Positions 1 through 64,000 of a DNA stretch of 64,000 nt are shown one piece after another (the first letter of the stretch is position 1; every line of letters begins with the position of its first letter). Location of the stretch: NCBI RefSeq assembly GCF_001477655.1, contig NZ_CP011266.1:124001-188000 (forward strand), given 5' to 3'. This DNA is from Methanobrevibacter millerae (lineage in GTDB: Archaea > Methanobacteriota > Methanobacteria > Methanobacteriales > Methanobacteriaceae). The translations under genes were made by a program, and so were the position numbers. Below the pieces are notes generated by a model. That model saw only the letters and a list, made by a program, of their open reading frames with translations, was not told the origin of the DNA and ran no database searches.

Positions 1-101
1 AATCAAGAATCAGAAAATTAGCAGCTTACTATGTAAATGAAGGCGAATTACCAGAAGGTTGGAGATATAATCCACAACAAGCAGCACTCCTTGTTAAATA
101 G
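1..101 (+). CDS. rps15: Ribosomal protein S15 (archaeal), C-terminal end only
   Basis: The first bases read, from position 3, as the C-terminal tail of archaeal ribosomal protein S15 (uS15) and stop at TAG 99-101. The tail contains [19 protein letters not shown] followed by [12 protein letters not shown], which is typical of the archaeal S15 C-terminus. The protein is part of the small ribosomal subunit and binds 16S rRNA. The 5' part lies outside the window. An rps15 gene next to a RecJ-like DHH protein is a common archaeal arrangement, and the next gene starts within about 20 bases. The downstream open frame can be extended back into this gene, but that overlap is not real coding sequence. 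Confidence 0.93.
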
Positions 102-120
102 GGCTAGTGAAGCTAGTAAT

Positions 121-1422
121 ATGCTCAAAGAGCATATTGAAAATGATGAAATTATTCGCATAATTTCACATAATGATGCTGATGGAATATCAGCAGCGGC
201 TGTAATAGCGAATGCTTTAAAAGAGGAAAATGCTCAATTTCACACTACTATAGTGCCTAGATTAAAAGAAGATGTAATAAATCAGCTCAGACATGAGCAA
301 CATGATTTATTTATCTTTTCTGATATGGGCAGTTCCTTTGTTAAGGAATTGAATACTTTTAAAAGTGATGTTATTATAGCTGATCACCATCAGGTGGATG
401 GAACCGAAGCAGACAGCAATCTGGTTCATGTCAATCCACACTTATTTGAAATTGATGGTAGTAAAGATTTATCCGGGGCAGGTTCAGCATATTTGTGTGT
501 TCGTGACTTGGATAAAAAACATTTTGCTTATTTTGCACTTGTAGGTGCTTTTGGTGACATGCAAGGCCAAGACGGATTTAATGGTGTCAATAAACTAATT
601 TTAGAAGATGCAAAAGAAACCAATCTAGAAATTAATGAGGATTTAAAAATTGTTTCAAAAGCATCAGAACCATTATTCAAATCTCTTGCTTACACTTTCA
701 CCCCACCATTGCCTGGTATCAGTGGTGATTTGGAAGGTTCTACCGCATTTTTAGAAAAAATTGGTTTATCTTACGGTATTAAATTTACTGATTTGGCTGA
801 TGAAGAAAAAGATGTATTGACAGCTGAATTAATAAAGATTAATCCGGATATTTATGGAGATTGCTATTTGATTCCAAAAGAAATTCCAATGCTTAAGGAT
901 TTGGAGGAATATGCATATATTTTAGATGCTTGCGGTAAAAACAAAAAATTTGGGTTGGCATTGAGCATTGCTTTAGGTGAAAGAGAAAAAGCACTATCTA
1001 CAGCAACAGAATTGCAACGTAAATATCGTGACCAAATAGTGAAAGGTCTCGAATGGGTAAAAAGAGAAGGTGCTGTTCAATTAAATTCATCACAATATTT
1101 ATACAGTGAAGATAAAGTTTTAAAATCTGTGATGGGTACTATTGCCAGTATTGGATTATCTGTTGAATTGATTGATTCATCAAAACCAGTATTGGGATTG
1201 TCAAGACTTCACAATGATATTAAAATATCCGGTAGAACAACCAGAGATATGGTTGAACGTGGAGTGGATTTAGGAAAGGCTTTACGTGATAGTTCAAACA
1301 ATTTCGGTGGACAAGGAGGGGGCCACGATATTGCAGCAGGAGCTATGATACCTTATGAAAGCAAAGATAATTTTCTCCATTTATTTGATGAAATGATTGA
1401 ATACCAATTAAATAATGATTAA
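121..1422 (+). CDS. RecJ-like DHH/DHHA1 single-strand exonuclease (GAN-type)
   Basis: About 433 residues. It carries the DHH phosphoesterase motifs in order: [13 protein letters not shown] (metal-binding Asp pair), [15 protein letters not shown] (the DHH motif) and [10 protein letters not shown]-terminal DHHA1 domain follows, with [12 protein letters not shown] and [13 protein letters not shown]. Archaeal members are Mn/Mg-dependent nucleases; some, called GAN, bind GINS in the replisome, and others act on RNA or in repair. The frame is open from ATG 37, but 37-101 is the S15 tail, so the start must lie later. I prefer ATG 121, with GTGA at 107-110; TTG 91, overlapping S15 by 11 bases, is the alternative. 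Its stop abuts the start of the aconitase X gene, so the two are probably cotranscribed. Replication versus RNA turnover cannot be decided from sequence. Confidence 0.88.
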
Positions 1423-1423
1423 T

Positions 1424-2611
1424 ATGTTTTTAACTAAAAAAGAAGAACAAATGTGTGATGGTGAATTTGGTGAAACCATCCGTAAAAGTATGGATATTCT
1501 GGTTGCTTTGGGAGACATTTACGGAGCTTCTAAGTTAGTTGACATTACGTCCGCTCAGGTATCTGGAGTTTCATATAAAACCATAGGTCAGGCAGGTTTG
1601 GAATACCTTGAAGACTTGGCCAGTGAAGAGTTTGAATATTCAGGAATTAATGCTTCACTCAATCCTCCGGGAACTGATTTGGATAACTGGGAAGCTTTAG
1701 GATTTCCGAAAGAATTTTCCATTAAGCAAAATCAAATTGTGGATGCATATGGAAAGCTTGGAATTTCTAAGACTTGTACCTGCACACCGTATCTTGTAGG
1801 TAATGTTCCTAGATTTAGAGATCATGTATCATGGTCTGAATCATCTGCGGTTGCTTATGTTAATTCAGTAATTGGTGCACGTACTAATCGCGAAGGGGGC
1901 CCTGCGGCTCTTGCAGCAGCTATTGTTGGCAAAACTCCTCTTTATGGATTCCACTTGGATGAAAATAGAAAAGCTAACTTGATTGTTAATGTCAACACTG
2001 AATTGTCTGGTGCTGATTGGGGTGCATTAGGCTATATTGTTGGAAAAACTGTTGGTGGCGGGGTGCCTTATTTTAAAGTTCAAAATTCACCAAACAATAA
2101 TGATTTGAAAACTTTGGGTGCTGCTCTTGCTTCATCAGGATCAGTAGCATTATATCATATGGAGAATGTAACTCCTGAATGGTCCGCTGCAGGAAAAGAT
2201 GATGTTGAAGATTATATGTTCGTTGGTGATAAGGAGATTTTAGAAACTCGCCAAAAATTAACTACAACAGACCGTGAAGCGGATTTAATCTGTTTGGGAT
2301 GTCCGCATGCTTCACTTGAAGAGATAAAAAATGTTGCAAATATCGTTGAAGGCAAAACCATTAAAAATAAATTATGGATTTGTACTTCAGTATCAGTTAA
2401 GGCAACAGCAGATAGGATGGGATATACAAAAATAATTGAGGCTTCTGGCGGAAACGTTGTATGTGACACATGTATGGTTGTAGCTCCAATTGAGGATATG
2501 GGCTTTGAGGTCATTGGTGTCAATTCAGCTAAGGCTGCTAATTATGTTCCTTCTATGTGTGGACTTGATGTTGTTTATGATGATGTGGAAAATCTTATTC
2601 ATTTCGAATAG
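1424..2611 (+). CDS. Aconitase X catalytic subunit; probable phosphomevalonate dehydratase large subunit
   Basis: About 395 residues of the aconitase X (formerly DUF521) family. In archaea this subunit pairs with a small swivelling subunit as phosphomevalonate dehydratase of the modified mevalonate pathway, converting mevalonate 5-phosphate to trans-anhydromevalonate 5-phosphate for isoprenoid lipids. Family signatures visible are an N-terminal [29 protein letters not shown] in the middle, and cysteines in [15 protein letters not shown] and CDTCMVV that could hold an iron-sulfur cluster. ATG 1415 overlaps the previous stop and is possible; ATG 1424 is chosen because family members begin MxLTKxEE. 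The small subunit is not in the window. Bacterial relatives act on cis-3-hydroxyproline, but the archaeal context favours the mevalonate role. Confidence 0.85.
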
Positions 2612-2785
2612 GATTTAATTTTTACTTTTTTTATATTTGATTTTAGAGAATTCCATTGATTGCTATTATTGTGGGATTTTTCAAATATTTTTTGGAAATC
2701 ATAATATTTCATATTGTTTTAAAAAATTTTAATATCTATAATCTACAAATTATTCAATGTATAATTTAGTTTATAGGTAGTTTTT
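2612..2785. other. AT-rich intergenic spacer
   Basis: This short spacer has T-runs just after the aconitase X gene that may end transcription, and an AT-rich stretch before the zinc-ribbon gene. AGGTAG at 2775-2780 is a weak ribosome site for ATG 2786. No RNA gene or ORF is visible. Confidence 0.4.
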
Positions 2786-3553
2786 ATGAATGAATTAATG
2801 TGTGAAATGTGTGGAAGTAATATGCTTACAAGGGAGGGTGGATTTTATGTCTGCCAAGCTTGTGGTACTAAATTTCCTGCAAATGACTCTCCATCTGGTG
2901 GAAATCAACAAAATAATGATGATGGATCTTCTTCTGAGTTAGATAATTTATATGAACTTGCAAGAAGGGCAAATGAAAATGGGGATAGTGACTTTGCATA
3001 TAAATATTACAGTGAAATATTAATTAAAAATCCTAATGACTGGGAAGCTCAATTTTATGCAGGTTTTTTCAGGGCTTATTCGTATGATTTTTTAGATGAA
3101 CGTGGAATAGATGAATTTTATAGTTCAATAGCATCTGCTGTTTCAATTGTTGAAAGTCTTGATGATGTTGAAGAGAAAAAAGAAGCAATAGGAATATTCA
3201 CTGATGAGACACTAGGGCTTGTTGAAAATTATTATACATCATATTCTGAAGAACTTGAATATGAAGGTCCTGATGGAGAATATTATGCTTGGTATATTAA
3301 TGTTCTTTTGGAATTAAGCTATTTGTTGAATAATTATGGTGATTTGGTTGAAAATGTAACTGATGATTCATATAATGATTCTGTAGATGCTTGGATTTAT
3401 TCAATTGATATTCATACGCCTTTATATAAACATATTGGCTTTTTTGACATGGGGGAGCATGATAAATATATTGATACTTATGTTGAAAAAATACATCAAT
3501 ATAATCCGGATTATGTAAAACCTAGACCTAAAAAAATATTTGGAATAATATAA
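2786..3553 (+). CDS. Zinc-ribbon and TPR-like protein of unknown function
   Basis: 255 residues. Residues 6-26 form a zinc ribbon (CEMC and CQAC), followed by a polar linker rich in Asn, Gly and Ser at about 33-50 and then a mostly helical acidic region. That region starts with a TPR-like segment (LYELARRANENGDSDFAYKY, then YSEILIKNPNDWEAQFYAG). No signal peptide or membrane segment is seen, so it is probably cytoplasmic. It lies 18 bases upstream of the SPFH/zinc-ribbon gene, which strongly suggests one transcript and a shared function, for example at the membrane through the SPFH protein. I do not recognise a specific family function; the zinc ribbon may serve protein contacts rather than nucleic acid binding. 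Confidence 0.75.
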   Translation: MNELMCEMCGSNMLTREGGFYVCQACGTKFPANDSPSGGNQQNNDDGSSSELDNLYELARRANENGDSDFAYKYYSEILIKNPNDWEAQFYAGFFRAYSYDFLDERGIDEFYSSIASAVSIVESLDDVEEKKEAIGIFTDETLGLVENYYTSYSEELEYEGPDGEYYAWYINVLLELSYLLNNYGDLVENVTDDSYNDSVDAWIYSIDIHTPLYKHIGFFDMGEHDKYIDTYVEKIHQYNPDYVKPRPKKIFGII

Positions 3554-3559
3554 TATTAT

Positions 3560-3574
3560 GGAGGAATTATATTG
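3560..3574 (+). promoter_or_regulatory. Ribosome site that fixes a TTG start
   Basis: GGAGG at 3560-3564 lies seven bases before TTG 3572. No ATG or GTG in that frame lies close to it, so the SPFH gene most likely starts with TTG. Confidence 0.7.
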
Positions 3575-4696
3575 GTTGAACTTTTAAAAGTAATCAAATT
3601 TGAAGGAGATAAAGACACTTTAGTTTGGAAACATCCTGCAGAGGATTTTAACACTCATTCTAAATTAATAGTTCATGAATCACAAGTGGCTATATTTTAT
3701 AAAGATGGAAAGGCTTTGGATGAATTCGGGCCTGGAAAATACACTTTGGAAACAGGTAACATTCCTATTTTGAGAGGACTCATTAATCTTCCAACTGAAG
3801 GGGTTAGTCAATTCCATTGTGAAGTATACTTTATAAATAAGGCGACTTCTTTAAATGTAATTTGGGGAACCAACAGTCGTTTTCCAGTAATAGAGCCAAC
3901 ATTTCAAATTCCTATTAATGTTGGAGCATCTGGAGTAATGGATATTGTTATTGAAGATGCAAGGAAATTTATGGTAAATGTAATGGGAACACAAACTTTT
4001 AACACTGTAGATCAGTTGACTGATTATTTCAAAGGTAAAATCACTACTAAAGTTAAAAACTACTTGTCTAAAATAATGTCTGAAGTAAGTTATTATAATA
4101 TCACCCAGCATCTGGAAGAAATCTCCCAGGCACTCCATGAAAAGTTAAAAGTGGATTTTGAGGAATATGGTGTAAATCTTGTCACTTTTTATATTTCAAA
4201 TATTATTGTTCCTAAAGAAGAAACAAAAAAGCTTGAAGAAGTATTAAACAAAAAAATGGAATATGGTACACTCGGATTCAATTGGGCAGATGAACAAATG
4301 GCTGATGTCGCTAAAAAATATGCAGAAAATCCTGGAAATAAAGGGGGAGTTGATGGGATGGTAGCAGGTTTTCCAATGGCAATGGCATTTGGTCAGATGT
4401 TAGGAAACAATGTCGGAGGAAATATGGCTGGAGGGCTGTTTGGAGGTGCTCAAAACTTTGGAGCAAATCAACAGCAAGCAAATCAAAATCCTTCCCAGCA
4501 ACAACCGGTTAATAATGAACCACAGGGGGATGTTTTATTCTGTACAAAATGTGGAAATAAATTAGCTCCAGATGCAGTATTCTGTTCAAAATGTGGAAAT
4601 AAAGTACAACAAGAACTAAAATGTAGTAACTGTGGTAGATCACTTGAACCTGGTGACATGTTCTGTTCTGGCTGTGGGCATCCAGTAAACGAATAG
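3572..4696 (+). CDS. SPFH-domain protein (virion core protein/YdjI-like) with C-terminal double zinc ribbon
   Basis: 374 residues. Residues 1 to about 230 match the SPFH (band 7) type known as the virion core protein or YdjI-like family: VWKHPAEDF, VHESQVAIFYKDGKAL, FGPGKYTLET and a helical stretch ending KKLEEVLNKK. A glycine-rich segment (about 250-295) and a Gln/Asn linker follow. Two zinc ribbons close the protein: CTKCGNKLAPDAVFCSKCG, then CSNCGRSLEPGDMFCSGCG. SPFH proteins build oligomeric membrane-associated scaffolds, and bacterial YdjI-like proteins are linked to membrane stress. There is no transmembrane segment, so attachment would be peripheral. The start is TTG. Together with the preceding zinc-ribbon protein it makes a two-gene unit ended by a hairpin. 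Confidence 0.82.
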   Translation: MVELLKVIKFEGDKDTLVWKHPAEDFNTHSKLIVHESQVAIFYKDGKALDEFGPGKYTLETGNIPILRGLINLPTEGVSQFHCEVYFINKATSLNVIWGTNSRFPVIEPTFQIPINVGASGVMDIVIEDARKFMVNVMGTQTFNTVDQLTDYFKGKITTKVKNYLSKIMSEVSYYNITQHLEEISQALHEKLKVDFEEYGVNLVTFYISNIIVPKEETKKLEEVLNKKMEYGTLGFNWADEQMADVAKKYAENPGNKGGVDGMVAGFPMAMAFGQMLGNNVGGNMAGGLFGGAQNFGANQQQANQNPSQQQPVNNEPQGDVLFCTKCGNKLAPDAVFCSKCGNKVQQELKCSNCGRSLEPGDMFCSGCGHPVNE

Positions 4697-4727
4697 ATGA
4701 AAATTATTTTTCATCTTATTATTTTTT
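4696..4727 (+). terminator. Hairpin terminator after the SPFH gene
   Basis: GATGAAAA (4696-4703) pairs with TTTTCATC (4708-4715) around a four-base loop, followed by a T-rich tract. The last base of the stop codon is the first base of the stem. Confidence 0.65.
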
Positions 4728-4784
4728 ACTTTGGTTTTTGTCAAAATTAATATTTTTCGAGAAAGTTTTCTTATATTAAATTTA

Positions 4785-4823
4785 AAAAAATAAAAAGAAC
4801 AGTTTTTAATAATTTTAATTATT
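4785..4823 (-). terminator. Probable terminator of the minus-strand secreted-protein gene
   Basis: On the minus strand, just past the stop codon, the sequence holds a small hairpin (AATAATT and AATTATT, 4808-4823) and then T-tracts corresponding to the A-rich 4785-4798. Convergence with the SPFH gene also makes a terminator likely here. Confidence 0.45.
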
Positions 4824-5229
4824 TAAGAACTGCTGCGATTAAATCTTCTGAAGGTGCTTCAATATTCACAATCACACGTTTATTATCTTGGTCTTGGAAA
4901 ATAAAAACACTTTTACCATCTTTTTGCTCAAAGAATCCTTGTTTTCCTGAAATAGTTTTTTCAACAATGCTTTCTTTCATTCCGTCACGAGTTAAGTTAG
5001 CATCTTTAGATAATTCGTATGTTGATACATTAATTTGTTGGTCATTTTTTTGCATAATAGTAACATTTTGCTTAGCGTCAACACCCATTAATGATACTTC
5101 TTTATTTTCAGAACCTAAGTCCTTTTTCACTTCAAATCCATCAGGTGTATTGAAGTTTACAGCAGAAACAGCAACGACTGATACTGCCAGTACTAGTAAT
5201 ATACCTATTAAAAATATTTTTTTATTCAT
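4819..5229 (-). CDS. Small secreted protein, paralogue of the one at 34446-34961
   Basis: 136 residues. An N-terminal signal peptide (MNKKIFLIGILLVLAVSVVA, cleavage probably after VSA) is followed by about 110 polar residues and no second membrane segment, so export is expected. The mature part resembles the second small secreted protein: a TPDGF/IPNGY element near the start, then GFFEQKDG versus GFLEKNTDG, and endings EDLIAAVLK versus EATINEILK. Function is unknown; the shape recalls small exported proteins that adjust or sense the envelope. AGGTGA (5234-5239, minus strand) is a good ribosome site for ATG 5229. A perfect palindrome lies directly upstream. It is transcribed divergently from the peptidase ALP gene. 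Confidence 0.75.
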   Translation of the reverse strand: MNKKIFLIGILLVLAVSVVAVSAVNFNTPDGFEVKKDLGSENKEVSLMGVDAKQNVTIMQKNDQQINVSTYELSKDANLTRDGMKESIVEKTISGKQGFFEQKDGKSVFIFQDQDNKRVIVNIEAPSEDLIAAVLK

Positions 5230-5239
5230 AAAATCACCT

Positions 5240-5260
5240 AATAGTGATTAAATCACTATT
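5240..5260. promoter_or_regulatory. Perfect 10-bp inverted repeat in the 5' leader (possible operator)
   Basis: AATAGTGATT (5240-5249) and AATCACTATT (5251-5260) are exact reverse complements separated by one base. The repeat begins at the edge of the ribosome site of the minus-strand secreted-protein gene and ends about 20 bases before a TATA-like element, so it could be a repressor site or an mRNA hairpin that masks the ribosome site. Confidence 0.6.
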
Positions 5261-5281
5261 ATTAAACATTATGTCTGTGGT

Positions 5282-5293
5282 AGAATATATAAC
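5282..5293 (-). promoter_or_regulatory. TATA box for the minus-strand secreted-protein gene
   Basis: On the minus strand this reads GTTATATATTCT, a good archaeal TATA element. It lies about 55 bases upstream of ATG 5229, which leaves a leader of about 30 bases containing the palindrome. Confidence 0.5.
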
Positions 5294-5357
5294 TTTTCAA
5301 TGAGAAAAATCAGTTAAGAATAGATATATTTCATTCTCTAATTGTTCTTGGATAATC

Positions 5358-5368
5358 TATAAATAATT
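5358..5368 (+). promoter_or_regulatory. TATA box for the peptidase ALP gene
   Basis: CTATAAATAAT lies about 60 bases before TTG 5424. Initiation about 25 bases downstream would give a leader of about 35 bases carrying GGTGA at 5415-5419. Confidence 0.5.
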
Positions 5369-5423
5369 TAAATTTTAAATTCTTAAATATTATCATATAA
5401 TAATTATGTAAAATGGTGATATA

Positions 5424-8400
5424 TTGAAAAAGTTTTTTATACTACTTTTAATAGTACTCTTTTTTTCAGTTTCTGCTGTTGCGGCTGAGGGAAATTTTAC
5501 CTCACTTCAAAGTGAAATTGAACAGAGTAGTGAAATGATTGAGATATCTCAGGACTACGTCTATGATGTTGATGTGGATTCAAATATCTCTGATGGAATA
5601 TACGTTAACAAAAAGAATTTTGTAATAGAAGGTAACGGACACACAATTGATGCAAAAAACTACTCAAGAATTTTTCAATTTGCTGGAGACAATATTACAT
5701 TAAGCAATTTAATTCTTACTAATGGTTTTGCTGAAAATGGTGGGGCTATTACTACAATCGCTCCGCTAACCTTGAACAATGTAACATTCATATCTAATAG
5801 GGCAACTGATTGTGGGGGTGCTATTTCAACGTTCCCTCAACTTGTCGTTAATAACTGTCTTTTTGATTCAAATTATGCTAAGAATGGTGCTGCAATTTCA
5901 TCATTACTACAGTCTGTAATAATAATAGGCAGTACATTTCAAAATTTCAATGCTAATTATGCAATAGTGAATGTAAAGTCAGCAATTGTTGTCAATTCAA
6001 CCTTTATGGATTCAAGTTCACAATATGCGACTGCAATTTATACTACTGGTGCTACTGTCTTGAATAATACTAATTTCATTAACTTGCATGCAAATAAAAC
6101 GGCAGGTGCTGTAGGTTTAAAAAATTTCCAGCTATGTGTCATTGATAACTGTACATTTATAAACACTACAGCGGTTAAAAATGGTGGTGCTGTTTATTTG
6201 GACACTGAAAACTTTTTTGCGGATGATACTGCAGTGTTAGTAAACAATTCAAAATTCATCAACTCTTCAGGTGATTTTGGAGGAGCTTTTGTTCACTTGT
6301 CAGGTAACTTGTCTATTGAAAATTCCTTATTCTGGAATAATGTTGCAAAATATGCTGGAGGGGCAGTTTATGTTTCTGAGGCTCCTGTTGGAATTTCCAA
6401 CACCACTTTTCTTAATAATAGGGTAAGCGAAAACTATACTCAAACAGGTGCTTTCCACTTGTATATGGGCGGGGCAGCTGTCAGTGATTTAAACTTTATT
6501 AATAATACTGGTGCAATATATGTAAAAGAGGCTATACTATATTTAAATGATTCATATTTCGATAATAATGGTTATGGAGTATATAGTGTCTATGACAATG
6601 ACATCAAAATGAATAATAACATTTTTAAAAATTCTAATTATTCATTGAATAACACAGACTATATATATCATTTCGATAATGAAGACATGAATGTGGATTT
6701 GATAAATAATACCATAACTGTTGATAAACTTCCCAAATATTTCAACCTGAACGATTGGGGTTGGGTAAGTTCTATTAAGGACCAAGGTAGTATGGGTGCT
6801 TGCTGGGCATTTGGTATCACAGGATCTCTTGAATCAGCATTGCTTAAGGCAACTGGTGTTGAATATACTTTTTCAGTTAACAATATGAAAGATTTAATGC
6901 TTAAATATTCTTCTTTTGGATCATTGAGTGATGAGGGCGGTCTTGGATTTTTCGGTGTAGCTTATCTGCTTTCATGGTTGGGAGCATTTTCCGAGGAGTA
7001 TGATACCTATGACGAATTGGGAAAATTATCTCCTATCATTTTTGATGTTGCTAAGTATCATGTTCATGATGTGGTAATTATTCCGCCAAGAAAAAACGTG
7101 ACAGATAACAATTTACTTAAGAGAGCTATAATTGATTATGGTTCTTTAATTGTTGGTTACATGGCTCATGACTCATATCCTTATTATAATGGAACAAATG
7201 GTGCTCAATATTACAATGAAACTGGTGATGGAAACCATATGGTTTCTCTTGTTGGATGGGATGACAACTATTCTAAAAATAATTTCATAATAACTCCTCC
7301 AGGTGATGGGGCATGGATTATCAAAAACAGTTATGGTGAAAATCATGGTGTTAATGGTTATGATTATGTTTCTTATTATGATTTAACATTTTCATTCGGC
7401 AACCCTGCATACGCGTTTATCATATCAGAATCCAAAAACTACACTGGAATTTATCAAACAGATTATGGAGCATTTTTTTATATAAATACTACAAATCAAA
7501 CGGTATCTTATAAAAATAATTATGATAATTCATCCAATGAGTTAATCAGTGCCATTGGTACATTTTTCAGAAATGCTAACCAAAATTATACATTTGAAAT
7601 CTATGTCAATGACAATTTGAAGTTAACTCAAAATGGAACAAGTTATTATGCAGGATATCATACTATTGATTTGCAAAAAGAAATCCCATTAAAGAATGGA
7701 GATAACTTTACTGTTGTAATGACAACTGATTCCCTACCGTTACTTAATCAATCTAGGATAAAATTCCAACATGGTCGTTCATATGTTAAATATGGTGATG
7801 AATGGGAAGATTTATCTTTAAAAAATGCAACTGTTTCCCTTAAGGTCTATACAAAAGGATTTGATCTTTATACTGAAGATTTGGTTAAAATCTATAAGAA
7901 CGATTCTAAATTTGAAGCAAATATTGGTGTAGCTAATGAAACCGTAACATTTAAAGTTAATGGAGTTAATTATAATAGGACATCTGATGAAAAGGGTGTT
8001 GCTAGAATATCTATTAACTTAAACCCTGGAAATTACACCATTAAAACAATTTTCAATGGAACAACTGTGGAAAACACAATCACAGTTTTACCTACATTAA
8101 TCGCAAATAATTTAGTAAAATACTTTAGAAACGATTCACAGTTCTATGTTTCATTGATTGACGGTGAAGGAAAACCTGTTTCAAATGTAAATATTACAAT
8201 GAATATTAATGGAGTATTATATAATAGAACAACTAACGAAAATGGGACTGCTAGATTAAACATAAACTTAAATCCTGGTGTTTACATATTGACTGCAATC
8301 GATTATTTAACTGGTCTTCAAATGTCTTATAACATCACTGTTTTGCCAGTTTTAACTGCTGAGGATTTAAACATGGTCTATAAGGATGGTTCCACATTCA

Positions 8401-8609
8401 ACGCTACTCTTGTTGATGGTCAGGGCAATCCATTATTTGGTGTTGATTTAACGTTCAATATCAACGGTGTGTTCTATAATCGTACAACTGATGAAAATGG
8501 GGTTGCTAAATTAAATATCAATTTAATGGCGGGTGAATATATAATAACTTCACAATATGGCCAAGCAATGCTATCAAACAAAATTACTATTGCTGCAAAA
8601 GAGGAATAA
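5424..8609 (+). CDS. Adhesin-like protein with beta-helix, papain-like (C1) peptidase and C-terminal wall-type repeats
   Basis: 1061 residues, TTG start with GGTGA just upstream. Parts in order: signal peptide (1-20); right-handed beta-helix with GGA turns (about 40-420); a C1-family cysteine peptidase with QGSMGACWAFG (Gln454, Cys460), GNHMVSLVGWDD (His605) and AWIIKNSYGE (Asn635), so the catalytic set is complete; a lectin-like domain after the peptidase (about 655-810), of the type often fused to such peptidases; and three repeats of about 85 residues (about 813-1056) with the pattern NINGVFYNRTTDENG...LNINL.PG.YIIT. The last module also ends two other ALPs here. There is no C-terminal membrane segment, so wall binding through the repeats is inferred. 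The substrate is unknown; it could process neighbouring giant adhesins or attack host, dietary or rival proteins. Confidence 0.88.
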   Translation: MKKFFILLLIVLFFSVSAVAAEGNFTSLQSEIEQSSEMIEISQDYVYDVDVDSNISDGIYVNKKNFVIEGNGHTIDAKNYSRIFQFAGDNITLSNLILTNGFAENGGAITTIAPLTLNNVTFISNRATDCGGAISTFPQLVVNNCLFDSNYAKNGAAISSLLQSVIIIGSTFQNFNANYAIVNVKSAIVVNSTFMDSSSQYATAIYTTGATVLNNTNFINLHANKTAGAVGLKNFQLCVIDNCTFINTTAVKNGGAVYLDTENFFADDTAVLVNNSKFINSSGDFGGAFVHLSGNLSIENSLFWNNVAKYAGGAVYVSEAPVGISNTTFLNNRVSENYTQTGAFHLYMGGAAVSDLNFINNTGAIYVKEAILYLNDSYFDNNGYGVYSVYDNDIKMNNNIFKNSNYSLNNTDYIYHFDNEDMNVDLINNTITVDKLPKYFNLNDWGWVSSIKDQGSMGACWAFGITGSLESALLKATGVEYTFSVNNMKDLMLKYSSFGSLSDEGGLGFFGVAYLLSWLGAFSEEYDTYDELGKLSPIIFDVAKYHVHDVVIIPPRKNVTDNNLLKRAIIDYGSLIVGYMAHDSYPYYNGTNGAQYYNETGDGNHMVSLVGWDDNYSKNNFIITPPGDGAWIIKNSYGENHGVNGYDYVSYYDLTFSFGNPAYAFIISESKNYTGIYQTDYGAFFYINTTNQTVSYKNNYDNSSNELISAIGTFFRNANQNYTFEIYVNDNLKLTQNGTSYYAGYHTIDLQKEIPLKNGDNFTVVMTTDSLPLLNQSRIKFQHGRSYVKYGDEWEDLSLKNATVSLKVYTKGFDLYTEDLVKIYKNDSKFEANIGVANETVTFKVNGVNYNRTSDEKGVARISINLNPGNYTIKTIFNGTTVENTITVLPTLIANNLVKYFRNDSQFYVSLIDGEGKPVSNVNITMNINGVLYNRTTNENGTARLNINLNPGVYILTAIDYLTGLQMSYNITVLPVLTAEDLNMVYKDGSTFNATLVDGQGNPLFGVDLTFNINGVFYNRTTDENGVAKLNINLMAGEYIITSQYGQAMLSNKITIAAKEE

Positions 8610-8634
8610 ACTCCTCTTCTCTTTCATTTTTTTT
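8599..8634 (+). terminator. Hairpin terminator enclosing the stop codon
   Basis: AAGAGGA (8599-8605) pairs with TCCTCTT (8612-8618). The TAA stop (8607-8609) sits in the loop, and a T8 tract follows. Confidence 0.65.
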
Positions 8635-8679
8635 AAACTTAAATATAACTAAATATTATAACCTTTAAATTTAAGAAAT

Positions 8680-9313
8680 CATATATACTATATTGAGATA
8701 AATTTTAAGGATTGTTTTTTCATGAATTATTTAGTTGTTGGTGCAGGAAATGCAAGTAGGCCTGTTGCAAGATTGCTTAATCATTTGGGACATAATGTAA
8801 TTATAACTGATTTAAAAGAAATCACTGCTTTTAAAAGTGATGTTCAACGTATTTTACTTCAAATGGAAGGTGAAGGTATTACTTTGGATTTGGGAAATCA
8901 AAATCCGTCTTTGGATGGTATTGAAGCTGTTTATGCTCCACCCACACTTCCTGATTCCGCCCCAATCGCTAAATTAATAAAAGAATATGATGTTGATGTA
9001 TTGACTAATGAAAAATTCTCAAAAATTGTCAATGACTTAATACCTGTCAATATAATTGGTATAACTGGTACTATGGGTAAGAAAACAACTACTTTTATCA
9101 CAACCAGTCTTTTCAAACAGGCAGGATATAATGTATGGTCATGTTCTTCACTTGTCAATAATCTTGTTTCTGAAGCCATTATTGATGGAATAGTTAAAGG
9201 AAAAGCTGATGATTGTGATATAGCTATTTTTGAACTTCCTCACGGTACTATTGGCCTTTTAAATAGTTTGAATATTAAAATTGGTCTTTTAACTAATATT
9301 GCGGAAGACCATC
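8680..9313 (+). repeat. Left copy of a ~630-bp direct repeat (Mur ligase promoter and 5' half)
   Basis: It matches 31479-32111. Within the coding part the offset is constant at 22798 bases, with no indels. Similarity begins in the promoter (AATCATATAT) and continues through TTTTAAGGATTGTTTTTTCATG into the gene, stopping abruptly at about 9313. By eye the first ~480 coding bases differ at five sites, whereas the last ~105 differ at about twenty. Confidence 0.93.
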
Positions 9314-9321
9314 AAAATTAA
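8722..9321 (+). pseudogene. Truncated duplicate of the Mur ligase gene
   Basis: The first ~197 codons copy the Mur ligase at 31520. At about 9313 the homology ends; the frame then runs into transposase sequence read in the wrong frame and stops at 9321. Roughly 260 C-terminal residues are missing, including the rest of the central ATPase domain and the C-terminal ligase domain. The P-loop reads GTMGKKTTT instead of GTMGKTTTT, so the Walker A Thr is replaced by Lys, which should abolish ATP binding even in a chimera. A promoter and the native leader are kept, so a short product could be made, but no ligase activity is expected. This is a broken copy rather than a separate gene. Confidence 0.9.
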
Positions 9322-10372
9322 CTTATGACCAGCTAATTGAATTGGATAAAATTATAGAAGAAACACCAAATATGTCAATGAAGGACGTACATTTAATTGT
9401 TAATAAAAAATTCGATGTAGATTATAGTTTAAAGCAAATAGGAAAAATTGTAAAGAAATTAGGATACAATTATAGCAAAGCATATCCCAAATTTTCAAAA
9501 TCACCAGAAGATGCAGAAGAACAGTTAAAAAAAACTTAAAAGAACACAACGTAACAACTAACGATATTATAGTCTTATTTGATGAAGCATCTTTCCAAAA
9601 TGAACCATATACACAAAAATCACTATATAAACGAGGAACAAAACATACACAAATAGTGAATCCTTACAAATTCAAAATCAACGCCACAGGATCATTAACA
9701 ATTAATGGAAACTCGACCATCACAATAACAAATTCCTCAACTGCTCCAGAAATTACAATAGCACTATTAGAATTAAGATGTGCAAATACAAATAATAAAA
9801 ATACAATAAAAATATTAAATAAAATAATACAAGAAGTTAATTTAACAGATGAAGAAATAGACGAACATTTAATGAAAAACAATGAAAATAATGAAGTTTT
9901 TGCAGAAAAAATTTTTAAAACACTTGAAAAATATAAAGATAATATGACCTCAACAATTGTTAGAATTATTGGAAAACACTGCAATCGTGAATCATTAAAC
10001 AATGTTAAAAAAAGAAGAGAAATAAGAAGAAAAATTACACTAAACCTCTTAAATAAAGAAAATATAATAAGTAAAATGCAAACCGAACAAAGGTTATGCT
10101 TGATTCTTGATAATTATAGCGTTCGCAAATCTGCTTTTATCAAAAAAATAGCATTACACATAAATATTACATTAATCTATCTCCCACCATACTCTCCACA
10201 CTTAAACCCAATCGAACAAATTTGGAGACAAATGAAAAGAGAAATAAAACATTATTATCTAAAATCAAAAGAATTTTTGGAAGATCTAACCATAAAGACT
10301 TATACCAAATCGATTTTAGATACAAAAGTTTATGATAAATGGTTCGAAACATATATACCAAAAGTTTGGTAA
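9315..10372 (+). pseudogene. IS630-type transposase, 5'-truncated and split by a -1 frame change
   Basis: From 9315 the frame reads KLTYDQLIELDKIIEETPNM and continues as a helix-turn-helix/linker segment to 9539. The next frame (-1) carries the DDE catalytic part: IIVLFDEASFQNEP, CLILDNYSVRKS and LPPYSPHLNPIEQIWRQMK, the classic IS630 C-terminus. The N-terminal ~80 residues usual for the family are missing, and the gene abuts the broken Mur ligase. The two frames meet at an A8 run (9527-9534) where A_AAA_AAA could support -1 slippage, so the frame change may be natural in the intact element; the missing 5' end is what kills it. No left terminal repeat remains, and I could not define the right end. 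Confidence 0.85.
9527..9535 (+). promoter_or_regulatory. Slippery A8-C run, possible -1 programmed frameshift site
   Basis: The first transposase frame reads TTA AAA AAA ACT TAA. Slipping back one base at A_AAA_AAA reads AAC TTA AAA and joins the second frame without a stop. This is a standard slippery heptamer for insertion-sequence transposases, although a simple one-base deletion would look the same. Confidence 0.5.
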
Positions 10373-10875
10373 TTAACTATATTTTTTGTTTTTTTAAAAA
10401 GATTAATTGTATACAATAGATTTTTTTCAATTCTACTAATAAAATTTTAATTATTTAAATTTTTATTTTCAAGCGAATTATTTTTTTATTTTATGAACAT
10501 GTCTTTTAAACATTTTTTTAGAATTAATTTTCTATTTTTAGATTTCATTTTAGTATTTATCAATTGTTTTCAAATTTTTTTATTTTAAAATTTCTTTCGT
10601 TTATTTAATTTTATTGTATAATGTTTTTTTATTATGTTCTTTTTTTCTATATATAAATTTATACATTTTTTATTTTAATTGTATGTTTATTGTTTAGAAA
10701 TGTATTGTTATTTGGACTTTTGTTTAGTCTAATTTTTATTTTCTGAAATGATTTTAATTTAGCTTTAATCATTAAAAAGTAAAACATTTATATGTTTTTT
10801 AACAAATTTAACTTCGGAACATTCGTTCTTTTATTTTTAATAAAGTTATACAATAGAAAAAATGGGGGATAAAAA
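10373..10875. other. AT-rich intergenic region upstream of the giant adhesin gene
   Basis: About 500 bases, very T-rich on the plus strand. It should hold the right end of the IS630 remnant, but without its left end I cannot recognise the terminal repeat. The only clear elements are a TATA-like sequence near 10787 and a GGGGG ribosome site at 10864-10868. No ORF or structured RNA is evident. Confidence 0.5.
10787..10794 (+). promoter_or_regulatory. TATA-like element for the 6829-residue adhesin
   Basis: TTTATATG preceded by AAAAC lies about 88 bases before ATG 10876. Initiation about 25 bases downstream would give a leader of about 60 bases. Confidence 0.4.
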
Positions 10876-13800
10876 ATGAACATAAAGCAGATATTATTTT
10901 TCTTTTGCTTGTTCATGGTGTTTATTTCTGCAATGTCCTTAGCATGTGCTACAGATGAGGTTGCAGACTCAACAGTTTCCATATCTGGTGATGACACACT
11001 AATTGCTCAAGCAACAGATACACATGAGAGTGTCCTGACAGATGATTCAGGATCATTTACGCAACTGGATGATAAAATCCAGAATATGCCGGTGAACGGA
11101 TCTATAAAATTAGATAAAAATTACACATACTCTACTGGAGAACGTGTGGGTATCGATGGTATAGTAATAAATAAAGACATTACCATTGACGGAGATGGCC
11201 ACACAATTGACGGTGCTAATCTAGCATCAATATTCCAGATTACGGATAATGCAAATGTTGTTTTAAAAAATATTGTATTTGCAAATGCTCGCGGTACTAA
11301 CGGTTCCGCAGTTATCGTATCTTCCAGTGAGAATGTTGAAATTATTAACTCTCAATTTATTAACAATTCTGCTTTAAATGGTGGTGCAATTTATTTTGCA
11401 TCTGCCGATACTTCTTCCATAACCTCAAATTTAAAAATTGTAGGCTCAACTTTTGTTAATAATAGGGCTGTAAATGGTGGTGCATTTTACGTAAGCGGTG
11501 ATTTATTCAATGTCACCTCATCTACTTTTAACCACAACATTGCCACAAATGATGGGGGATCGATATACTCGGATGCCGGTGGACACATCGAAGGCAACGT
11601 ATTCGAATATGAAACCGCAGGCCGTGATGGTGGTACAATGTATCTAAATAGTAAACTTGATTCATCATCGGTTGACCCAAGCGTACTTAATAACTTAGGT
11701 CTATTTAATAATATAATGTCTTACTGTAGTGCAGGCCGTGATGGTGGTGCTGGTTTCTTTAATGCTACTCATGGTACTATTAGGAATACAACATTCAGTA
11801 GTAGTACTGCTAAATGTAATGGTGGTGGAGCAGTATGGTTATGTACAAATAGTAGTATAGTTAGTACTACTGTATTCAACAATACTGCATGTAATGATGG
11901 TGGAGGTATATATCTGTATCCTCCTCAACTATCATCTATGTATGATTCTGCAGTTGTAATTATGTATTCTAATTTTGCTAATAATACTGCAAATCATGAT
12001 GGTGGTGCTTTATATTGTGGTGGTCTATTCAGTGTTATACTTAACTCCACTTTCGCTCATGATAAGGCATATGATGGTGCTGGTATATACTTAGATGTTG
12101 GTGCAGCTATTAATCATTGTATATTTGATGGTGAAAATGCTATTAATGATGGTGGTGCTATTTATCTCAATGCAAGTAATACTATTATTTCCGGTTTTAG
12201 TCCATATATGCAGTTGATTATTGATAATGTGGGTGTAAGGCATTCTGTGATTTCTAATTGTATTGCTGGTCATGATGGTGGTGCCGGTTATGTATTTGGT
12301 AACCGCGGTGTAGTGGAAAATCTTACCATGATTAACAATACTGCTGGTCATGATGGTGGTGCAGGTTATGTTGTTGGAAACTACGGACAGCTATTCGACA
12401 GTCTCTTCATTAATAACACTGCTGCCAATGATGGGGGAGCATTGTTATGGGAAGGAGTAAACGGTACCATTAAGAATATTACTGTTGTTAATAATAAAGC
12501 AACCAACAATGGTGGAGGAATAGCTTTAGATGCTGCTTCTTCACAGGGAACCACTTCTATTTCTAACTCTTCATTTAAAGCAAACACTGCGGATTATGGT
12601 GGTGCAATTTATTGTGCTAACATGTTTACAAATATATTGGATTCAAACTTTGCCCATGATGAAGCTTATTATGGTGGAGGTATCTACCTGGATTATGGGG
12701 CTTATATTCATAATTCCACACTCTTTAATGAAAGTGCTGTATATGACGGTGGAGGTATATATCTTAACTCTTCAAACACTAAATTAGACTCAAGTATTTT
12801 ACAACAGTTATTGCTTGACAATAAAGTTGGGGTAATTGACTCATTTATTCTCAACTGTACTGCTGGCCGTGATGGTGGTGCTGGTTATGTATATGGTGAC
12901 TATGGTATTGTAAATAATTTAACCATGATTAATAATTTTGCCGGTCGTGGTGGCGGTGCTGGTTATGTATATGGTGACTATGGCCGTTTGTACAATTCAA
13001 CCATGATTAATAACCGGGCAGGTGATGATGGTGGTGCACTGTTCTGGCAAGGTAACGGTGGTACTGTTTTTAATTTAACCTGTAAGGTTAACTATGCAGG
13101 TGATGCTGGTGGTTCAATATTTATTTTCGGGTCTGACTTATCTTTCACAGACTCCAGTTTCACTTTGTCAAATGCTTCAGACTATGGTGGAGCAATTTAT
13201 ATTTATGGTGATAATGTTTTAATTAATAATTCTTTATTTGAGAAATGTGCTGTTAATGCTTATGATGGTGGTGCTGTTTATGCTTCAGGTTCAAATACAA
13301 CTATTTCTAAATGTAATTTTATAATGAATAGGGTTAACATCATGAATGGAGGTCGCGGCGGTTCTATTAATCTGCAGGGCAATGGTGCTAAGATTTTAGA
13401 TTGTATTTTTGAGAGATGTACTGCTTATGAGGGTGGTGTTGTTTACATTAACGGTACTAATGCCGTTCTAGATAATTTATCATGCATTTACAGTTTCGCT
13501 ACTAATGGTGGAGCATTTTATCTGAATGGTAATAATGCTACTATTTTCAATACTAAAGTTTCATTCAATAATGCTACTGATTATGGTGGTGCTATTTATG
13601 TTGCCGGTGACTTTGCTTTAATTGATAATTCTAACTTTACAAAATGTATTGTTTATCAGTATGATGGCGGTGCTATTTATGCTGAAGGTTTAAATGCTAC
13701 GATTTTAAATTCATACTTCGGGGAAAATAGGGTCATTGGTAATAAAGCTCGTGGTGGATCTATGTTTATTCAAGGTGATTATTTGAGCCTTGAAGGATGT

Positions 13801-16800
13801 ACTTTTAACAGGTGTACTTCTTATGAAGGTGGAGTTATATATATTAACGGTTCTAATGCAAGAATTGAAGATTCTTCAAATACTTTCAGTTTAGCGCAGT
13901 CTGGTAGTGCAATTTATGTTGCAGGTAATAATGTAACTATTTGCCACTTCAACTCTTCTTATGCTAACTCTACATTAAAAGGAGGATCTATTTACATTGA
14001 GGGTAATGATTCCAATATATTTAATTCTAACTTTTTACGTGTTCATTCACTTTTAGGTGGAGCCATTTATATTTCCGGCGATAATGCGATTGTTAATGAA
14101 TCAACATTTAATTATTGTATGGGTAATGGTACATATGAAGGTGGAGTTGGTGGAGCCGGTGGTTCTATTTATGTTGAAGGTGAAGATGCAACAATTTCAG
14201 GCTCTCAATTTAAATTTTCATCAGCTGCAAACTATGGTGGAGCAATTTATGTAGATGGAGCTAATGTAAATATTTATGGAACTTCATATGATACTTGTAG
14301 TGCAAATGCATATAATGGTGGCGCTATCTATGTTAAAGGTTTAAATGCTACAATTTCTGATTCAAACTTCACAAGAAACAGAGTTAATGTTTCTAACTTT
14401 GCCCGTGGTGGATCTATCGATGTATTCGGTGATGATGCTAAAATTTTAGGATGTATGTTCGATTACTGTATAGCTTACGATGGTGGTATTATTTATGTAA
14501 ACGGTAATAATGCTATTATTGATAATTCTACACTTACTTACAGTTCTGCGGTTAATGACGGTGGTGCTATTTATATTGCAGGTAGTGATGCTACTATTTC
14601 TAATTCTACTTTGAATTTCAATAATGCTACCAGTTATGGTGGTGCAATCTTTGTCGATGGTGCTAATGCCTGTCTTGATGGTGATGTTTTCGAATATTGT
14701 TCTTCTGATAGGTTAAATGGTGGTGCTGTTTATGTTAAAGGTGTAAATACCACCATTTCCAATTCTAACTTTAGTAAAAACAGAGTCAATGTTTCTAACT
14801 TTGCCCGTGGTGGATCTGTTTATGTTGCGGGTAGTGATGCTGAAATACTTAACTCCACTTTCGATTACTGTATAGCTTATGACGGTGCTGTTCTTTATAT
14901 TGATGGTGCTAATGCCCATATTGACGGTTCTGAATTTACTCACAGTTCTGCTGTTAATGATGGTGGTGCGATTTACGTTGCGGGTAGTGATGCTACTATT
15001 TCCAATTCTGTCTTGAATTTCAATAATGCTACGAATTTTGGTGGTGCAATCTTTGTCGATGGTGCTAATGCCCATCTTGACGGTGATGTTTTCGCAAACT
15101 GTTCCTCTGATAGGTTAAATGGTGGTGCTGTTTATGTTAAAGGTGTAAATACCACCATTTCCAATTCTAACTTTACTAGAAACAGAGTTAATATAGCCAA
15201 TTTCGCTCTCGGTGGTGCTGTTTATGTTGCAGGTAGTGATGCAAAACTATTCAATACTTCATTTGAAATGTGTATCGCGTATAATGGTGCAGTACTCTAT
15301 CTTGATGGAGATGATGCTGTCATTGATGGATCTACTTTTATGTATTCTTCCGCTTTTGATGATGGTGGTGCAATTTATGTTGCAGGTAACAACGCTGTAA
15401 TTTCAAACTCTACATTCACTCTTAACAATGCAACGCAAAATGGTGGTGCTGTTTATGTTGCAGGTAACAACGCTAATATTGATGGAACCACATTCTTTAA
15501 ATGTTCCACAATTAACATGAACGGTGGTGCTGTTTATGTTGCTGGTTTAAATACCACCATTTCTAATTCAAACTTTACTAAAAACTCCGCTAACGGTACT
15601 AATGCCCGTGGAGGTTCCCTTGAAATTCAAGGTAGCGGTACTAAAGTTTTAGGCACAACATTTGATCAGTGTATTGCATATGAAGGTGGTGCAATTTATG
15701 TAAATGGTACTGATGCGATTATTGACGATTCTTCATTCACTCGCTGTGCTGCCAGAATTAATGGTGGTGCCATTTATGTTGCAGGTAATAATGCAATTAT
15801 TTCAGGTTCTGAATTTGAATATAATAACGGTACTGATTACGGCGGATCAATTTACATTGAAGGAGACAATACTTTAATAATAGGCGACCATTTCGAAAGA
15901 TGTTCAGTTATCAACCGCTATGGTGGTGCTCTTTATGTTGCCGGTTTAAACACTACTATTGCCCATTCCAACTTTACTTTGAACTCCGCTAACGGTACTG
16001 AAGCCCGTGGTGGATCCATTGATATTCAAGGGGATGACACTACTATTTCATGCTGTAACTTCATGAAATGTGTTGCATATGAGGGCGGTGCAATTTATGT
16101 TAACGGTACTAATGCGGTAATTGATAATTCTACAGTAACATTCAGTTTAGCTTATGCCAATGGTGGTGCTGTTTATGTTGCTGGTGAAAATGCAACCATT
16201 TCAAACTCACAAATGACTTTAAATAATGCTACTGACTATGGTGGAGCAGTTTATGTTTCAGGAAGCAGTGCACTCATTAATAATACTGCATTCACTATGT
16301 GTGCTGCCCAAAATAAACACGGTGGTGCAATCTTTGTTGCCGGTTTAAACACTACCATTTCATATTCCAACTTCACTCAAAACTCAGCAAACGGTACAGG
16401 TGCTCATGGAGGAGCAATCGATGTAAGTGGTAATGACACTACAATTTATAAATGTATTTTCGATAGATGTAGTGCTTATGATGGAGGAACACTTTACATT
16501 TATGGTGAATGTACTGTAATTGATGGCATGGACTTTAAACGCAGTATTGCACTCCATGATGGTGGTACAATCTATATTTTAGGTCATGATGTAACCATAT
16601 CAAATACCAGTTTCGCATATACTAACGCTTCCCATAATGGTGGAGCAGTTTATGTGGCAGGAAACAATTCCAATATTGTTAATTCATCATTCACTATCTG
16701 TATTGCTAAGAATGGCGGTGATGGTGGAGCTATCTATATTGCCGGTACTAATGCTACTGTTGAAGCTTCCAGATTCAATACCACTCAATCTGCTCAAGGT

Positions 16801-19800
16801 AAAGGTGGTGCTATATTTATTGCTGGTGACAATGCTACTGTTGTTGATTCTACTTTGGTTTTAGCTAATTCCACTTCCGGTGGATTTATGTATATTGAGG
16901 GTGATAATGTCAAGGTTCTTAATTCCAGCATGATGTTTTCATATTCCAACATTGTTCCTAACGCTACCGGTTTAGGTCGGGGTGGTGCTATATTTATTGC
17001 AGGTGATAATGCGGTTATTTCTGCAGACTTTAAATTTACTAATGCTACTGGATCTAATGGTAAACCTGGTAATGGTGGAGCTCTATTTATTGCCGGTACT
17101 AATGCTACTGTCATCAATTCCACTTTCTTCACAACTATCGCTAAGAATTGTGGTGACGGTGGTGCTATTTACATTGAAGGTATTGATGCTACTGTAAAAG
17201 AATCCTATTTCGATACTACCCAGTCCGCCCTTGGCCGTGGTGGTGCTATTTATGTTAATGGTTATAATGCAAATGTTTTAAATTCCACATTCATCAGAGC
17301 CAATTCCACTGCCGGTGGTTTCATTTATATTGAAGGTGCTCGTGCTGATGTTTTAGACTCTAGTTTCATGTTCTCATCTTCCAATATTATCGAAAACGGT
17401 ACTGGTGATGGTAATGGTGGTGCGATTTATATTGCAGGTGACGATGCGGTAGTTTCAGGTGACTTTAGATTTATCAATGCTACAGGTGGAAAAGGAATTC
17501 CTGGTCACGGTGGTTCAATCTATGTAGCAGGTAATAATGCAAACATCACAGATTCAACTTTCTTCGGTACACATGCAAGAAATTACGGTTTCGGTGGTGC
17601 AATCTATGTTACCGGTAACAATACTTACATGAACAACGATACATTTGACAATGGATTTGCATACAAGGCAGGAGCAGTTTACATTACAGGTAGTGATGCT
17701 ACAATCAACATGTCCAACTTTGTTTCAAATAATTGTATGGATGACGGTGGAGCACTATATATTACTGGAGAATATGTTAAAGTAATCAATTCCAATTTCA
17801 CCCGTAACACTGCTGGTGATGACGGAGGTGCAATCTACTGGGAGGGTAATGACGGATTAATGGAAAACATCACCTGTGATGATAACAAGGCAATCAGTTC
17901 TACAGGTTCCTCAAACGGTGGTACAATCTGTCTTACAGGTAATAATACCAATGTTACCAAATCCACTTTCACAAAAACTTACGCTTTCATTTCTGGAGGA
18001 GCAATATTTGCTACAGGTAATAACATTACTATTTCCGATTCAGCATTTTCAGACTGTAACGTTTCACTGGATGTGGAAGAAACCAACAAGACCTACGCTA
18101 ATGGTGGAGGAGCACTTTACGTTTTAGGTAGTGACACAAATGTTTTAAACTGTACCTTTGAAAATTCCAATGGAAGACAGGGTGGAGCAGTTTATGTTCA
18201 AGGAAATGATGCCATACTCGACATGTTAATCTTCGATTCAAATTATGCTAGTGATGACGGTGCTGCTTTATATGTGGCAGGTCAAAACGGTAAACTGTAC
18301 AATTCCAACTTCACAAACAACATTGCCGGAGACGATGGTGGTGCAATCTACTGGACAGGTAACGGCGGTGACATATATAACATTACCTGTTTCGATAACC
18401 ATGCAATAAGTACTACAGGTTCATCCAATGGTGGTACGCTCTGTATTATAGGTAGTAACTTAAACCTTAACGCATCCAGTTTCGAACAAACTCATGCATT
18501 AATTGCAGGTGGAGCTATATTCATTACAGGTAATTACGTAAACATTACAGACTCTTCATTTAAAAACTGTAATGTGGCCATGGATATTGAAGATACAGGT
18601 AAAAACTATGCAAATGGTGGAGGTTCCATTTATGTATTTGGTAACTACACCAATCTCTTGAACTGTAAATTTGAAGACACACATGGCCGTGAAGGTGGAG
18701 CTATTTATGTTCAAGGAAATGACGCTGTAATAGATGAATTGAATTCAACAGACACTTATGCGAAAGAGGGTGGATCAATTTATGTTGCAGGCGTAAATGC
18801 AAAATTATTAAACTCCAATTTAACATACAGCCATGCAAATGATGGTGGAGCAGTATATGTAAGGGGAGATAACACACTCATTGATTCCAGTTTATTTACC
18901 CACAACAATGTCAGTTTAGCTCCTGATTCATTAGGTAGTGGTGGTGCAATCTATGTAAGAGGTGCAAGCACAAACATTACACATTCCACTTTCTTGGATT
19001 CAACCGCTTACGGTGGAGACGGTGGTTCAGTATATATAGGTGGTTATAACACCAATATTGAATATTCTGAATTCCAACACTCCAGAGCCAATGAAGGTGA
19101 AGGTGGAGCTATTTTCGTTGCAGGTAACCTGGCACATGTCCATGATTCATTGTTCAATGACACCCAAGCTGGTGACGGTGGTGCTATCTATATCGGAGGA
19201 TTCAGAACAGGAGAAGACGCAAAAATCCTCAACTGTATCATTACAAACAGTCAAAGTAAAGATGATGGTGGTGCAATTTACGTTGCAGGTGCAAATGCAT
19301 TGATTTCCGTTGATGTTTCAGACAGTAAATCTTTAGGTTTAAAAGATACCACAGGTTATGGTGGTGCAATTTACGTTGGAGGAGGCGATGCTAACATTAC
19401 CCAATCCACATTCAACAACTGTAGTGCAGGAGCTGATGCATCCGGAGGTGCAATTTATGTTGAAGGAGACTATGCAAACATCGAGAAATCCAAATTCCAC
19501 AATACCTATGCAAATGATGGTGAACTGGCTTCAGGTGGAGCAATTGCTATTGAAGGAAACATGGCAATTGTAAGTGAGTCCGAATTCACAGAATGTTTCG
19601 CATCCAATGGTGGAGTGCTGTTTGTTGAAGGACGTAGAGCTGAACTTCGTGATTCCAATGTCACTGACTGTTATGCATACGGCTATGGTGGAGCAATTTA
19701 TATCTTATATGGTGAAAAAACAGTTGTTGACGGTTCTGTTTTCGATAACTGTACTTCCATCAATAAAGAAGGTGGATCAATAGTAATCAACGGTGACTAC

Positions 19801-22800
19801 ACGATTATTTCAAATTCCAATTTCACAGACTGTAACGCTTCTTCCGCAGAAGGACTCGGAGGAGCTATTTATATTGAAGGTGAAGAAACTACAATTCAAA
19901 ATGCAATATTCAATGAATGTATAAGTGTAGACGGCGGTGCAGTCTTTATCCAAGGTAACGATGTGCACATTTCCGATTCTGCATTTGTAGCAAATAAATT
20001 AAAAGATTACACTGATGATGATAATTATGGTGGAGCTATTTACATAAATGGTGAAAGAACAATCATTTCAACTTCAACATTTGAAGACCACTCCGCATAT
20101 ACAGGAGGATCCATTTACATCAATGGTACTGATACGACCATATTGGATTCCAATATCACAAAATCCACTGCAGATTACGGTGGTGCAGTCTTTATCCAAG
20201 GTATTAACGCTAAAATTGAAGGCGGTAACATATCCTACTGTACCTGTACCTATGACGGTGGAGCAATCTATGTGAACGGTACAAATGCCCACATTTCAGC
20301 TGACTTCGCATACTGTAACGCAAGTTCTGCTGACACTCCTGACATTATAGGTAACGGTGGAGCTATTTATGTAAACGGTACTGATACAAACGTTTATGAT
20401 TCCACTTTCCTAAATTGTATCGCAATGAATGACGGTAATGGTGGAGCTATTTATATTGAAGGTGTAAACACATTAGTCCAAACCTCTAAATTCCAAAATA
20501 CCTGGACCAGCGACAATGCTGAGGGCGGTGCGATTTATATTTATGGTGCTAATGCTACTGTGGCTGTTTCAGAGTTCATTACCACTCATTCCAAAGAGGG
20601 TGGTGCGATTTATATTTACGGTCCTAATGCTACTGTGGATAAATCCAAATTTGTTGATTCTCATGCGGCATTTGGTGGTGCAATTTATATTGAAGGTATA
20701 AATACAACGGTTACTGATTCCGGCTTTATCAATACCAATGTCGGTCAGGTCTGTGAATGGGGCGATGCTCACTATGGTGATCCAACTGGATATGTAGCTC
20801 CTGTTGAAGGTGATGGTGGAGCTATTTATATTTACGGTCCTAATGCTTATATTGAAAATGCTACAATTGATGTAAGTCATGCTACTCGAAATGGTGGTGC
20901 TATTTATGTAGAAGGATCTGATGCAACAATATCTGCAACCATTCGTGGTTCTTATGCTGGTGTGCTAGAAACGTCATCTAATTTCAATGTAAATGAACTA
21001 ACATCTGACGTGGCCATAATAAATAATTATTATAATGAAATGTTGTCATTCTATAATTGGGGTGTTGGATTATATAGTGCTGATCTTTCTACTATCAAAA
21101 ATAGTGCAAACAATGCGAAATCTAATAATAGGGTAGATAATATATTCACAAATAGGGCATTTAATCAGAATAATTATAATGTTGTTTTAGGTTATGTGCT
21201 AGAAATCAATTCAACATTGTCTAGTTTAAATGAATCAGCTCCATTAATATACGATTCATTGATTGGTTATTATGATAATATAAATAGAAGTTTAGATGAG
21301 ATTAATGCTAATAAAGATTACAATGCATTCAATAGCCATATAAAAAATGATATTAAGAATAACTTGACTGCTATTGTTAACTTTGTAGACTATTGCACTA
21401 ACTTTAATAATGATTTGAAGAATTGTTATAATAATGCTTTAAAAGATTTACTTAGGTATAATAATTATAATACTGTAAATAATAAACTTAATAGTCTTAA
21501 AGACTATTCCAGTAAATTTAACACTTACATAGTTTATTTAAATAGTTATAATTCTGCATTTGATGAACTTTTACCACTAAATGAAGGATTTGGTGCACAG
21601 GTAAATCTCGTGCAGACTAAGGCCAGTATGGTATATGACCCTGGAATGAAAGGTGAAGGCGGTGCAATTTATGTTGCAGGAGTCAATACGTTTATTCACG
21701 ATTCTGACATATCCGATACTCATGCATACACTGACGGTGACGGTGGTGCAATTTATGTAACTGGTACTAATACATCTGTTATTAATTCCAATTTCACAAA
21801 TACGATTGCAGATCATGTCGGTGGTGCAGCTTACATTGCAGGACACAATACTTACATCACTGGTGATTCATTCTATAACTCCAAGTCAAAAGGAACTGGA
21901 AATACTGACGGTGGTGGAGCAATGTATATTGTAGGAGATGGAACCTATGTTTCAGATTCCAACTTCACGTTATCAGATTCCAGCAGATATGGTGGAGCAA
22001 TATATATTGCAGGTAAAAACACTGATATTCTCACATCAAACTTCATACAGAACCATGCTGCATCTCCTGGTGGTGCAGTATATATCCAACAAGGTTTAGG
22101 TTTAAACACTACTGTAGATAAGTGTTACTTCTTTGACAATAGTGCTGGAACTTCCGCTGGTGCATTACACGTTTCAGGTACAAACACTACCGTAAACAAC
22201 ACGGTTTTCCTAAAAAATCATGGTGTATCTCAGGGTGGAGCTATTTATATTGATGGTATAAATGCGACTGTGCAATACTCCAATTTAACTGAAAATACTG
22301 CATCTACTCACGGTGGAGCTATCTACTGGAAAGGTGGACATGGTGGAGATTCAATTGTCGGATGTATCATCTTCAATAACAGTGCTACTTCCTATGATAG
22401 TGCTTTAGGTGGTGGTGTCTACTGGGATATTGGTACTCAGGTTACTCCTGGTGGTTTGGTAAAAGACACAATTTTCGACAGTAACTATGCTGGAAAACAC
22501 GGTGGAGGTATGGACTGGCACCGTACTGTTAACAGTACAATGGATAACTGTACTTTCATTAATAATATCGCTGGTAAAGACGGCGGTGGTTTCTACTGCG
22601 GTGATACTGGTCAATTTGATGTAAGTACAAATCTTACTATAATCAATACTAAATTCAGTAATAACACAGCTAATTATGCTGGTGGAGGATTATCTCTTCA
22701 AATGAGAGATTCACAGTTAATAAACTGTACCTTTGAAAATAATATAGCATATTTCGGCGGATCCCTTGTTATTAAAGATACAAAAACTACAAATAACCAA

Positions 22801-25800
22801 ATCATTAACTGTACTTTCATCAATTCCACTGCAAGTACTGTTTTAATTAATTCTACCGTTCAAGCGATTATAGACAATTTCAATAATGTTGAAGAATTCT
22901 GTAAAGGTAAAGGTGGTGCAATATTTACTAGGGATAATCTTGTTTCAGTTATAGGTTGTACTTTCATCAACTGTACCGGTAAAGAAGGAGGAGCAGTCTT
23001 CTGGGACGGCGGTGACAATTATCAAAGAGATAATCCTTCTAGACATACTGGTGTCATGGGTGATGATGGAATAATTAGAGATTCAACATTCATTGGAAAC
23101 AATGCTACTCTTGGTGGTGCTATCTGCTGGACAAGTCCTAATGGTGTCGTAACTGACTCCACATTCATTGGAAACAATGCTACTTTAGGTGGTGCTGTCT
23201 ACTGGAAAGGTGGAGTTGAATATATCGAATATAAATGGAATTATGTGAATACATTTGCAGTCCACGGTAATAACGGTAAAGTTACTAATTCTGAATTCAT
23301 CGAAAACACTGCAACAAACGGTGGAGCTATCTATTGGGCTGGTGAAAACGGTAATGTATCCAATTCAAAATTCACAGATAATTACGCTGAAAAAGGTGGT
23401 GCTATCTATTGGACAAATATTACTCAAAATGCAACTTATCCTCCTACCAGAGCTACAACATACACTAAAATCGCAACTACAGGTAATAACGGTATTGTAG
23501 AGAATTCCACATTCTTCGCCAACAAGGCCAATTATGAAACCGGTTTGGGTGGAGCTATTTACTGGAACACCTCTTCAAGCAATATTACTGATACCACATT
23601 CTTGAACAACACTGCAAGTAAAGGTGGAGCTATCTACTGGGTAAATGGTACTAAAATTGACAATTCAACTTTCAGATTCAACAAGGCACATACAGGTTCT
23701 GCAATATATGAGGATGCATCCATGAAAGAAATGGATATCATCGATTCATCATTCCTCGAAAACAGGGCAGATTCCAATACGTTTGAACAGTTTAAAATCA
23801 CTGATGTAAATGGCGGTGTCCGTGTAAGCGCATATTACAGAGGTAATGATAACATTATCAATGGAATGTGGAATGACGGCGGTGAAGTATACTTCACTAA
23901 TGTAACCTACCTCGGTATTAATGCTAATGAAGTTAATACCGGCTCTCAACGTGTAACTCCTGAAAAAATCAATGATATACCTACTGATTCTAATAAGTTC
24001 TATCAGTCAGATTATGAGGTAGGTCAAATTATTAGAATAAGCGTCTATGACCAAAACGGTCTGGTTGCTGAAGACATTAAATTAACAGGATTTGACAGTT
24101 ATGTTGAAGGATTCTATTCTGGACTTACTGCAGAACATACTAAAGTCAAAATAGAACACCCTGCCGATGATTATTACACATATCTCGGTGACCGTGATGG
24201 TGCTCAGTTAGTATACATATTAATTGATACTGAAGACATTTACTGTCTTGATGATGAAATAATCAATATTACTGTAGTTCCTCAAAACAAATCAGAAACA
24301 AGAGCTCCTACAGGAAACATTACAATTAAAGTCATTGGAAACAACGGAAAAACATATGAAGCTAATATAACATTAACTGTTGTGGATGGTACAAATTCAT
24401 CTGTTGCACAGTTCAACGCTACTTTATGTCCAACCGGCATATATTCAGTTGAAGTATTCTATCACGGAGATGATGTTTTCTTCCCTCAAGACAATTCATC
24501 TTCATTTAGAGTATTTGAAATTGATCCGACAATCATTATTGAGACTGAAAACATTAGAGTCGGCGAAATGGAAATAATCAATATTACGGTAGACCCAACC
24601 AAGAAGGTAACGGGCACTGTATCAGTATATATCGACAGTGTCTATATAGGTGACTTGCCTCTTGTAAACGGAACCATACAAATCAGAGACAGCACATTCC
24701 CTGTTGGAGTCCATAATGTAATCGGAATCTATAACGGTGATGAGCACTTCAAGCTCGTACGTAATACATCCAGTTTCGTTGTTTCAAAATATGACCCTTA
24801 CTTTGTAATTGAAGGAAGAACAATATTTGTCGACGATCAGGAATATCTTGAAATATTCATTTCAAATAAAACAGAAAGCGGATTGGTACATATTCCTACC
24901 GGATTTGTCTATCTTGTAGTTGAAGGCGAACAATATTATATTAACCTGACTACTCAAAAAGGCATTCTTCTTCCGATTTCAACCGAAGCAGGTGTATATC
25001 ACGTATGGGGTAATTACTCCGGTGACGGTTTCTGGAACAGCGCAGTAAATACAACTGATTTCCTTGTCCTAAAACATAATATAACATTGAATGTCACAGA
25101 TGTTGTCAAAGTTTACGGTGGAGAAGAAAAAATCAATGTGACATTTGAATATGATGACGTAACCGGAAATGTAACAATCAGAATTATGGACAAAACACAA
25201 GTCATAAAAGAATTTAAAGATGTTCCAATCGTTAAAGGTAATGCAACTGTTGAAATATCCGGTTTAAATCCTGGAAATTACACCATTGATGTGGTATATC
25301 TTGGTGACAGAAAATATTATGGAAATACCACTTCCGGAAACCTCACGGTTAAAAAAGGAAAAATCCCAATGATTATTGTACCTCACAATATTATCTTCGG
25401 TGAAAAAGAAAATATTATGGTATATGCGAATACTACCGGAGGGGTAGATATTTATATTAATGGTACTAAGATTGGAGACGATTATTTCACACGTGGAGAA
25501 GCGGAATCATCCAAATCCGGATTGGCACCTGGCATCTATAATGCTAGTGCATACTTCCGCGGAAATGACTATTATGAACCTGGATGGGTAAGCGCTCCTT
25601 TCATAGTATATAAATTAAACAGAACTGTTGATTTATCTGTTGAAGATATTATTTATGGAATGGATGAGAATTTAAGAGTATTTGTAAATGCAAGCGGTAA
25701 TGTAACCATTTGGGTAAACGGAACTAATAAAACAATCGTTCTTGAAGTTGAACAATTCGGACTTATCGATAAGGGTTCAGCTAAATGGGTTCTTGAAGGA

Positions 25801-28800
25801 TTGGATGTAGGCACATATCCTGTTGAAGTATGGTATAACGGTAATGAATTCTATAATCCGGCATACACTTGGGGCGTATTCCAGGTCATTCCGGTAAATA
25901 CTACTTTAACTGTTGATGTCCATGACATCTATATATGGGATAATGAAAGCATAAGCGTCACGGTTAAAGACGCAGCCGGCAGTGTCATTACAGACGCTCC
26001 TGGAAACATCACTATAACTATCGAGGGCGCAACCTACAGTCAAAAACTCAATAATGGTGTTGCCAGATTTGTCATTCCTAATTTAACCATTGGTACTAAG
26101 AATGTTTGGGCATTCTATGACGGTGATAAAAACCATAACGGAAACAGATCTCTTGCATCATTTAAAGTAATGCCAAGAGTTCCTGTCGTAAACGTCACTG
26201 CTCAAAACATTACTGTCGGTGAAGTGGAACCGCTCCATGTTGAAATCCCTGCAAACGCAACAGGATTTGTAATCATAACCGGCAACTTCACAGAAAACGG
26301 AATTTACGTATCCAAATTTATAGGCGGCAAGGCTGACATTCCAGTCTATGATTTAGCTAGCGGAACTTACAGCGTACATATTAAATATTATGGTGGAGGC
26401 AATGACAACTACACCGTAGCTGAAGCAGATACTGTATTTAAAGTATCTGGAGAAGACACTCCTATCCGCATTGATGTTAAAGATATCTACTACAGACAAA
26501 CGGCCAACATTACTGTAAGTGTCAATGACGGCGTAGACGGATTAATCACTATTAAAGTCGTCAACGGAAGCGGAATCATTAGAGAAATTACCTTGCCAAT
26601 ATCAAACGGCAAAGTTAACCTGCTGGTTGACAACTTGGCTGTTGACAATTACACAGTTTATGCAGATTACTTAGGAAATAATAAATATCATGCAAACAGC
26701 ACCAGTAAAGTATTCAAAGTCATGAAGATTGCTCCTGTAATCACTATCGATTCTGTAGAGACAAATTCAATTAGAAATGCTACTGTTGTTGTTCACATCA
26801 CTCCGGGAACTACCGGAAATGTAACGATTACTGTTAATAATAAGAAATACAACGGCACTATTGAAAATGGTGTTGTAAGAATTGTCATTGATCAATTGAA
26901 TTCAGGCAATTACACAGTTGATGCATATTATGCAGGTGACAGAAACTTCACTGAAGCATCAGCTAATAAAGACAATGCAGTAAATATCTTCAGATACTCA
27001 TGCTATGTCATGAATGTCACCGCTGAAGACACTAAAGTTGATTTAAATACTACAATCATTGTAAATGTTCCTTGTGATGCTGTTGGAAAAGTGGCAATCT
27101 ATATTAATAATTCATTCGCAGGTTATGCTACTATTGAAAACGGTGTTGCTAAGTTAAATGTAACCAAATCAATATACGGCAAATATGTTGTCAATGCAAC
27201 ATTTATGGATGACAAATATGCCAACAAGACCGTAACTACCAATTATCATGTATTCAAATGGGAAACTCCAATGATTATCAATGTCACTGACATTTACGTT
27301 GGAGATGTTGCAACCATCGTTGTAAGCGTTCCTGCAAACATTACTGATAACGTGACAATTGAAATAGCAGGTAAGAAATATTCCGCTAAAGTAATCAATG
27401 GAAACGCTACATTTAAGGTAGCTAACCTGACTTGCGGCAATAAGACTGTCACTGCAATATATGCGGGCAACTACAAATACCTGTTCAATGCAACTACAAA
27501 TAACTTCACAGTTTACAAACGTCCATCTACCGTAGTTGTAAACACTACTGACATTAATGTGGGTGACGTTGCAATAATTAACGTGACAGTTCCTCAAAAT
27601 GCAACCGGTTATGTTGTAATCAGCGTAAATGGAACCAACTACACAGTAAATGTAACTGACGGTAAAGGATCAATTCCGGTCAGCGGATTGCCTTATGGTA
27701 CTTATGATATTAATGTGACCTACATTGGCGATGAGCAATACTTGCCAAACACCAATTCAACTACATTGAAAGTATCCAAAGTTCCTTCAAACATTACTGT
27801 TGCAGTAAATAACATTACTGTCGGTGATGTAGCTATTATTAACATGACTGTTCCTAAGGATGCTACCGGAAACATAACAGTTAAAGTAAACAGCACTGTT
27901 GTAGTCGTTGGAATCGTTAACGGAACTGCTCAAGCTATTGTTCCATACCTTAAAGTTGGAAACTACACTGTTGATGTAACTTACAATGGTGACGGCAAAT
28001 ATCTCTCAAGCGTAAACGCTACTAAATTAACTGTAAACAAAGCTTCCAGTGATATTACTGTTGTTGATCAAGGTAACGGTACTGTTGTTGTTATTGTTCC
28101 TGGTAATGCTACCGGTAACGTGACTATTATTGTTGAAAATCAAACATTTAACGGTACTGTGATTAACGGTACTGCTATTATTAACTTAACTAATGTAACT
28201 CTTGGTGAGCACAACATTACTGTGATTTACTCAGGTGATGAAAACCATACCAGTGAAATTATCAACGCTACAGTTACTATTCCTAAACTTATTACTCCGA
28301 TTAAAGTTGATGTAACTAATATTTATGTCGGTGATGTTGCTAAGATTAATGTAACCGTTCCTGTCAATGCTACAGATAAGATTAGAATTGAAATTGACGG
28401 TAAAGAGTACTTTGCAACTATTGTTGATGGTGTTGCAAGATTTGTGATTGAAAACTTGACTGCGGGTGTTAAAACTGTTGCTGTAAGTTATGATGGTGAT
28501 GATAATTACACTGCTAACTTCACAACCGCTAACTTCACAGTCTTTAAACATACTCCTGTGGTTACTGTTAACACTACTGACATTATTGTCGGTGAGACTG
28601 TTGTAATTAATGTTATTGCTCCTGTTGATGTAACTAGACAGGTTATTGTTAATGTTAATGGTGTTGATTATGCTGTTAATATGACTAATGGTGTCGGTCA
28701 GTTAAATGTCACTGGTCTTGACAATGGTTCATATGATGTGACTGTCAGATATCTCGGTGATGACAAGTATCTTGGTGCTGATAATGCGACTGGCTTTAAA

Positions 28801-31365
28801 GTATCTAAATTGCCTTCAACTGTTTCAACCAAAGCTGATAACATTACTGTTGGTGAAAAGGCAATCATTGAAATAACTGTTATTGATGATGCTACTGGTA
28901 TCGTTACAGTTACTGTTGGCGGTAAGGATTACAATGTTTCTGTTGCTGACGGTAAAGGTATTCTTGTTGTTCCTGGTCTTAAAGTCGGCAATTACACTGT
29001 TGATGTCAAGTATCTCGGTGACAGAAAATACGAATCAAGCACAAACGCTACTAAATTCACTGTCAATAAGATTAAATCTGATGATATCACTGTTGTTGAT
29101 CAAGGTAATGGTACTGTTGTTGTCGTTGTTCCTGGTAATGCTACTGGAAACGTTACAATCGTTGTTGAAAATCAAACATTCACAGGTCCTGTAGTTAACG
29201 GCACTGTAATTATCAATTTAACAAATGTAACTCCTGGTGAGCACAACATTACCGTAATTTACTCTGGTGATGAAAACCATACAAGCGAAATAATCAATAC
29301 TACAGTTACAATTCCTGTACGCGTCACTCCGATTAAAGTAGATGTAGCTGACATTTATGTTGGAGATGTTGCTAAGATTAATGTAACCGTTCCTGGCGAT
29401 GCAACAGGTAAGATAAGAATCGAGATTGATGGTAAAGAATACTATGCAGAAATTGAAAACGGTGTTGCAAGATTTGAAGTTGAAAACCTAACTGCCGGTC
29501 CAAAAACGGTCGCAGTATCATACGTGGGTGATGAAAACTATGAAGCCAAATTCGCAACCGCAAACTTCACAGTATTCAAACGCAATTCATTCGTAAGCGC
29601 TGAAATTGAAAGCATCATCGTTGGTGAAAACGTGATCGTCAAAGTCAAAGTTCCAACCGATGCAACCGGTCAAGTCTTGGTTGACGTCGACGGCGTATCA
29701 CAATACTATGTGAATGTAACCAACGGCGAAGGATTTGTTACAATACCTTACATCCCAAGCGGCAAATACAATGTCAACTTAACCTACATCGGTGACGATA
29801 AATACTTGCCAAGCGCAAATGTCTCTTTATTCGATGTAAACAAGGTCAAACCATTTGTAATTCCAATCGCACATGACATCATCGTCGGCGAAAACGAAGT
29901 CATCAAATTGATTGTCCCTGTTGACGCCACCGGAAATGTGACAGTCATAATTGACGGTGAAGAATTTGTCTTTGACTTGAATGAAGGTACAATAGGCGCA
30001 TACTATAGCGAAGGTGAAAAATACATTGTGGCAATAAGCGGCGGTAATGGTGAATTGGTAATTCAAGGATTGCCTGTCGGCGAATATGTCGTAAGCGTAA
30101 GATATAATGGTGATTACAAGTACACATATGCTGACAATACAACCACTTTCAAAGTGACCAGCAAGGACACTGACATAAAAGTATATGATCTGGGCAACGG
30201 AACAGTTTTAGTAATCGTTCCTGAAAATGCTACTGGTAACGTTACAATTGAAGTTGAAAATCAGACATTTACCGCACCTGTGGTTAACGGTACTGCTATT
30301 GTTGACTTGACCAATGTAACTCCTGGAAAACATAATATTACTGTAATCTATTCCGGTGATGAAAATAATAATCCGACCACCGAAAACGCAACCGTAAATA
30401 TTCCTGGAAACTATATTCCAATAGACGTCAGCGTACATGACATTTATGTTGGAGATACCGAAGTTGTAGTTGTAACTCTTCCTGAGGACGCTACCGGTAC
30501 AGTCACTATCGAAATCAACGCCAAAGAGTATACTGCTCCTGTTGTAGATGGAAAAGCAATATTCTATGTTGACGGATTGGCATTCGGTAATAAGACAGTT
30601 GCCGTAAAATACAGCGGTGATGATAAGTGCAGGGATAATTTCACAACCGGTCAGTTCAGAGTCATTAAACGTCCTACTACCATAACTGCAACTGCTCAAG
30701 ACATCTATGTTGGATTTGATGAAGTAATCAACGCCCATGTTCTTCCTGATGATGCAACCGGAAAAGTATTGGTTGACATCGGCGGCGTGGGATACTACGC
30801 AACCATTGAAAACGGTGTTGTATACGTTATAATTCCGGAACTTCCAAGCGGAGAATGCACTGCAAGGGTAACTTATGAAGGTGATGACAAATACTTGCCA
30901 AGCGTAACTACCGTTAAATTCACCGTATCAAAACTCAAGACCCCTATCAATGCTGCAGGGGATGAAATTGAAGAAGGTGAAGAGGCAACCGTTGTTGTAA
31001 GGGTTCCTGAAGATGCAACAGGTACTATAACAATTACTGTCAATGGTGAAAAATACACAAAAGAGGTAGAAAACGGTAAGGTAGTATTCGTAATTCCTGG
31101 ATTGGTTAAAGGGGACTGGGACGTACAGGCTGAATATTCCGGTGACAAGAAATACGAAGCAAATGATACAATTACAGATATCCTTGTATACCGCAATGAT
31201 CCTTCAGGCAATGAAACCCATAACGATACAGAAGGCGGAGAAAGTGCACGTGCAGTAAGTGAAGGAATTGCATTGTCCAAATATCCTACAGGAAATCCAA
31301 TTTTAATGATATTATTAATATTAATTGCACTTGGTGCAGGCCAAGCAAGAAGATTTAAAAGATAA
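10876..31365 (+). CDS. Giant adhesin-like protein, 6829 residues, membrane-anchored
   Basis: One uninterrupted 20.5-kb frame. Signal peptide at about 1-26 (ILFFFCLFMVFISAMSLACA). Residues about 60-3360 are right-handed beta-helix coils of the Pmp/parallel beta-helix type (GGAIYVAG, then N.TISNS.F), with runs of ~133-134-residue super-repeats. Residues about 3362-3590 are an Asn-rich, probably alpha-helical insertion. Residues about 3593-4345 are more beta-helix, with GGAIYW variants. Residues about 4380-6770 are some 25-28 Ig-like repeats (VGDVA.INVTVP..ATG....V.G and YSGDDKY). The C-terminus is TGNPILMILLILIALG followed by RRFKR, a membrane anchor with a basic stop. This is the layout of Methanobrevibacter ALPs: Ig stalk through the wall and beta-helix outermost. 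The ligand is unknown. The gene lies inside a direct repeat of Mur ligase sequence and has its own promoter region. Confidence 0.92.
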   Translation: MNIKQILFFFCLFMVFISAMSLACATDEVADSTVSISGDDTLIAQATDTHESVLTDDSGSFTQLDDKIQNMPVNGSIKLDKNYTYSTGERVGIDGIVINKDITIDGDGHTIDGANLASIFQITDNANVVLKNIVFANARGTNGSAVIVSSSENVEIINSQFINNSALNGGAIYFASADTSSITSNLKIVGSTFVNNRAVNGGAFYVSGDLFNVTSSTFNHNIATNDGGSIYSDAGGHIEGNVFEYETAGRDGGTMYLNSKLDSSSVDPSVLNNLGLFNNIMSYCSAGRDGGAGFFNATHGTIRNTTFSSSTAKCNGGGAVWLCTNSSIVSTTVFNNTACNDGGGIYLYPPQLSSMYDSAVVIMYSNFANNTANHDGGALYCGGLFSVILNSTFAHDKAYDGAGIYLDVGAAINHCIFDGENAINDGGAIYLNASNTIISGFSPYMQLIIDNVGVRHSVISNCIAGHDGGAGYVFGNRGVVENLTMINNTAGHDGGAGYVVGNYGQLFDSLFINNTAANDGGALLWEGVNGTIKNITVVNNKATNNGGGIALDAASSQGTTSISNSSFKANTADYGGAIYCANMFTNILDSNFAHDEAYYGGGIYLDYGAYIHNSTLFNESAVYDGGGIYLNSSNTKLDSSILQQLLLDNKVGVIDSFILNCTAGRDGGAGYVYGDYGIVNNLTMINNFAGRGGGAGYVYGDYGRLYNSTMINNRAGDDGGALFWQGNGGTVFNLTCKVNYAGDAGGSIFIFGSDLSFTDSSFTLSNASDYGGAIYIYGDNVLINNSLFEKCAVNAYDGGAVYASGSNTTISKCNFIMNRVNIMNGGRGGSINLQGNGAKILDCIFERCTAYEGGVVYINGTNAVLDNLSCIYSFATNGGAFYLNGNNATIFNTKVSFNNATDYGGAIYVAGDFALIDNSNFTKCIVYQYDGGAIYAEGLNATILNSYFGENRVIGNKARGGSMFIQGDYLSLEGCTFNRCTSYEGGVIYINGSNARIEDSSNTFSLAQSGSAIYVAGNNVTICHFNSSYANSTLKGGSIYIEGNDSNIFNSNFLRVHSLLGGAIYISGDNAIVNESTFNYCMGNGTYEGGVGGAGGSIYVEGEDATISGSQFKFSSAANYGGAIYVDGANVNIYGTSYDTCSANAYNGGAIYVKGLNATISDSNFTRNRVNVSNFARGGSIDVFGDDAKILGCMFDYCIAYDGGIIYVNGNNAIIDNSTLTYSSAVNDGGAIYIAGSDATISNSTLNFNNATSYGGAIFVDGANACLDGDVFEYCSSDRLNGGAVYVKGVNTTISNSNFSKNRVNVSNFARGGSVYVAGSDAEILNSTFDYCIAYDGAVLYIDGANAHIDGSEFTHSSAVNDGGAIYVAGSDATISNSVLNFNNATNFGGAIFVDGANAHLDGDVFANCSSDRLNGGAVYVKGVNTTISNSNFTRNRVNIANFALGGAVYVAGSDAKLFNTSFEMCIAYNGAVLYLDGDDAVIDGSTFMYSSAFDDGGAIYVAGNNAVISNSTFTLNNATQNGGAVYVAGNNANIDGTTFFKCSTINMNGGAVYVAGLNTTISNSNFTKNSANGTNARGGSLEIQGSGTKVLGTTFDQCIAYEGGAIYVNGTDAIIDDSSFTRCAARINGGAIYVAGNNAIISGSEFEYNNGTDYGGSIYIEGDNTLIIGDHFERCSVINRYGGALYVAGLNTTIAHSNFTLNSANGTEARGGSIDIQGDDTTISCCNFMKCVAYEGGAIYVNGTNAVIDNSTVTFSLAYANGGAVYVAGENATISNSQMTLNNATDYGGAVYVSGSSALINNTAFTMCAAQNKHGGAIFVAGLNTTISYSNFTQNSANGTGAHGGAIDVSGNDTTIYKCIFDRCSAYDGGTLYIYGECTVIDGMDFKRSIALHDGGTIYILGHDVTISNTSFAYTNASHNGGAVYVAGNNSNIVNSSFTICIAKNGGDGGAIYIAGTNATVEASRFNTTQSAQGKGGAIFIAGDNATVVDSTLVLANSTSGGFMYIEGDNVKVLNSSMMFSYSNIVPNATGLGRGGAIFIAGDNAVISADFKFTNATGSNGKPGNGGALFIAGTNATVINSTFFTTIAKNCGDGGAIYIEGIDATVKESYFDTTQSALGRGGAIYVNGYNANVLNSTFIRANSTAGGFIYIEGARADVLDSSFMFSSSNIIENGTGDGNGGAIYIAGDDAVVSGDFRFINATGGKGIPGHGGSIYVAGNNANITDSTFFGTHARNYGFGGAIYVTGNNTYMNNDTFDNGFAYKAGAVYITGSDATINMSNFVSNNCMDDGGALYITGEYVKVINSNFTRNTAGDDGGAIYWEGNDGLMENITCDDNKAISSTGSSNGGTICLTGNNTNVTKSTFTKTYAFISGGAIFATGNNITISDSAFSDCNVSLDVEETNKTYANGGGALYVLGSDTNVLNCTFENSNGRQGGAVYVQGNDAILDMLIFDSNYASDDGAALYVAGQNGKLYNSNFTNNIAGDDGGAIYWTGNGGDIYNITCFDNHAISTTGSSNGGTLCIIGSNLNLNASSFEQTHALIAGGAIFITGNYVNITDSSFKNCNVAMDIEDTGKNYANGGGSIYVFGNYTNLLNCKFEDTHGREGGAIYVQGNDAVIDELNSTDTYAKEGGSIYVAGVNAKLLNSNLTYSHANDGGAVYVRGDNTLIDSSLFTHNNVSLAPDSLGSGGAIYVRGASTNITHSTFLDSTAYGGDGGSVYIGGYNTNIEYSEFQHSRANEGEGGAIFVAGNLAHVHDSLFNDTQAGDGGAIYIGGFRTGEDAKILNCIITNSQSKDDGGAIYVAGANALISVDVSDSKSLGLKDTTGYGGAIYVGGGDANITQSTFNNCSAGADASGGAIYVEGDYANIEKSKFHNTYANDGELASGGAIAIEGNMAIVSESEFTECFASNGGVLFVEGRRAELRDSNVTDCYAYGYGGAIYILYGEKTVVDGSVFDNCTSINKEGGSIVINGDYTIISNSNFTDCNASSAEGLGGAIYIEGEETTIQNAIFNECISVDGGAVFIQGNDVHISDSAFVANKLKDYTDDDNYGGAIYINGERTIISTSTFEDHSAYTGGSIYINGTDTTILDSNITKSTADYGGAVFIQGINAKIEGGNISYCTCTYDGGAIYVNGTNAHISADFAYCNASSADTPDIIGNGGAIYVNGTDTNVYDSTFLNCIAMNDGNGGAIYIEGVNTLVQTSKFQNTWTSDNAEGGAIYIYGANATVAVSEFITTHSKEGGAIYIYGPNATVDKSKFVDSHAAFGGAIYIEGINTTVTDSGFINTNVGQVCEWGDAHYGDPTGYVAPVEGDGGAIYIYGPNAYIENATIDVSHATRNGGAIYVEGSDATISATIRGSYAGVLETSSNFNVNELTSDVAIINNYYNEMLSFYNWGVGLYSADLSTIKNSANNAKSNNRVDNIFTNRAFNQNNYNVVLGYVLEINSTLSSLNESAPLIYDSLIGYYDNINRSLDEINANKDYNAFNSHIKNDIKNNLTAIVNFVDYCTNFNNDLKNCYNNALKDLLRYNNYNTVNNKLNSLKDYSSKFNTYIVYLNSYNSAFDELLPLNEGFGAQVNLVQTKASMVYDPGMKGEGGAIYVAGVNTFIHDSDISDTHAYTDGDGGAIYVTGTNTSVINSNFTNTIADHVGGAAYIAGHNTYITGDSFYNSKSKGTGNTDGGGAMYIVGDGTYVSDSNFTLSDSSRYGGAIYIAGKNTDILTSNFIQNHAASPGGAVYIQQGLGLNTTVDKCYFFDNSAGTSAGALHVSGTNTTVNNTVFLKNHGVSQGGAIYIDGINATVQYSNLTENTASTHGGAIYWKGGHGGDSIVGCIIFNNSATSYDSALGGGVYWDIGTQVTPGGLVKDTIFDSNYAGKHGGGMDWHRTVNSTMDNCTFINNIAGKDGGGFYCGDTGQFDVSTNLTIINTKFSNNTANYAGGGLSLQMRDSQLINCTFENNIAYFGGSLVIKDTKTTNNQIINCTFINSTASTVLINSTVQAIIDNFNNVEEFCKGKGGAIFTRDNLVSVIGCTFINCTGKEGGAVFWDGGDNYQRDNPSRHTGVMGDDGIIRDSTFIGNNATLGGAICWTSPNGVVTDSTFIGNNATLGGAVYWKGGVEYIEYKWNYVNTFAVHGNNGKVTNSEFIENTATNGGAIYWAGENGNVSNSKFTDNYAEKGGAIYWTNITQNATYPPTRATTYTKIATTGNNGIVENSTFFANKANYETGLGGAIYWNTSSSNITDTTFLNNTASKGGAIYWVNGTKIDNSTFRFNKAHTGSAIYEDASMKEMDIIDSSFLENRADSNTFEQFKITDVNGGVRVSAYYRGNDNIINGMWNDGGEVYFTNVTYLGINANEVNTGSQRVTPEKINDIPTDSNKFYQSDYEVGQIIRISVYDQNGLVAEDIKLTGFDSYVEGFYSGLTAEHTKVKIEHPADDYYTYLGDRDGAQLVYILIDTEDIYCLDDEIINITVVPQNKSETRAPTGNITIKVIGNNGKTYEANITLTVVDGTNSSVAQFNATLCPTGIYSVEVFYHGDDVFFPQDNSSSFRVFEIDPTIIIETENIRVGEMEIINITVDPTKKVTGTVSVYIDSVYIGDLPLVNGTIQIRDSTFPVGVHNVIGIYNGDEHFKLVRNTSSFVVSKYDPYFVIEGRTIFVDDQEYLEIFISNKTESGLVHIPTGFVYLVVEGEQYYINLTTQKGILLPISTEAGVYHVWGNYSGDGFWNSAVNTTDFLVLKHNITLNVTDVVKVYGGEEKINVTFEYDDVTGNVTIRIMDKTQVIKEFKDVPIVKGNATVEISGLNPGNYTIDVVYLGDRKYYGNTTSGNLTVKKGKIPMIIVPHNIIFGEKENIMVYANTTGGVDIYINGTKIGDDYFTRGEAESSKSGLAPGIYNASAYFRGNDYYEPGWVSAPFIVYKLNRTVDLSVEDIIYGMDENLRVFVNASGNVTIWVNGTNKTIVLEVEQFGLIDKGSAKWVLEGLDVGTYPVEVWYNGNEFYNPAYTWGVFQVIPVNTTLTVDVHDIYIWDNESISVTVKDAAGSVITDAPGNITITIEGATYSQKLNNGVARFVIPNLTIGTKNVWAFYDGDKNHNGNRSLASFKVMPRVPVVNVTAQNITVGEVEPLHVEIPANATGFVIITGNFTENGIYVSKFIGGKADIPVYDLASGTYSVHIKYYGGGNDNYTVAEADTVFKVSGEDTPIRIDVKDIYYRQTANITVSVNDGVDGLITIKVVNGSGIIREITLPISNGKVNLLVDNLAVDNYTVYADYLGNNKYHANSTSKVFKVMKIAPVITIDSVETNSIRNATVVVHITPGTTGNVTITVNNKKYNGTIENGVVRIVIDQLNSGNYTVDAYYAGDRNFTEASANKDNAVNIFRYSCYVMNVTAEDTKVDLNTTIIVNVPCDAVGKVAIYINNSFAGYATIENGVAKLNVTKSIYGKYVVNATFMDDKYANKTVTTNYHVFKWETPMIINVTDIYVGDVATIVVSVPANITDNVTIEIAGKKYSAKVINGNATFKVANLTCGNKTVTAIYAGNYKYLFNATTNNFTVYKRPSTVVVNTTDINVGDVAIINVTVPQNATGYVVISVNGTNYTVNVTDGKGSIPVSGLPYGTYDINVTYIGDEQYLPNTNSTTLKVSKVPSNITVAVNNITVGDVAIINMTVPKDATGNITVKVNSTVVVVGIVNGTAQAIVPYLKVGNYTVDVTYNGDGKYLSSVNATKLTVNKASSDITVVDQGNGTVVVIVPGNATGNVTIIVENQTFNGTVINGTAIINLTNVTLGEHNITVIYSGDENHTSEIINATVTIPKLITPIKVDVTNIYVGDVAKINVTVPVNATDKIRIEIDGKEYFATIVDGVARFVIENLTAGVKTVAVSYDGDDNYTANFTTANFTVFKHTPVVTVNTTDIIVGETVVINVIAPVDVTRQVIVNVNGVDYAVNMTNGVGQLNVTGLDNGSYDVTVRYLGDDKYLGADNATGFKVSKLPSTVSTKADNITVGEKAIIEITVIDDATGIVTVTVGGKDYNVSVADGKGILVVPGLKVGNYTVDVKYLGDRKYESSTNATKFTVNKIKSDDITVVDQGNGTVVVVVPGNATGNVTIVVENQTFTGPVVNGTVIINLTNVTPGEHNITVIYSGDENHTSEIINTTVTIPVRVTPIKVDVADIYVGDVAKINVTVPGDATGKIRIEIDGKEYYAEIENGVARFEVENLTAGPKTVAVSYVGDENYEAKFATANFTVFKRNSFVSAEIESIIVGENVIVKVKVPTDATGQVLVDVDGVSQYYVNVTNGEGFVTIPYIPSGKYNVNLTYIGDDKYLPSANVSLFDVNKVKPFVIPIAHDIIVGENEVIKLIVPVDATGNVTVIIDGEEFVFDLNEGTIGAYYSEGEKYIVAISGGNGELVIQGLPVGEYVVSVRYNGDYKYTYADNTTTFKVTSKDTDIKVYDLGNGTVLVIVPENATGNVTIEVENQTFTAPVVNGTAIVDLTNVTPGKHNITVIYSGDENNNPTTENATVNIPGNYIPIDVSVHDIYVGDTEVVVVTLPEDATGTVTIEINAKEYTAPVVDGKAIFYVDGLAFGNKTVAVKYSGDDKCRDNFTTGQFRVIKRPTTITATAQDIYVGFDEVINAHVLPDDATGKVLVDIGGVGYYATIENGVVYVIIPELPSGECTARVTYEGDDKYLPSVTTVKFTVSKLKTPINAAGDEIEEGEEATVVVRVPEDATGTITITVNGEKYTKEVENGKVVFVIPGLVKGDWDVQAEYSGDKKYEANDTITDILVYRNDPSGNETHNDTEGGESARAVSEGIALSKYPTGNPILMILLILIALGAGQARRFKR
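13267..16720 (+). repeat. Higher-order tandem repeat, ~399-402 bp (133-134 codons)
   Basis: Equivalent Gly codons of the GGA-turn occur at 13267, 13666, 14317, 14719, 15121, 15523, 15922 and 16321. The spacing is 399 or 402 bases, except for one step of 651. Units 14719 and 15121 share long near-identical DNA stretches, such as 14704 onward with 15106 onward. Each unit spans about six beta-helix turns. Confidence 0.8.
20960..21645 (+). other. Non-repeat helical insertion domain within the beta-helix
   Basis: For about 230 codons (residues ~3362-3590) the GGA-turn pattern vanishes. It is replaced by Asn-, Leu- and Tyr-rich heptad-like sequence such as SLNESAPLIYDSLIGYY and NALKDLLRYNNYNTV. 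Two cysteines (DYCTNF and KNCYNN) are present. The beta-helix pattern resumes at EGGAIYVAG near 21660. Confidence 0.75.
28045..30410 (+). repeat. Three-copy higher-order Ig-like repeat, ~1.03-1.09 kb
   Basis: The segment GNGTVVVIVPGNATGNVTI and its variants starts at 28072, 29104 and 30193, spacing 1032 and 1089 bases. Each unit is about four Ig-like domains. The first two copies are close at DNA level; the third uses different synonymous codons. Confidence 0.8.
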
Positions 31366-31376
31366 TCTTTCCAATT

Positions 31377-31421
31377 AATATTTTTTCTAATTTTTTATTT
31401 TTTTAAACTATTTTTTCTTTT
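31377..31421 (+). terminator. Oligo-T terminator region after the giant adhesin
   Basis: Several T6-T7 runs occur in quick succession just after the stop codon, without an obvious hairpin. Repeated U-tracts are sufficient for intrinsic termination in archaea. Confidence 0.5.
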
Positions 31422-31478
31422 AATCACGTATTAACCAATCATTTCCATCAATTAATTAAACTTATTAATTAAGGAAAA

Positions 31479-32111
31479 TCATATATTAATAATAGATAAA
31501 TTTTAAGGATTGTTTTTTCATGAATTATTTAGTTGTTGGTGCGGGAAATGCAAGTAGGCCTGTTGCAAGATTGCTTAATCATTTGGGACATAATGTAATT
31601 ATAACTGATTTAAAAGAAATCACTGCTTTTAAAAGTGATGTTCAACGTATTTTACTTCAAATGGAAGGTGAAGGTATTACTTTGGATTTGGGAAATCAAA
31701 ATCCGTCTTTGGAGGGTATTGAAGCTGTTTATGCTCCACCCACACTTCCTGATTCCGCCCCAATCGCTAAATTAATAAAAGAATATGATGTTGATGTATT
31801 GACTAATGAAAAATTCTCAAAAATTGTCAATGACTTAATACCTGTCAATATAATTGGCATAACTGGTACTATGGGTAAGACAACAACTACTTTTATCACA
31901 ACCAGTCTTTTCAAACAGGCAGGATATAAAGTATGGTCATGTTCTTCACTTGTCAATAATCTTGTTTCTGAAGCCATTATTGATGGAATAGTTAAAGGAA
32001 AGGCTAATGACTGTGATATAGCTATTTTTGAACTTCCTCATGGAACCATTGGTCTATTGGATAATTTGGATATTAAAATAGGTCTTTTAACAAACATTGC
32101 AGAAGATCATC
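31479..32111 (+). repeat. Right copy of the ~630-bp direct repeat
   Basis: Counterpart of 8680-9313. This copy is continuous with the intact Mur ligase, so it is the original. Its promoter includes the TATA-like CATATATTAATAA at 31480-31492. Confidence 0.93.
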
Positions 32112-32905
32112 TGTCTGAGTTTGGTGGCTCTTTGGAAAAGTACCAGCAAAGAAAATTGATTCTTGAGAGGATGTCTGAAACATTCATCGCAAACTACTCA
32201 TGTTTTGATATAATAAATCCTCAAAGAAACGATGCATTATATTATGCTTTAGATGAAAATGTTGATTTTAAAGGTACTGTCGGCGATGAATCATTGACTA
32301 TTGAATATGATGGTGACAAGTTTACTACGCCCTTCCATATGATGAGCTACTTTTTTGAAAATTCCGTTGCAGCAAGTGCTGTGGCATTAACATATGGTGT
32401 TAAAAAAGAAGATATTATTGATGCATTATCTGTATTTAAAGGCTTGCCTGCACATATGGAGGATGTGGGAAACTACAATGGAAGAAAGGTGATTCTTGAC
32501 TCAGCATTCTTATACGATGGGATGAAAATTACATTGGATTACTTTAAGGATGAAAGTGTAGTTTTATTCCTTGATCACTTTGATACATTGTCCGTTCGTG
32601 ACAAGGCTGAAGTTGGTGAACTTGTAAGCAATTATGATATTAAGACAGTAATCGCCAGTGGATTCAATGAAGTTACTCAAGAGATAGAAATGGAAGCTGC
32701 CAATGAATTATTGGATGCAATTACCAATCCTAAGATTCAAAAAGTTGCAGTAGAAAACATAGAAATTGCAGCTGCTGAAACGTTTAAATATTCCAAACCT
32801 GGAGACATAATTCTTCATATGGGACCTCTTATAGCATATGACAGATTAACCACTGTAGAAAAGATTATGAAAGGGCTTGATGAAGGAAGTAAAAAGTATG
32901 ACTAA
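31520..32905 (+). CDS. Mur ligase family protein, probable pseudomurein peptide ligase (intact copy)
   Basis: 461 residues. The N-terminal domain has a Rossmann-like start (YLVVGAGNASRPVARLLNHL). The central ATPase domain has the P-loop GITGTMGKTTTTFI and the conserved TNIAEDHLSEFG, and the C-terminal ligase domain has VILDSAFLYDG in the place of the usual Mur-family DSYNANP/DYAHNP region. Mur ligases join amino acids to a carrier through an acyl phosphate made from ATP; in Methanobacteriales, related pMur enzymes are assigned to pseudomurein peptide synthesis. The substrate is not predictable here. It overlaps the next Mur ligase by eight bases, so the two are translationally coupled. Its 5' half and promoter are duplicated 22.8 kb upstream. 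Confidence 0.83.
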   Translation: MNYLVVGAGNASRPVARLLNHLGHNVIITDLKEITAFKSDVQRILLQMEGEGITLDLGNQNPSLEGIEAVYAPPTLPDSAPIAKLIKEYDVDVLTNEKFSKIVNDLIPVNIIGITGTMGKTTTTFITTSLFKQAGYKVWSCSSLVNNLVSEAIIDGIVKGKANDCDIAIFELPHGTIGLLDNLDIKIGLLTNIAEDHLSEFGGSLEKYQQRKLILERMSETFIANYSCFDIINPQRNDALYYALDENVDFKGTVGDESLTIEYDGDKFTTPFHMMSYFFENSVAASAVALTYGVKKEDIIDALSVFKGLPAHMEDVGNYNGRKVILDSAFLYDGMKITLDYFKDESVVLFLDHFDTLSVRDKAEVGELVSNYDIKTVIASGFNEVTQEIEMEAANELLDAITNPKIQKVAVENIEIAAAETFKYSKPGDIILHMGPLIAYDRLTTVEKIMKGLDEGSKKYD

Positions 32906-34403
32906 AAAAACATTTGGAGTTATCGGCGTTTGCGGCGCAAATGGTAATTTGATTGCAAGAATACTTGAAGAGAGAGGATATGATGTAATTGGAACAGATT
33001 TGTCCTCTGCTGAAAAATGCAGATTTTCAAAATCTCTTGAAGGTTATGATATGGAATTGTATTATGGAGAAACTCCTGATGAATTTTTTGAAAAATCAGA
33101 TTATATCGTACCTCCAGCAAGTCTATCTAAAAAATCAGCTATTTTCAAAAAGATAGACAAGTCATTGTTTGAATTGGAGGATGTAATAGATAATTTTCAC
33201 ACAGAAAAGCCAGTATTTGGAATAACGGGCACTAACGGAAAGACAACCACTACAACTCTTCTTAAAAAAATAGCCTATGACAATGGAATTGAACCTGCAG
33301 AACATAATCTGGAAAAGATGCAGGGAAATGCAGAATACATTCCAATTTTACAGTCAAGACTTCATGGGGATGTGGCCATTTTGGAAGTTGGAACCTTTGG
33401 GGTCCCTGGAACTGTTAAAAGAATTGTAGAATGTGCTGAAATACAGGCAGGATTGATAACCAATATCACTCCTGATCATTTGGATAGTCTTGGAAGCTTT
33501 ATGGATTACGCTCATGTTAAGGGTGAATTCATTGGGGAATTGAACAGTAAACAGCTAATTGTCAACGGTCAGGATCCGACAATAATGGGTCTTTTAAGGG
33601 AATATGATTTCAACGGTGATTTGATAACATTTGGTATTGATTGGATGCCGGAAAGTGTCAATTCTAAAGAATGTGTATGTGGTCGTGAAATTAAAGTAAA
33701 GGAAATAATTTCCGGATGCGGATATTACTTCTGCCCATGCGGCATTACAACTCCTCAGGTGGATTATATTGCAACAAATATAGATTTGAAAAATCGTAGA
33801 TTTGATTTGCACACTCCTGATGAGAAGTTGGAAGTTCAAATGTCAATTGACGGACTTCATAATGTCTATAATGTCACTGGTGTTATCATTGCAGCTCATG
33901 AATTTTTAAAATTGCCTTATGATAAAATTTTAGAGTCAGTTGCTACATTCACGGGCGTTGAGGGAAGAATGGAGAAAGTGGCTGAAATCAATTCCACGGA
34001 AATTTATGTTGACTATGCACACAATCCTGCTGGTGTTCAAACTGTTTTAGACCAATTTGAAAAATTATTCGGTGATTTTACTTGTGTAATTACTGTATCA
34101 TCAGAATCAGGTCATGATGGGGATTTGGCAATATTCAACAATGCATTGGAATATGCAAAATATGTTGTTCCTGCATCAGCAGCATCACAAAAGATTGCTT
34201 GTGAACTTATTAGGGATGATTCTTCTTTAACTGAAAAAATATTATTTGATCATGTTGATGATTTCGTTAAGAAAGGAACCCTTGGAGCTAGCTATGATGA
34301 AGTTAGAGAGGGAATTGAAAAAGCATTAACTATGGATTGTGGTTTGATTGTAGCTATTGGTGAGGCTGCAACTAAATTCAAGTCATGTGTTGATGATTTA
34401 TAG
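32898..34403 (+). CDS. Second Mur ligase family protein with a Cys-rich insertion
   Basis: About 501 residues from ATG 32898. The frame extends 21 bases upstream, but ATG 32898 gives the expected MTKKTFGVIGVCGANGN start and a normal 8-base overlap. Motifs: P-loop GITGTNGKTTTTTLL, central TNITPDHLDSLG, and C-terminal EGRMEKV with VDYAHNPAGVQTVL, a textbook Mur ligase series closest to MurE/MurC-like or MurT-like enzymes. Cys259, Cys261, Cys274, Cys279 and Cys281 form a CxC...CxxxxCxC cluster likely to bind zinc, in the central domain where MurT proteins also carry a zinc ribbon. It probably ligates an amino acid during pseudomurein precursor synthesis together with the upstream enzyme. The substrate is not inferred. 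Confidence 0.85.
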   Translation: MTKKTFGVIGVCGANGNLIARILEERGYDVIGTDLSSAEKCRFSKSLEGYDMELYYGETPDEFFEKSDYIVPPASLSKKSAIFKKIDKSLFELEDVIDNFHTEKPVFGITGTNGKTTTTTLLKKIAYDNGIEPAEHNLEKMQGNAEYIPILQSRLHGDVAILEVGTFGVPGTVKRIVECAEIQAGLITNITPDHLDSLGSFMDYAHVKGEFIGELNSKQLIVNGQDPTIMGLLREYDFNGDLITFGIDWMPESVNSKECVCGREIKVKEIISGCGYYFCPCGITTPQVDYIATNIDLKNRRFDLHTPDEKLEVQMSIDGLHNVYNVTGVIIAAHEFLKLPYDKILESVATFTGVEGRMEKVAEINSTEIYVDYAHNPAGVQTVLDQFEKLFGDFTCVITVSSESGHDGDLAIFNNALEYAKYVVPASAASQKIACELIRDDSSLTEKILFDHVDDFVKKGTLGASYDEVREGIEKALTMDCGLIVAIGEAATKFKSCVDDL

Positions 34404-34409
34404 GGTTTT

Positions 34410-34449
34410 AGTGTTAAAAAATAAAGGATAGGTTTAAAATTAAACCTAT
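34410..34449 (-). terminator. Hairpin terminator of the second small secreted-protein gene
   Basis: ATAGGTTTAA (34428-34437) pairs with TTAAACCTAT (34440-34449). Read on the minus strand, the stem contains the TAG stop and is followed by a T-rich tract (complement of 34412-34424). It may also slow readthrough from the Mur ligase gene on the other strand. Confidence 0.65.
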
Positions 34450-34961
34450 TTGAGAATTTCATTTATTGTTGCTTCATCAGATGCATCGATTTGAATCATT
34501 TTACCGTCTTCAAGGTATGTGAAAGTTACGGTACCATCAGTATTTTTTTCTAAGAAACCTGCATGGTTTTCTATTGTTTGATTTTGTGAATTAGTTGAAG
34601 CTGGGGTGTATTTGTTAAGGTCTGCATCTTTCATATAGATATATTTGACAGAAATTGCTTTATCACCGTTTGTGAAATAAGCAGCAGACATTTTAGCGCC
34701 ATCAGCACCACTTACGTTTGCAAGTACGCCAGTCAATGTTTTATTATCATTTTGATTGTATCCGTTAGGTATTTTAAATTGTTTGTCGTTTATTTTCAAT
34801 ACTCCGTCTTTGTAATCTACAGTAGCAACATCTCCGTCACTACTTACACTGGAACTACTACTGCTTTGGCTTCCAAAGGAGAATTCCCATGCACTAACTG
34901 CGCCTACAGCAATACAGAGAGTAACCAATGCAATTAGTATTAACATTATTTTTCTTTTCAT
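34446..34961 (-). CDS. Small secreted protein, paralogue of the one at 4819-5229
   Basis: 171 residues from ATG 34961. A signal peptide (MKRKIMLILIALVTLCIAVG, cleavage likely after VSA) is followed by a Ser-rich stretch (about 30-40) and a polar globular part. The frame begins at a GTG at 34970 that lies inside the ribosome site AGGTGATAA, so ATG 34961 is the true start. The C-terminal half resembles the small secreted protein at 4819: IPNGY, GFLEKNTDG and the ending EATINEILK. No family function is known to me. It lies convergent with the Mur ligase pair and divergent from hef. An interrupted inverted repeat upstream may be regulatory. Confidence 0.75.
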   Translation of the reverse strand: MKRKIMLILIALVTLCIAVGAVSAWEFSFGSQSSSSSSVSSDGDVATVDYKDGVLKINDKQFKIPNGYNQNDNKTLTGVLANVSGADGAKMSAAYFTNGDKAISVKYIYMKDADLNKYTPASTNSQNQTIENHAGFLEKNTDGTVTFTYLEDGKMIQIDASDEATINEILK

Positions 34962-34980
34962 TGTTATCACCTATAATTAA

Positions 34981-35005
34981 TGTAGTATGTAAAAAAGACA
35001 CTACA
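34981..35005. promoter_or_regulatory. Interrupted inverted repeat upstream of the second secreted-protein gene
   Basis: TGTAGT (34981-34986) and ACTACA (35000-35005) are exact reverse complements 13 bases apart. They lie about 10-30 bases upstream of the ribosome site, a position like that of the palindrome at 5240-5260, though the sequences differ. Confidence 0.35.
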
Positions 35006-35073
35006 AAGTATATTTTATTACTTTTTATTTAAATATGTGTATGCTTTATTTCTTGTCAAATGCTCTCACTATC

Positions 35074-35083
35074 TTTATAAATA
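35074..35083 (+). promoter_or_regulatory. TATA box of hef, consistent with a leaderless mRNA
   Basis: TTTATAAATA is centred about 26 bases before ATG 35105. No ribosome site lies between, so transcription should start at or next to the ATG. Confidence 0.6.
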
Positions 35084-35104
35084 GTCATTTACTAAAATTA
35101 CATT

Positions 35105-37423
35105 ATGGCTACTTATATTAAACATCCTTTAATAAAAAAAGATTCTATTGAATCAAGATTATATCAGCAGGTTTTAGCGGGGGATGTTTTAAAAAAGGGA
35201 AACACCATGGTTGTTGCGCCAACCGCTTTGGGAAAGACTATTGTTGCGATATTGGTTGCAGCAGATAGGTTGCAAAAAGTTAAGAATTCTAAAGTTCTTA
35301 TTTTATCTCCATCAAAGCCATTGGCCATTCAGCATGAAGCCAGCTTTAAGGAGTTTTTAACGCTTCCATGTTCATCAATTACTGGGGCTGTCAAAACCGA
35401 TGAACGTGTTAAACGATGGGAAGAGTCAAGGATAATATCTGCAACACCTCAAACGGTAGAGTCAGATTTGTTGAATGGCAGGTATGATTTAAGCAGTGTT
35501 TCATTAATTGTTTTTGATGAATGTCACCATGGTGTCGGTGCATATTCTTATGTCTATTTGGCATCAAGATATGTTAAAGAATCCAATTTTAATCTAATAT
35601 TGGGATTGACTGCTTCTCCGGGTTCTGATAAAACTAAAATCAAGGAAGTATGTGAAAACCTATACATTCAAAATATTGTGGTCAAGACTGAAAATGATCG
35701 TGATGTCAAGCCATATTTCAATCCTGTCACTATTGATTGGGTTAGAATCAAAATGAGTGAGGAACTGGATAAGATTAACAAATCTTTGGAAAAGGCTCTT
35801 AAAATCAGATTGAAGACTCTTAAGAATATGGGAATATTAAAAACGATTTCTGTTACTAAAGTTGATATATTAAAAACTCGTGGCCGCATTCAAGGAGAAA
35901 TTGCAAGATCCACTTCTCCTCCAAAGGAATTGTTTCAGGTAATTTCCATTTTAAGTGCAGTTATCAATATTCAACATGCACAGGAGCTTGTTGAAACTCA
36001 AGGGGTCCATCCATTCAATAAGTATATTATGCGATTGCGCAAAAAGAAAACCAAGGCCGCCAAATCATTGATGAATGATCCAAACTTTTCACGTGCCGTA
36101 AGGTTGGCTCATAATGCTGAGAAAAATGGTTGGGAACATCCAAAACTCAGAACTTTGGCCGAAATCCTTAAAAAGGAATTGGGTACAGGTGATGGTCAGA
36201 CTACTCTTCAAACCACAAGATATGGTGATAAGAAAGATAAAAAAGCTTCAAAAGTCATTGTGTTTACTCAATTTAGGGATACATTGGAAATGATTCACGA
36301 AAAACTTGAAAGTGAAGGAATCAAATCTGCAAAATTCTTCGGTCAGGGAACTAAGGATGGCGAAAAGGGGTTGACTCAAAAGGAACAAAAGGAAATCATA
36401 AAGGCATTCCGAATGGGTGAATATGATGTTTTGATTTCAACCAGTGTTGCTGAAGAGGGTATTGATATTCCTGCTGTTGACCTGGTTGTATTGTATGAGC
36501 CTGTTCCATCTGAGGTGCGAATGATTCAGCGTCGTGGAAGAACCGGTCGTAAAAGAACCGGCCGTGTTAAAGTTTTAATTACAAACGGCACTCGTGATGA
36601 AGGTTATTACTGGTCTTCTGTAAGAAAAGAGAACAACATGAAAAACCAGTTGATAGATCCTAATGTTTTAAAGGAATTGAATGAATCTGCCGTTGCAAGA
36701 ATGGATAATGAAAAAAGAGTTAAGGTAATTGATAAGCCTAAAGAAGAGAAATTGCCTTTGGTTTATGCAGATTCTCGTGAAGGAAACTCTAAAGTAATCA
36801 GATATTTGTCACAAATGGAAATGGATGTTAAAGTGCAATCAATGGCAGTTGCAGATTATCAGGTAAGTGATGAAGTGGCAATTGAGCGAAAAACCGCTAA
36901 AGATTTTGTAAGTTCAATGATTGACAAGCGCTTATTCAAACAGGCACGAGAACTTTCCGAAGAGTTCAAAAGACCTTTGATGATTCTTGAGGGGGATGAC
37001 TTATACTCAGGCATGGTAAATCCAAATGCAATAAGGGGAACCATTGCATCAATTGCACTGGACTTTGGAATTAGCATTATACCAACTAGGGATGCTCAGG
37101 ATACTGCAGCTATGATTAAACGTATTGCTATTCGAGAACAGTCTGGTGAAAAGGCTAATATTCAAATCCGTACTGATAAAAAACCGGTTAGCTTATGGGA
37201 ACAGCAGCTATTTATTGTTGAATCCTTGCCTAGTATTGGTCCGGTCAATGCTAAAAATTTATTGGAGCATTTTGGTAGTGTTTCTGATGTATTTAATGCA
37301 TCTGAAAGTGAATTAATGGAAGTTGAAGGTATTGGAAAAATCACTGCTCAAAGCATTCGTAAGGTTATTGATTCAAAATATTTGTATTTCAAAAAAGAAA
37401 TTAAAGAGAAAAAACTTTTGTAA
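35105..37423 (+). CDS. hef: Hef: archaeal FANCM/XPF-type helicase-nuclease
   Basis: 772 residues, the normal length for archaeal Hef. The N-terminal superfamily 2 helicase has motif I APTALGKT (38-45), motif II DECHH (from 138), motif III TASPGS and motif VI QRRGRTGRKRTGR (about 474-486). The C-terminal half is an XPF/ERCC4 nuclease with YADSREGN and the catalytic VAIERKTAKDF near 590, and it ends in tandem helix-hairpin-helix motifs (LPSIGPVNAKNLL and VEGIGKITAQSI). Hef acts on stalled replication forks, unwinding and cutting fork-structured DNA. It stands alone, with a leaderless-type promoter and no cotranscribed neighbour. Confidence 0.95.
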   Translation: MATYIKHPLIKKDSIESRLYQQVLAGDVLKKGNTMVVAPTALGKTIVAILVAADRLQKVKNSKVLILSPSKPLAIQHEASFKEFLTLPCSSITGAVKTDERVKRWEESRIISATPQTVESDLLNGRYDLSSVSLIVFDECHHGVGAYSYVYLASRYVKESNFNLILGLTASPGSDKTKIKEVCENLYIQNIVVKTENDRDVKPYFNPVTIDWVRIKMSEELDKINKSLEKALKIRLKTLKNMGILKTISVTKVDILKTRGRIQGEIARSTSPPKELFQVISILSAVINIQHAQELVETQGVHPFNKYIMRLRKKKTKAAKSLMNDPNFSRAVRLAHNAEKNGWEHPKLRTLAEILKKELGTGDGQTTLQTTRYGDKKDKKASKVIVFTQFRDTLEMIHEKLESEGIKSAKFFGQGTKDGEKGLTQKEQKEIIKAFRMGEYDVLISTSVAEEGIDIPAVDLVVLYEPVPSEVRMIQRRGRTGRKRTGRVKVLITNGTRDEGYYWSSVRKENNMKNQLIDPNVLKELNESAVARMDNEKRVKVIDKPKEEKLPLVYADSREGNSKVIRYLSQMEMDVKVQSMAVADYQVSDEVAIERKTAKDFVSSMIDKRLFKQARELSEEFKRPLMILEGDDLYSGMVNPNAIRGTIASIALDFGISIIPTRDAQDTAAMIKRIAIREQSGEKANIQIRTDKKPVSLWEQQLFIVESLPSIGPVNAKNLLEHFGSVSDVFNASESELMEVEGIGKITAQSIRKVIDSKYLYFKKEIKEKKLL

Positions 37424-37513
37424 TCTATTTTAACATTTTTTTGTTAATAAGTAGATATTTGTTTAAAATAATTAAATTTTATTTTTTATTTTATATTATT
37501 CATTCATTAGGTA

Positions 37514-37593
37514 TAATTTATATTAATTTTTTTGAACAGTTATTAATAATTAATTGTTATATATTATACATAATAACTGTTTAATATAAATTA
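37514..37593. repeat. 80-bp imperfect palindrome
   Basis: TAATTTATATTAA (37514-37526) plus AACAGTTATTA (37535-37545) pair with TAATAACTGTT (37571-37581) and TTAATATAAATTA (37581-37593). The 11-bp inner arms are perfect. The left arm has an extra T-rich stretch between its two blocks, and a 25-base AT-rich centre separates the arms. It could be the hef terminator region, a MITE-like remnant or a cruciform site. Confidence 0.7.
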
Positions 37594-37641
37594 GTTGGCA
37601 TCCTTTTTTGTTTAATTTAACCCATTATTTTTTCTTATTTT

Positions 37642-38515
37642 GGGCTGTTAAAAAGTTAGTTGATTGAATTTTGTTTTATTTTTTTATATTTTTTTCTGTT
37701 TTATCTTTAGAAATATTTATATACTGCATGTATTTCTGTAGTTTGGTTAATATTTACACTTGAAATAATGCTTCAGTATTTTTTAAAAATAAGAATAAAT
37801 AATGTAAAACTTGTGGTAAATTAACTCAAACTGAATTTTTAGAGGATTATGGTGCTTATTCATATTTTAACAAAAATATTATTGTTAAATCAAATAAATC
37901 AAAAGAATTGGATAATATTTCTCTTAGAAATCTTGCCAAATATCATGGAATTTTCAATAACATTCATATATCTCATGAAACTATTCGCAAATCATTAATT
38001 TTAACTAATAACTTATTTTATGTTAATTTTGATTTGAATTTATCTGGTTGTTATGGTTATGATGTTCAATGGATTAGAGTAGAACGTGTGTGGTATTGTC
38101 TTAGAGTACAAAATAGAAATATGTGTGGAAAAAGAAATTAAAGAAGAAAAAGCTCAAATAACTGGATATAAAAACTTATTTTTTGAATTATTCAAATAAA
38201 AATCATATGATGAATCAATGAATTATACTGAATTCTTAAAAAAAGAAATAAAATATTTTTTTAAAATTCTGAAAAAAATATTTGAAAAGAAACTTTTTTC
38301 TAAACTATAAAAAAATACTTAAATTACTTAAATAAAGAATATTACAATAAATTAGAAAAAACAAACAATCTATTGGGGAATTACAAGGAAAATAACATTA
38401 CCAAAATCAGAAAAGAAAAAATTCACAACATTAAAGGTGTATTTAATCAAATACTTCACAGAATAAAAAAACTGGAATGAAAATCAAAAAAATCAACTAA
38501 CTTTTTGACAGTGCC
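37642..38515 (+). mobile_element. Decayed insertion sequence with ~21-bp terminal inverted repeats
   Basis: The left end CTGTTAAAAAGTTAGTTGATT (37645-37665) and the reverse complement of 38491-38511 match at 20 of 21 positions. TATTTT occurs directly outside both ends (37636-37641 and 38516-38521), a possible target duplication. Total length is about 870 bp. The right end, read outward-in, begins GGCACTGTC, recalling IS6-type ends, but the family assignment is weak. Confidence 0.8.
37803..38480 (+). pseudogene. Degenerate transposase remnant of the 37642-38515 element
   Basis: From 37803 the frame reads CKTCGKLTQTEFLEDYG, a zinc-finger start typical of several transposases, then on to HISHETIRKSL and DVQWIRVERVWYC before ending at 38141. 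A TAA directly precedes the first Cys codon. Beyond 38120 the protein-like sequence continues in another frame (EKEIKEEKAQITGYKNLFF), then breaks repeatedly; a basic tail near 38340-38480 (NNLLGN, KGVFNQILHRIKK) resembles a transposase C-terminus. At least three frame breaks and the lost N-terminus make it inactive. Confidence 0.7.
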
Positions 38516-38747
38516 TATTTTTGACTATAAATATTTATATAATTAAAAAAACATAAAAAAACTATTGTTATCGTTATTTTTCATTAACGCAAAAAAATAA
38601 TCTTGAATAAGATAGCAATATGTGATTTATTGGGAAATTAATGATTGTTTTAGTTTATACGAATAATTATGTTAGTATAATTGATAATAGAACAATTTAG
38701 TAATATTACTTGGTGAATTACAACATTTAAATAAACTTTATATTACT
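38516..38747. promoter_or_regulatory. AT-rich promoter region of the 6316-residue adhesin
   Basis: About 230 bases without an ORF. Possible TATA elements are TTTATACG (38653-38660), TTTAAATA (38726-38733) and TTTATATTA (38737-38745). GGTGA at 38712-38716 is too far from ATG 38748 to be its ribosome site, so the start or a leaderless mode is unsettled. Confidence 0.35.
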
Positions 38748-41700
38748 ATGGGGGTTTTGTGTATTAACTCGAAGGGAAAGCTAATAATATTTGCATTAAT
38801 CCTGTGTGTATTTATTAGTCTATCTGCCGTATCTGCAGCAGACAATAGCACTGATGATGTAATATCTATTAGTAATTCAAATCAAAATGTCGAGATTCAA
38901 CAAACAGCTGTTGAATCAACAAGTGTTGAGAATACTACCTCTAATGATGAAGCTGTAACGGTTTCAGCAAATGGTGAAAATACAAGTAATGAAAGTAATG
39001 ATGAAAATGTAATTTTGACTGACGAAGATTTAAAAGAAATGGGGATTGTTTTAAAAGAACCATTGCTTGGTGTAAGTATTGGTGATGAAGATCTTTTAGG
39101 AGATTCCTGGACATATTCATGGGGTACTGATACTCTTTCATGGAATTATGTTTCCGTTCATTTAACAAGTAATTTACATACATCTACGCATGGTAGTCTA
39201 AGGTCAATTTCCGAATCTCCGGGTTACTTTAAGATTGGTTCTAAAAAATCAACTACATCATATGCGGGTGTAGAAATTAAAAATGGTCAAGGTTATTGGA
39301 CTTGGAATCTTTATATGAATGATGCAGGATTAACTCCAGGTCAAGAATATACCATAACTTATTTCTGTCATATGAATTATAAAAATGATAAATCTCAAAG
39401 TTGGGATGTTCACAATGGTCAAGACGCTCCTACTTCAACTGTTACTATACCATTAATTTCTACTACTTCCACATGCTCTGCTTCAGGTACTTCTTATGAG
39501 TATGGATCTAACTCTCCAGTTACTTTGTCTGGTACTGTGGGAGGTATTGTATCTAAGTTTGCTTCTTCCAAAACTGTTAAAATATATAGGGATAATTCAT
39601 ATTATACTTCCGTATCAACAGATAATTCTGGTTCATGGAGTTTTAAAATTCCAACAACTAGTGCAAATGCTGGTTCCCATTCATATTATGCGTATTATGA
39701 ACAAAGTACTTATTATTATGCTAGTGCCTCAAGTACTATTACTGTAACAACAAATGCCGGAACTCCAGCAATTACTCTTGAAAGAACTAATGTTAGTAGT
39801 GAATATCCTGGAAAACAAAAAGTAAAAGTTACAGTTAAAAATCAAAAAGGGGATGCTTTAAGTAATGTTCAGGTTAAAGGTGTGGGTTCTTCATTAAATG
39901 TTAATGGAGTCACTGCCGCTGATGGAACTGTAACATTCACGGTTGATAATTTAACTGTCGGTACTTATAATGATTGGGTTTTTTCAACTAGCCCTATAAA
40001 ATCCGGCAATATCGTTAATTATATTGCTACTTCAAAACAATTACCTTCTTTTACAATATCTAAAGCTACTCCAAACTTCGCACCATATTTCGATAAAAAT
40101 TATATTGAATATTGGGATGATGTAACTATTATTGGTGATATAGCTAAAGCTGGAGATCATTATGCTACTGGTACGGTAACTGTTAGTGATGGAGAAAGAA
40201 CTGGTTCTTATTATTTAAAAGAATCTGATGAAGGTCATTTTGAAGTAACTTTAAGAAATTTAAATGTTGGAAATAATAAAGAATTCACAGTTCAATATGA
40301 TGGTGATGATTATTATAAGGATTCAATTAAAAAAATATATCAAACTGTTAATCCACGTCCTGTAAATGTTACATTATATAGAGCTACTCCATATAATAGT
40401 ATGTATGGTGATAAGATTACTGTTACTGGTAAAGTGATTTATCCTACTACTGCTTCAAAACCTGTTGGTACTGTTAGTGTTACAGTTGGTGGTGTTAAAG
40501 GAACTGGTACTTTAGATGAAAATTCAGAATTCACACTTGATATAATTGGCGCTCAACCAGGTTCATATACTCAAGGTGTTGAAGTATATTATTCACCTGT
40601 TGGTGATAATAACTATAAATCTGGTGAACCTCAAACATTATCTTTTGATAAAATTAATATTATTAAGTATAGGCCTACTATTACAGCTAGTCTAACTAAT
40701 GGTGCATATTATTTCAATGGTCATGTTACTGTTAATGGTTCAGTACAGGGTCTTGTTGGTGATCAATATTATAAACCAAAAGGTTTCGTATATCTTTACA
40801 TGGATGGCGATGATACAAATATCGTAGGTAAATATGAGTTAAATGGTGTTGAAGATACATATACTATAAATGTTAATGCGTTAACTGTCGGTGAACATTA
40901 CTTTGATGTTTATTATGAAGGTGATGATTATTATCTTAATAATATCATATCTACTGATAAATTTACTGTAGCATCCGTTCCTGTTGACTTTAAAATAGAA
41001 CCAGCTAATGGATATTATAATGGTTCAGGCCCTAGTGCTTCTGTATTGGTTAATGTAACTCCTCGTTATGGTGGTGTTCCACCTATTGGTTATATTGAAG
41101 TAAGTCTTCCTGATGGTTCAAGAAAATGGACTCAGGAATTGGTAAATGGTAGTGCACGTGTTGGAATTACCAAACTTGGTGTTGGAACCTATGAAGGACT
41201 CATTGTTTCATATGTTTCTCAAAATCCTAATTATGATGATACAGTAAGTGATCAGACAACAGGATTTATAATATATCAAGGTAATCCTAATTTCTTAATT
41301 GATGCTCCAAGTATTGGTTATGGACAGGATGGATATATTTATATCCGTATTCAAAATGATGCAACTGGTATAGTTACAGTTTCAGGTTTAGGTGCTGAAA
41401 CTTTAGAATTTAATATTACTGAAGGCAATAAAACATTTAAAGTTGTTGCTCCTCAAGCAGGTTCATATAATTTAACTGGTGAATATTCCGGTGATCAAAA
41501 TTATACTTCTGCATCAGCGGATACAATGTTTTATATTGAACGTCCAGGTGCTCATATTGGAATTGATGTTTCTGATATAATGTACGGTAAAGATGCTGAA
41601 ATTGAGTTCTCAATTTATTCTAGCTCTGCAATGACTGATATTGCTACAAAAGCTAGAGGTTCAATACAAGTATTCGGATTAAACAATGATTCTGGATATG

Positions 41701-44700
41701 AGGTTGAAATTATTAACGGTAAAGGATATTTATCTGTATCAAATTTAACTATTGGTGCTTATAACATTGTTGCTGTTTATAGTGGTGACAATGACTTGCA
41801 AGGTTCAGTTGCAGTTAAAAAATTCTATGTAAATGGTCTTAAAAGTGATGTTATAATTACATTAAATGCATCTTCAATTAATGTTGGGGATGATTTATTA
41901 GTTACTGTAAATGTGGATGAAACATTAAATGATCCAATTTATTTATATATTGATGGAAATAAATACGGAGTTATTGTTGCTGAAGATGGTAAAGCAGTAT
42001 TCACAGTTTCCGGATTAAAATCAGGCAATCATGTTTTAAATGCTTCATACTTACAAAATGATGCATTCCAGGGTAATAGTAATTCTACTAATGTTTCTGT
42101 ATCTAAAATGGATGTTGATTATGATATTGAATTAGTAGCTGATAATCAAAGAAACATTATGTTTACTATAAATGTTCAAGATGATGTTTCCGGAACAATA
42201 AAAATCATAGGCGAATCTAGAAAATATACTTTGGCTATTGAAGATGGATTAGCTGAACTTATTATTCCATCATCTGGTGGTGTATTTGAATTTAATATTA
42301 CTTATGCGGGTGATGATAAATATAATCCATTTAACACTACAAGAACTATCGATACAACCAAAGTAAGTAATTATGATATGGGAATTGTAAATACTCCTGC
42401 TTCATATAACTTGCCGATTGATATAAATGTAACATTACCAACTATTTTTGATGGTAAAACTATTAAATTAACTTTTGAAGGTAAAACTTATACCCAAACT
42501 TTAAATAATGGTGTTGCTTCATTTAAAGATATTACAGTTAAATCAACTGGTAGTGCTCTCGCTGTTGCTGAATTTGAAGGTACTACTGAGTATTTTGGCA
42601 GGATTGTCAATAAAACAATTGAAATTAACCCTGCAGAATTTGATTTAGAAATTGTTACTCCTGAAATTATTTATGTTGGAGACAATATTGTTATAAATGT
42701 AACTGTTCCATCAGGTGTCAAAAAAGTAAATATTTCTGTAAATGGTAAAACAGAAGAAGTTGATGTAAGTAAAGGATATGTTATAAATGATATTGATGAA
42801 GGAGAGTATTATGTTACTGCTTCTTTCGCTGGAGATATATCCTATGCATATGAAGTTAATTCTACTTCATTTAATGTAATCAAAAAAGATACTATTGTTG
42901 ATATTAATATTGATGCTAAAAAACACGGTGAGAAAACAATAATCGAAATTACTTTGGATGAAAATATTTCTGGTTTACTTTTAGTTGATGTAGATGGTAA
43001 TCAATATCTTTATGCAAATTTAACAACTAACGTCGTTCGTATTGAAGATGCTGGTTTTGAATCTGGCTCACATGTTCTTCATGCAAAATATATTGGTGAT
43101 AGGAAATTTAATGCAAACTCCTCACAAGCTGAGTTCTTCATTGATAAAAACTACGATTATGATATAAATGTATCATTGAACGAACAAAGAATCATTAACG
43201 GATCTACTGTTCCTGTTATCGCAGGTTCTGATTTAGTATTTTCAGTTGATGTGCCTGGTGATGCTACTGGAAAATTAACAATTAAAATATCAAATGATAC
43301 CGATACGGTATTTATAAAAGAATTAACTCTTCCAACTAATTTGGCTATTACTACTATTCCTAATCCGGGCCTATATAAACTTGAAGTGATTTATTCTGGA
43401 AATGATGATTATAATAAATCATCAAGAGTATTTAATTTAAATGTAACTCCTTCCAACATCATATCTAAAGTTGATTTCAATACTACCCGTCCGATTTATT
43501 TAGTTAATGACTCATCTGTTTTAGGTGTAACTGGTAATATTGTAAATACTCCAATTAAAGTTTATATTGATGGTACTTATGTAAATGATGTTACTTTAGA
43601 TTCTACTGGAAATGGTACTATAATTTTACCTGGACTTAGTGCAGGAAAACACACTGTTTCTTTAACTTTTGAGGGTAATGATGAATACACAGTTTTAAAT
43701 GCTTTAACTACAATTGATGTTGAAAAACATGATTCAAGTGTAAAAGTAGATATTGAAAATGTGGATAAGATTCGTGTTGGAGATAATGTTTTAATTAACG
43801 TCGAAGCGTCAGGTAATGGAACTGTCACTTTAGTTGTTCTTGGTACTAATTATGCAAGGAATTATACTGTAAATCTTAAAAATGGAAAAGCACAAGTATT
43901 AACCTATAATGATATGTTGAATGGCAGATACTCTGTTGATGTGATTTATAGTGGTGATGATTATTATTCAGGCTCAACTAATGATACCTTTTTCTTTGTA
44001 AGAGCTAAGATGGCTTCTGAATTAGAATTTGATATTCCAACAATATTGGCTAATGAAAGTTCTGTTATTGGAATGGAAGCTAATTTCAATGAAGGTGAAT
44101 TAAAAGTTTATATTGATGGTAAACTTCAAGATCAAAAAGCTTTAATTGAAAATCATGTAGGAAATATTTATTTACCTGCTTTAAATGAAGGTATTCATAC
44201 TTTGATGGTTGTTTATGATGGTGATGATGAATTTAATAATGTAACTAAAGTATTTGATATCAATGTAAAATATCATGATTCTAATATTAAAGTTAGTGTC
44301 GATAAATCAAAAATATTTGTTGATGATGTTGCTATTATTAAAATTGAATTGCCTGAAGGTGCAACAGGTGTTGTTTTAATTACTGCAGGTAATGATAAAT
44401 ATCATTTAGAAGTCACTGATGTAATTTCTTATTATTCTATTCCTAATTTAGCTAATGGTACTTATGAAGTAAATGCTAAATATTTAGGTAATGGGGTATA
44501 TGCATCAAGTAATGATACAGTGATTATTGAAGTTTATAAAGTTAGTGATTATTTAATTGATGTTGTCAGTTCTCCTATTGTCAATGACTCATCTGATGTA
44601 ACTGTTACTTTACCTGAAGATGCAAAAGGTACTGTATCTATTCGTGTTAATAATAAAACATTCACAGGTAAATTGTTAGGCGGTCAGACTGTTATTAAAG

Positions 44701-47700
44701 TCACTGGTTTGTTAGATGGAGATAACAATTTCACTGTATATTATCCTGGTGATGATAAATACACTGATTCTGAATACAGTGGTGTTATTTCAGTTGATGG
44801 TACTCATATTGAAACTAGTTTAGTTGTTAGTGCTTCTGAAATTTATGTTGGTGATGATGGAGTTATTACTGTAACTTTACCTCGTGATGCTACTGGTGTT
44901 GTTTCAATTAATATTGGTGGTAAAAATTATGCTATTATTTTAAATAATGGTGTAGGTACTTTGTCTATTCCTAATTTGGCTTATGGTACTTATAATGTAA
45001 CTGCAACTTATAATGGTGATAGTAAGTATAGTGCTGTTTCAAACAAAACTGTATTTAAAGTTATCAAGAAGTTGCCTGTAATGGATATTGTTGCTGGTGA
45101 TGTTGATGCTGGTGCGAATAATAAGGTAACTGTTAGTGTGCCTGTTGATGCTACTGGTGCTATTATTATTAATGTAAATGGTACTGAGTATGTTGCTGAA
45201 ATTAAAAATGGTGTTGCAGAGTTTAATGTTGTTACTACTATTTCTGGTGTTTATAATGTTGTTGCAACTTATAATGGTGATGCTAAATACTTGAATAATA
45301 CATTTACTACTACTTTTGCTGCTGCAAAAGTCAACTCAACTATTGATGTTGTAATTCCTAATGCTGAAATCGGTAAAAATGTTACTATTACTGTAAACAC
45401 TCCTAGTGATGCTACTGGTACTGTAACTATTACAGTTAATGGTAAAGAGTTCACAACTTCAGTTAATAATGGTAAAGCTGTATTTAGTGTTCTTGTTGGA
45501 TTATTTGACGATTACACTGTTGATGTAAAATATTCTGGTGATGCTAAATATAATGAAGCTTCAACTGCTGGTGTTATTTCAACATTTAAGGCAAATACTA
45601 CTATTAGTGTAGTTGCTAATGATGTTTATGTTGGTGATAATGCTGTTGTTGATGTTACTTTGGCTAACGATGCTAGTGGATCTGTAACTATTTTCATTAA
45701 TGGTAAAAAGTATGTTGTTCCTGTTAATGATGGTGTTGTAAGTTTACCTGTATCTAAATTGAGTGAAGGCGATTATGAAGTTAATGTAATCTATTCTGGT
45801 GATGCTAAATATAATGGAATTGAAGGAGATACTACATTTAAAGTATCTAAACACGAAACTCCTATTGATGTTAATGTTTCTGATATTAGTGTGAATGATG
45901 CTGCTGTTATTGTTGTAAGTGTTCCTGATGATATTGCTGGTAGTTTAACAATTAATGTTGATGGTACTGACTATTCTAAAGAAATCAACAATGGTCAGGC
46001 TACTTTAACTATTAATGATTTGCCTGCTGGCGAACACACTGTGACAGTAACTTATGGTGGTAATGATAAGTATGTAATGAACACTACTAGTGCTGTATTT
46101 AATGTAGATAAGTTAGCATCTGAATTAAGTGTCATTGTTAATGATATTAATGTTGGCGCTAAGGCTGCTGTTACTGTAACTGTTCCTGCTGGCGCTACCG
46201 GTACTGTGACTGTTACTGTAAATGGTAAAAATTACACTGAAACTATTGATAATGATAAGGCTGAATTTACTATAGATGCTATTGATGTTTCAGGTAATTA
46301 TCCTGTTGTTGCTAGTTATTCTGGTGATGATAAATATGTGGGTAATTCTACAACTGTTGAATTTGCTGTAAGCAAATATGTATTGGCTCCTACTGTTTCA
46401 TCTACTGTGATTGGTGATGATAATAAAGCTAATATTACTGTCGGCAATCTTAGTGATGCTAGCGGTAATGTAATTATTAGTGTTGGTAGTGCTAATTACT
46501 CTGCTCCTATTGATGGCGCTAAGGCTGTTGTTGAAGTTTCAGGATTGGTTAATGAAGCTAATGATATTGTTATAAGTTATGCTGGTGATTCTAAATACGA
46601 ATCATTTGTTAATAATGCTCAAGTCACTCGTGATGGTAAAGTTAAATTAGCTCCAAGTATTATTGTTCTTGCTGATGAGGGTGTTGCTGATAAACCAATT
46701 AAAGTATTGGTAATTTTACCTGCTGATGCAACCGGTAAAGTAACTATTACTGTAAACGGTAAAGATTATGAAACCACTGACATTGCACATGGTATTGCTA
46801 CATTCAGTGATGTAATAATTCCTGTTTCCGGTGAATTTAGTGTGAATGCATCATACTCTGGTAATGATAAATACTTAACTGCTGCTAATTCAACTACTAC
46901 AAATATCGATAAAGTCAACTCCACTATACGTGTTGATGATATTGCTATTAAAGTAGGTGAAAATGCTGTTATTAAAGTTGTTTTACCTGCTGATGCAAAT
47001 GGTACTGTTACTATTACTGTTAACGGTAAAACTGAAACCATTGATGTTGTTGCTGGTGAACCTGTTGAATTAAGTGTTTCTGATTTAGAATCAGGTAATT
47101 ATGATGTTGATGTAACTTACTCAGGTAACGGAAAATATAATGCTAATTCTACAACTGCGACTATTACTGTTGATAAGAATGCATTAGACATTAAAGTTGA
47201 TGTTAGTAATATTGATGCTGGTGAAAAAGCAAGTATTAGTGTAACTGTTCCTTCTGATGTTACTGGTACTGTTGTTGTTAGTGTAAATGGTAAGAATTAT
47301 AAACTAACTCCATCTAATGGTGTTGCTAGTGTTAAAGTTGCTAATTTAGGTGCTGGTGAATATACCGTTGTTGCTAGTTATGCTGGTGATGATAAATATG
47401 CTGCTGGATCTGATAATGCTTCATTTAAAGTAAATGGATTGAATACAGAATTGGATATTTCTGTTGATGGTGATGTTGTTGCTCGTGGTGATGTTGTAAT
47501 TACTGTTGGTGTCGATAAAACTGATGCTACTGGTACTATTACTATTAAATTTAATGGTGCTGAATTAACTTCTGATATTGTTGATGGTAAAGCTGTATTT
47601 AACACTACTTTAGGAATTGCAGGTCAGCATGATTTAACTGCTATTTATAGTGGTGATGCTAAGTATAATTCTGTTGAAAAAACTCAAGTCATTGATGTTG

Positions 47701-50700
47701 CTAAATTAACTCCAACAATTACTGTTGATGCGGAAGATATCAAATATGGAGAAATGGCTGTTGTTGTAAATTTACCTGGTGATGTAACAGGTAGTGTAAA
47801 ATTAACTATTGGTAGTGAATTTGAAGACACTGCTAATGTTGTAGGTGGTAAAGCAACATTTGAAATTTTTGATTTACCAATCGGTTCAAAAGTACTTAAT
47901 ATTGCTTATAGTGGTGATGATTACTATGGTGAGTTAAATGATGATACTAATTCATTTGAAGTTACTCATGCTATGTTCACACCTACTATCAATGCTCATT
48001 TAAATGTTGATGGAACTAAATCTGATATGAAAATTTATGTTCCACATGATTTAACTGGTACCCTGGATGTTATCGTAGGTAATAAAGAATTTAATGGTTT
48101 AACTATTGATGAAGACGAGGGTACTGCTGTCATTCTTGCTAGTCAATTAGCTGGTGTGGAAGGTAATGAATTTACTATTAAGCATGCTGGTGATGCTAAA
48201 TATGAACCTGTTGAATATTCAGGTGTTATTACTGGTGAAGGCTCTAAATTGAATGCAACTATTAATATTGTTGCTGAAAATACTGTAATTGGTGAAAATG
48301 CTACTATTAGTGTAACTGTTCCATATGAGGCTACTGGTAGTGTAACAATTAAAGTAAACGGCAAAGAATACACTAAAGAAATCGTTAAAGGTAAAGTTGT
48401 ATTTAGTGTGCTTGCTGATGTTGCTGGTGAGGTTAATGTGGATGCTTCATATGATGGAGATTCATTCTTCTTAGAATCCAGTAACTCAACTACATTCAAT
48501 GTTGCTAAGTTAACTACTGCTGTTGATATTGATGCTAAAGACATTAAGGTCGGTGAAGATGCAGTTATTACTGTAACTGTAAATGATCAGGCTACCGGTA
48601 GTGTTACTATTACTGTTGGTGGTAAAGATTACACTGAAAATGTTGATAATGGTGTTGCTAAGTTCACTGTCTCCAATTTAACTGGTGGTGTTAAAGAAAT
48701 CACTGCTAAATATAATGGTGATAGTAAATATGGTGAAAACACAACCTCTATTTCAATTAATGTGACTCGTGAAACTGTTACTCCTGTTGTTGATGCTAAT
48801 TTAACTGATGATGGTAACAAATCTGAAATTGTTATTGACATGCCTGAAGATGCAACCGGAAATGTGACTGTTAATGTTGGAAACAAAACCTTTGAGGTTC
48901 CTATTGTTGATGGTAAAGTAATTATTCCTAAGGATAACTTGACTGATGCTGATGGTAATAATATTACTGTTATGTATCCTGGTGATGATAAGTATGGTCC
49001 TATGAATATTACTGGAAACATTACTGAAGATGGAACTAAATTAAACCCTACTATCAGTGTTGAAGCTGGCGATGTTGTTGCTGGTGAAAATGCTGTTATT
49101 ATCGTTAATGTTATGGATAACGCACAAGGTAGTGTAACTATTACTGTTGATAGTAAAAATTACACTAAGGATGTTGTGGATGGTAAAGCGGTATTTGATG
49201 ATATTGTTATTAATAAGTTTGGTGATTATGAAGTGATTGCTACATTTAATGGCGATTCCAGATATTATGCTGCTACTAATAAGACTACTTTCCATGTAAA
49301 CAAAACAAATGCGGATATTAAAATTGATGTTAAAATTAAAGTCAATGTTAATACTGGTTCTGGTGTATTAGGTGATAATAACCTCAATACACCTTTATCT
49401 TTTTCAGCAGTTCCTAAATTAAATGCTGTTAGACCGTTATCTGTTCCGGTATTAAATGCGGTTGCTGAAGATGGTGATGTTGATGTTGCTGGAAATGATG
49501 GTGTTGTTGCTGCTCCTGTAAATGCGGCTCCGGCGGATGAAGTTTTAAAAGCTCCGGTTAATATTGATGATATCGTTGATAATCATGAGATTACTCTTGG
49601 CGATAATGTTACTGTTAGTGTGACTTTGCCTGATGATGCTACTGGTAGTTTAACCATTAGTGTTGACGGTAATAATGTATATGAAAATACTAGTGTTGCT
49701 GGCGGTGAAATCGCTTATACTATTGATGATTTAACATTAGGTGAACATACTATTGTTGTATACTACTCTGGTGATGATAAATATAATGAAAACACCACTA
49801 GTGTTATTGTAACTGTCAAAAAGAAAACTGTTGAGATTGGTGTTAGTGTTGAAAAATCTGTTGTCAATTCAAATGAAACACAAAAAATTACTGTAACTTT
49901 ACCTGAAAATACTAAAGGTACTTTGACTGTAACTGTTGGTGATGATATATTTATAAGAAATATTGATGGCGAACGCTTTGTTACCTTTGAGGAAGGCGGT
50001 TTGGATGCAGGTAATTATAATGTTACTGTTGAGTATGAATTAGATGATGATACTTATGAAATTGCAACCGCTAATGCTTCTTATGAGGTAATTTGTGTTG
50101 ATCCTAAATTGGATGTTTCAATTACTGAGAATTTAAAAGTTGATGATACTATTGTTATTACTGTTACTTTGCCTAAGGATGCTTCTGGTGAAGTTCATCT
50201 TTGGTTAACATATCCTAATGGAACTGTTGAAAAAGATGGTAAAGATGTTGTCAATGGTAAGGTCACTTTTGAGTATCCTGCTAGTCAGGCTGGTGATTAT
50301 AAAATTGAAATTCAATATGATGGTGATGCTAAGTATAATAAGGCTACATTTGAAGACTCTGTTAATGTTGCTAAATTGAATACTACCATTGGTGTCAGCG
50401 TTGATGAAGACAATGTTATTACTGTCAGTGTTTTAGATGATGTTACCGGTACAATTACTATTAATGTTGGTGGTAAAGATTATACTGAAACTATTGATGG
50501 TGGTAAGGCAGTATTTGATATTGGTGAGTTAGCTGCTAAAACTTATACTGTTGATGTGTCATATTCCGGTGATGATAGATATAATGTTAATTCAACTAGT
50601 GCTGAAATCACTATTCTTAAGTTAAATACAACTATTGAGGCTAGTGATGCTTCAGGTAAAGTTGATGAAAAAATCATTGTAAAAGTAACCTTGAATAAGG

Positions 50701-53700
50701 ATACTGTTGGTGTTGTCACTATTACTGTTGATGGAACTTCATATGTTGGTACTATTTCTAATGGTGTGGCTGATGTTGAGATAACTGGTCTTGCTAACGG
50801 TACTTATGATGCTGATGTTGTATATGATGGCAGTGATAGATTTAATGGAAATTCAACTAAAATCACTGTTGAAGTATTTAAAGTTGAGTCTTCTTTAACT
50901 ATAACTGCATCAGACAATATTGTTGCTGGAAATAATGTTACTATTACAGTAACTGCACCTAAAGACGCTACTGGAGATATTACTATTACTGTTGACGGTA
51001 AAGATTATACTAACGCTACTAATAATGGTGTTGCAGTATTCAGTGTTCCTGTTACTAAATCAGGTCCGTTAACAGTTAAGGCTTCTTATAGTGGTGATGA
51101 TAAGTATATCAAATCTGATAAAACAGAAACTTTCACTGCAAGCAAAATGAATTCTACTATTGAAGCAACTGACGCTAAAATCAATGTTGGTGAAGATGTT
51201 GTAATTACTGTAACTTTACCAGAGGATGCTACCGGTACTGTGACTGTTAATGTTAATGGTCAGGATTATTCAACTACAACTATTGAAAAGGGTGTTGCTA
51301 AAGTAACTATTCCTAATTTGGATGCAGATGAATATGTTGCTGCTGTAAGTTATTCCGGTGATGATAAATATAATGGTAATTCTACTGCTGTTAGTATTGT
51401 TGTTGAAAAACTTAATGCGACTTTAAATATCTTGCCTAAAGATATTACTGTTGGTCAAAAAGAATCAATTACTGTTAGTGTTCCTGTTGATGCTACCGGT
51501 AAGATTACTGTAACTGTTGATGGTAAAAATTATATTCTTACCCCTGTTAATGGTAAGGCTACTGTCAATATTCGTGATTTGGCTGCTGGTGAATATGATG
51601 TAAGTGCTGTTTTCGCTGGTGATGATAACTATGCTTCAGTATCTAATGTCTCTTCATTTAAAGTATCCAAATTGGATAATCCAATAAGCATTGATGTTGG
51701 TGATATTAAGGCTGGTGAAGATGCTGTTATTACTGTAAGTGTTGACAGTGGTGCTACCGGCAATATTACTATTTCCGTAGATGGTAAGGAATATACTAAT
51801 GTCACTGAATATGGTGTTGCAACATTTACTGTTTCCGGTTTAGGCAATGGATCATATGTTGTTGATGCAAAATATCTTGAGGATGACAAATACTTAGGAA
51901 ATTCAACTCAAAAGTCATTTGCTTGTGAAAAACAGAATATTGTTCCTAATGTCACTGCTAAGTTGGATGATGAGGGTAATAAGTCTGAGATTGAGATTCA
52001 GATGCCTGAGGGTGCTACTGGTAATGTGACTGTTACTGTGGGTAATAAGACTTTTGATGTTCCTATTGGTCCTGATGGTAAGGTTGTTATTCCTAAGGAT
52101 AATTTGACTGATGCTGATGGTAATAACTTTACTGTTTCATATCCTGGTGATGACAATTATGCTCCGTTCAATATTACAGGTGATATAACTAAAGATGGTG
52201 CTAAAATTAACGCTACTTTAGTTGTAAGTGCTGAAGACAGTGTTGTTGGTGAAACTACTAATATTACTGTAACTTTACCTGAAGATGCAACCGGTGAGGT
52301 TGAAGTATTTGTCAATGATGATAGTATTGGTAAAAAGGATTTAGTTGGTGGTAAAGCAGTATTTACTACAGATAAATTGGATAAAGCTGGTGATGCTAGT
52401 GTTAAAGCAGTTTATACTGGTAGTGATAAGTATGCTGTAGTTGAAAATACTACAAAATTCAATGTTGCTAAAGCAGCTTCAACTATTGATATGGATGCTG
52501 GTGATATTAAAGTTGGTAAAACCGCTACTATTACTGTAACTGTTCCTAAAGAAATTGGAGAAGTTACTCTTAATGTTAATGGAACTGACTATACTAACAC
52601 TACTGAAAATGGTGTTGCTGTATTTAATGTTGATGGATTAAAAGCAGGTAATTATACTGTTGTTGTTTCACATGTTGAAAGTGCCAATTATCTTGCTAAC
52701 AGTAATTCCACAGTATTCAATGTTTTAAAACTGGATGTTCCTGCAAATGTCACTGCTGAGTTGGATAATGATGGTAATAAGTCTGAGATTGAGATTCAGA
52801 TGCCTGAGGGTGCTACTGGTAATGTGACTGTTACTGTGGGTAATAAGACTTTTGAGGTTCCTATTGGTCCTGATGGTAAGGTTGTTATTCCTAAGGATAA
52901 TTTGACTGATGCTGATGGTAATAACTTTACTGTTTCATATCCTGGTGATGACAATTATGCTCCGTTCAATATTACAGGTGATATAACTAAAGATGGTGCT
53001 AAAATTAACGCTACTTTAATTGTCAGTGCTGAAGACGGTGTTGCTGGTGATAAGACTACTGTTACTGTTAAATTGCCTAGTGATGTTAAAGGAACTGTTA
53101 AAATAGTTGTTAATAATAAGGAATATGCTCCTACTAGTATTAATGATGGTATTGCTGTATTTGATGATGTTTCAATTGATACTATTGGCGATGTTGAAGT
53201 TAAGGCTAGTTTCACAGGTGATGATAAATATTATGGTGTTGAAAATTCAACCACTTTCTTGGCTGTTGGAAAAGATACTCCAATTACTGCAGAATCCACT
53301 TCTCCTGTTTATTTGGGTCAAGAAATAACTATTATTGCTGAATTGCCTGATAGTGCTGTGGGTAGTGTTGTTCTTAAGGATGAGGACGGAAATGTAATTG
53401 CTACAAATGATAGTGTTGGTGGTGAAGCTACTTTCAAATTTGAAGCTACTGTTGGTGGTGAACATACTTACACTGTTGAATATGCTGGAAGCAGTATTCA
53501 TCTTGCTAATTCAACCACTGTTGTTGTAACTGTTAATAAAAAACAATTAGATCCTATTAGTGCTGAAGCTTCACAAAATCCTATTAACTCAAATGAAAGT
53601 CAGATAATTACTGTTACTTTCCCTGAAGAAGTTAACGGTACTGTTACTGTTACTGTTGGAAATGATAGTTATATTGTAAATGTTGACAATGCAAATTCTG

Positions 53701-56700
53701 TTGATGTTACTTTAAATCCTTTAGATGCTGGAGACTACACTGCTAATGTTTTATTCGAAAGCGATAATTATGATGATGTAACTACTACGGTCGGTTTTAC
53801 TGTTGAGGCTATTGATCCTGAAATTTCAATCACTGCTCCTGACAGTGTTTCTGCTGGTGAAAATGCAACTATTGTTGTAAACTTACCTGAAGATGCTACT
53901 GGAAACGTTACTCTCAATGTAAATGGTACTGAATACAATGCTACTGTTGAAAATGGTAAAGCGGTATTCAGCGTTCCTGTTGGTGAAGCAGGTTTATATT
54001 ATGTAAATGCAACTTATCTTGGTGATGGTAAATATAATGCTGTTAAATCTCAAAGTGGCTTTGAGGCTGTAAGCAGTTATGTTGATGTCGTTGCTGAGAA
54101 TGTAACCATTAAAGTAGGCGAAGATGCCCTTGTTACTGTAACATTGCCTAAAGATGCTACAGGTGATGTCATTTTTGTCGTTAATGGTCAAAATTATATT
54201 AACAATACCATTGTTGATGGTGTTGCAACCTACAGCATTCCTAATTTGGCTTATGGAAACTACACTGTTGATATTACCTACTCCGGTGATAAAAAATATG
54301 CTTTGAACACTACTTCATGTGATATTGAAGTTGTTAAAAATGATGTTGCTTTTGATCCTACAACCAGTCCGATATTTGTAGGTGATGATGCAGTAATCAG
54401 TGTTGTTTTACCTGATGATGCTACTGGTACTGTTACTGTAACCATTGGTGATGACAATTACATCGGTCGTGTGACTGGCGGTATTACTAATGTTACTGTT
54501 CCTGGTTTAGCAAATAGAACTTATAATGCTGTTGTAGTATACTCTGGTGATGGTAAATACAATGCAAACACTTCTAGTGTTGATATTGCCGTTTCAAAAA
54601 TCAGTGACTATAATATGGTCATTGAAAATGAGGATTCAATTGTTGCTGGTGAAAGTACTGAACTTACAATTACTTTGCCTGAAGATGTTAATGGTGAAAT
54701 CACTGTTCGTGTAAACGGTAAAGAACAAAAAGTTAATGTTAAAGATGGTAAGGCTACTGTTGTTGTTGACAATGTTGTTAAAGGAGAAAATACTGTTGAG
54801 GTATCTTATCCTGGTGATGATAAATATAATCCATTAACTAACAGCAGCAAATTCAATGCTGATGCTGTTCCTGCTGACATTAGCTTGGCTAAAGATGTTA
54901 TTCCTGCTGGAGAAAACTTAGTTATTGAACTGCCTGATGATGCTACTGGTACTGTTACTGTATCTAGTGGTGGTCAGTCTATGACTGTTCCTGTTAAAGA
55001 TGGTAAGGCTGTTATTCCTACTAAAAATCTTCCTGCTGGTAAGTATCCTGTTGAAATCACTTATAATGGTGATGATAAGTATGCTGCTGTAAGCATTGAA
55101 GATACAGTTTACTTGCAAAGTGATAACTACTCCTTAAACGTTGTTGCTAATGATATTTTCATTGGTGAGGATGGAATTATTACTGTAAACTTGCCTAATG
55201 ATGCTTCTGGTATTGTATTTGTCACTGTTGACGGTGTTGAATATAATGCAAGTATCAACTATGGTGTTGCAAATGTTGTTGTTCCTGGTTTGGCATTAGG
55301 TGAACACTCTGTTAGTGTAAAATATCCTGGTGATAAAACTTACACTTCCAAATCTAATTCAACTACATTCAATGTTGTTAAATATGATCCTGAAATAAGT
55401 TTAGATAAAAATACAGTTAAAAAAGGTGAAAACTTAGTAATAACTTTACCTGATGATGCTACTGGTACTGTTACTGCTACTATTGGCGGTAAAACTATTA
55501 GTGCTCCTGTTAAAGATGGTAAGGCTATTATTTCAACTAAAGATGTTCCTGCTGGTGCTTATCCTGCTAAATTCACATACAGTGGAGATGGCAAATACAA
55601 TGCTCGTGATTTAAGTCAAAATGTTAAAGTTCAAACTGACGACTATTCAATTGTTGTTTCAGCTAAGGATATTAATGTTGGTGATAAGGCTACTGTTACT
55701 GTAACTTTGCCTGGTGATGCTACTGGTAGTGTTTCCATTGTTGTTGGTGGTAAAACTTACACTGCTCCAATTAATAATGGTAAGGCTACTTTGGATGTTT
55801 CAGGTTTAACTAAAGGAACTTACACTGTTAGTGTTACTTATGCAGGTAATGATAAATACTTGTCTAAATCCAACAGTACTAGTTTCAATGTTAAAGCATT
55901 AGATCCAAGTATTGCTGTTGCTGATGATAGTGTTAAACAGGGTGAAGATTTAGTTGTTGAGTTGCCTAAGGATGCTACTGGTACTGTGACTGCTACTATT
56001 GGTGGTAAGACTATTAGTGTTCCTGTGAAAGATGGTAAGGCTCTTATTCCTACTAAGGATATTGCTCCTGGTAAGTATCCTGCTAAGTTGTCTTACAGTG
56101 GTGATTCTAAGTATAATGCTAAGGATGTAACTGCTAATGTTAATGTTGAAGCTAAAACCATTGATGACTATTCAATTGTTGTTTCAGCTAAGGATATTAA
56201 TGCTGGTGAGAAAGCTACTATTACTGTAACTTTACCTGGTGATGCTACTGGTAGTGTTTCCATTGTTGTTGGTGGTAAAACTTACACTGCTCCAATTAAT
56301 AATGGTAAGGCTACTTTGGATGTTTCAGGATTAGCTAAGGGAACTTACACTGTTACAGCATCCTATCCTGGTAATGACAAATACTCTGCTAAATCAAACA
56401 CTACTAGCTTTAATGTTAAAGCATTAGACCCTAGTGTTAAAATTGCTGATGATACTGTTAAACAAGGTGGAAATTTAGTTGTTGAGTTGCCTAAGGATGC
56501 TACTGGTACTGTTACTGCTACTATTGGTGGTAAAACTTTCACTGCTCCTGTTAAAGATGGTAAGGCTGTAATTCCTATTAAAGGTGTTCCTGTCGGTACT
56601 TATGATGCTAAAGTCACCTACAGTGGTGATGACAAGTATGGTCCTAAAGAAGTTTCTGATAAGGTTACTGTTATGGATTTAAATATTGAAGTTCCTGATG

Positions 56701-57698
56701 TAACTAAATATTATCATGGATCTGAAAGGTTGGTTGTTACTATTAAAGACTTTGATGGTAATCCTGTTGTTAACAAGTCTGTATCTTTCTCTATTAATGG
56801 AAGGGACTATACAAGAAATACTGATGCTAATGGTAGTGCCAGTATTGCTCTTGGATTGAATAGTGGTGTATACAATGCTACTGTGGTTGTTGATAAGATG
56901 ACTTTCAATCCTGTTGTAACTATTTTACCATCTGTTAATGGTACTGATGTTTTCAAGGTTTATAAGAATGGTACTCAGTACTTTGCTACTTTCCGTGACA
57001 GTCAAGGAAACTACCTTCCTGATGGTACTGTTGTTACTTTCAACATTAATGGTGTAATGTATGAACGTAAAATATCTGGTAATTTTGGTCTTGCAAGATT
57101 GAACATCAACTTGATAGAGGGTAAATATATTATTACTGCTATTAATCCGGTTACTGGTGAAAAAGCGGCGAATAATGTTACTGTATTTTCTAGAATTATT
57201 GAGAATAGGGATATTACTAAGTACTATAGAAATGCGACTCAATATACTGCTAAGATTATTGGTGATGATGGTAAAGCTGTTGGTGCTGGTGTTGAAGTAA
57301 CATTTAATATTAATGGTGTTTTCTACACTCGTACTACTGATGCTTCTGGTGTTGTTAAACTTAATTTGAACTTGGGACCTGGTGATTATATAATCACTGC
57401 AGAGTATGCTGGTTGTAAGGTTTCAAATAAAGTTAAGGTTTTACCTACCCTTTCTGCTAGGGATATTTCAATGAGATATCGTGATGGAACTAAATTTGTT
57501 GCTTCAGTCCTTGATGGTCAGGGTAAACCGTATGCCGGTCAGACTGTTCAGTTTAATGTGAATGGTGTGTTCTATAATAGGGTATCTGATGCTAATGGTC
57601 AGGCTATCTTAAATATTAACTTGCCGGTTGGTAAATATATCATTACTTCTAGTTATAATGGTATTAATGTTGCAAACACAATAACTATTTCTGGTTGA
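38748..57698 (+). CDS. Giant Ig-repeat adhesin-like protein, 6316 residues
   Basis: One continuous 19-kb frame. Signal peptide at about 1-31 (LIIFALILCVFISLSAVSA), a Ser/Asn/Thr-rich segment, and a unique domain at about 113-245 rich in Trp and Tyr (DSWTYSWGTDTLSWNY). Then come some 60 or more Ig-like repeats (about 246-5975) with ATGTVTITVNGK.Y and YSGDDKYN cores, broken once by an Ala/Pro/Val-rich linker near residues 3520-3620. Four ~85-residue repeats (about 5978-6316) of the KYY.NGTQY...FNINGVFY...LNINL type end the protein. There is no C-terminal membrane helix, so it is exported and probably held by its terminal repeats. ATG 38748 lacks a clear ribosome site; TTG 38757 is an alternative. 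It is probably a wall-spanning fibre or adhesin with unknown ligand. Confidence 0.9.
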   Translation: MGVLCINSKGKLIIFALILCVFISLSAVSAADNSTDDVISISNSNQNVEIQQTAVESTSVENTTSNDEAVTVSANGENTSNESNDENVILTDEDLKEMGIVLKEPLLGVSIGDEDLLGDSWTYSWGTDTLSWNYVSVHLTSNLHTSTHGSLRSISESPGYFKIGSKKSTTSYAGVEIKNGQGYWTWNLYMNDAGLTPGQEYTITYFCHMNYKNDKSQSWDVHNGQDAPTSTVTIPLISTTSTCSASGTSYEYGSNSPVTLSGTVGGIVSKFASSKTVKIYRDNSYYTSVSTDNSGSWSFKIPTTSANAGSHSYYAYYEQSTYYYASASSTITVTTNAGTPAITLERTNVSSEYPGKQKVKVTVKNQKGDALSNVQVKGVGSSLNVNGVTAADGTVTFTVDNLTVGTYNDWVFSTSPIKSGNIVNYIATSKQLPSFTISKATPNFAPYFDKNYIEYWDDVTIIGDIAKAGDHYATGTVTVSDGERTGSYYLKESDEGHFEVTLRNLNVGNNKEFTVQYDGDDYYKDSIKKIYQTVNPRPVNVTLYRATPYNSMYGDKITVTGKVIYPTTASKPVGTVSVTVGGVKGTGTLDENSEFTLDIIGAQPGSYTQGVEVYYSPVGDNNYKSGEPQTLSFDKINIIKYRPTITASLTNGAYYFNGHVTVNGSVQGLVGDQYYKPKGFVYLYMDGDDTNIVGKYELNGVEDTYTINVNALTVGEHYFDVYYEGDDYYLNNIISTDKFTVASVPVDFKIEPANGYYNGSGPSASVLVNVTPRYGGVPPIGYIEVSLPDGSRKWTQELVNGSARVGITKLGVGTYEGLIVSYVSQNPNYDDTVSDQTTGFIIYQGNPNFLIDAPSIGYGQDGYIYIRIQNDATGIVTVSGLGAETLEFNITEGNKTFKVVAPQAGSYNLTGEYSGDQNYTSASADTMFYIERPGAHIGIDVSDIMYGKDAEIEFSIYSSSAMTDIATKARGSIQVFGLNNDSGYEVEIINGKGYLSVSNLTIGAYNIVAVYSGDNDLQGSVAVKKFYVNGLKSDVIITLNASSINVGDDLLVTVNVDETLNDPIYLYIDGNKYGVIVAEDGKAVFTVSGLKSGNHVLNASYLQNDAFQGNSNSTNVSVSKMDVDYDIELVADNQRNIMFTINVQDDVSGTIKIIGESRKYTLAIEDGLAELIIPSSGGVFEFNITYAGDDKYNPFNTTRTIDTTKVSNYDMGIVNTPASYNLPIDINVTLPTIFDGKTIKLTFEGKTYTQTLNNGVASFKDITVKSTGSALAVAEFEGTTEYFGRIVNKTIEINPAEFDLEIVTPEIIYVGDNIVINVTVPSGVKKVNISVNGKTEEVDVSKGYVINDIDEGEYYVTASFAGDISYAYEVNSTSFNVIKKDTIVDINIDAKKHGEKTIIEITLDENISGLLLVDVDGNQYLYANLTTNVVRIEDAGFESGSHVLHAKYIGDRKFNANSSQAEFFIDKNYDYDINVSLNEQRIINGSTVPVIAGSDLVFSVDVPGDATGKLTIKISNDTDTVFIKELTLPTNLAITTIPNPGLYKLEVIYSGNDDYNKSSRVFNLNVTPSNIISKVDFNTTRPIYLVNDSSVLGVTGNIVNTPIKVYIDGTYVNDVTLDSTGNGTIILPGLSAGKHTVSLTFEGNDEYTVLNALTTIDVEKHDSSVKVDIENVDKIRVGDNVLINVEASGNGTVTLVVLGTNYARNYTVNLKNGKAQVLTYNDMLNGRYSVDVIYSGDDYYSGSTNDTFFFVRAKMASELEFDIPTILANESSVIGMEANFNEGELKVYIDGKLQDQKALIENHVGNIYLPALNEGIHTLMVVYDGDDEFNNVTKVFDINVKYHDSNIKVSVDKSKIFVDDVAIIKIELPEGATGVVLITAGNDKYHLEVTDVISYYSIPNLANGTYEVNAKYLGNGVYASSNDTVIIEVYKVSDYLIDVVSSPIVNDSSDVTVTLPEDAKGTVSIRVNNKTFTGKLLGGQTVIKVTGLLDGDNNFTVYYPGDDKYTDSEYSGVISVDGTHIETSLVVSASEIYVGDDGVITVTLPRDATGVVSINIGGKNYAIILNNGVGTLSIPNLAYGTYNVTATYNGDSKYSAVSNKTVFKVIKKLPVMDIVAGDVDAGANNKVTVSVPVDATGAIIINVNGTEYVAEIKNGVAEFNVVTTISGVYNVVATYNGDAKYLNNTFTTTFAAAKVNSTIDVVIPNAEIGKNVTITVNTPSDATGTVTITVNGKEFTTSVNNGKAVFSVLVGLFDDYTVDVKYSGDAKYNEASTAGVISTFKANTTISVVANDVYVGDNAVVDVTLANDASGSVTIFINGKKYVVPVNDGVVSLPVSKLSEGDYEVNVIYSGDAKYNGIEGDTTFKVSKHETPIDVNVSDISVNDAAVIVVSVPDDIAGSLTINVDGTDYSKEINNGQATLTINDLPAGEHTVTVTYGGNDKYVMNTTSAVFNVDKLASELSVIVNDINVGAKAAVTVTVPAGATGTVTVTVNGKNYTETIDNDKAEFTIDAIDVSGNYPVVASYSGDDKYVGNSTTVEFAVSKYVLAPTVSSTVIGDDNKANITVGNLSDASGNVIISVGSANYSAPIDGAKAVVEVSGLVNEANDIVISYAGDSKYESFVNNAQVTRDGKVKLAPSIIVLADEGVADKPIKVLVILPADATGKVTITVNGKDYETTDIAHGIATFSDVIIPVSGEFSVNASYSGNDKYLTAANSTTTNIDKVNSTIRVDDIAIKVGENAVIKVVLPADANGTVTITVNGKTETIDVVAGEPVELSVSDLESGNYDVDVTYSGNGKYNANSTTATITVDKNALDIKVDVSNIDAGEKASISVTVPSDVTGTVVVSVNGKNYKLTPSNGVASVKVANLGAGEYTVVASYAGDDKYAAGSDNASFKVNGLNTELDISVDGDVVARGDVVITVGVDKTDATGTITIKFNGAELTSDIVDGKAVFNTTLGIAGQHDLTAIYSGDAKYNSVEKTQVIDVAKLTPTITVDAEDIKYGEMAVVVNLPGDVTGSVKLTIGSEFEDTANVVGGKATFEIFDLPIGSKVLNIAYSGDDYYGELNDDTNSFEVTHAMFTPTINAHLNVDGTKSDMKIYVPHDLTGTLDVIVGNKEFNGLTIDEDEGTAVILASQLAGVEGNEFTIKHAGDAKYEPVEYSGVITGEGSKLNATINIVAENTVIGENATISVTVPYEATGSVTIKVNGKEYTKEIVKGKVVFSVLADVAGEVNVDASYDGDSFFLESSNSTTFNVAKLTTAVDIDAKDIKVGEDAVITVTVNDQATGSVTITVGGKDYTENVDNGVAKFTVSNLTGGVKEITAKYNGDSKYGENTTSISINVTRETVTPVVDANLTDDGNKSEIVIDMPEDATGNVTVNVGNKTFEVPIVDGKVIIPKDNLTDADGNNITVMYPGDDKYGPMNITGNITEDGTKLNPTISVEAGDVVAGENAVIIVNVMDNAQGSVTITVDSKNYTKDVVDGKAVFDDIVINKFGDYEVIATFNGDSRYYAATNKTTFHVNKTNADIKIDVKIKVNVNTGSGVLGDNNLNTPLSFSAVPKLNAVRPLSVPVLNAVAEDGDVDVAGNDGVVAAPVNAAPADEVLKAPVNIDDIVDNHEITLGDNVTVSVTLPDDATGSLTISVDGNNVYENTSVAGGEIAYTIDDLTLGEHTIVVYYSGDDKYNENTTSVIVTVKKKTVEIGVSVEKSVVNSNETQKITVTLPENTKGTLTVTVGDDIFIRNIDGERFVTFEEGGLDAGNYNVTVEYELDDDTYEIATANASYEVICVDPKLDVSITENLKVDDTIVITVTLPKDASGEVHLWLTYPNGTVEKDGKDVVNGKVTFEYPASQAGDYKIEIQYDGDAKYNKATFEDSVNVAKLNTTIGVSVDEDNVITVSVLDDVTGTITINVGGKDYTETIDGGKAVFDIGELAAKTYTVDVSYSGDDRYNVNSTSAEITILKLNTTIEASDASGKVDEKIIVKVTLNKDTVGVVTITVDGTSYVGTISNGVADVEITGLANGTYDADVVYDGSDRFNGNSTKITVEVFKVESSLTITASDNIVAGNNVTITVTAPKDATGDITITVDGKDYTNATNNGVAVFSVPVTKSGPLTVKASYSGDDKYIKSDKTETFTASKMNSTIEATDAKINVGEDVVITVTLPEDATGTVTVNVNGQDYSTTTIEKGVAKVTIPNLDADEYVAAVSYSGDDKYNGNSTAVSIVVEKLNATLNILPKDITVGQKESITVSVPVDATGKITVTVDGKNYILTPVNGKATVNIRDLAAGEYDVSAVFAGDDNYASVSNVSSFKVSKLDNPISIDVGDIKAGEDAVITVSVDSGATGNITISVDGKEYTNVTEYGVATFTVSGLGNGSYVVDAKYLEDDKYLGNSTQKSFACEKQNIVPNVTAKLDDEGNKSEIEIQMPEGATGNVTVTVGNKTFDVPIGPDGKVVIPKDNLTDADGNNFTVSYPGDDNYAPFNITGDITKDGAKINATLVVSAEDSVVGETTNITVTLPEDATGEVEVFVNDDSIGKKDLVGGKAVFTTDKLDKAGDASVKAVYTGSDKYAVVENTTKFNVAKAASTIDMDAGDIKVGKTATITVTVPKEIGEVTLNVNGTDYTNTTENGVAVFNVDGLKAGNYTVVVSHVESANYLANSNSTVFNVLKLDVPANVTAELDNDGNKSEIEIQMPEGATGNVTVTVGNKTFEVPIGPDGKVVIPKDNLTDADGNNFTVSYPGDDNYAPFNITGDITKDGAKINATLIVSAEDGVAGDKTTVTVKLPSDVKGTVKIVVNNKEYAPTSINDGIAVFDDVSIDTIGDVEVKASFTGDDKYYGVENSTTFLAVGKDTPITAESTSPVYLGQEITIIAELPDSAVGSVVLKDEDGNVIATNDSVGGEATFKFEATVGGEHTYTVEYAGSSIHLANSTTVVVTVNKKQLDPISAEASQNPINSNESQIITVTFPEEVNGTVTVTVGNDSYIVNVDNANSVDVTLNPLDAGDYTANVLFESDNYDDVTTTVGFTVEAIDPEISITAPDSVSAGENATIVVNLPEDATGNVTLNVNGTEYNATVENGKAVFSVPVGEAGLYYVNATYLGDGKYNAVKSQSGFEAVSSYVDVVAENVTIKVGEDALVTVTLPKDATGDVIFVVNGQNYINNTIVDGVATYSIPNLAYGNYTVDITYSGDKKYALNTTSCDIEVVKNDVAFDPTTSPIFVGDDAVISVVLPDDATGTVTVTIGDDNYIGRVTGGITNVTVPGLANRTYNAVVVYSGDGKYNANTSSVDIAVSKISDYNMVIENEDSIVAGESTELTITLPEDVNGEITVRVNGKEQKVNVKDGKATVVVDNVVKGENTVEVSYPGDDKYNPLTNSSKFNADAVPADISLAKDVIPAGENLVIELPDDATGTVTVSSGGQSMTVPVKDGKAVIPTKNLPAGKYPVEITYNGDDKYAAVSIEDTVYLQSDNYSLNVVANDIFIGEDGIITVNLPNDASGIVFVTVDGVEYNASINYGVANVVVPGLALGEHSVSVKYPGDKTYTSKSNSTTFNVVKYDPEISLDKNTVKKGENLVITLPDDATGTVTATIGGKTISAPVKDGKAIISTKDVPAGAYPAKFTYSGDGKYNARDLSQNVKVQTDDYSIVVSAKDINVGDKATVTVTLPGDATGSVSIVVGGKTYTAPINNGKATLDVSGLTKGTYTVSVTYAGNDKYLSKSNSTSFNVKALDPSIAVADDSVKQGEDLVVELPKDATGTVTATIGGKTISVPVKDGKALIPTKDIAPGKYPAKLSYSGDSKYNAKDVTANVNVEAKTIDDYSIVVSAKDINAGEKATITVTLPGDATGSVSIVVGGKTYTAPINNGKATLDVSGLAKGTYTVTASYPGNDKYSAKSNTTSFNVKALDPSVKIADDTVKQGGNLVVELPKDATGTVTATIGGKTFTAPVKDGKAVIPIKGVPVGTYDAKVTYSGDDKYGPKEVSDKVTVMDLNIEVPDVTKYYHGSERLVVTIKDFDGNPVVNKSVSFSINGRDYTRNTDANGSASIALGLNSGVYNATVVVDKMTFNPVVTILPSVNGTDVFKVYKNGTQYFATFRDSQGNYLPDGTVVTFNINGVMYERKISGNFGLARLNINLIEGKYIITAINPVTGEKAANNVTVFSRIIENRDITKYYRNATQYTAKIIGDDGKAVGAGVEVTFNINGVFYTRTTDASGVVKLNLNLGPGDYIITAEYAGCKVSNKVKVLPTLSARDISMRYRDGTKFVASVLDGQGKPYAGQTVQFNVNGVFYNRVSDANGQAILNINLPVGKYIITSSYNGINVANTITISG
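49315..49600 (+). other. Linker dividing the Ig-like repeat array
   Basis: About 95 codons lacking the Ig pattern and rich in Ala, Pro, Val and Asp (TPLSFSAVPKLNAVRPLSV; APVNAAPADEVLKAPVNI). It separates about 40 upstream from about 27 downstream Ig-like repeats. Confidence 0.7.
51975..53018 (+). repeat. Near-identical 246-bp blocks 798 bp apart
   Basis: 51975-52220 and 52773-53018 are the same except for one noticed base (Asp versus Glu codon after the AATAAGACTTTTGA stretch). The bases between differ freely. An older, diverged relative lies at about 48820-49040. Confidence 0.9.
55641..56370 (+). repeat. Near-identical Ig-repeat blocks 525 bp apart
   Basis: About 190 bp starting at 55641 recurs from 56166 with only a few changes, a spacing of 175 codons or two Ig-like domains. 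Confidence 0.8.
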
Positions 57699-57728
57699 GA
57701 TTAATATTCTCAACCCTTTTTTATTTTT
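57693..57728 (+). terminator. Hairpin terminator overlapping the stop codon
   Basis: GGTTGAGA (57693-57700) pairs perfectly with TCTCAACC (57708-57715) around a 7-base loop, followed by T-tracts. The TGA stop (57696-57698) lies in the stem. Confidence 0.75.
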
Positions 57729-58076
57729 TAATATCTAATTATTGATTTGTTGTTTTATTATTTTGGTACTTGTTTTATTATTTTTAATTATTTTTAGGTT
57801 TGTTTTTTAAATTTTTGTTTTGTCATGTTTTTGTTATTACCTTTTCTTGTGACATAGAGATTACTTTTCAAAAAGATGCACTGGTAGAAAAAACCCATTT
57901 AAGTTTCAATGATATAAACTTATTTTTACTGATTTCTAAAATAAAATTGAATATTTTTCATTTATCGTAATGTTTAATTAAGATAAATTATATAAGTTAT
58001 TGTCATATAATGACTTTTAGTTAAAGTTTTTATATTTATTATTTAATACAAATGAATTTAAGGAGAATACTAATTT
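57729..58076. other. Intergenic region before the 1174-residue adhesin
   Basis: About 350 AT-rich bases. I see a TATA-like TTTATATTTA near 58028-58037, a short palindrome GTCAT-ATA-ATGAC at 58002-58014 just upstream of it, and the ribosome site AGGAGA at 58061-58066. The segment 57850-57930 is less AT-rich but holds no recognisable gene. Confidence 0.45.
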
Positions 58077-61000
58077 ATGAAATATAGATATTTATCCATA
58101 TTTTTATTGGTATTGGTATTATCTATCGGTGCTGTTTGTGCACAAGATAACGTTACAGATGTAGATTTAATATCTCAAAGTAGTAATGATGTTATCTCTG
58201 TAGATAGTAATATCGATATTAAACAAGCTAATGAGTCTAGTACTCAAGAGGAAATCCACATCAATGATGCAAATTATGCTGATTATTTTGATGAGGATGG
58301 TAAGATGAACAGTAATATTTCTGATGGTTCAATTTTATACATTGGAGATGTTACAAATAAAACTTTTATTGTGGATAAGGTTGTAACCATATCTCCAGAC
58401 AATACTTCAAACATTATCGATTCTAAATTCTCTTTCGTTGATGGAAGTGATATGTCTTTAATTAATGGTTTAACTTTTAATAATGCTGACATTGGAGCCA
58501 TTACTGTTAATAATGCTTCAGATATTTTAATTTCTAATAACATTATTAATATTAATGCAGCGGGAAATGTAACTGAATTTGCTATTTTGGCACAAGTTGC
58601 TAAAAATTTAATCGTTTCAAGCAATGAAATTTACTTTACTGGAAAGACTGATGGTTATGCTCCAGCAAATGCTGTTCGTGTCACTGAATCTGATAATGCG
58701 GTAATTGATGACAATATTTTAGAGATTAATATTCCTTCCTGTCCAGTAGGCTGGACTGAAATTCCTGCTGGATCAGGTAATTGGGTAAGCAGTCCTATTA
58801 GTGAAGGTGTTGTAATTTCAAATTCCAATAATATTTCATTTAGAAAAAACACTGTCAAATTAAATGCTACTGATGTTATTGGCGATTATGATACAATTTA
58901 TGTTGTAGACATTAATGACTGTAGTGATGCAATTGTTGCAGACAGTGAAATTACTGCTAACGGCCATTCATACATTTACGGATTAATCATATCTGGTGAT
59001 AACTTTAATGTCACTAACAATACCATAAGCACTATTTCCGATACTTATTATGCTGATGGTATTGATGTTGAAGGTCCTGCAACTGGTATCGTTGAATCTA
59101 ATGTTGTAACTGTTTCAGCTCCTGCCTCTGCTTATGGTATTTATGCTGCAATGTCCAACGGTAATGTTAGTGTGGATTATAAAGATAACATTATTAATGC
59201 TGATGCTTATGCCGCTTTCGGTATGGAAATGTCCGGAATTATATCTGATGTTTTAAATAATGTTATTACTGTACAAGGTAATTATACCACAGGTATTGCT
59301 ACCCGTATTACTGACGTTAATATTGCTGAGAATAATATTACCGCTAAAGGATCAGGTAAAGGTAATGAATCTATTTGGGATGGTTTTGGTGTTCAAAATG
59401 TTGGAATCAAGACAATTGATAATAATGCAATCATTGTGAACAATACCATTAATTCTAATGATAATGGTGTCAGTGCTTCCCGTGCTAATTTAACTGTAGG
59501 TTCTAATACTCTGGATGTTGTTGATACTGGTTCTGATGACTCTTATGGTATTTATGTTGTTGAGTCTAGTAATGTAGAAATTGACGAAAACGACATTACT
59601 TATGAAGGTCATACCAATGGTACTTTTGTTAACAATGCTATGTATATTGGAGATTCTGCTATTTATGAAGTCTCTGGAAACAACTTCAATATAACTATTC
59701 CTTCTGCACCTGTTAATTGGGTAGAAATCCCTGCAGGCTCATGGAATTATGTAAGAATTGCAAGTTCTGAAGGTATTGTCTTTAATAATGATACAGGATT
59801 AAAGTTCAACGATAATAAAATTGATCTTACTGCTAGTGAGGCTATTGGAGATTATGATACTATCTATGTAATTGACTCTAACTGTGATGATGCAGTAATA
59901 AGTGGTAATGATGTCTTTGCTAATGGTAAAAGTTATATTTACGGATTAATCATTTCCGGAGAAAATTTAAATGTTTCAAACAATGATATCACGTCAATAT
60001 CTGATACTTATTATGCTAACGCTATTGATGTTGAAGGTCCTGCTTCAGGTTCATTCGATAACAATAATTTCACTGCTATATCTCCTGTTGTAGCTTATGG
60101 TATTTATTCATCCATGTCTGGTAGTGATGTAAACGCTACATATCATAACAATATCATTCGTGGTGAAGCTGATATTATCTACGGTATGGAATTGGCTGGA
60201 ACCAATGAAACTGTAACTGAAAACACTATTGAATTGGACGGTAATAAAACCATGGGTATTGCAGGTAAATCCAGTACTTTAAATATTGCAAACAACGAAA
60301 TTAAAGCTTTAGGTAAAAACTTAGGAAACACTACCTTATGGGAATCATTTGAACCTGAAACCGTTGGTGTTAAAATCATTGGTGGAAATGCTACTGTTTA
60401 TGGTAACAACATTAAATCTAACGGTACATCTGCTGTAAATGTAACTACTACTAATGCTAGCGTTACTTACAATTATTTGGTAAGTAATGAATCATTCGGT
60501 GATGCATCTGTTTATTTCGATGGAAATGCAACAGTTCATGATAACCTTCCGGATTATGACGCATTTTTAGAAACTGAAGATGTAATAATGTATTATAAAA
60601 ACGGAACCCGTTTCATTGCTAATTTAGTTAACTTCTATGGTGAACCTCTCGCAAATATGACTATTACATTTACTATAAATGGTGTTGATTATAATAGAAC
60701 AACCGATGAAAACGGTACTGCAAGCATGGCTATTAATCTCCCATCTGGAGAGTATGAAGTAATCACCACATTTGATCCGGGCTATAATAAAACTCCAACT
60801 GTAAATTCAAACAGTTTAACAGTTTTAACAACAGTATTCGGTGACGATTTGGTTAAAGTTTACAGAAACGAATCACAATACTATGCTACATTCGTGGATG
60901 GTCAAGGAAACCCATTGGCTAGTGGTACTGAAGTTAAATTCAATATTAATGGTGTATGGTATAACCGTAAAATCACTGAAAACGGTACTGCTAAATTAAA

Positions 61001-61601
61001 CATCAACTTACCTCAAGGTGAATATATAATTACTGCGGTCAATCCTGAAAATGGTGAAATGCATACCAATAACATTACTGTTTTATCTTCAATTACAGAC
61101 AACGCGGATTTAGTAAAATACTACAAAAATGATTCTCAATATGTTGTCACTGTTTTAGGTTCTGACGGTAATCCTGTTGGTGCTGGTGAAAATGTTACAT
61201 TCAATATTAATGGTGTAATGTACACTCGCCAAACTAATGCATCAGGTCAAGCTAAATTAAATATTAACTTGCAACCGGGTAACTATACCATTACTGCAGA
61301 GTATAACGGATGTAAAGTATCAAACAATATTGAAGTATTGCCTGTTTTAAGGGCAAATGACCTCGTTAAAAAATATGGTGTTTCCGATCAGTTCATAGCT
61401 TATTTGGTTGATGGTCAGGGTAAACCATTTGAAGGTCAAAATGTAACTTTCAATATTAACGGTGTGTTCTATAATAGATTAACTGATAGTGATGGTCGTG
61501 CTATTCTTAATATTAAATTAGGAGCAGCAATGGATACTTATATCATTACTTCCAGTTATAATGGATCCAGTATTTCAAATAAAATATCAGTTATTCCTTA
61601 A
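58077..61601 (+). CDS. Adhesin-like protein with NosD-type beta-helix and C-terminal wall-type repeats
   Basis: 1174 residues, ATG start with AGGAGA upstream. Signal peptide at 1-22 (YLSIFLLVLVLSIGAVCA), a short acidic segment, then a right-handed beta-helix (about 60-825) of NosD-like coils (NNTI...NNI). Two halves of it are a duplication with a 322-codon period: GDYDTIYV, SYIYGLIISG and DTYYA.(G/A)IDVEGPA recur in the same order. Four ~85-residue repeats (about 832-1174) end the protein and match those of the peptidase ALP and the 6316-residue ALP. There is no membrane tail. It is probably a wall-bound surface protein; a polysaccharide-binding or lyase role is possible for a beta-helix, but no catalytic residues can be assigned. 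Confidence 0.88.
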   Translation: MKYRYLSIFLLVLVLSIGAVCAQDNVTDVDLISQSSNDVISVDSNIDIKQANESSTQEEIHINDANYADYFDEDGKMNSNISDGSILYIGDVTNKTFIVDKVVTISPDNTSNIIDSKFSFVDGSDMSLINGLTFNNADIGAITVNNASDILISNNIININAAGNVTEFAILAQVAKNLIVSSNEIYFTGKTDGYAPANAVRVTESDNAVIDDNILEINIPSCPVGWTEIPAGSGNWVSSPISEGVVISNSNNISFRKNTVKLNATDVIGDYDTIYVVDINDCSDAIVADSEITANGHSYIYGLIISGDNFNVTNNTISTISDTYYADGIDVEGPATGIVESNVVTVSAPASAYGIYAAMSNGNVSVDYKDNIINADAYAAFGMEMSGIISDVLNNVITVQGNYTTGIATRITDVNIAENNITAKGSGKGNESIWDGFGVQNVGIKTIDNNAIIVNNTINSNDNGVSASRANLTVGSNTLDVVDTGSDDSYGIYVVESSNVEIDENDITYEGHTNGTFVNNAMYIGDSAIYEVSGNNFNITIPSAPVNWVEIPAGSWNYVRIASSEGIVFNNDTGLKFNDNKIDLTASEAIGDYDTIYVIDSNCDDAVISGNDVFANGKSYIYGLIISGENLNVSNNDITSISDTYYANAIDVEGPASGSFDNNNFTAISPVVAYGIYSSMSGSDVNATYHNNIIRGEADIIYGMELAGTNETVTENTIELDGNKTMGIAGKSSTLNIANNEIKALGKNLGNTTLWESFEPETVGVKIIGGNATVYGNNIKSNGTSAVNVTTTNASVTYNYLVSNESFGDASVYFDGNATVHDNLPDYDAFLETEDVIMYYKNGTRFIANLVNFYGEPLANMTITFTINGVDYNRTTDENGTASMAINLPSGEYEVITTFDPGYNKTPTVNSNSLTVLTTVFGDDLVKVYRNESQYYATFVDGQGNPLASGTEVKFNINGVWYNRKITENGTAKLNINLPQGEYIITAVNPENGEMHTNNITVLSSITDNADLVKYYKNDSQYVVTVLGSDGNPVGAGENVTFNINGVMYTRQTNASGQAKLNINLQPGNYTITAEYNGCKVSNNIEVLPVLRANDLVKKYGVSDQFIAYLVDGQGKPFEGQNVTFNINGVFYNRLTDSDGRAILNIKLGAAMDTYIITSSYNGSSISNKISVIP

Positions 61602-61639
61602 GGGGTTAAATTAACCTCTTAAACTTTTTATTTTTTTTA
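61600..61639 (+). terminator. Hairpin terminator at the stop codon
   Basis: AAGGGGTTAA (61600-61609) pairs with TTAACCTCTT (61611-61620), allowing one G-U pair, followed by T5 and T8 tracts. The stem starts within the TAA stop codon. Confidence 0.65.
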
Positions 61640-61642
61640 AAA

Positions 61643-62389
61643 TTAGAAATTTTTTTTCAGATATTCTAAACTTTTTTTAATGGAATCTTTATCATTTACT
61701 TCAATCATGTAGATGCCATCATAATTTTTACTTTCAAAAGTATTGATGATGTCTTTTAATTGAATATTGCCTTCACCAAGTGGTAGGTGTGAGTCATCAT
61801 CACCCATATTATCATGCGCATGTATGTGTTTAATTGAATCAAAATACATTTCATCCGGAGATATTCCTGAGTGATGGGCATGTCCAATGTCAAAAGTCAT
61901 TCCCATGTCAAGCTCAACAAGCGTTTCATTCAGACGGCTCATGTCCTGGTATATCATGCTTTCAAATGCAGGCATATTTTCAATGGTGGCATTGACACCT
62001 AAATTTCTGCTGTATTCAGCGATTTCTCTAATGGAATTGTCGGCGACTTTGTAAATCTCTTCAGGCATTTCCTTTGCAAGAAACGGAATCAATCCGGGAT
62101 GAACTACAACGACTTTTGCATCAATCTTATTTGCTAAATCGATTGAATCCCTAATCTGTTCCATTGAAGCAGCCCTGCTTTTAGAGCCTAAAGCCGCAAT
62201 ATTCACGTCCATAAACGGGGCATGAATAGTGTATTCCAAATTAAAACTGTTCAATAAATCTAAATCAAAGTTTTCCGTAGGATACTGATGTAATAATTCA
62301 GCGTATTTAATCCCTAAACCTTCTATAAATTCCAAGCTGCTGTCTAAACTATTATTGAATGTTGCTAATGTTGATGCACCAATTTTCAT
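61643..62389 (-). CDS. TIM-barrel sugar-phosphate isomerase/endonuclease IV-like protein
   Basis: About 248 residues of the xylose isomerase-like TIM-barrel (AP endonuclease family 2) superfamily: MKIGASTLATF at the start, YTIHAPFMDVN, VVVHPG, ENMPAF, FDIGHAHHSG, IKHIHAHDN and YMIEVND, which place metal-binding His, Glu and Asp residues at the strand ends. The substrate could be a sugar, sugar phosphate or abasic DNA; sequence alone does not decide. GTG 62398 is a possible earlier start, but it sits in the GTGAT ribosome site and overlaps the upstream stop, so ATG 62389 is preferred. It is translationally coupled to the PIN-ATPase gene and converges on the ALP gene. Confidence 0.78.
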   Translation of the reverse strand: MKIGASTLATFNNSLDSSLEFIEGLGIKYAELLHQYPTENFDLDLLNSFNLEYTIHAPFMDVNIAALGSKSRAASMEQIRDSIDLANKIDAKVVVVHPGLIPFLAKEMPEEIYKVADNSIREIAEYSRNLGVNATIENMPAFESMIYQDMSRLNETLVELDMGMTFDIGHAHHSGISPDEMYFDSIKHIHAHDNMGDDDSHLPLGEGNIQLKDIINTFESKNYDGIYMIEVNDKDSIKKSLEYLKKNF

Positions 62390-62394
62390 TTTAA

Positions 62395-64000
62395 TCACTT
62401 TTTAACTGCTGTAATTTCTAATCCCAATTCAATGGCTTCAATTATTAAATCAGATAATTCGATGCCGTTTTTAATTTTTATCTCACCTTTTTTTGATGTC
62501 GTTGCGGTAAGCAAATATTCTCCGCCAATTAATATGTCAAAATTTGACCTTCCGTTTTCACGTCCCAAATCTAAAATCAGCTGTTTTTTTGTATGGATAA
62601 TGTCAATTTCAAAGGGATTTTTGTTATAGGTTTCTTCTATAACTTCAACTCCAAGTGATATTCCGATTTTTTCTTCAATTTCTGCAATTCTTTTACCGTT
62701 TTTACCAATTATTTTTGGGACTAAATCGTCGGGAATGTAAATATTGGCCCTGTCTGGTGAAATAACTTCCACATCAACTTTTGATTTTTTAGGTAAAAAC
62801 CGTTTAATCTGTCTTAAAATTTCTTTTTCAGCAATAATGTCTACTGATGATTTTCTATTGTCGTCTTGTGTCGGATTATTAACCAAATCTAAATCCATGA
62901 CTATGGTTTGTTCACCGTATGTGTAAATTTCATTTTTAAGCTCGCCGGTTTCAAAATCACGAACTTCAATAACTGGTCTTGCAAGGTCAGCCTCTTTCAT
63001 TCCGCTTGGAACCTTAACAGTCATTTTGGTTTCATATACACTTTTAACTTCACCATTTTCAATATAAATGCTTGTATCAACGATTGATGGAATAACACCA
63101 AGTTCCACTCTTGAAGCGATTCTTTGTATTGCATCGATAGGTCTTGTTGCATGCACAACACCGATCATTCCAACACCTGCCAAACGCATATCCGCAAAAA
63201 TGTTGAAGTCATGATTTTTTCTAAGCTCATCATAAATGGTATAATCCGGTCTGACTAAAAGCAAAACATCAGCGGTATTTTCCATGCTGCCCTCCAGAGG
63301 TGCATATTGTGTTATTTCGTCCGGAAGCTGCAGGTCTCTAGGTGATTCCATGGTTTTAACAATCTTATTCAGTTTTCCCGAGTAATATTTTGCTATGGCT
63401 TGGACGAAAGTGGATTTACCCGCACCAGGCGAACCTGAAATCAAAATGCCCTCAGCATTATTATCAATTCTCTCCATTAATTTTGAACTTAGATGGTATT
63501 CATCCAAATCAATATCTGCAACAGGCCGCACTACCGTAATTTCTATTGCTTCGGAAAATGGAGGTTTTGCTATTGATATCCTATACTCTCTTGACTGAAC
63601 AACAAATGAACCTTCTTTAACGGATTCCAAATAAGTTTTTGAATCGCTTTTGGCTTTAGCAATGATTTCATCAATCAGCTCTTCAAGCATTTTATAATTA
63701 TATTTTTCATCAGAGAGTTTAACAAAATCAATATGTCCCGGTGTTCCCTTTTTAGCCATAGGCGCAACATTTTCTTTTAGGTGAACTGACATTGTATCGT
63801 CATCAAAGAATTTCGCTATTGACAATTCCTTTTCAACATATTTCTGTTCATAATAGTAAACTGGAATTCCTTGTGCCTTGGCAGTTTCTGCTTGAACCTT
63901 GTCGTTGGTTAAAAGTGTTCCAAATTCTGATCTTGCCAAATCCCTAATTATCGCATCAATCTCTCCGCTTTTTGCATATCTTATGTCATAATTAGTTGGT
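62395..64000 (-). CDS. PIN-domain, ATPase and KH-domain protein (PilT/VapC-ATPase type), 5' end outside window
   Basis: The minus-strand frame is open to the window edge (it begins ...PTNYDIRYAKSGEID), so the apparent TTG start at 63939 is internal and the gene is cut. The visible part begins with the end of a PIN nuclease domain (DLARSEFGTLLTNDKVQAET). A PilT/VirB11-like ATPase follows, with Walker A ISGSPGAGKSTFVQ and MIGVVHATRPIDAIQR, and then a KH RNA-binding domain (VPKIIGKNGKRIAEIEEKIG) near the C-terminus. This PIN-ATPase-KH order is conserved across archaea and suggests RNA binding or processing driven by ATP, but no precise role is known. The stop overlaps the start region of the TIM-barrel gene, so the two form an operon. 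Confidence 0.88.
   Translation of the reverse strand, partial: PTNYDIRYAKSGEIDAIIRDLARSEFGTLLTNDKVQAETAKAQGIPVYYYEQKYVEKELSIAKFFDDDTMSVHLKENVAPMAKKGTPGHIDFVKLSDEKYNYKMLEELIDEIIAKAKSDSKTYLESVKEGSFVVQSREYRISIAKPPFSEAIEITVVRPVADIDLDEYHLSSKLMERIDNNAEGILISGSPGAGKSTFVQAIAKYYSGKLNKIVKTMESPRDLQLPDEITQYAPLEGSMENTADVLLLVRPDYTIYDELRKNHDFNIFADMRLAGVGMIGVVHATRPIDAIQRIASRVELGVIPSIVDTSIYIENGEVKSVYETKMTVKVPSGMKEADLARPVIEVRDFETGELKNEIYTYGEQTIVMDLDLVNNPTQDDNRKSSVDIIAEKEILRQIKRFLPKKSKVDVEVISPDRANIYIPDDLVPKIIGKNGKRIAEIEEKIGISLGVEVIEETYNKNPFEIDIIHTKKQLILDLGRENGRSNFDILIGGEYLLTATTSKKGEIKIKNGIELSDLIIEAIELGLEITAVKK

Follow-up and report, generated by a model that had tools for sequence, protein, structure and literature searches.

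Three adhesin-like proteins (ALPs) encoded in a 64-kb stretch of the Methanobrevibacter millerae SM9 genome (the whole stretch that was analysed; hereafter, the window) end in tandem modules that may constitute a portable C-terminal surface-anchoring cassette, in which three to four Ig-like (Big_1-like) modules follow the fixed order 4 (variable), 3, 2, and 1 (terminal). On balance, it is probable that this cassette acts as a non-covalent cell-surface anchor in general; that pseudomurein itself is the ligand is doubtful. Giant ALPs make up much of the surface of rumen methanogens, and their retention on the pseudomurein wall is an unsolved problem.

Tandem modules in three ALPs

The published genome of M. 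millerae SM9 measures 2,543,538 bp (PMC4987999), and the source genome of the window is a single contig of 2,543,538 bases, on which the window covers positions 124,001–188,000. Eleven modules, each 77–89 residues long (approximately 84), were counted in the three ALPs, all encoded on the forward strand. The 1061-aa papain-like ALP (5424..8609) comprises a signal peptide, a repeat-rich N-terminal region, Peptidase_C1 (PF00112) and Lectin_like domains, and a C-terminal three-module cassette of the 3-2-1 type (7863..8606). In the 6316-aa ALP (38748..57698), a signal peptide and a long Big_3_5 stalk are followed directly by a four-module 4-3-2-1 cassette (56682..57695), and the chain stops at the last module. 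The 1174-aa ALP (58077..61601) carries a signal peptide, right-handed beta-helix repeats, and a C-terminal four-module 4-3-2-1 cassette (60564..61598). A sequence-only reading of the window had described a repeat of approximately 85 residues occurring three times on the peptidase ALP and four times at the end of each of the other two; these counts, and the coordinates given for the 6316-aa ALP, were borne out. In contrast, the 6829-aa ALP (10876..31365, forward strand) has a Big_3_5 stalk and no cassette, and its C-terminus consists of PTGNP, a membrane helix, and RRFKR.

Seven alignment columns are invariant across the 11 modules (N39, G40, Y43, R45, G51, L59, and Y64). A profile built from these modules returned at least 150 matches in its own genome, with E-values down to 3.9e-38; the tandem C-terminal modules are thus real and far above chance.

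A fixed module order

Modules were numbered from the C-terminus, with module 1 being terminal and module 4 variable. As judged by sequence comparison, they group by position in the array, not by protein. Mean pairwise identity within a position is 56% (module 1), 57% (module 2), 50% (module 3), and 39% (module 4), as against 33–47% between positions, with modules 1 and 2 being the best conserved. Only 4 of 153 modules have their nearest neighbour in the same protein, and every one of the 40 last modules is closest to another last module. On the module tree, 7 changes of position label suffice (minimum 3; shuffled mean 84.8), and one side of a branch with an SH-like support of 90 consists of module 1. 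When each module was assigned to its best profile, 32 of 40 C-terminal arrays ended in 4-3-2-1 and five in 3-2-1, a result that is partly circular because the profiles were trained on these proteins. Three arrays outside the training set, each followed by more sequence, also read 4-3-2-1 (O_213666, O_394928, and O_1280551), and the order is the same at 11 of 15 loci outside the window whose best matches lie in other species (L071–L086). The enzyme-linked cassettes (four Peptidase_C1 and one Peptidase_C69) are compact, reading 3-2-1, 3-3-1, or 4-3-3-1, with modules 2 and 3 poorly separated. Module 4 varies in number and resembles stalk units.

Genome-wide occurrence and C-terminal helices

Genome-wide counts rest on regions around profile matches together with ALPs found by stalk or beta-helix models; the ORFs of these SM9 regions contain 218 module matches above 40 bits. 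In 40 SM9 ORFs with at least three modules, the last module lies within 3 residues of the chain end. The passengers of C-terminal cassettes are unrelated to one another, and include beta-helix proteins, Big_3_5 stalks, four Peptidase_C1 proteins, and one Peptidase_C69 enzyme (L044:1167-3515; genome 1630666-1633014; Peptidase_C69 match of 233 bits). Two pairs of near-identical ALP arrays were found far apart in the genome (326764-333624 and 2324110-2331084; 320965-325719 and 2318243-2324023), which suggests that a two-gene block has recently been duplicated or has undergone gene conversion.

Approximately ten further SM9 proteins carry N-terminal or internal arrays with approximately 60 to 880 residues downstream, and the repeat is therefore not always C-terminal, as had been claimed. 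These non-terminal arrays precede transglutaminase, pseudomurein-binding repeat (PMBR), and glycosidase-like domains, among others, and the exceptions include wall-type enzymes. Two proteins, of 1499 and 1131 aa, each combine an array with two PMBRs and a transglutaminase core, the former also with a DUF4015 glycosidase-like domain; a third, of 915 aa, pairs its array with a DUF4015 match just below the Pfam cut-off. Complete 4-3-2-1 cassettes were also seen with 59–628 residues after them.

The accompanying claim, that proteins with the repeat always lack a membrane anchor at that place, stands for C-terminal arrays: none of the 40 SM9 proteins with such an array has a C-terminal hydrophobic helix, as assigned by a hydropathy window and not by a trained predictor. 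In a 2x2 comparison, this helix was present in 0 of 34 array proteins versus 11 of 21 others (p = 3e-6, with the paralogues not being independent). Both classes show an N-terminal segment carrying an A-x-A-type site (33/35 and 9/10), which suggests cleavable signal peptides in each; attachment, if so, would fall to the C-terminus. Most ALPs lacking the cassette finish with (A/P)TGNP followed by a hydrophobic helix and then a basic tail, as at 31283-31365 in the 6829-aa ALP and at seven other ORF ends. Because eight of ten TGNP occurrences in the 189,501 residues of SM9 regions examined fall within the last 40 residues, and because a search of the SM9 genome for sortases found one, TGNP is a candidate sorting signal distinct from LPxTG.

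Fold and solved relatives

An AlphaFold2 model of one module (19 sequences) contains seven strands in an Ig-like beta-sandwich with a pLDDT of 93, and the predicted fold is of the Ig-like/Big_1 class. The four-module model (3 sequences) reached a pLDDT of 68, at which the relative orientation of the modules is not interpretable. A sequence search of solved structures placed MpAFP region II (from an ice adhesin), an RTX adhesin, SiiE, and invasin nearest, all of them stalk or adhesin domains. Foldseek matches include intimin, the S-layer protein SbsC, and MpAFP, and searches of the PDB and BFVD returned generic Ig-like matches only, without a functional lead. The fold gives no pointer to function. 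Two NCBIfam models, Ca_tandemer and Por secretion tail, showed weak similarity below their cut-offs.

Both Big_1 and Big_3_5 of Pfam match the array. Big_1 (PF02369) scores 51 bits (E 1.6e-13; gathering cut-off 34.9) at the end of the 6316-aa ALP and 43.8 bits against the same 34.9 cut-off in the peptidase ALP; the 1174-aa ALP is unlisted. The Big_1, Big_3_5, and "archaeal Big domain" (ABD) stalks of ALPs share this fold class with the cassette, but ABDs form long stalks of variable number, whereas the SM9 cassette is short, ordered, and terminal (PMC11532034). The accessible portion of that source describes no ordered terminal cassette for ABD ALPs.

Relation to M1-C and Mru_1499 of M. ruminantium

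Leahy et al. (2010) described a C-terminal domain of approximately 200 residues, M1-C, common to 44 ALPs of M. ruminantium, whose M1 genome measures 2,937,203 bp (PMC2812497). The domain has weak homology to Big_1, several M1-C ALPs carry papain-family domains, and 14 other ALPs of this species have a C-terminal helix instead (PMC2812497). Attachment of M1-C to pseudomurein or wall glycopolymers was put forward as a proposal only (PMC2812497); thus, the hypothesis of the sequence-only reading was already published for a relative of the repeat.

The element was recovered in the M1 genome, where 49 ORFs (44 in the published count) end within 10 aa of homologous modules, typically two per protein. 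These modules average 46–52 bits each against the SM9 module-4 profile, and are thus detectably homologous. Like the SM9 cassette, M1-C is C-terminal and Big_1-like. Dozens of ALPs carry it, as do papain-type proteases, and its bearers are separate from the ALPs that have a C-terminal helix; wall attachment is the idea put forward for both. However, M1-C consists of two modules and the SM9 cassette of three to four; the M1-C consensus spans approximately 200 residues, and the SM9 cassette approximately 250–345; and the best repeat-profile match reaches at most 77 bits in M1 compared with 131 bits in SM9. When an M1-C consensus was rebuilt from the M1 genome, it proved to be a distant homologue, with both modules mostly nearest to module 4, not to the 3-2-1 series. 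Because the cassette would do the job proposed for M1-C and is its distant homologue, we file it as a distant, longer, ordered variant of this known element.

A second relative points in another direction. According to a study as summarized in PMC9213418, the Big_1 domain of Mru_1499 (AdLP-D1) is needed for protozoa binding. Published peptides of this domain score 76 bits against the repeat profile, and the domain is a homologous module whose closest profiles are those of modules 4 and 1. Unlike the SM9 cassette, it is N-terminal in a transglutaminase-like protein that lacks a terminal cassette. Given this score and the reported binding, partner binding stays a serious rival to wall attachment.

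Pseudomurein and taxonomic distribution

The PMBR (PF09373; PeiW, PeiP, PeiR, and MTH719) shares with the cassette a proposed role in non-covalent wall retention; it too comes as several tandem units, can change position, and is found on wall lysins (PMC3124540, PMC6189367). As an identity for the present module it was rejected: the window arrays gave no PF09373 match at E<=10, and the PMBR matches of SM9 sit elsewhere. The earlier view that the repeat differs from the PMBR is therefore upheld, with an 84-aa beta-sandwich on one side, a motif of approximately 33 aa on the other, and no sequence match between them.

At E<=1e-8, the repeat was found in 118 of 152 genomes of the phylum and in 12 of 20 genera, all within the family of the window (Methanobacteriaceae). 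The PMBR is wider, occurring in 147 of the 152 genomes and all 20 genera, including 13 genomes of other families. None of these 13 contains a repeat array, though all 13 bear the PMBR; they probably represent Methanothermobacter-like, Methanothermus-like, and Methanopyrus-like lineages, and together with genome G143 they make up the 14 phylum genomes without a listed repeat match. At the other extreme, 24 genomes have a best E-value of 3.2e-34 or lower; the window's genus contributes 22 (of 67), and a second genus contributes both of its genomes. All others begin at 2.7e-29, and this gap marks the SM9-type modules as belonging to a subset.

Archaea without pseudomurein were represented by Thermoplasmatota only, in whose 390 genomes no strong arrays were found; six genomes had any match, the best being single and scoring 45 bits. 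Strong arrays were likewise absent from one bacterial phylum, of which 398 genomes around a MAG labelled Bacillota were sampled (best match 40 bits, in one genome). These outgroups were reached through a PylRS marker, which served that end alone. Among the genomes covered, the repeat is restricted to part of the pseudomurein-containing archaea. Strong arrays are limited to the window's family; however, their absence from 13 PMBR-bearing genomes means that pseudomurein alone neither predicts nor explains the distribution, which is consistent with pseudomurein but narrower.

Related repeats on viruses

In each of three IMG/VR contigs, a large protein encoded just past the tape-measure region carries three related repeats N-terminally. 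One such tail-hub-like protein (L105:7250-10501) bears Transglut_core, above cut-off, at its C-terminal end and is a possible tail lysin; another (L103:7995-11381) is flanked by a tape measure and a baseplate J protein. The host of L103 was sought through its sheath-like protein, which had no match in 50,697 phage records. Among those same records, the repeat matched one virus, Caudoviricetes sp. vir249 (two accessions; host Methanobacteriales), in the last approximately 80 residues of a tail-region protein. Its gene lies two genes before a Peptidase_C71 gene annotated as a pseudomurein endoisopeptidase. Ig-like domains on viruses of this kind may already be noted in a 2023 compendium of methanogen viruses. 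In sequence, the virus repeats are for the most part like the generic module 4 and unlike the terminal 2-1 pair; what they favour is a general role at the methanogen surface, which falls short of the specific claim of an anchor.

Proposed function and alternatives

In the proposed mechanism, a cassette protein would be exported by the Sec route and lose its N-terminal signal peptide, which would leave it without a membrane anchor. Non-covalent binding of the cassette to pseudomurein, or else to a glycopolymer of the wall, would then keep the protein in place, and its passenger (beta-helix, stalk, or peptidase) would face outward. The original designation as a candidate pseudomurein-binding module is partly supported. 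Wall anchoring is the reading with the most support, drawing on the terminal position, the lack of any other anchor, the unrelated passengers, the alternation with a membrane-anchored class, the PMBR/transglutaminase enzymes, and the virus tail proteins; pseudomurein is a candidate ligand only. Against anchoring, two wall-type enzymes carry both an array and PMBRs, so that the array may not be the anchor there. The absence of arrays from the 13 PMBR genomes, the stalk and adhesin character of the solved relatives, Mru_1499, and the resemblance of virus repeats to module 4 also count against it.

Were the N-terminal segment to stay in the membrane, the cassette would lie outermost and could bind other microbes or host material as a distal adhesive tip. 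Gupta and Seedorf took the N-terminal helices of M. smithii and M. stadtmanae ALPs as membrane anchors. However, the same A-x-A N-terminal signal is also found on ALPs with a C-terminal helix, compact peptidases bear the same tail, and a partner-binding end would be expected to vary among paralogues, whereas modules 1 and 2 are the best conserved (56–57% mean pairwise identity); we regard this arrangement as unlikely. It is more improbable still that the modules are a passive spacer or end-cap that lengthens, rigidifies, or protects the chain end in the manner of the Ca2+-stabilised extender domains of bacterial adhesins. Such a role would suit the variable number of module 4 and its resemblance to stalk units, the closest solved sequences (MpAFP region II and related adhesin domains), the sub-threshold similarity to Ca_tandemer, and the Ig-like model with a pLDDT of 93, but a passive stalk would not need the 3-2-1 order kept across paralogues and species, nor do the secreted peptidases that end in the cassette have a long stalk to cap. 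The strictly terminal position, with the protein stopping at the last module, and the sub-threshold Por secretion tail matches also recall the C-terminal domains of type IX secretion, that is, an export or sorting signal for a dedicated secretion or attachment machine. With Sec-type signals present, complete 4-3-2-1 cassettes followed by 59–628 residues, and a unit that is a multi-module fold and not a short signal, this reading has very little probability.

Wall anchoring might further take the form of an ordered code, in which modules 3, 2, and 1 would each have a task that the others cannot take over (one might be a spacer, one might recognise a wall polymer, and one might be a terminal lock). 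Methanobrevibacter lineages would differ in their cassettes (the two-module M1-C and the four-module SM9 type), each fitted to the wall chemistry of its lineage, and their viruses would use relatives of the modules on tail proteins to reach the wall. We hold this extension to be speculative and unlikely. As judged outside subscription papers, four points seem new: the fixed module order, the portability of the cassette to peptidases of the C69 and C1 types, its restriction to certain lineages, and the link to viruses. Being short, portable, and soluble, the cassette is directly testable as a fusion; should it bind, it would be usable as a display tag and as the targeting part of lysins and vaccines against methanogens. 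Strong arrays in one family, together with relatives on the viruses of that family, are a concrete lead on virus adsorption to methanogens.

Neighbouring wall genes

The two giant ALP genes of the window flank genes for the pseudomurein peptide ligases pMurD1 (31520-32905; 700 bits, cut-off 610) and pMurC (32877-34403; 748 bits, cut-off 560). A truncated second pMurD1 copy (8722-9321; 199 aa, model positions 1-197) lies directly after the peptidase ALP, is followed by a DDE_3 transposase-like gene (9656-10372), and looks like a duplication remnant.
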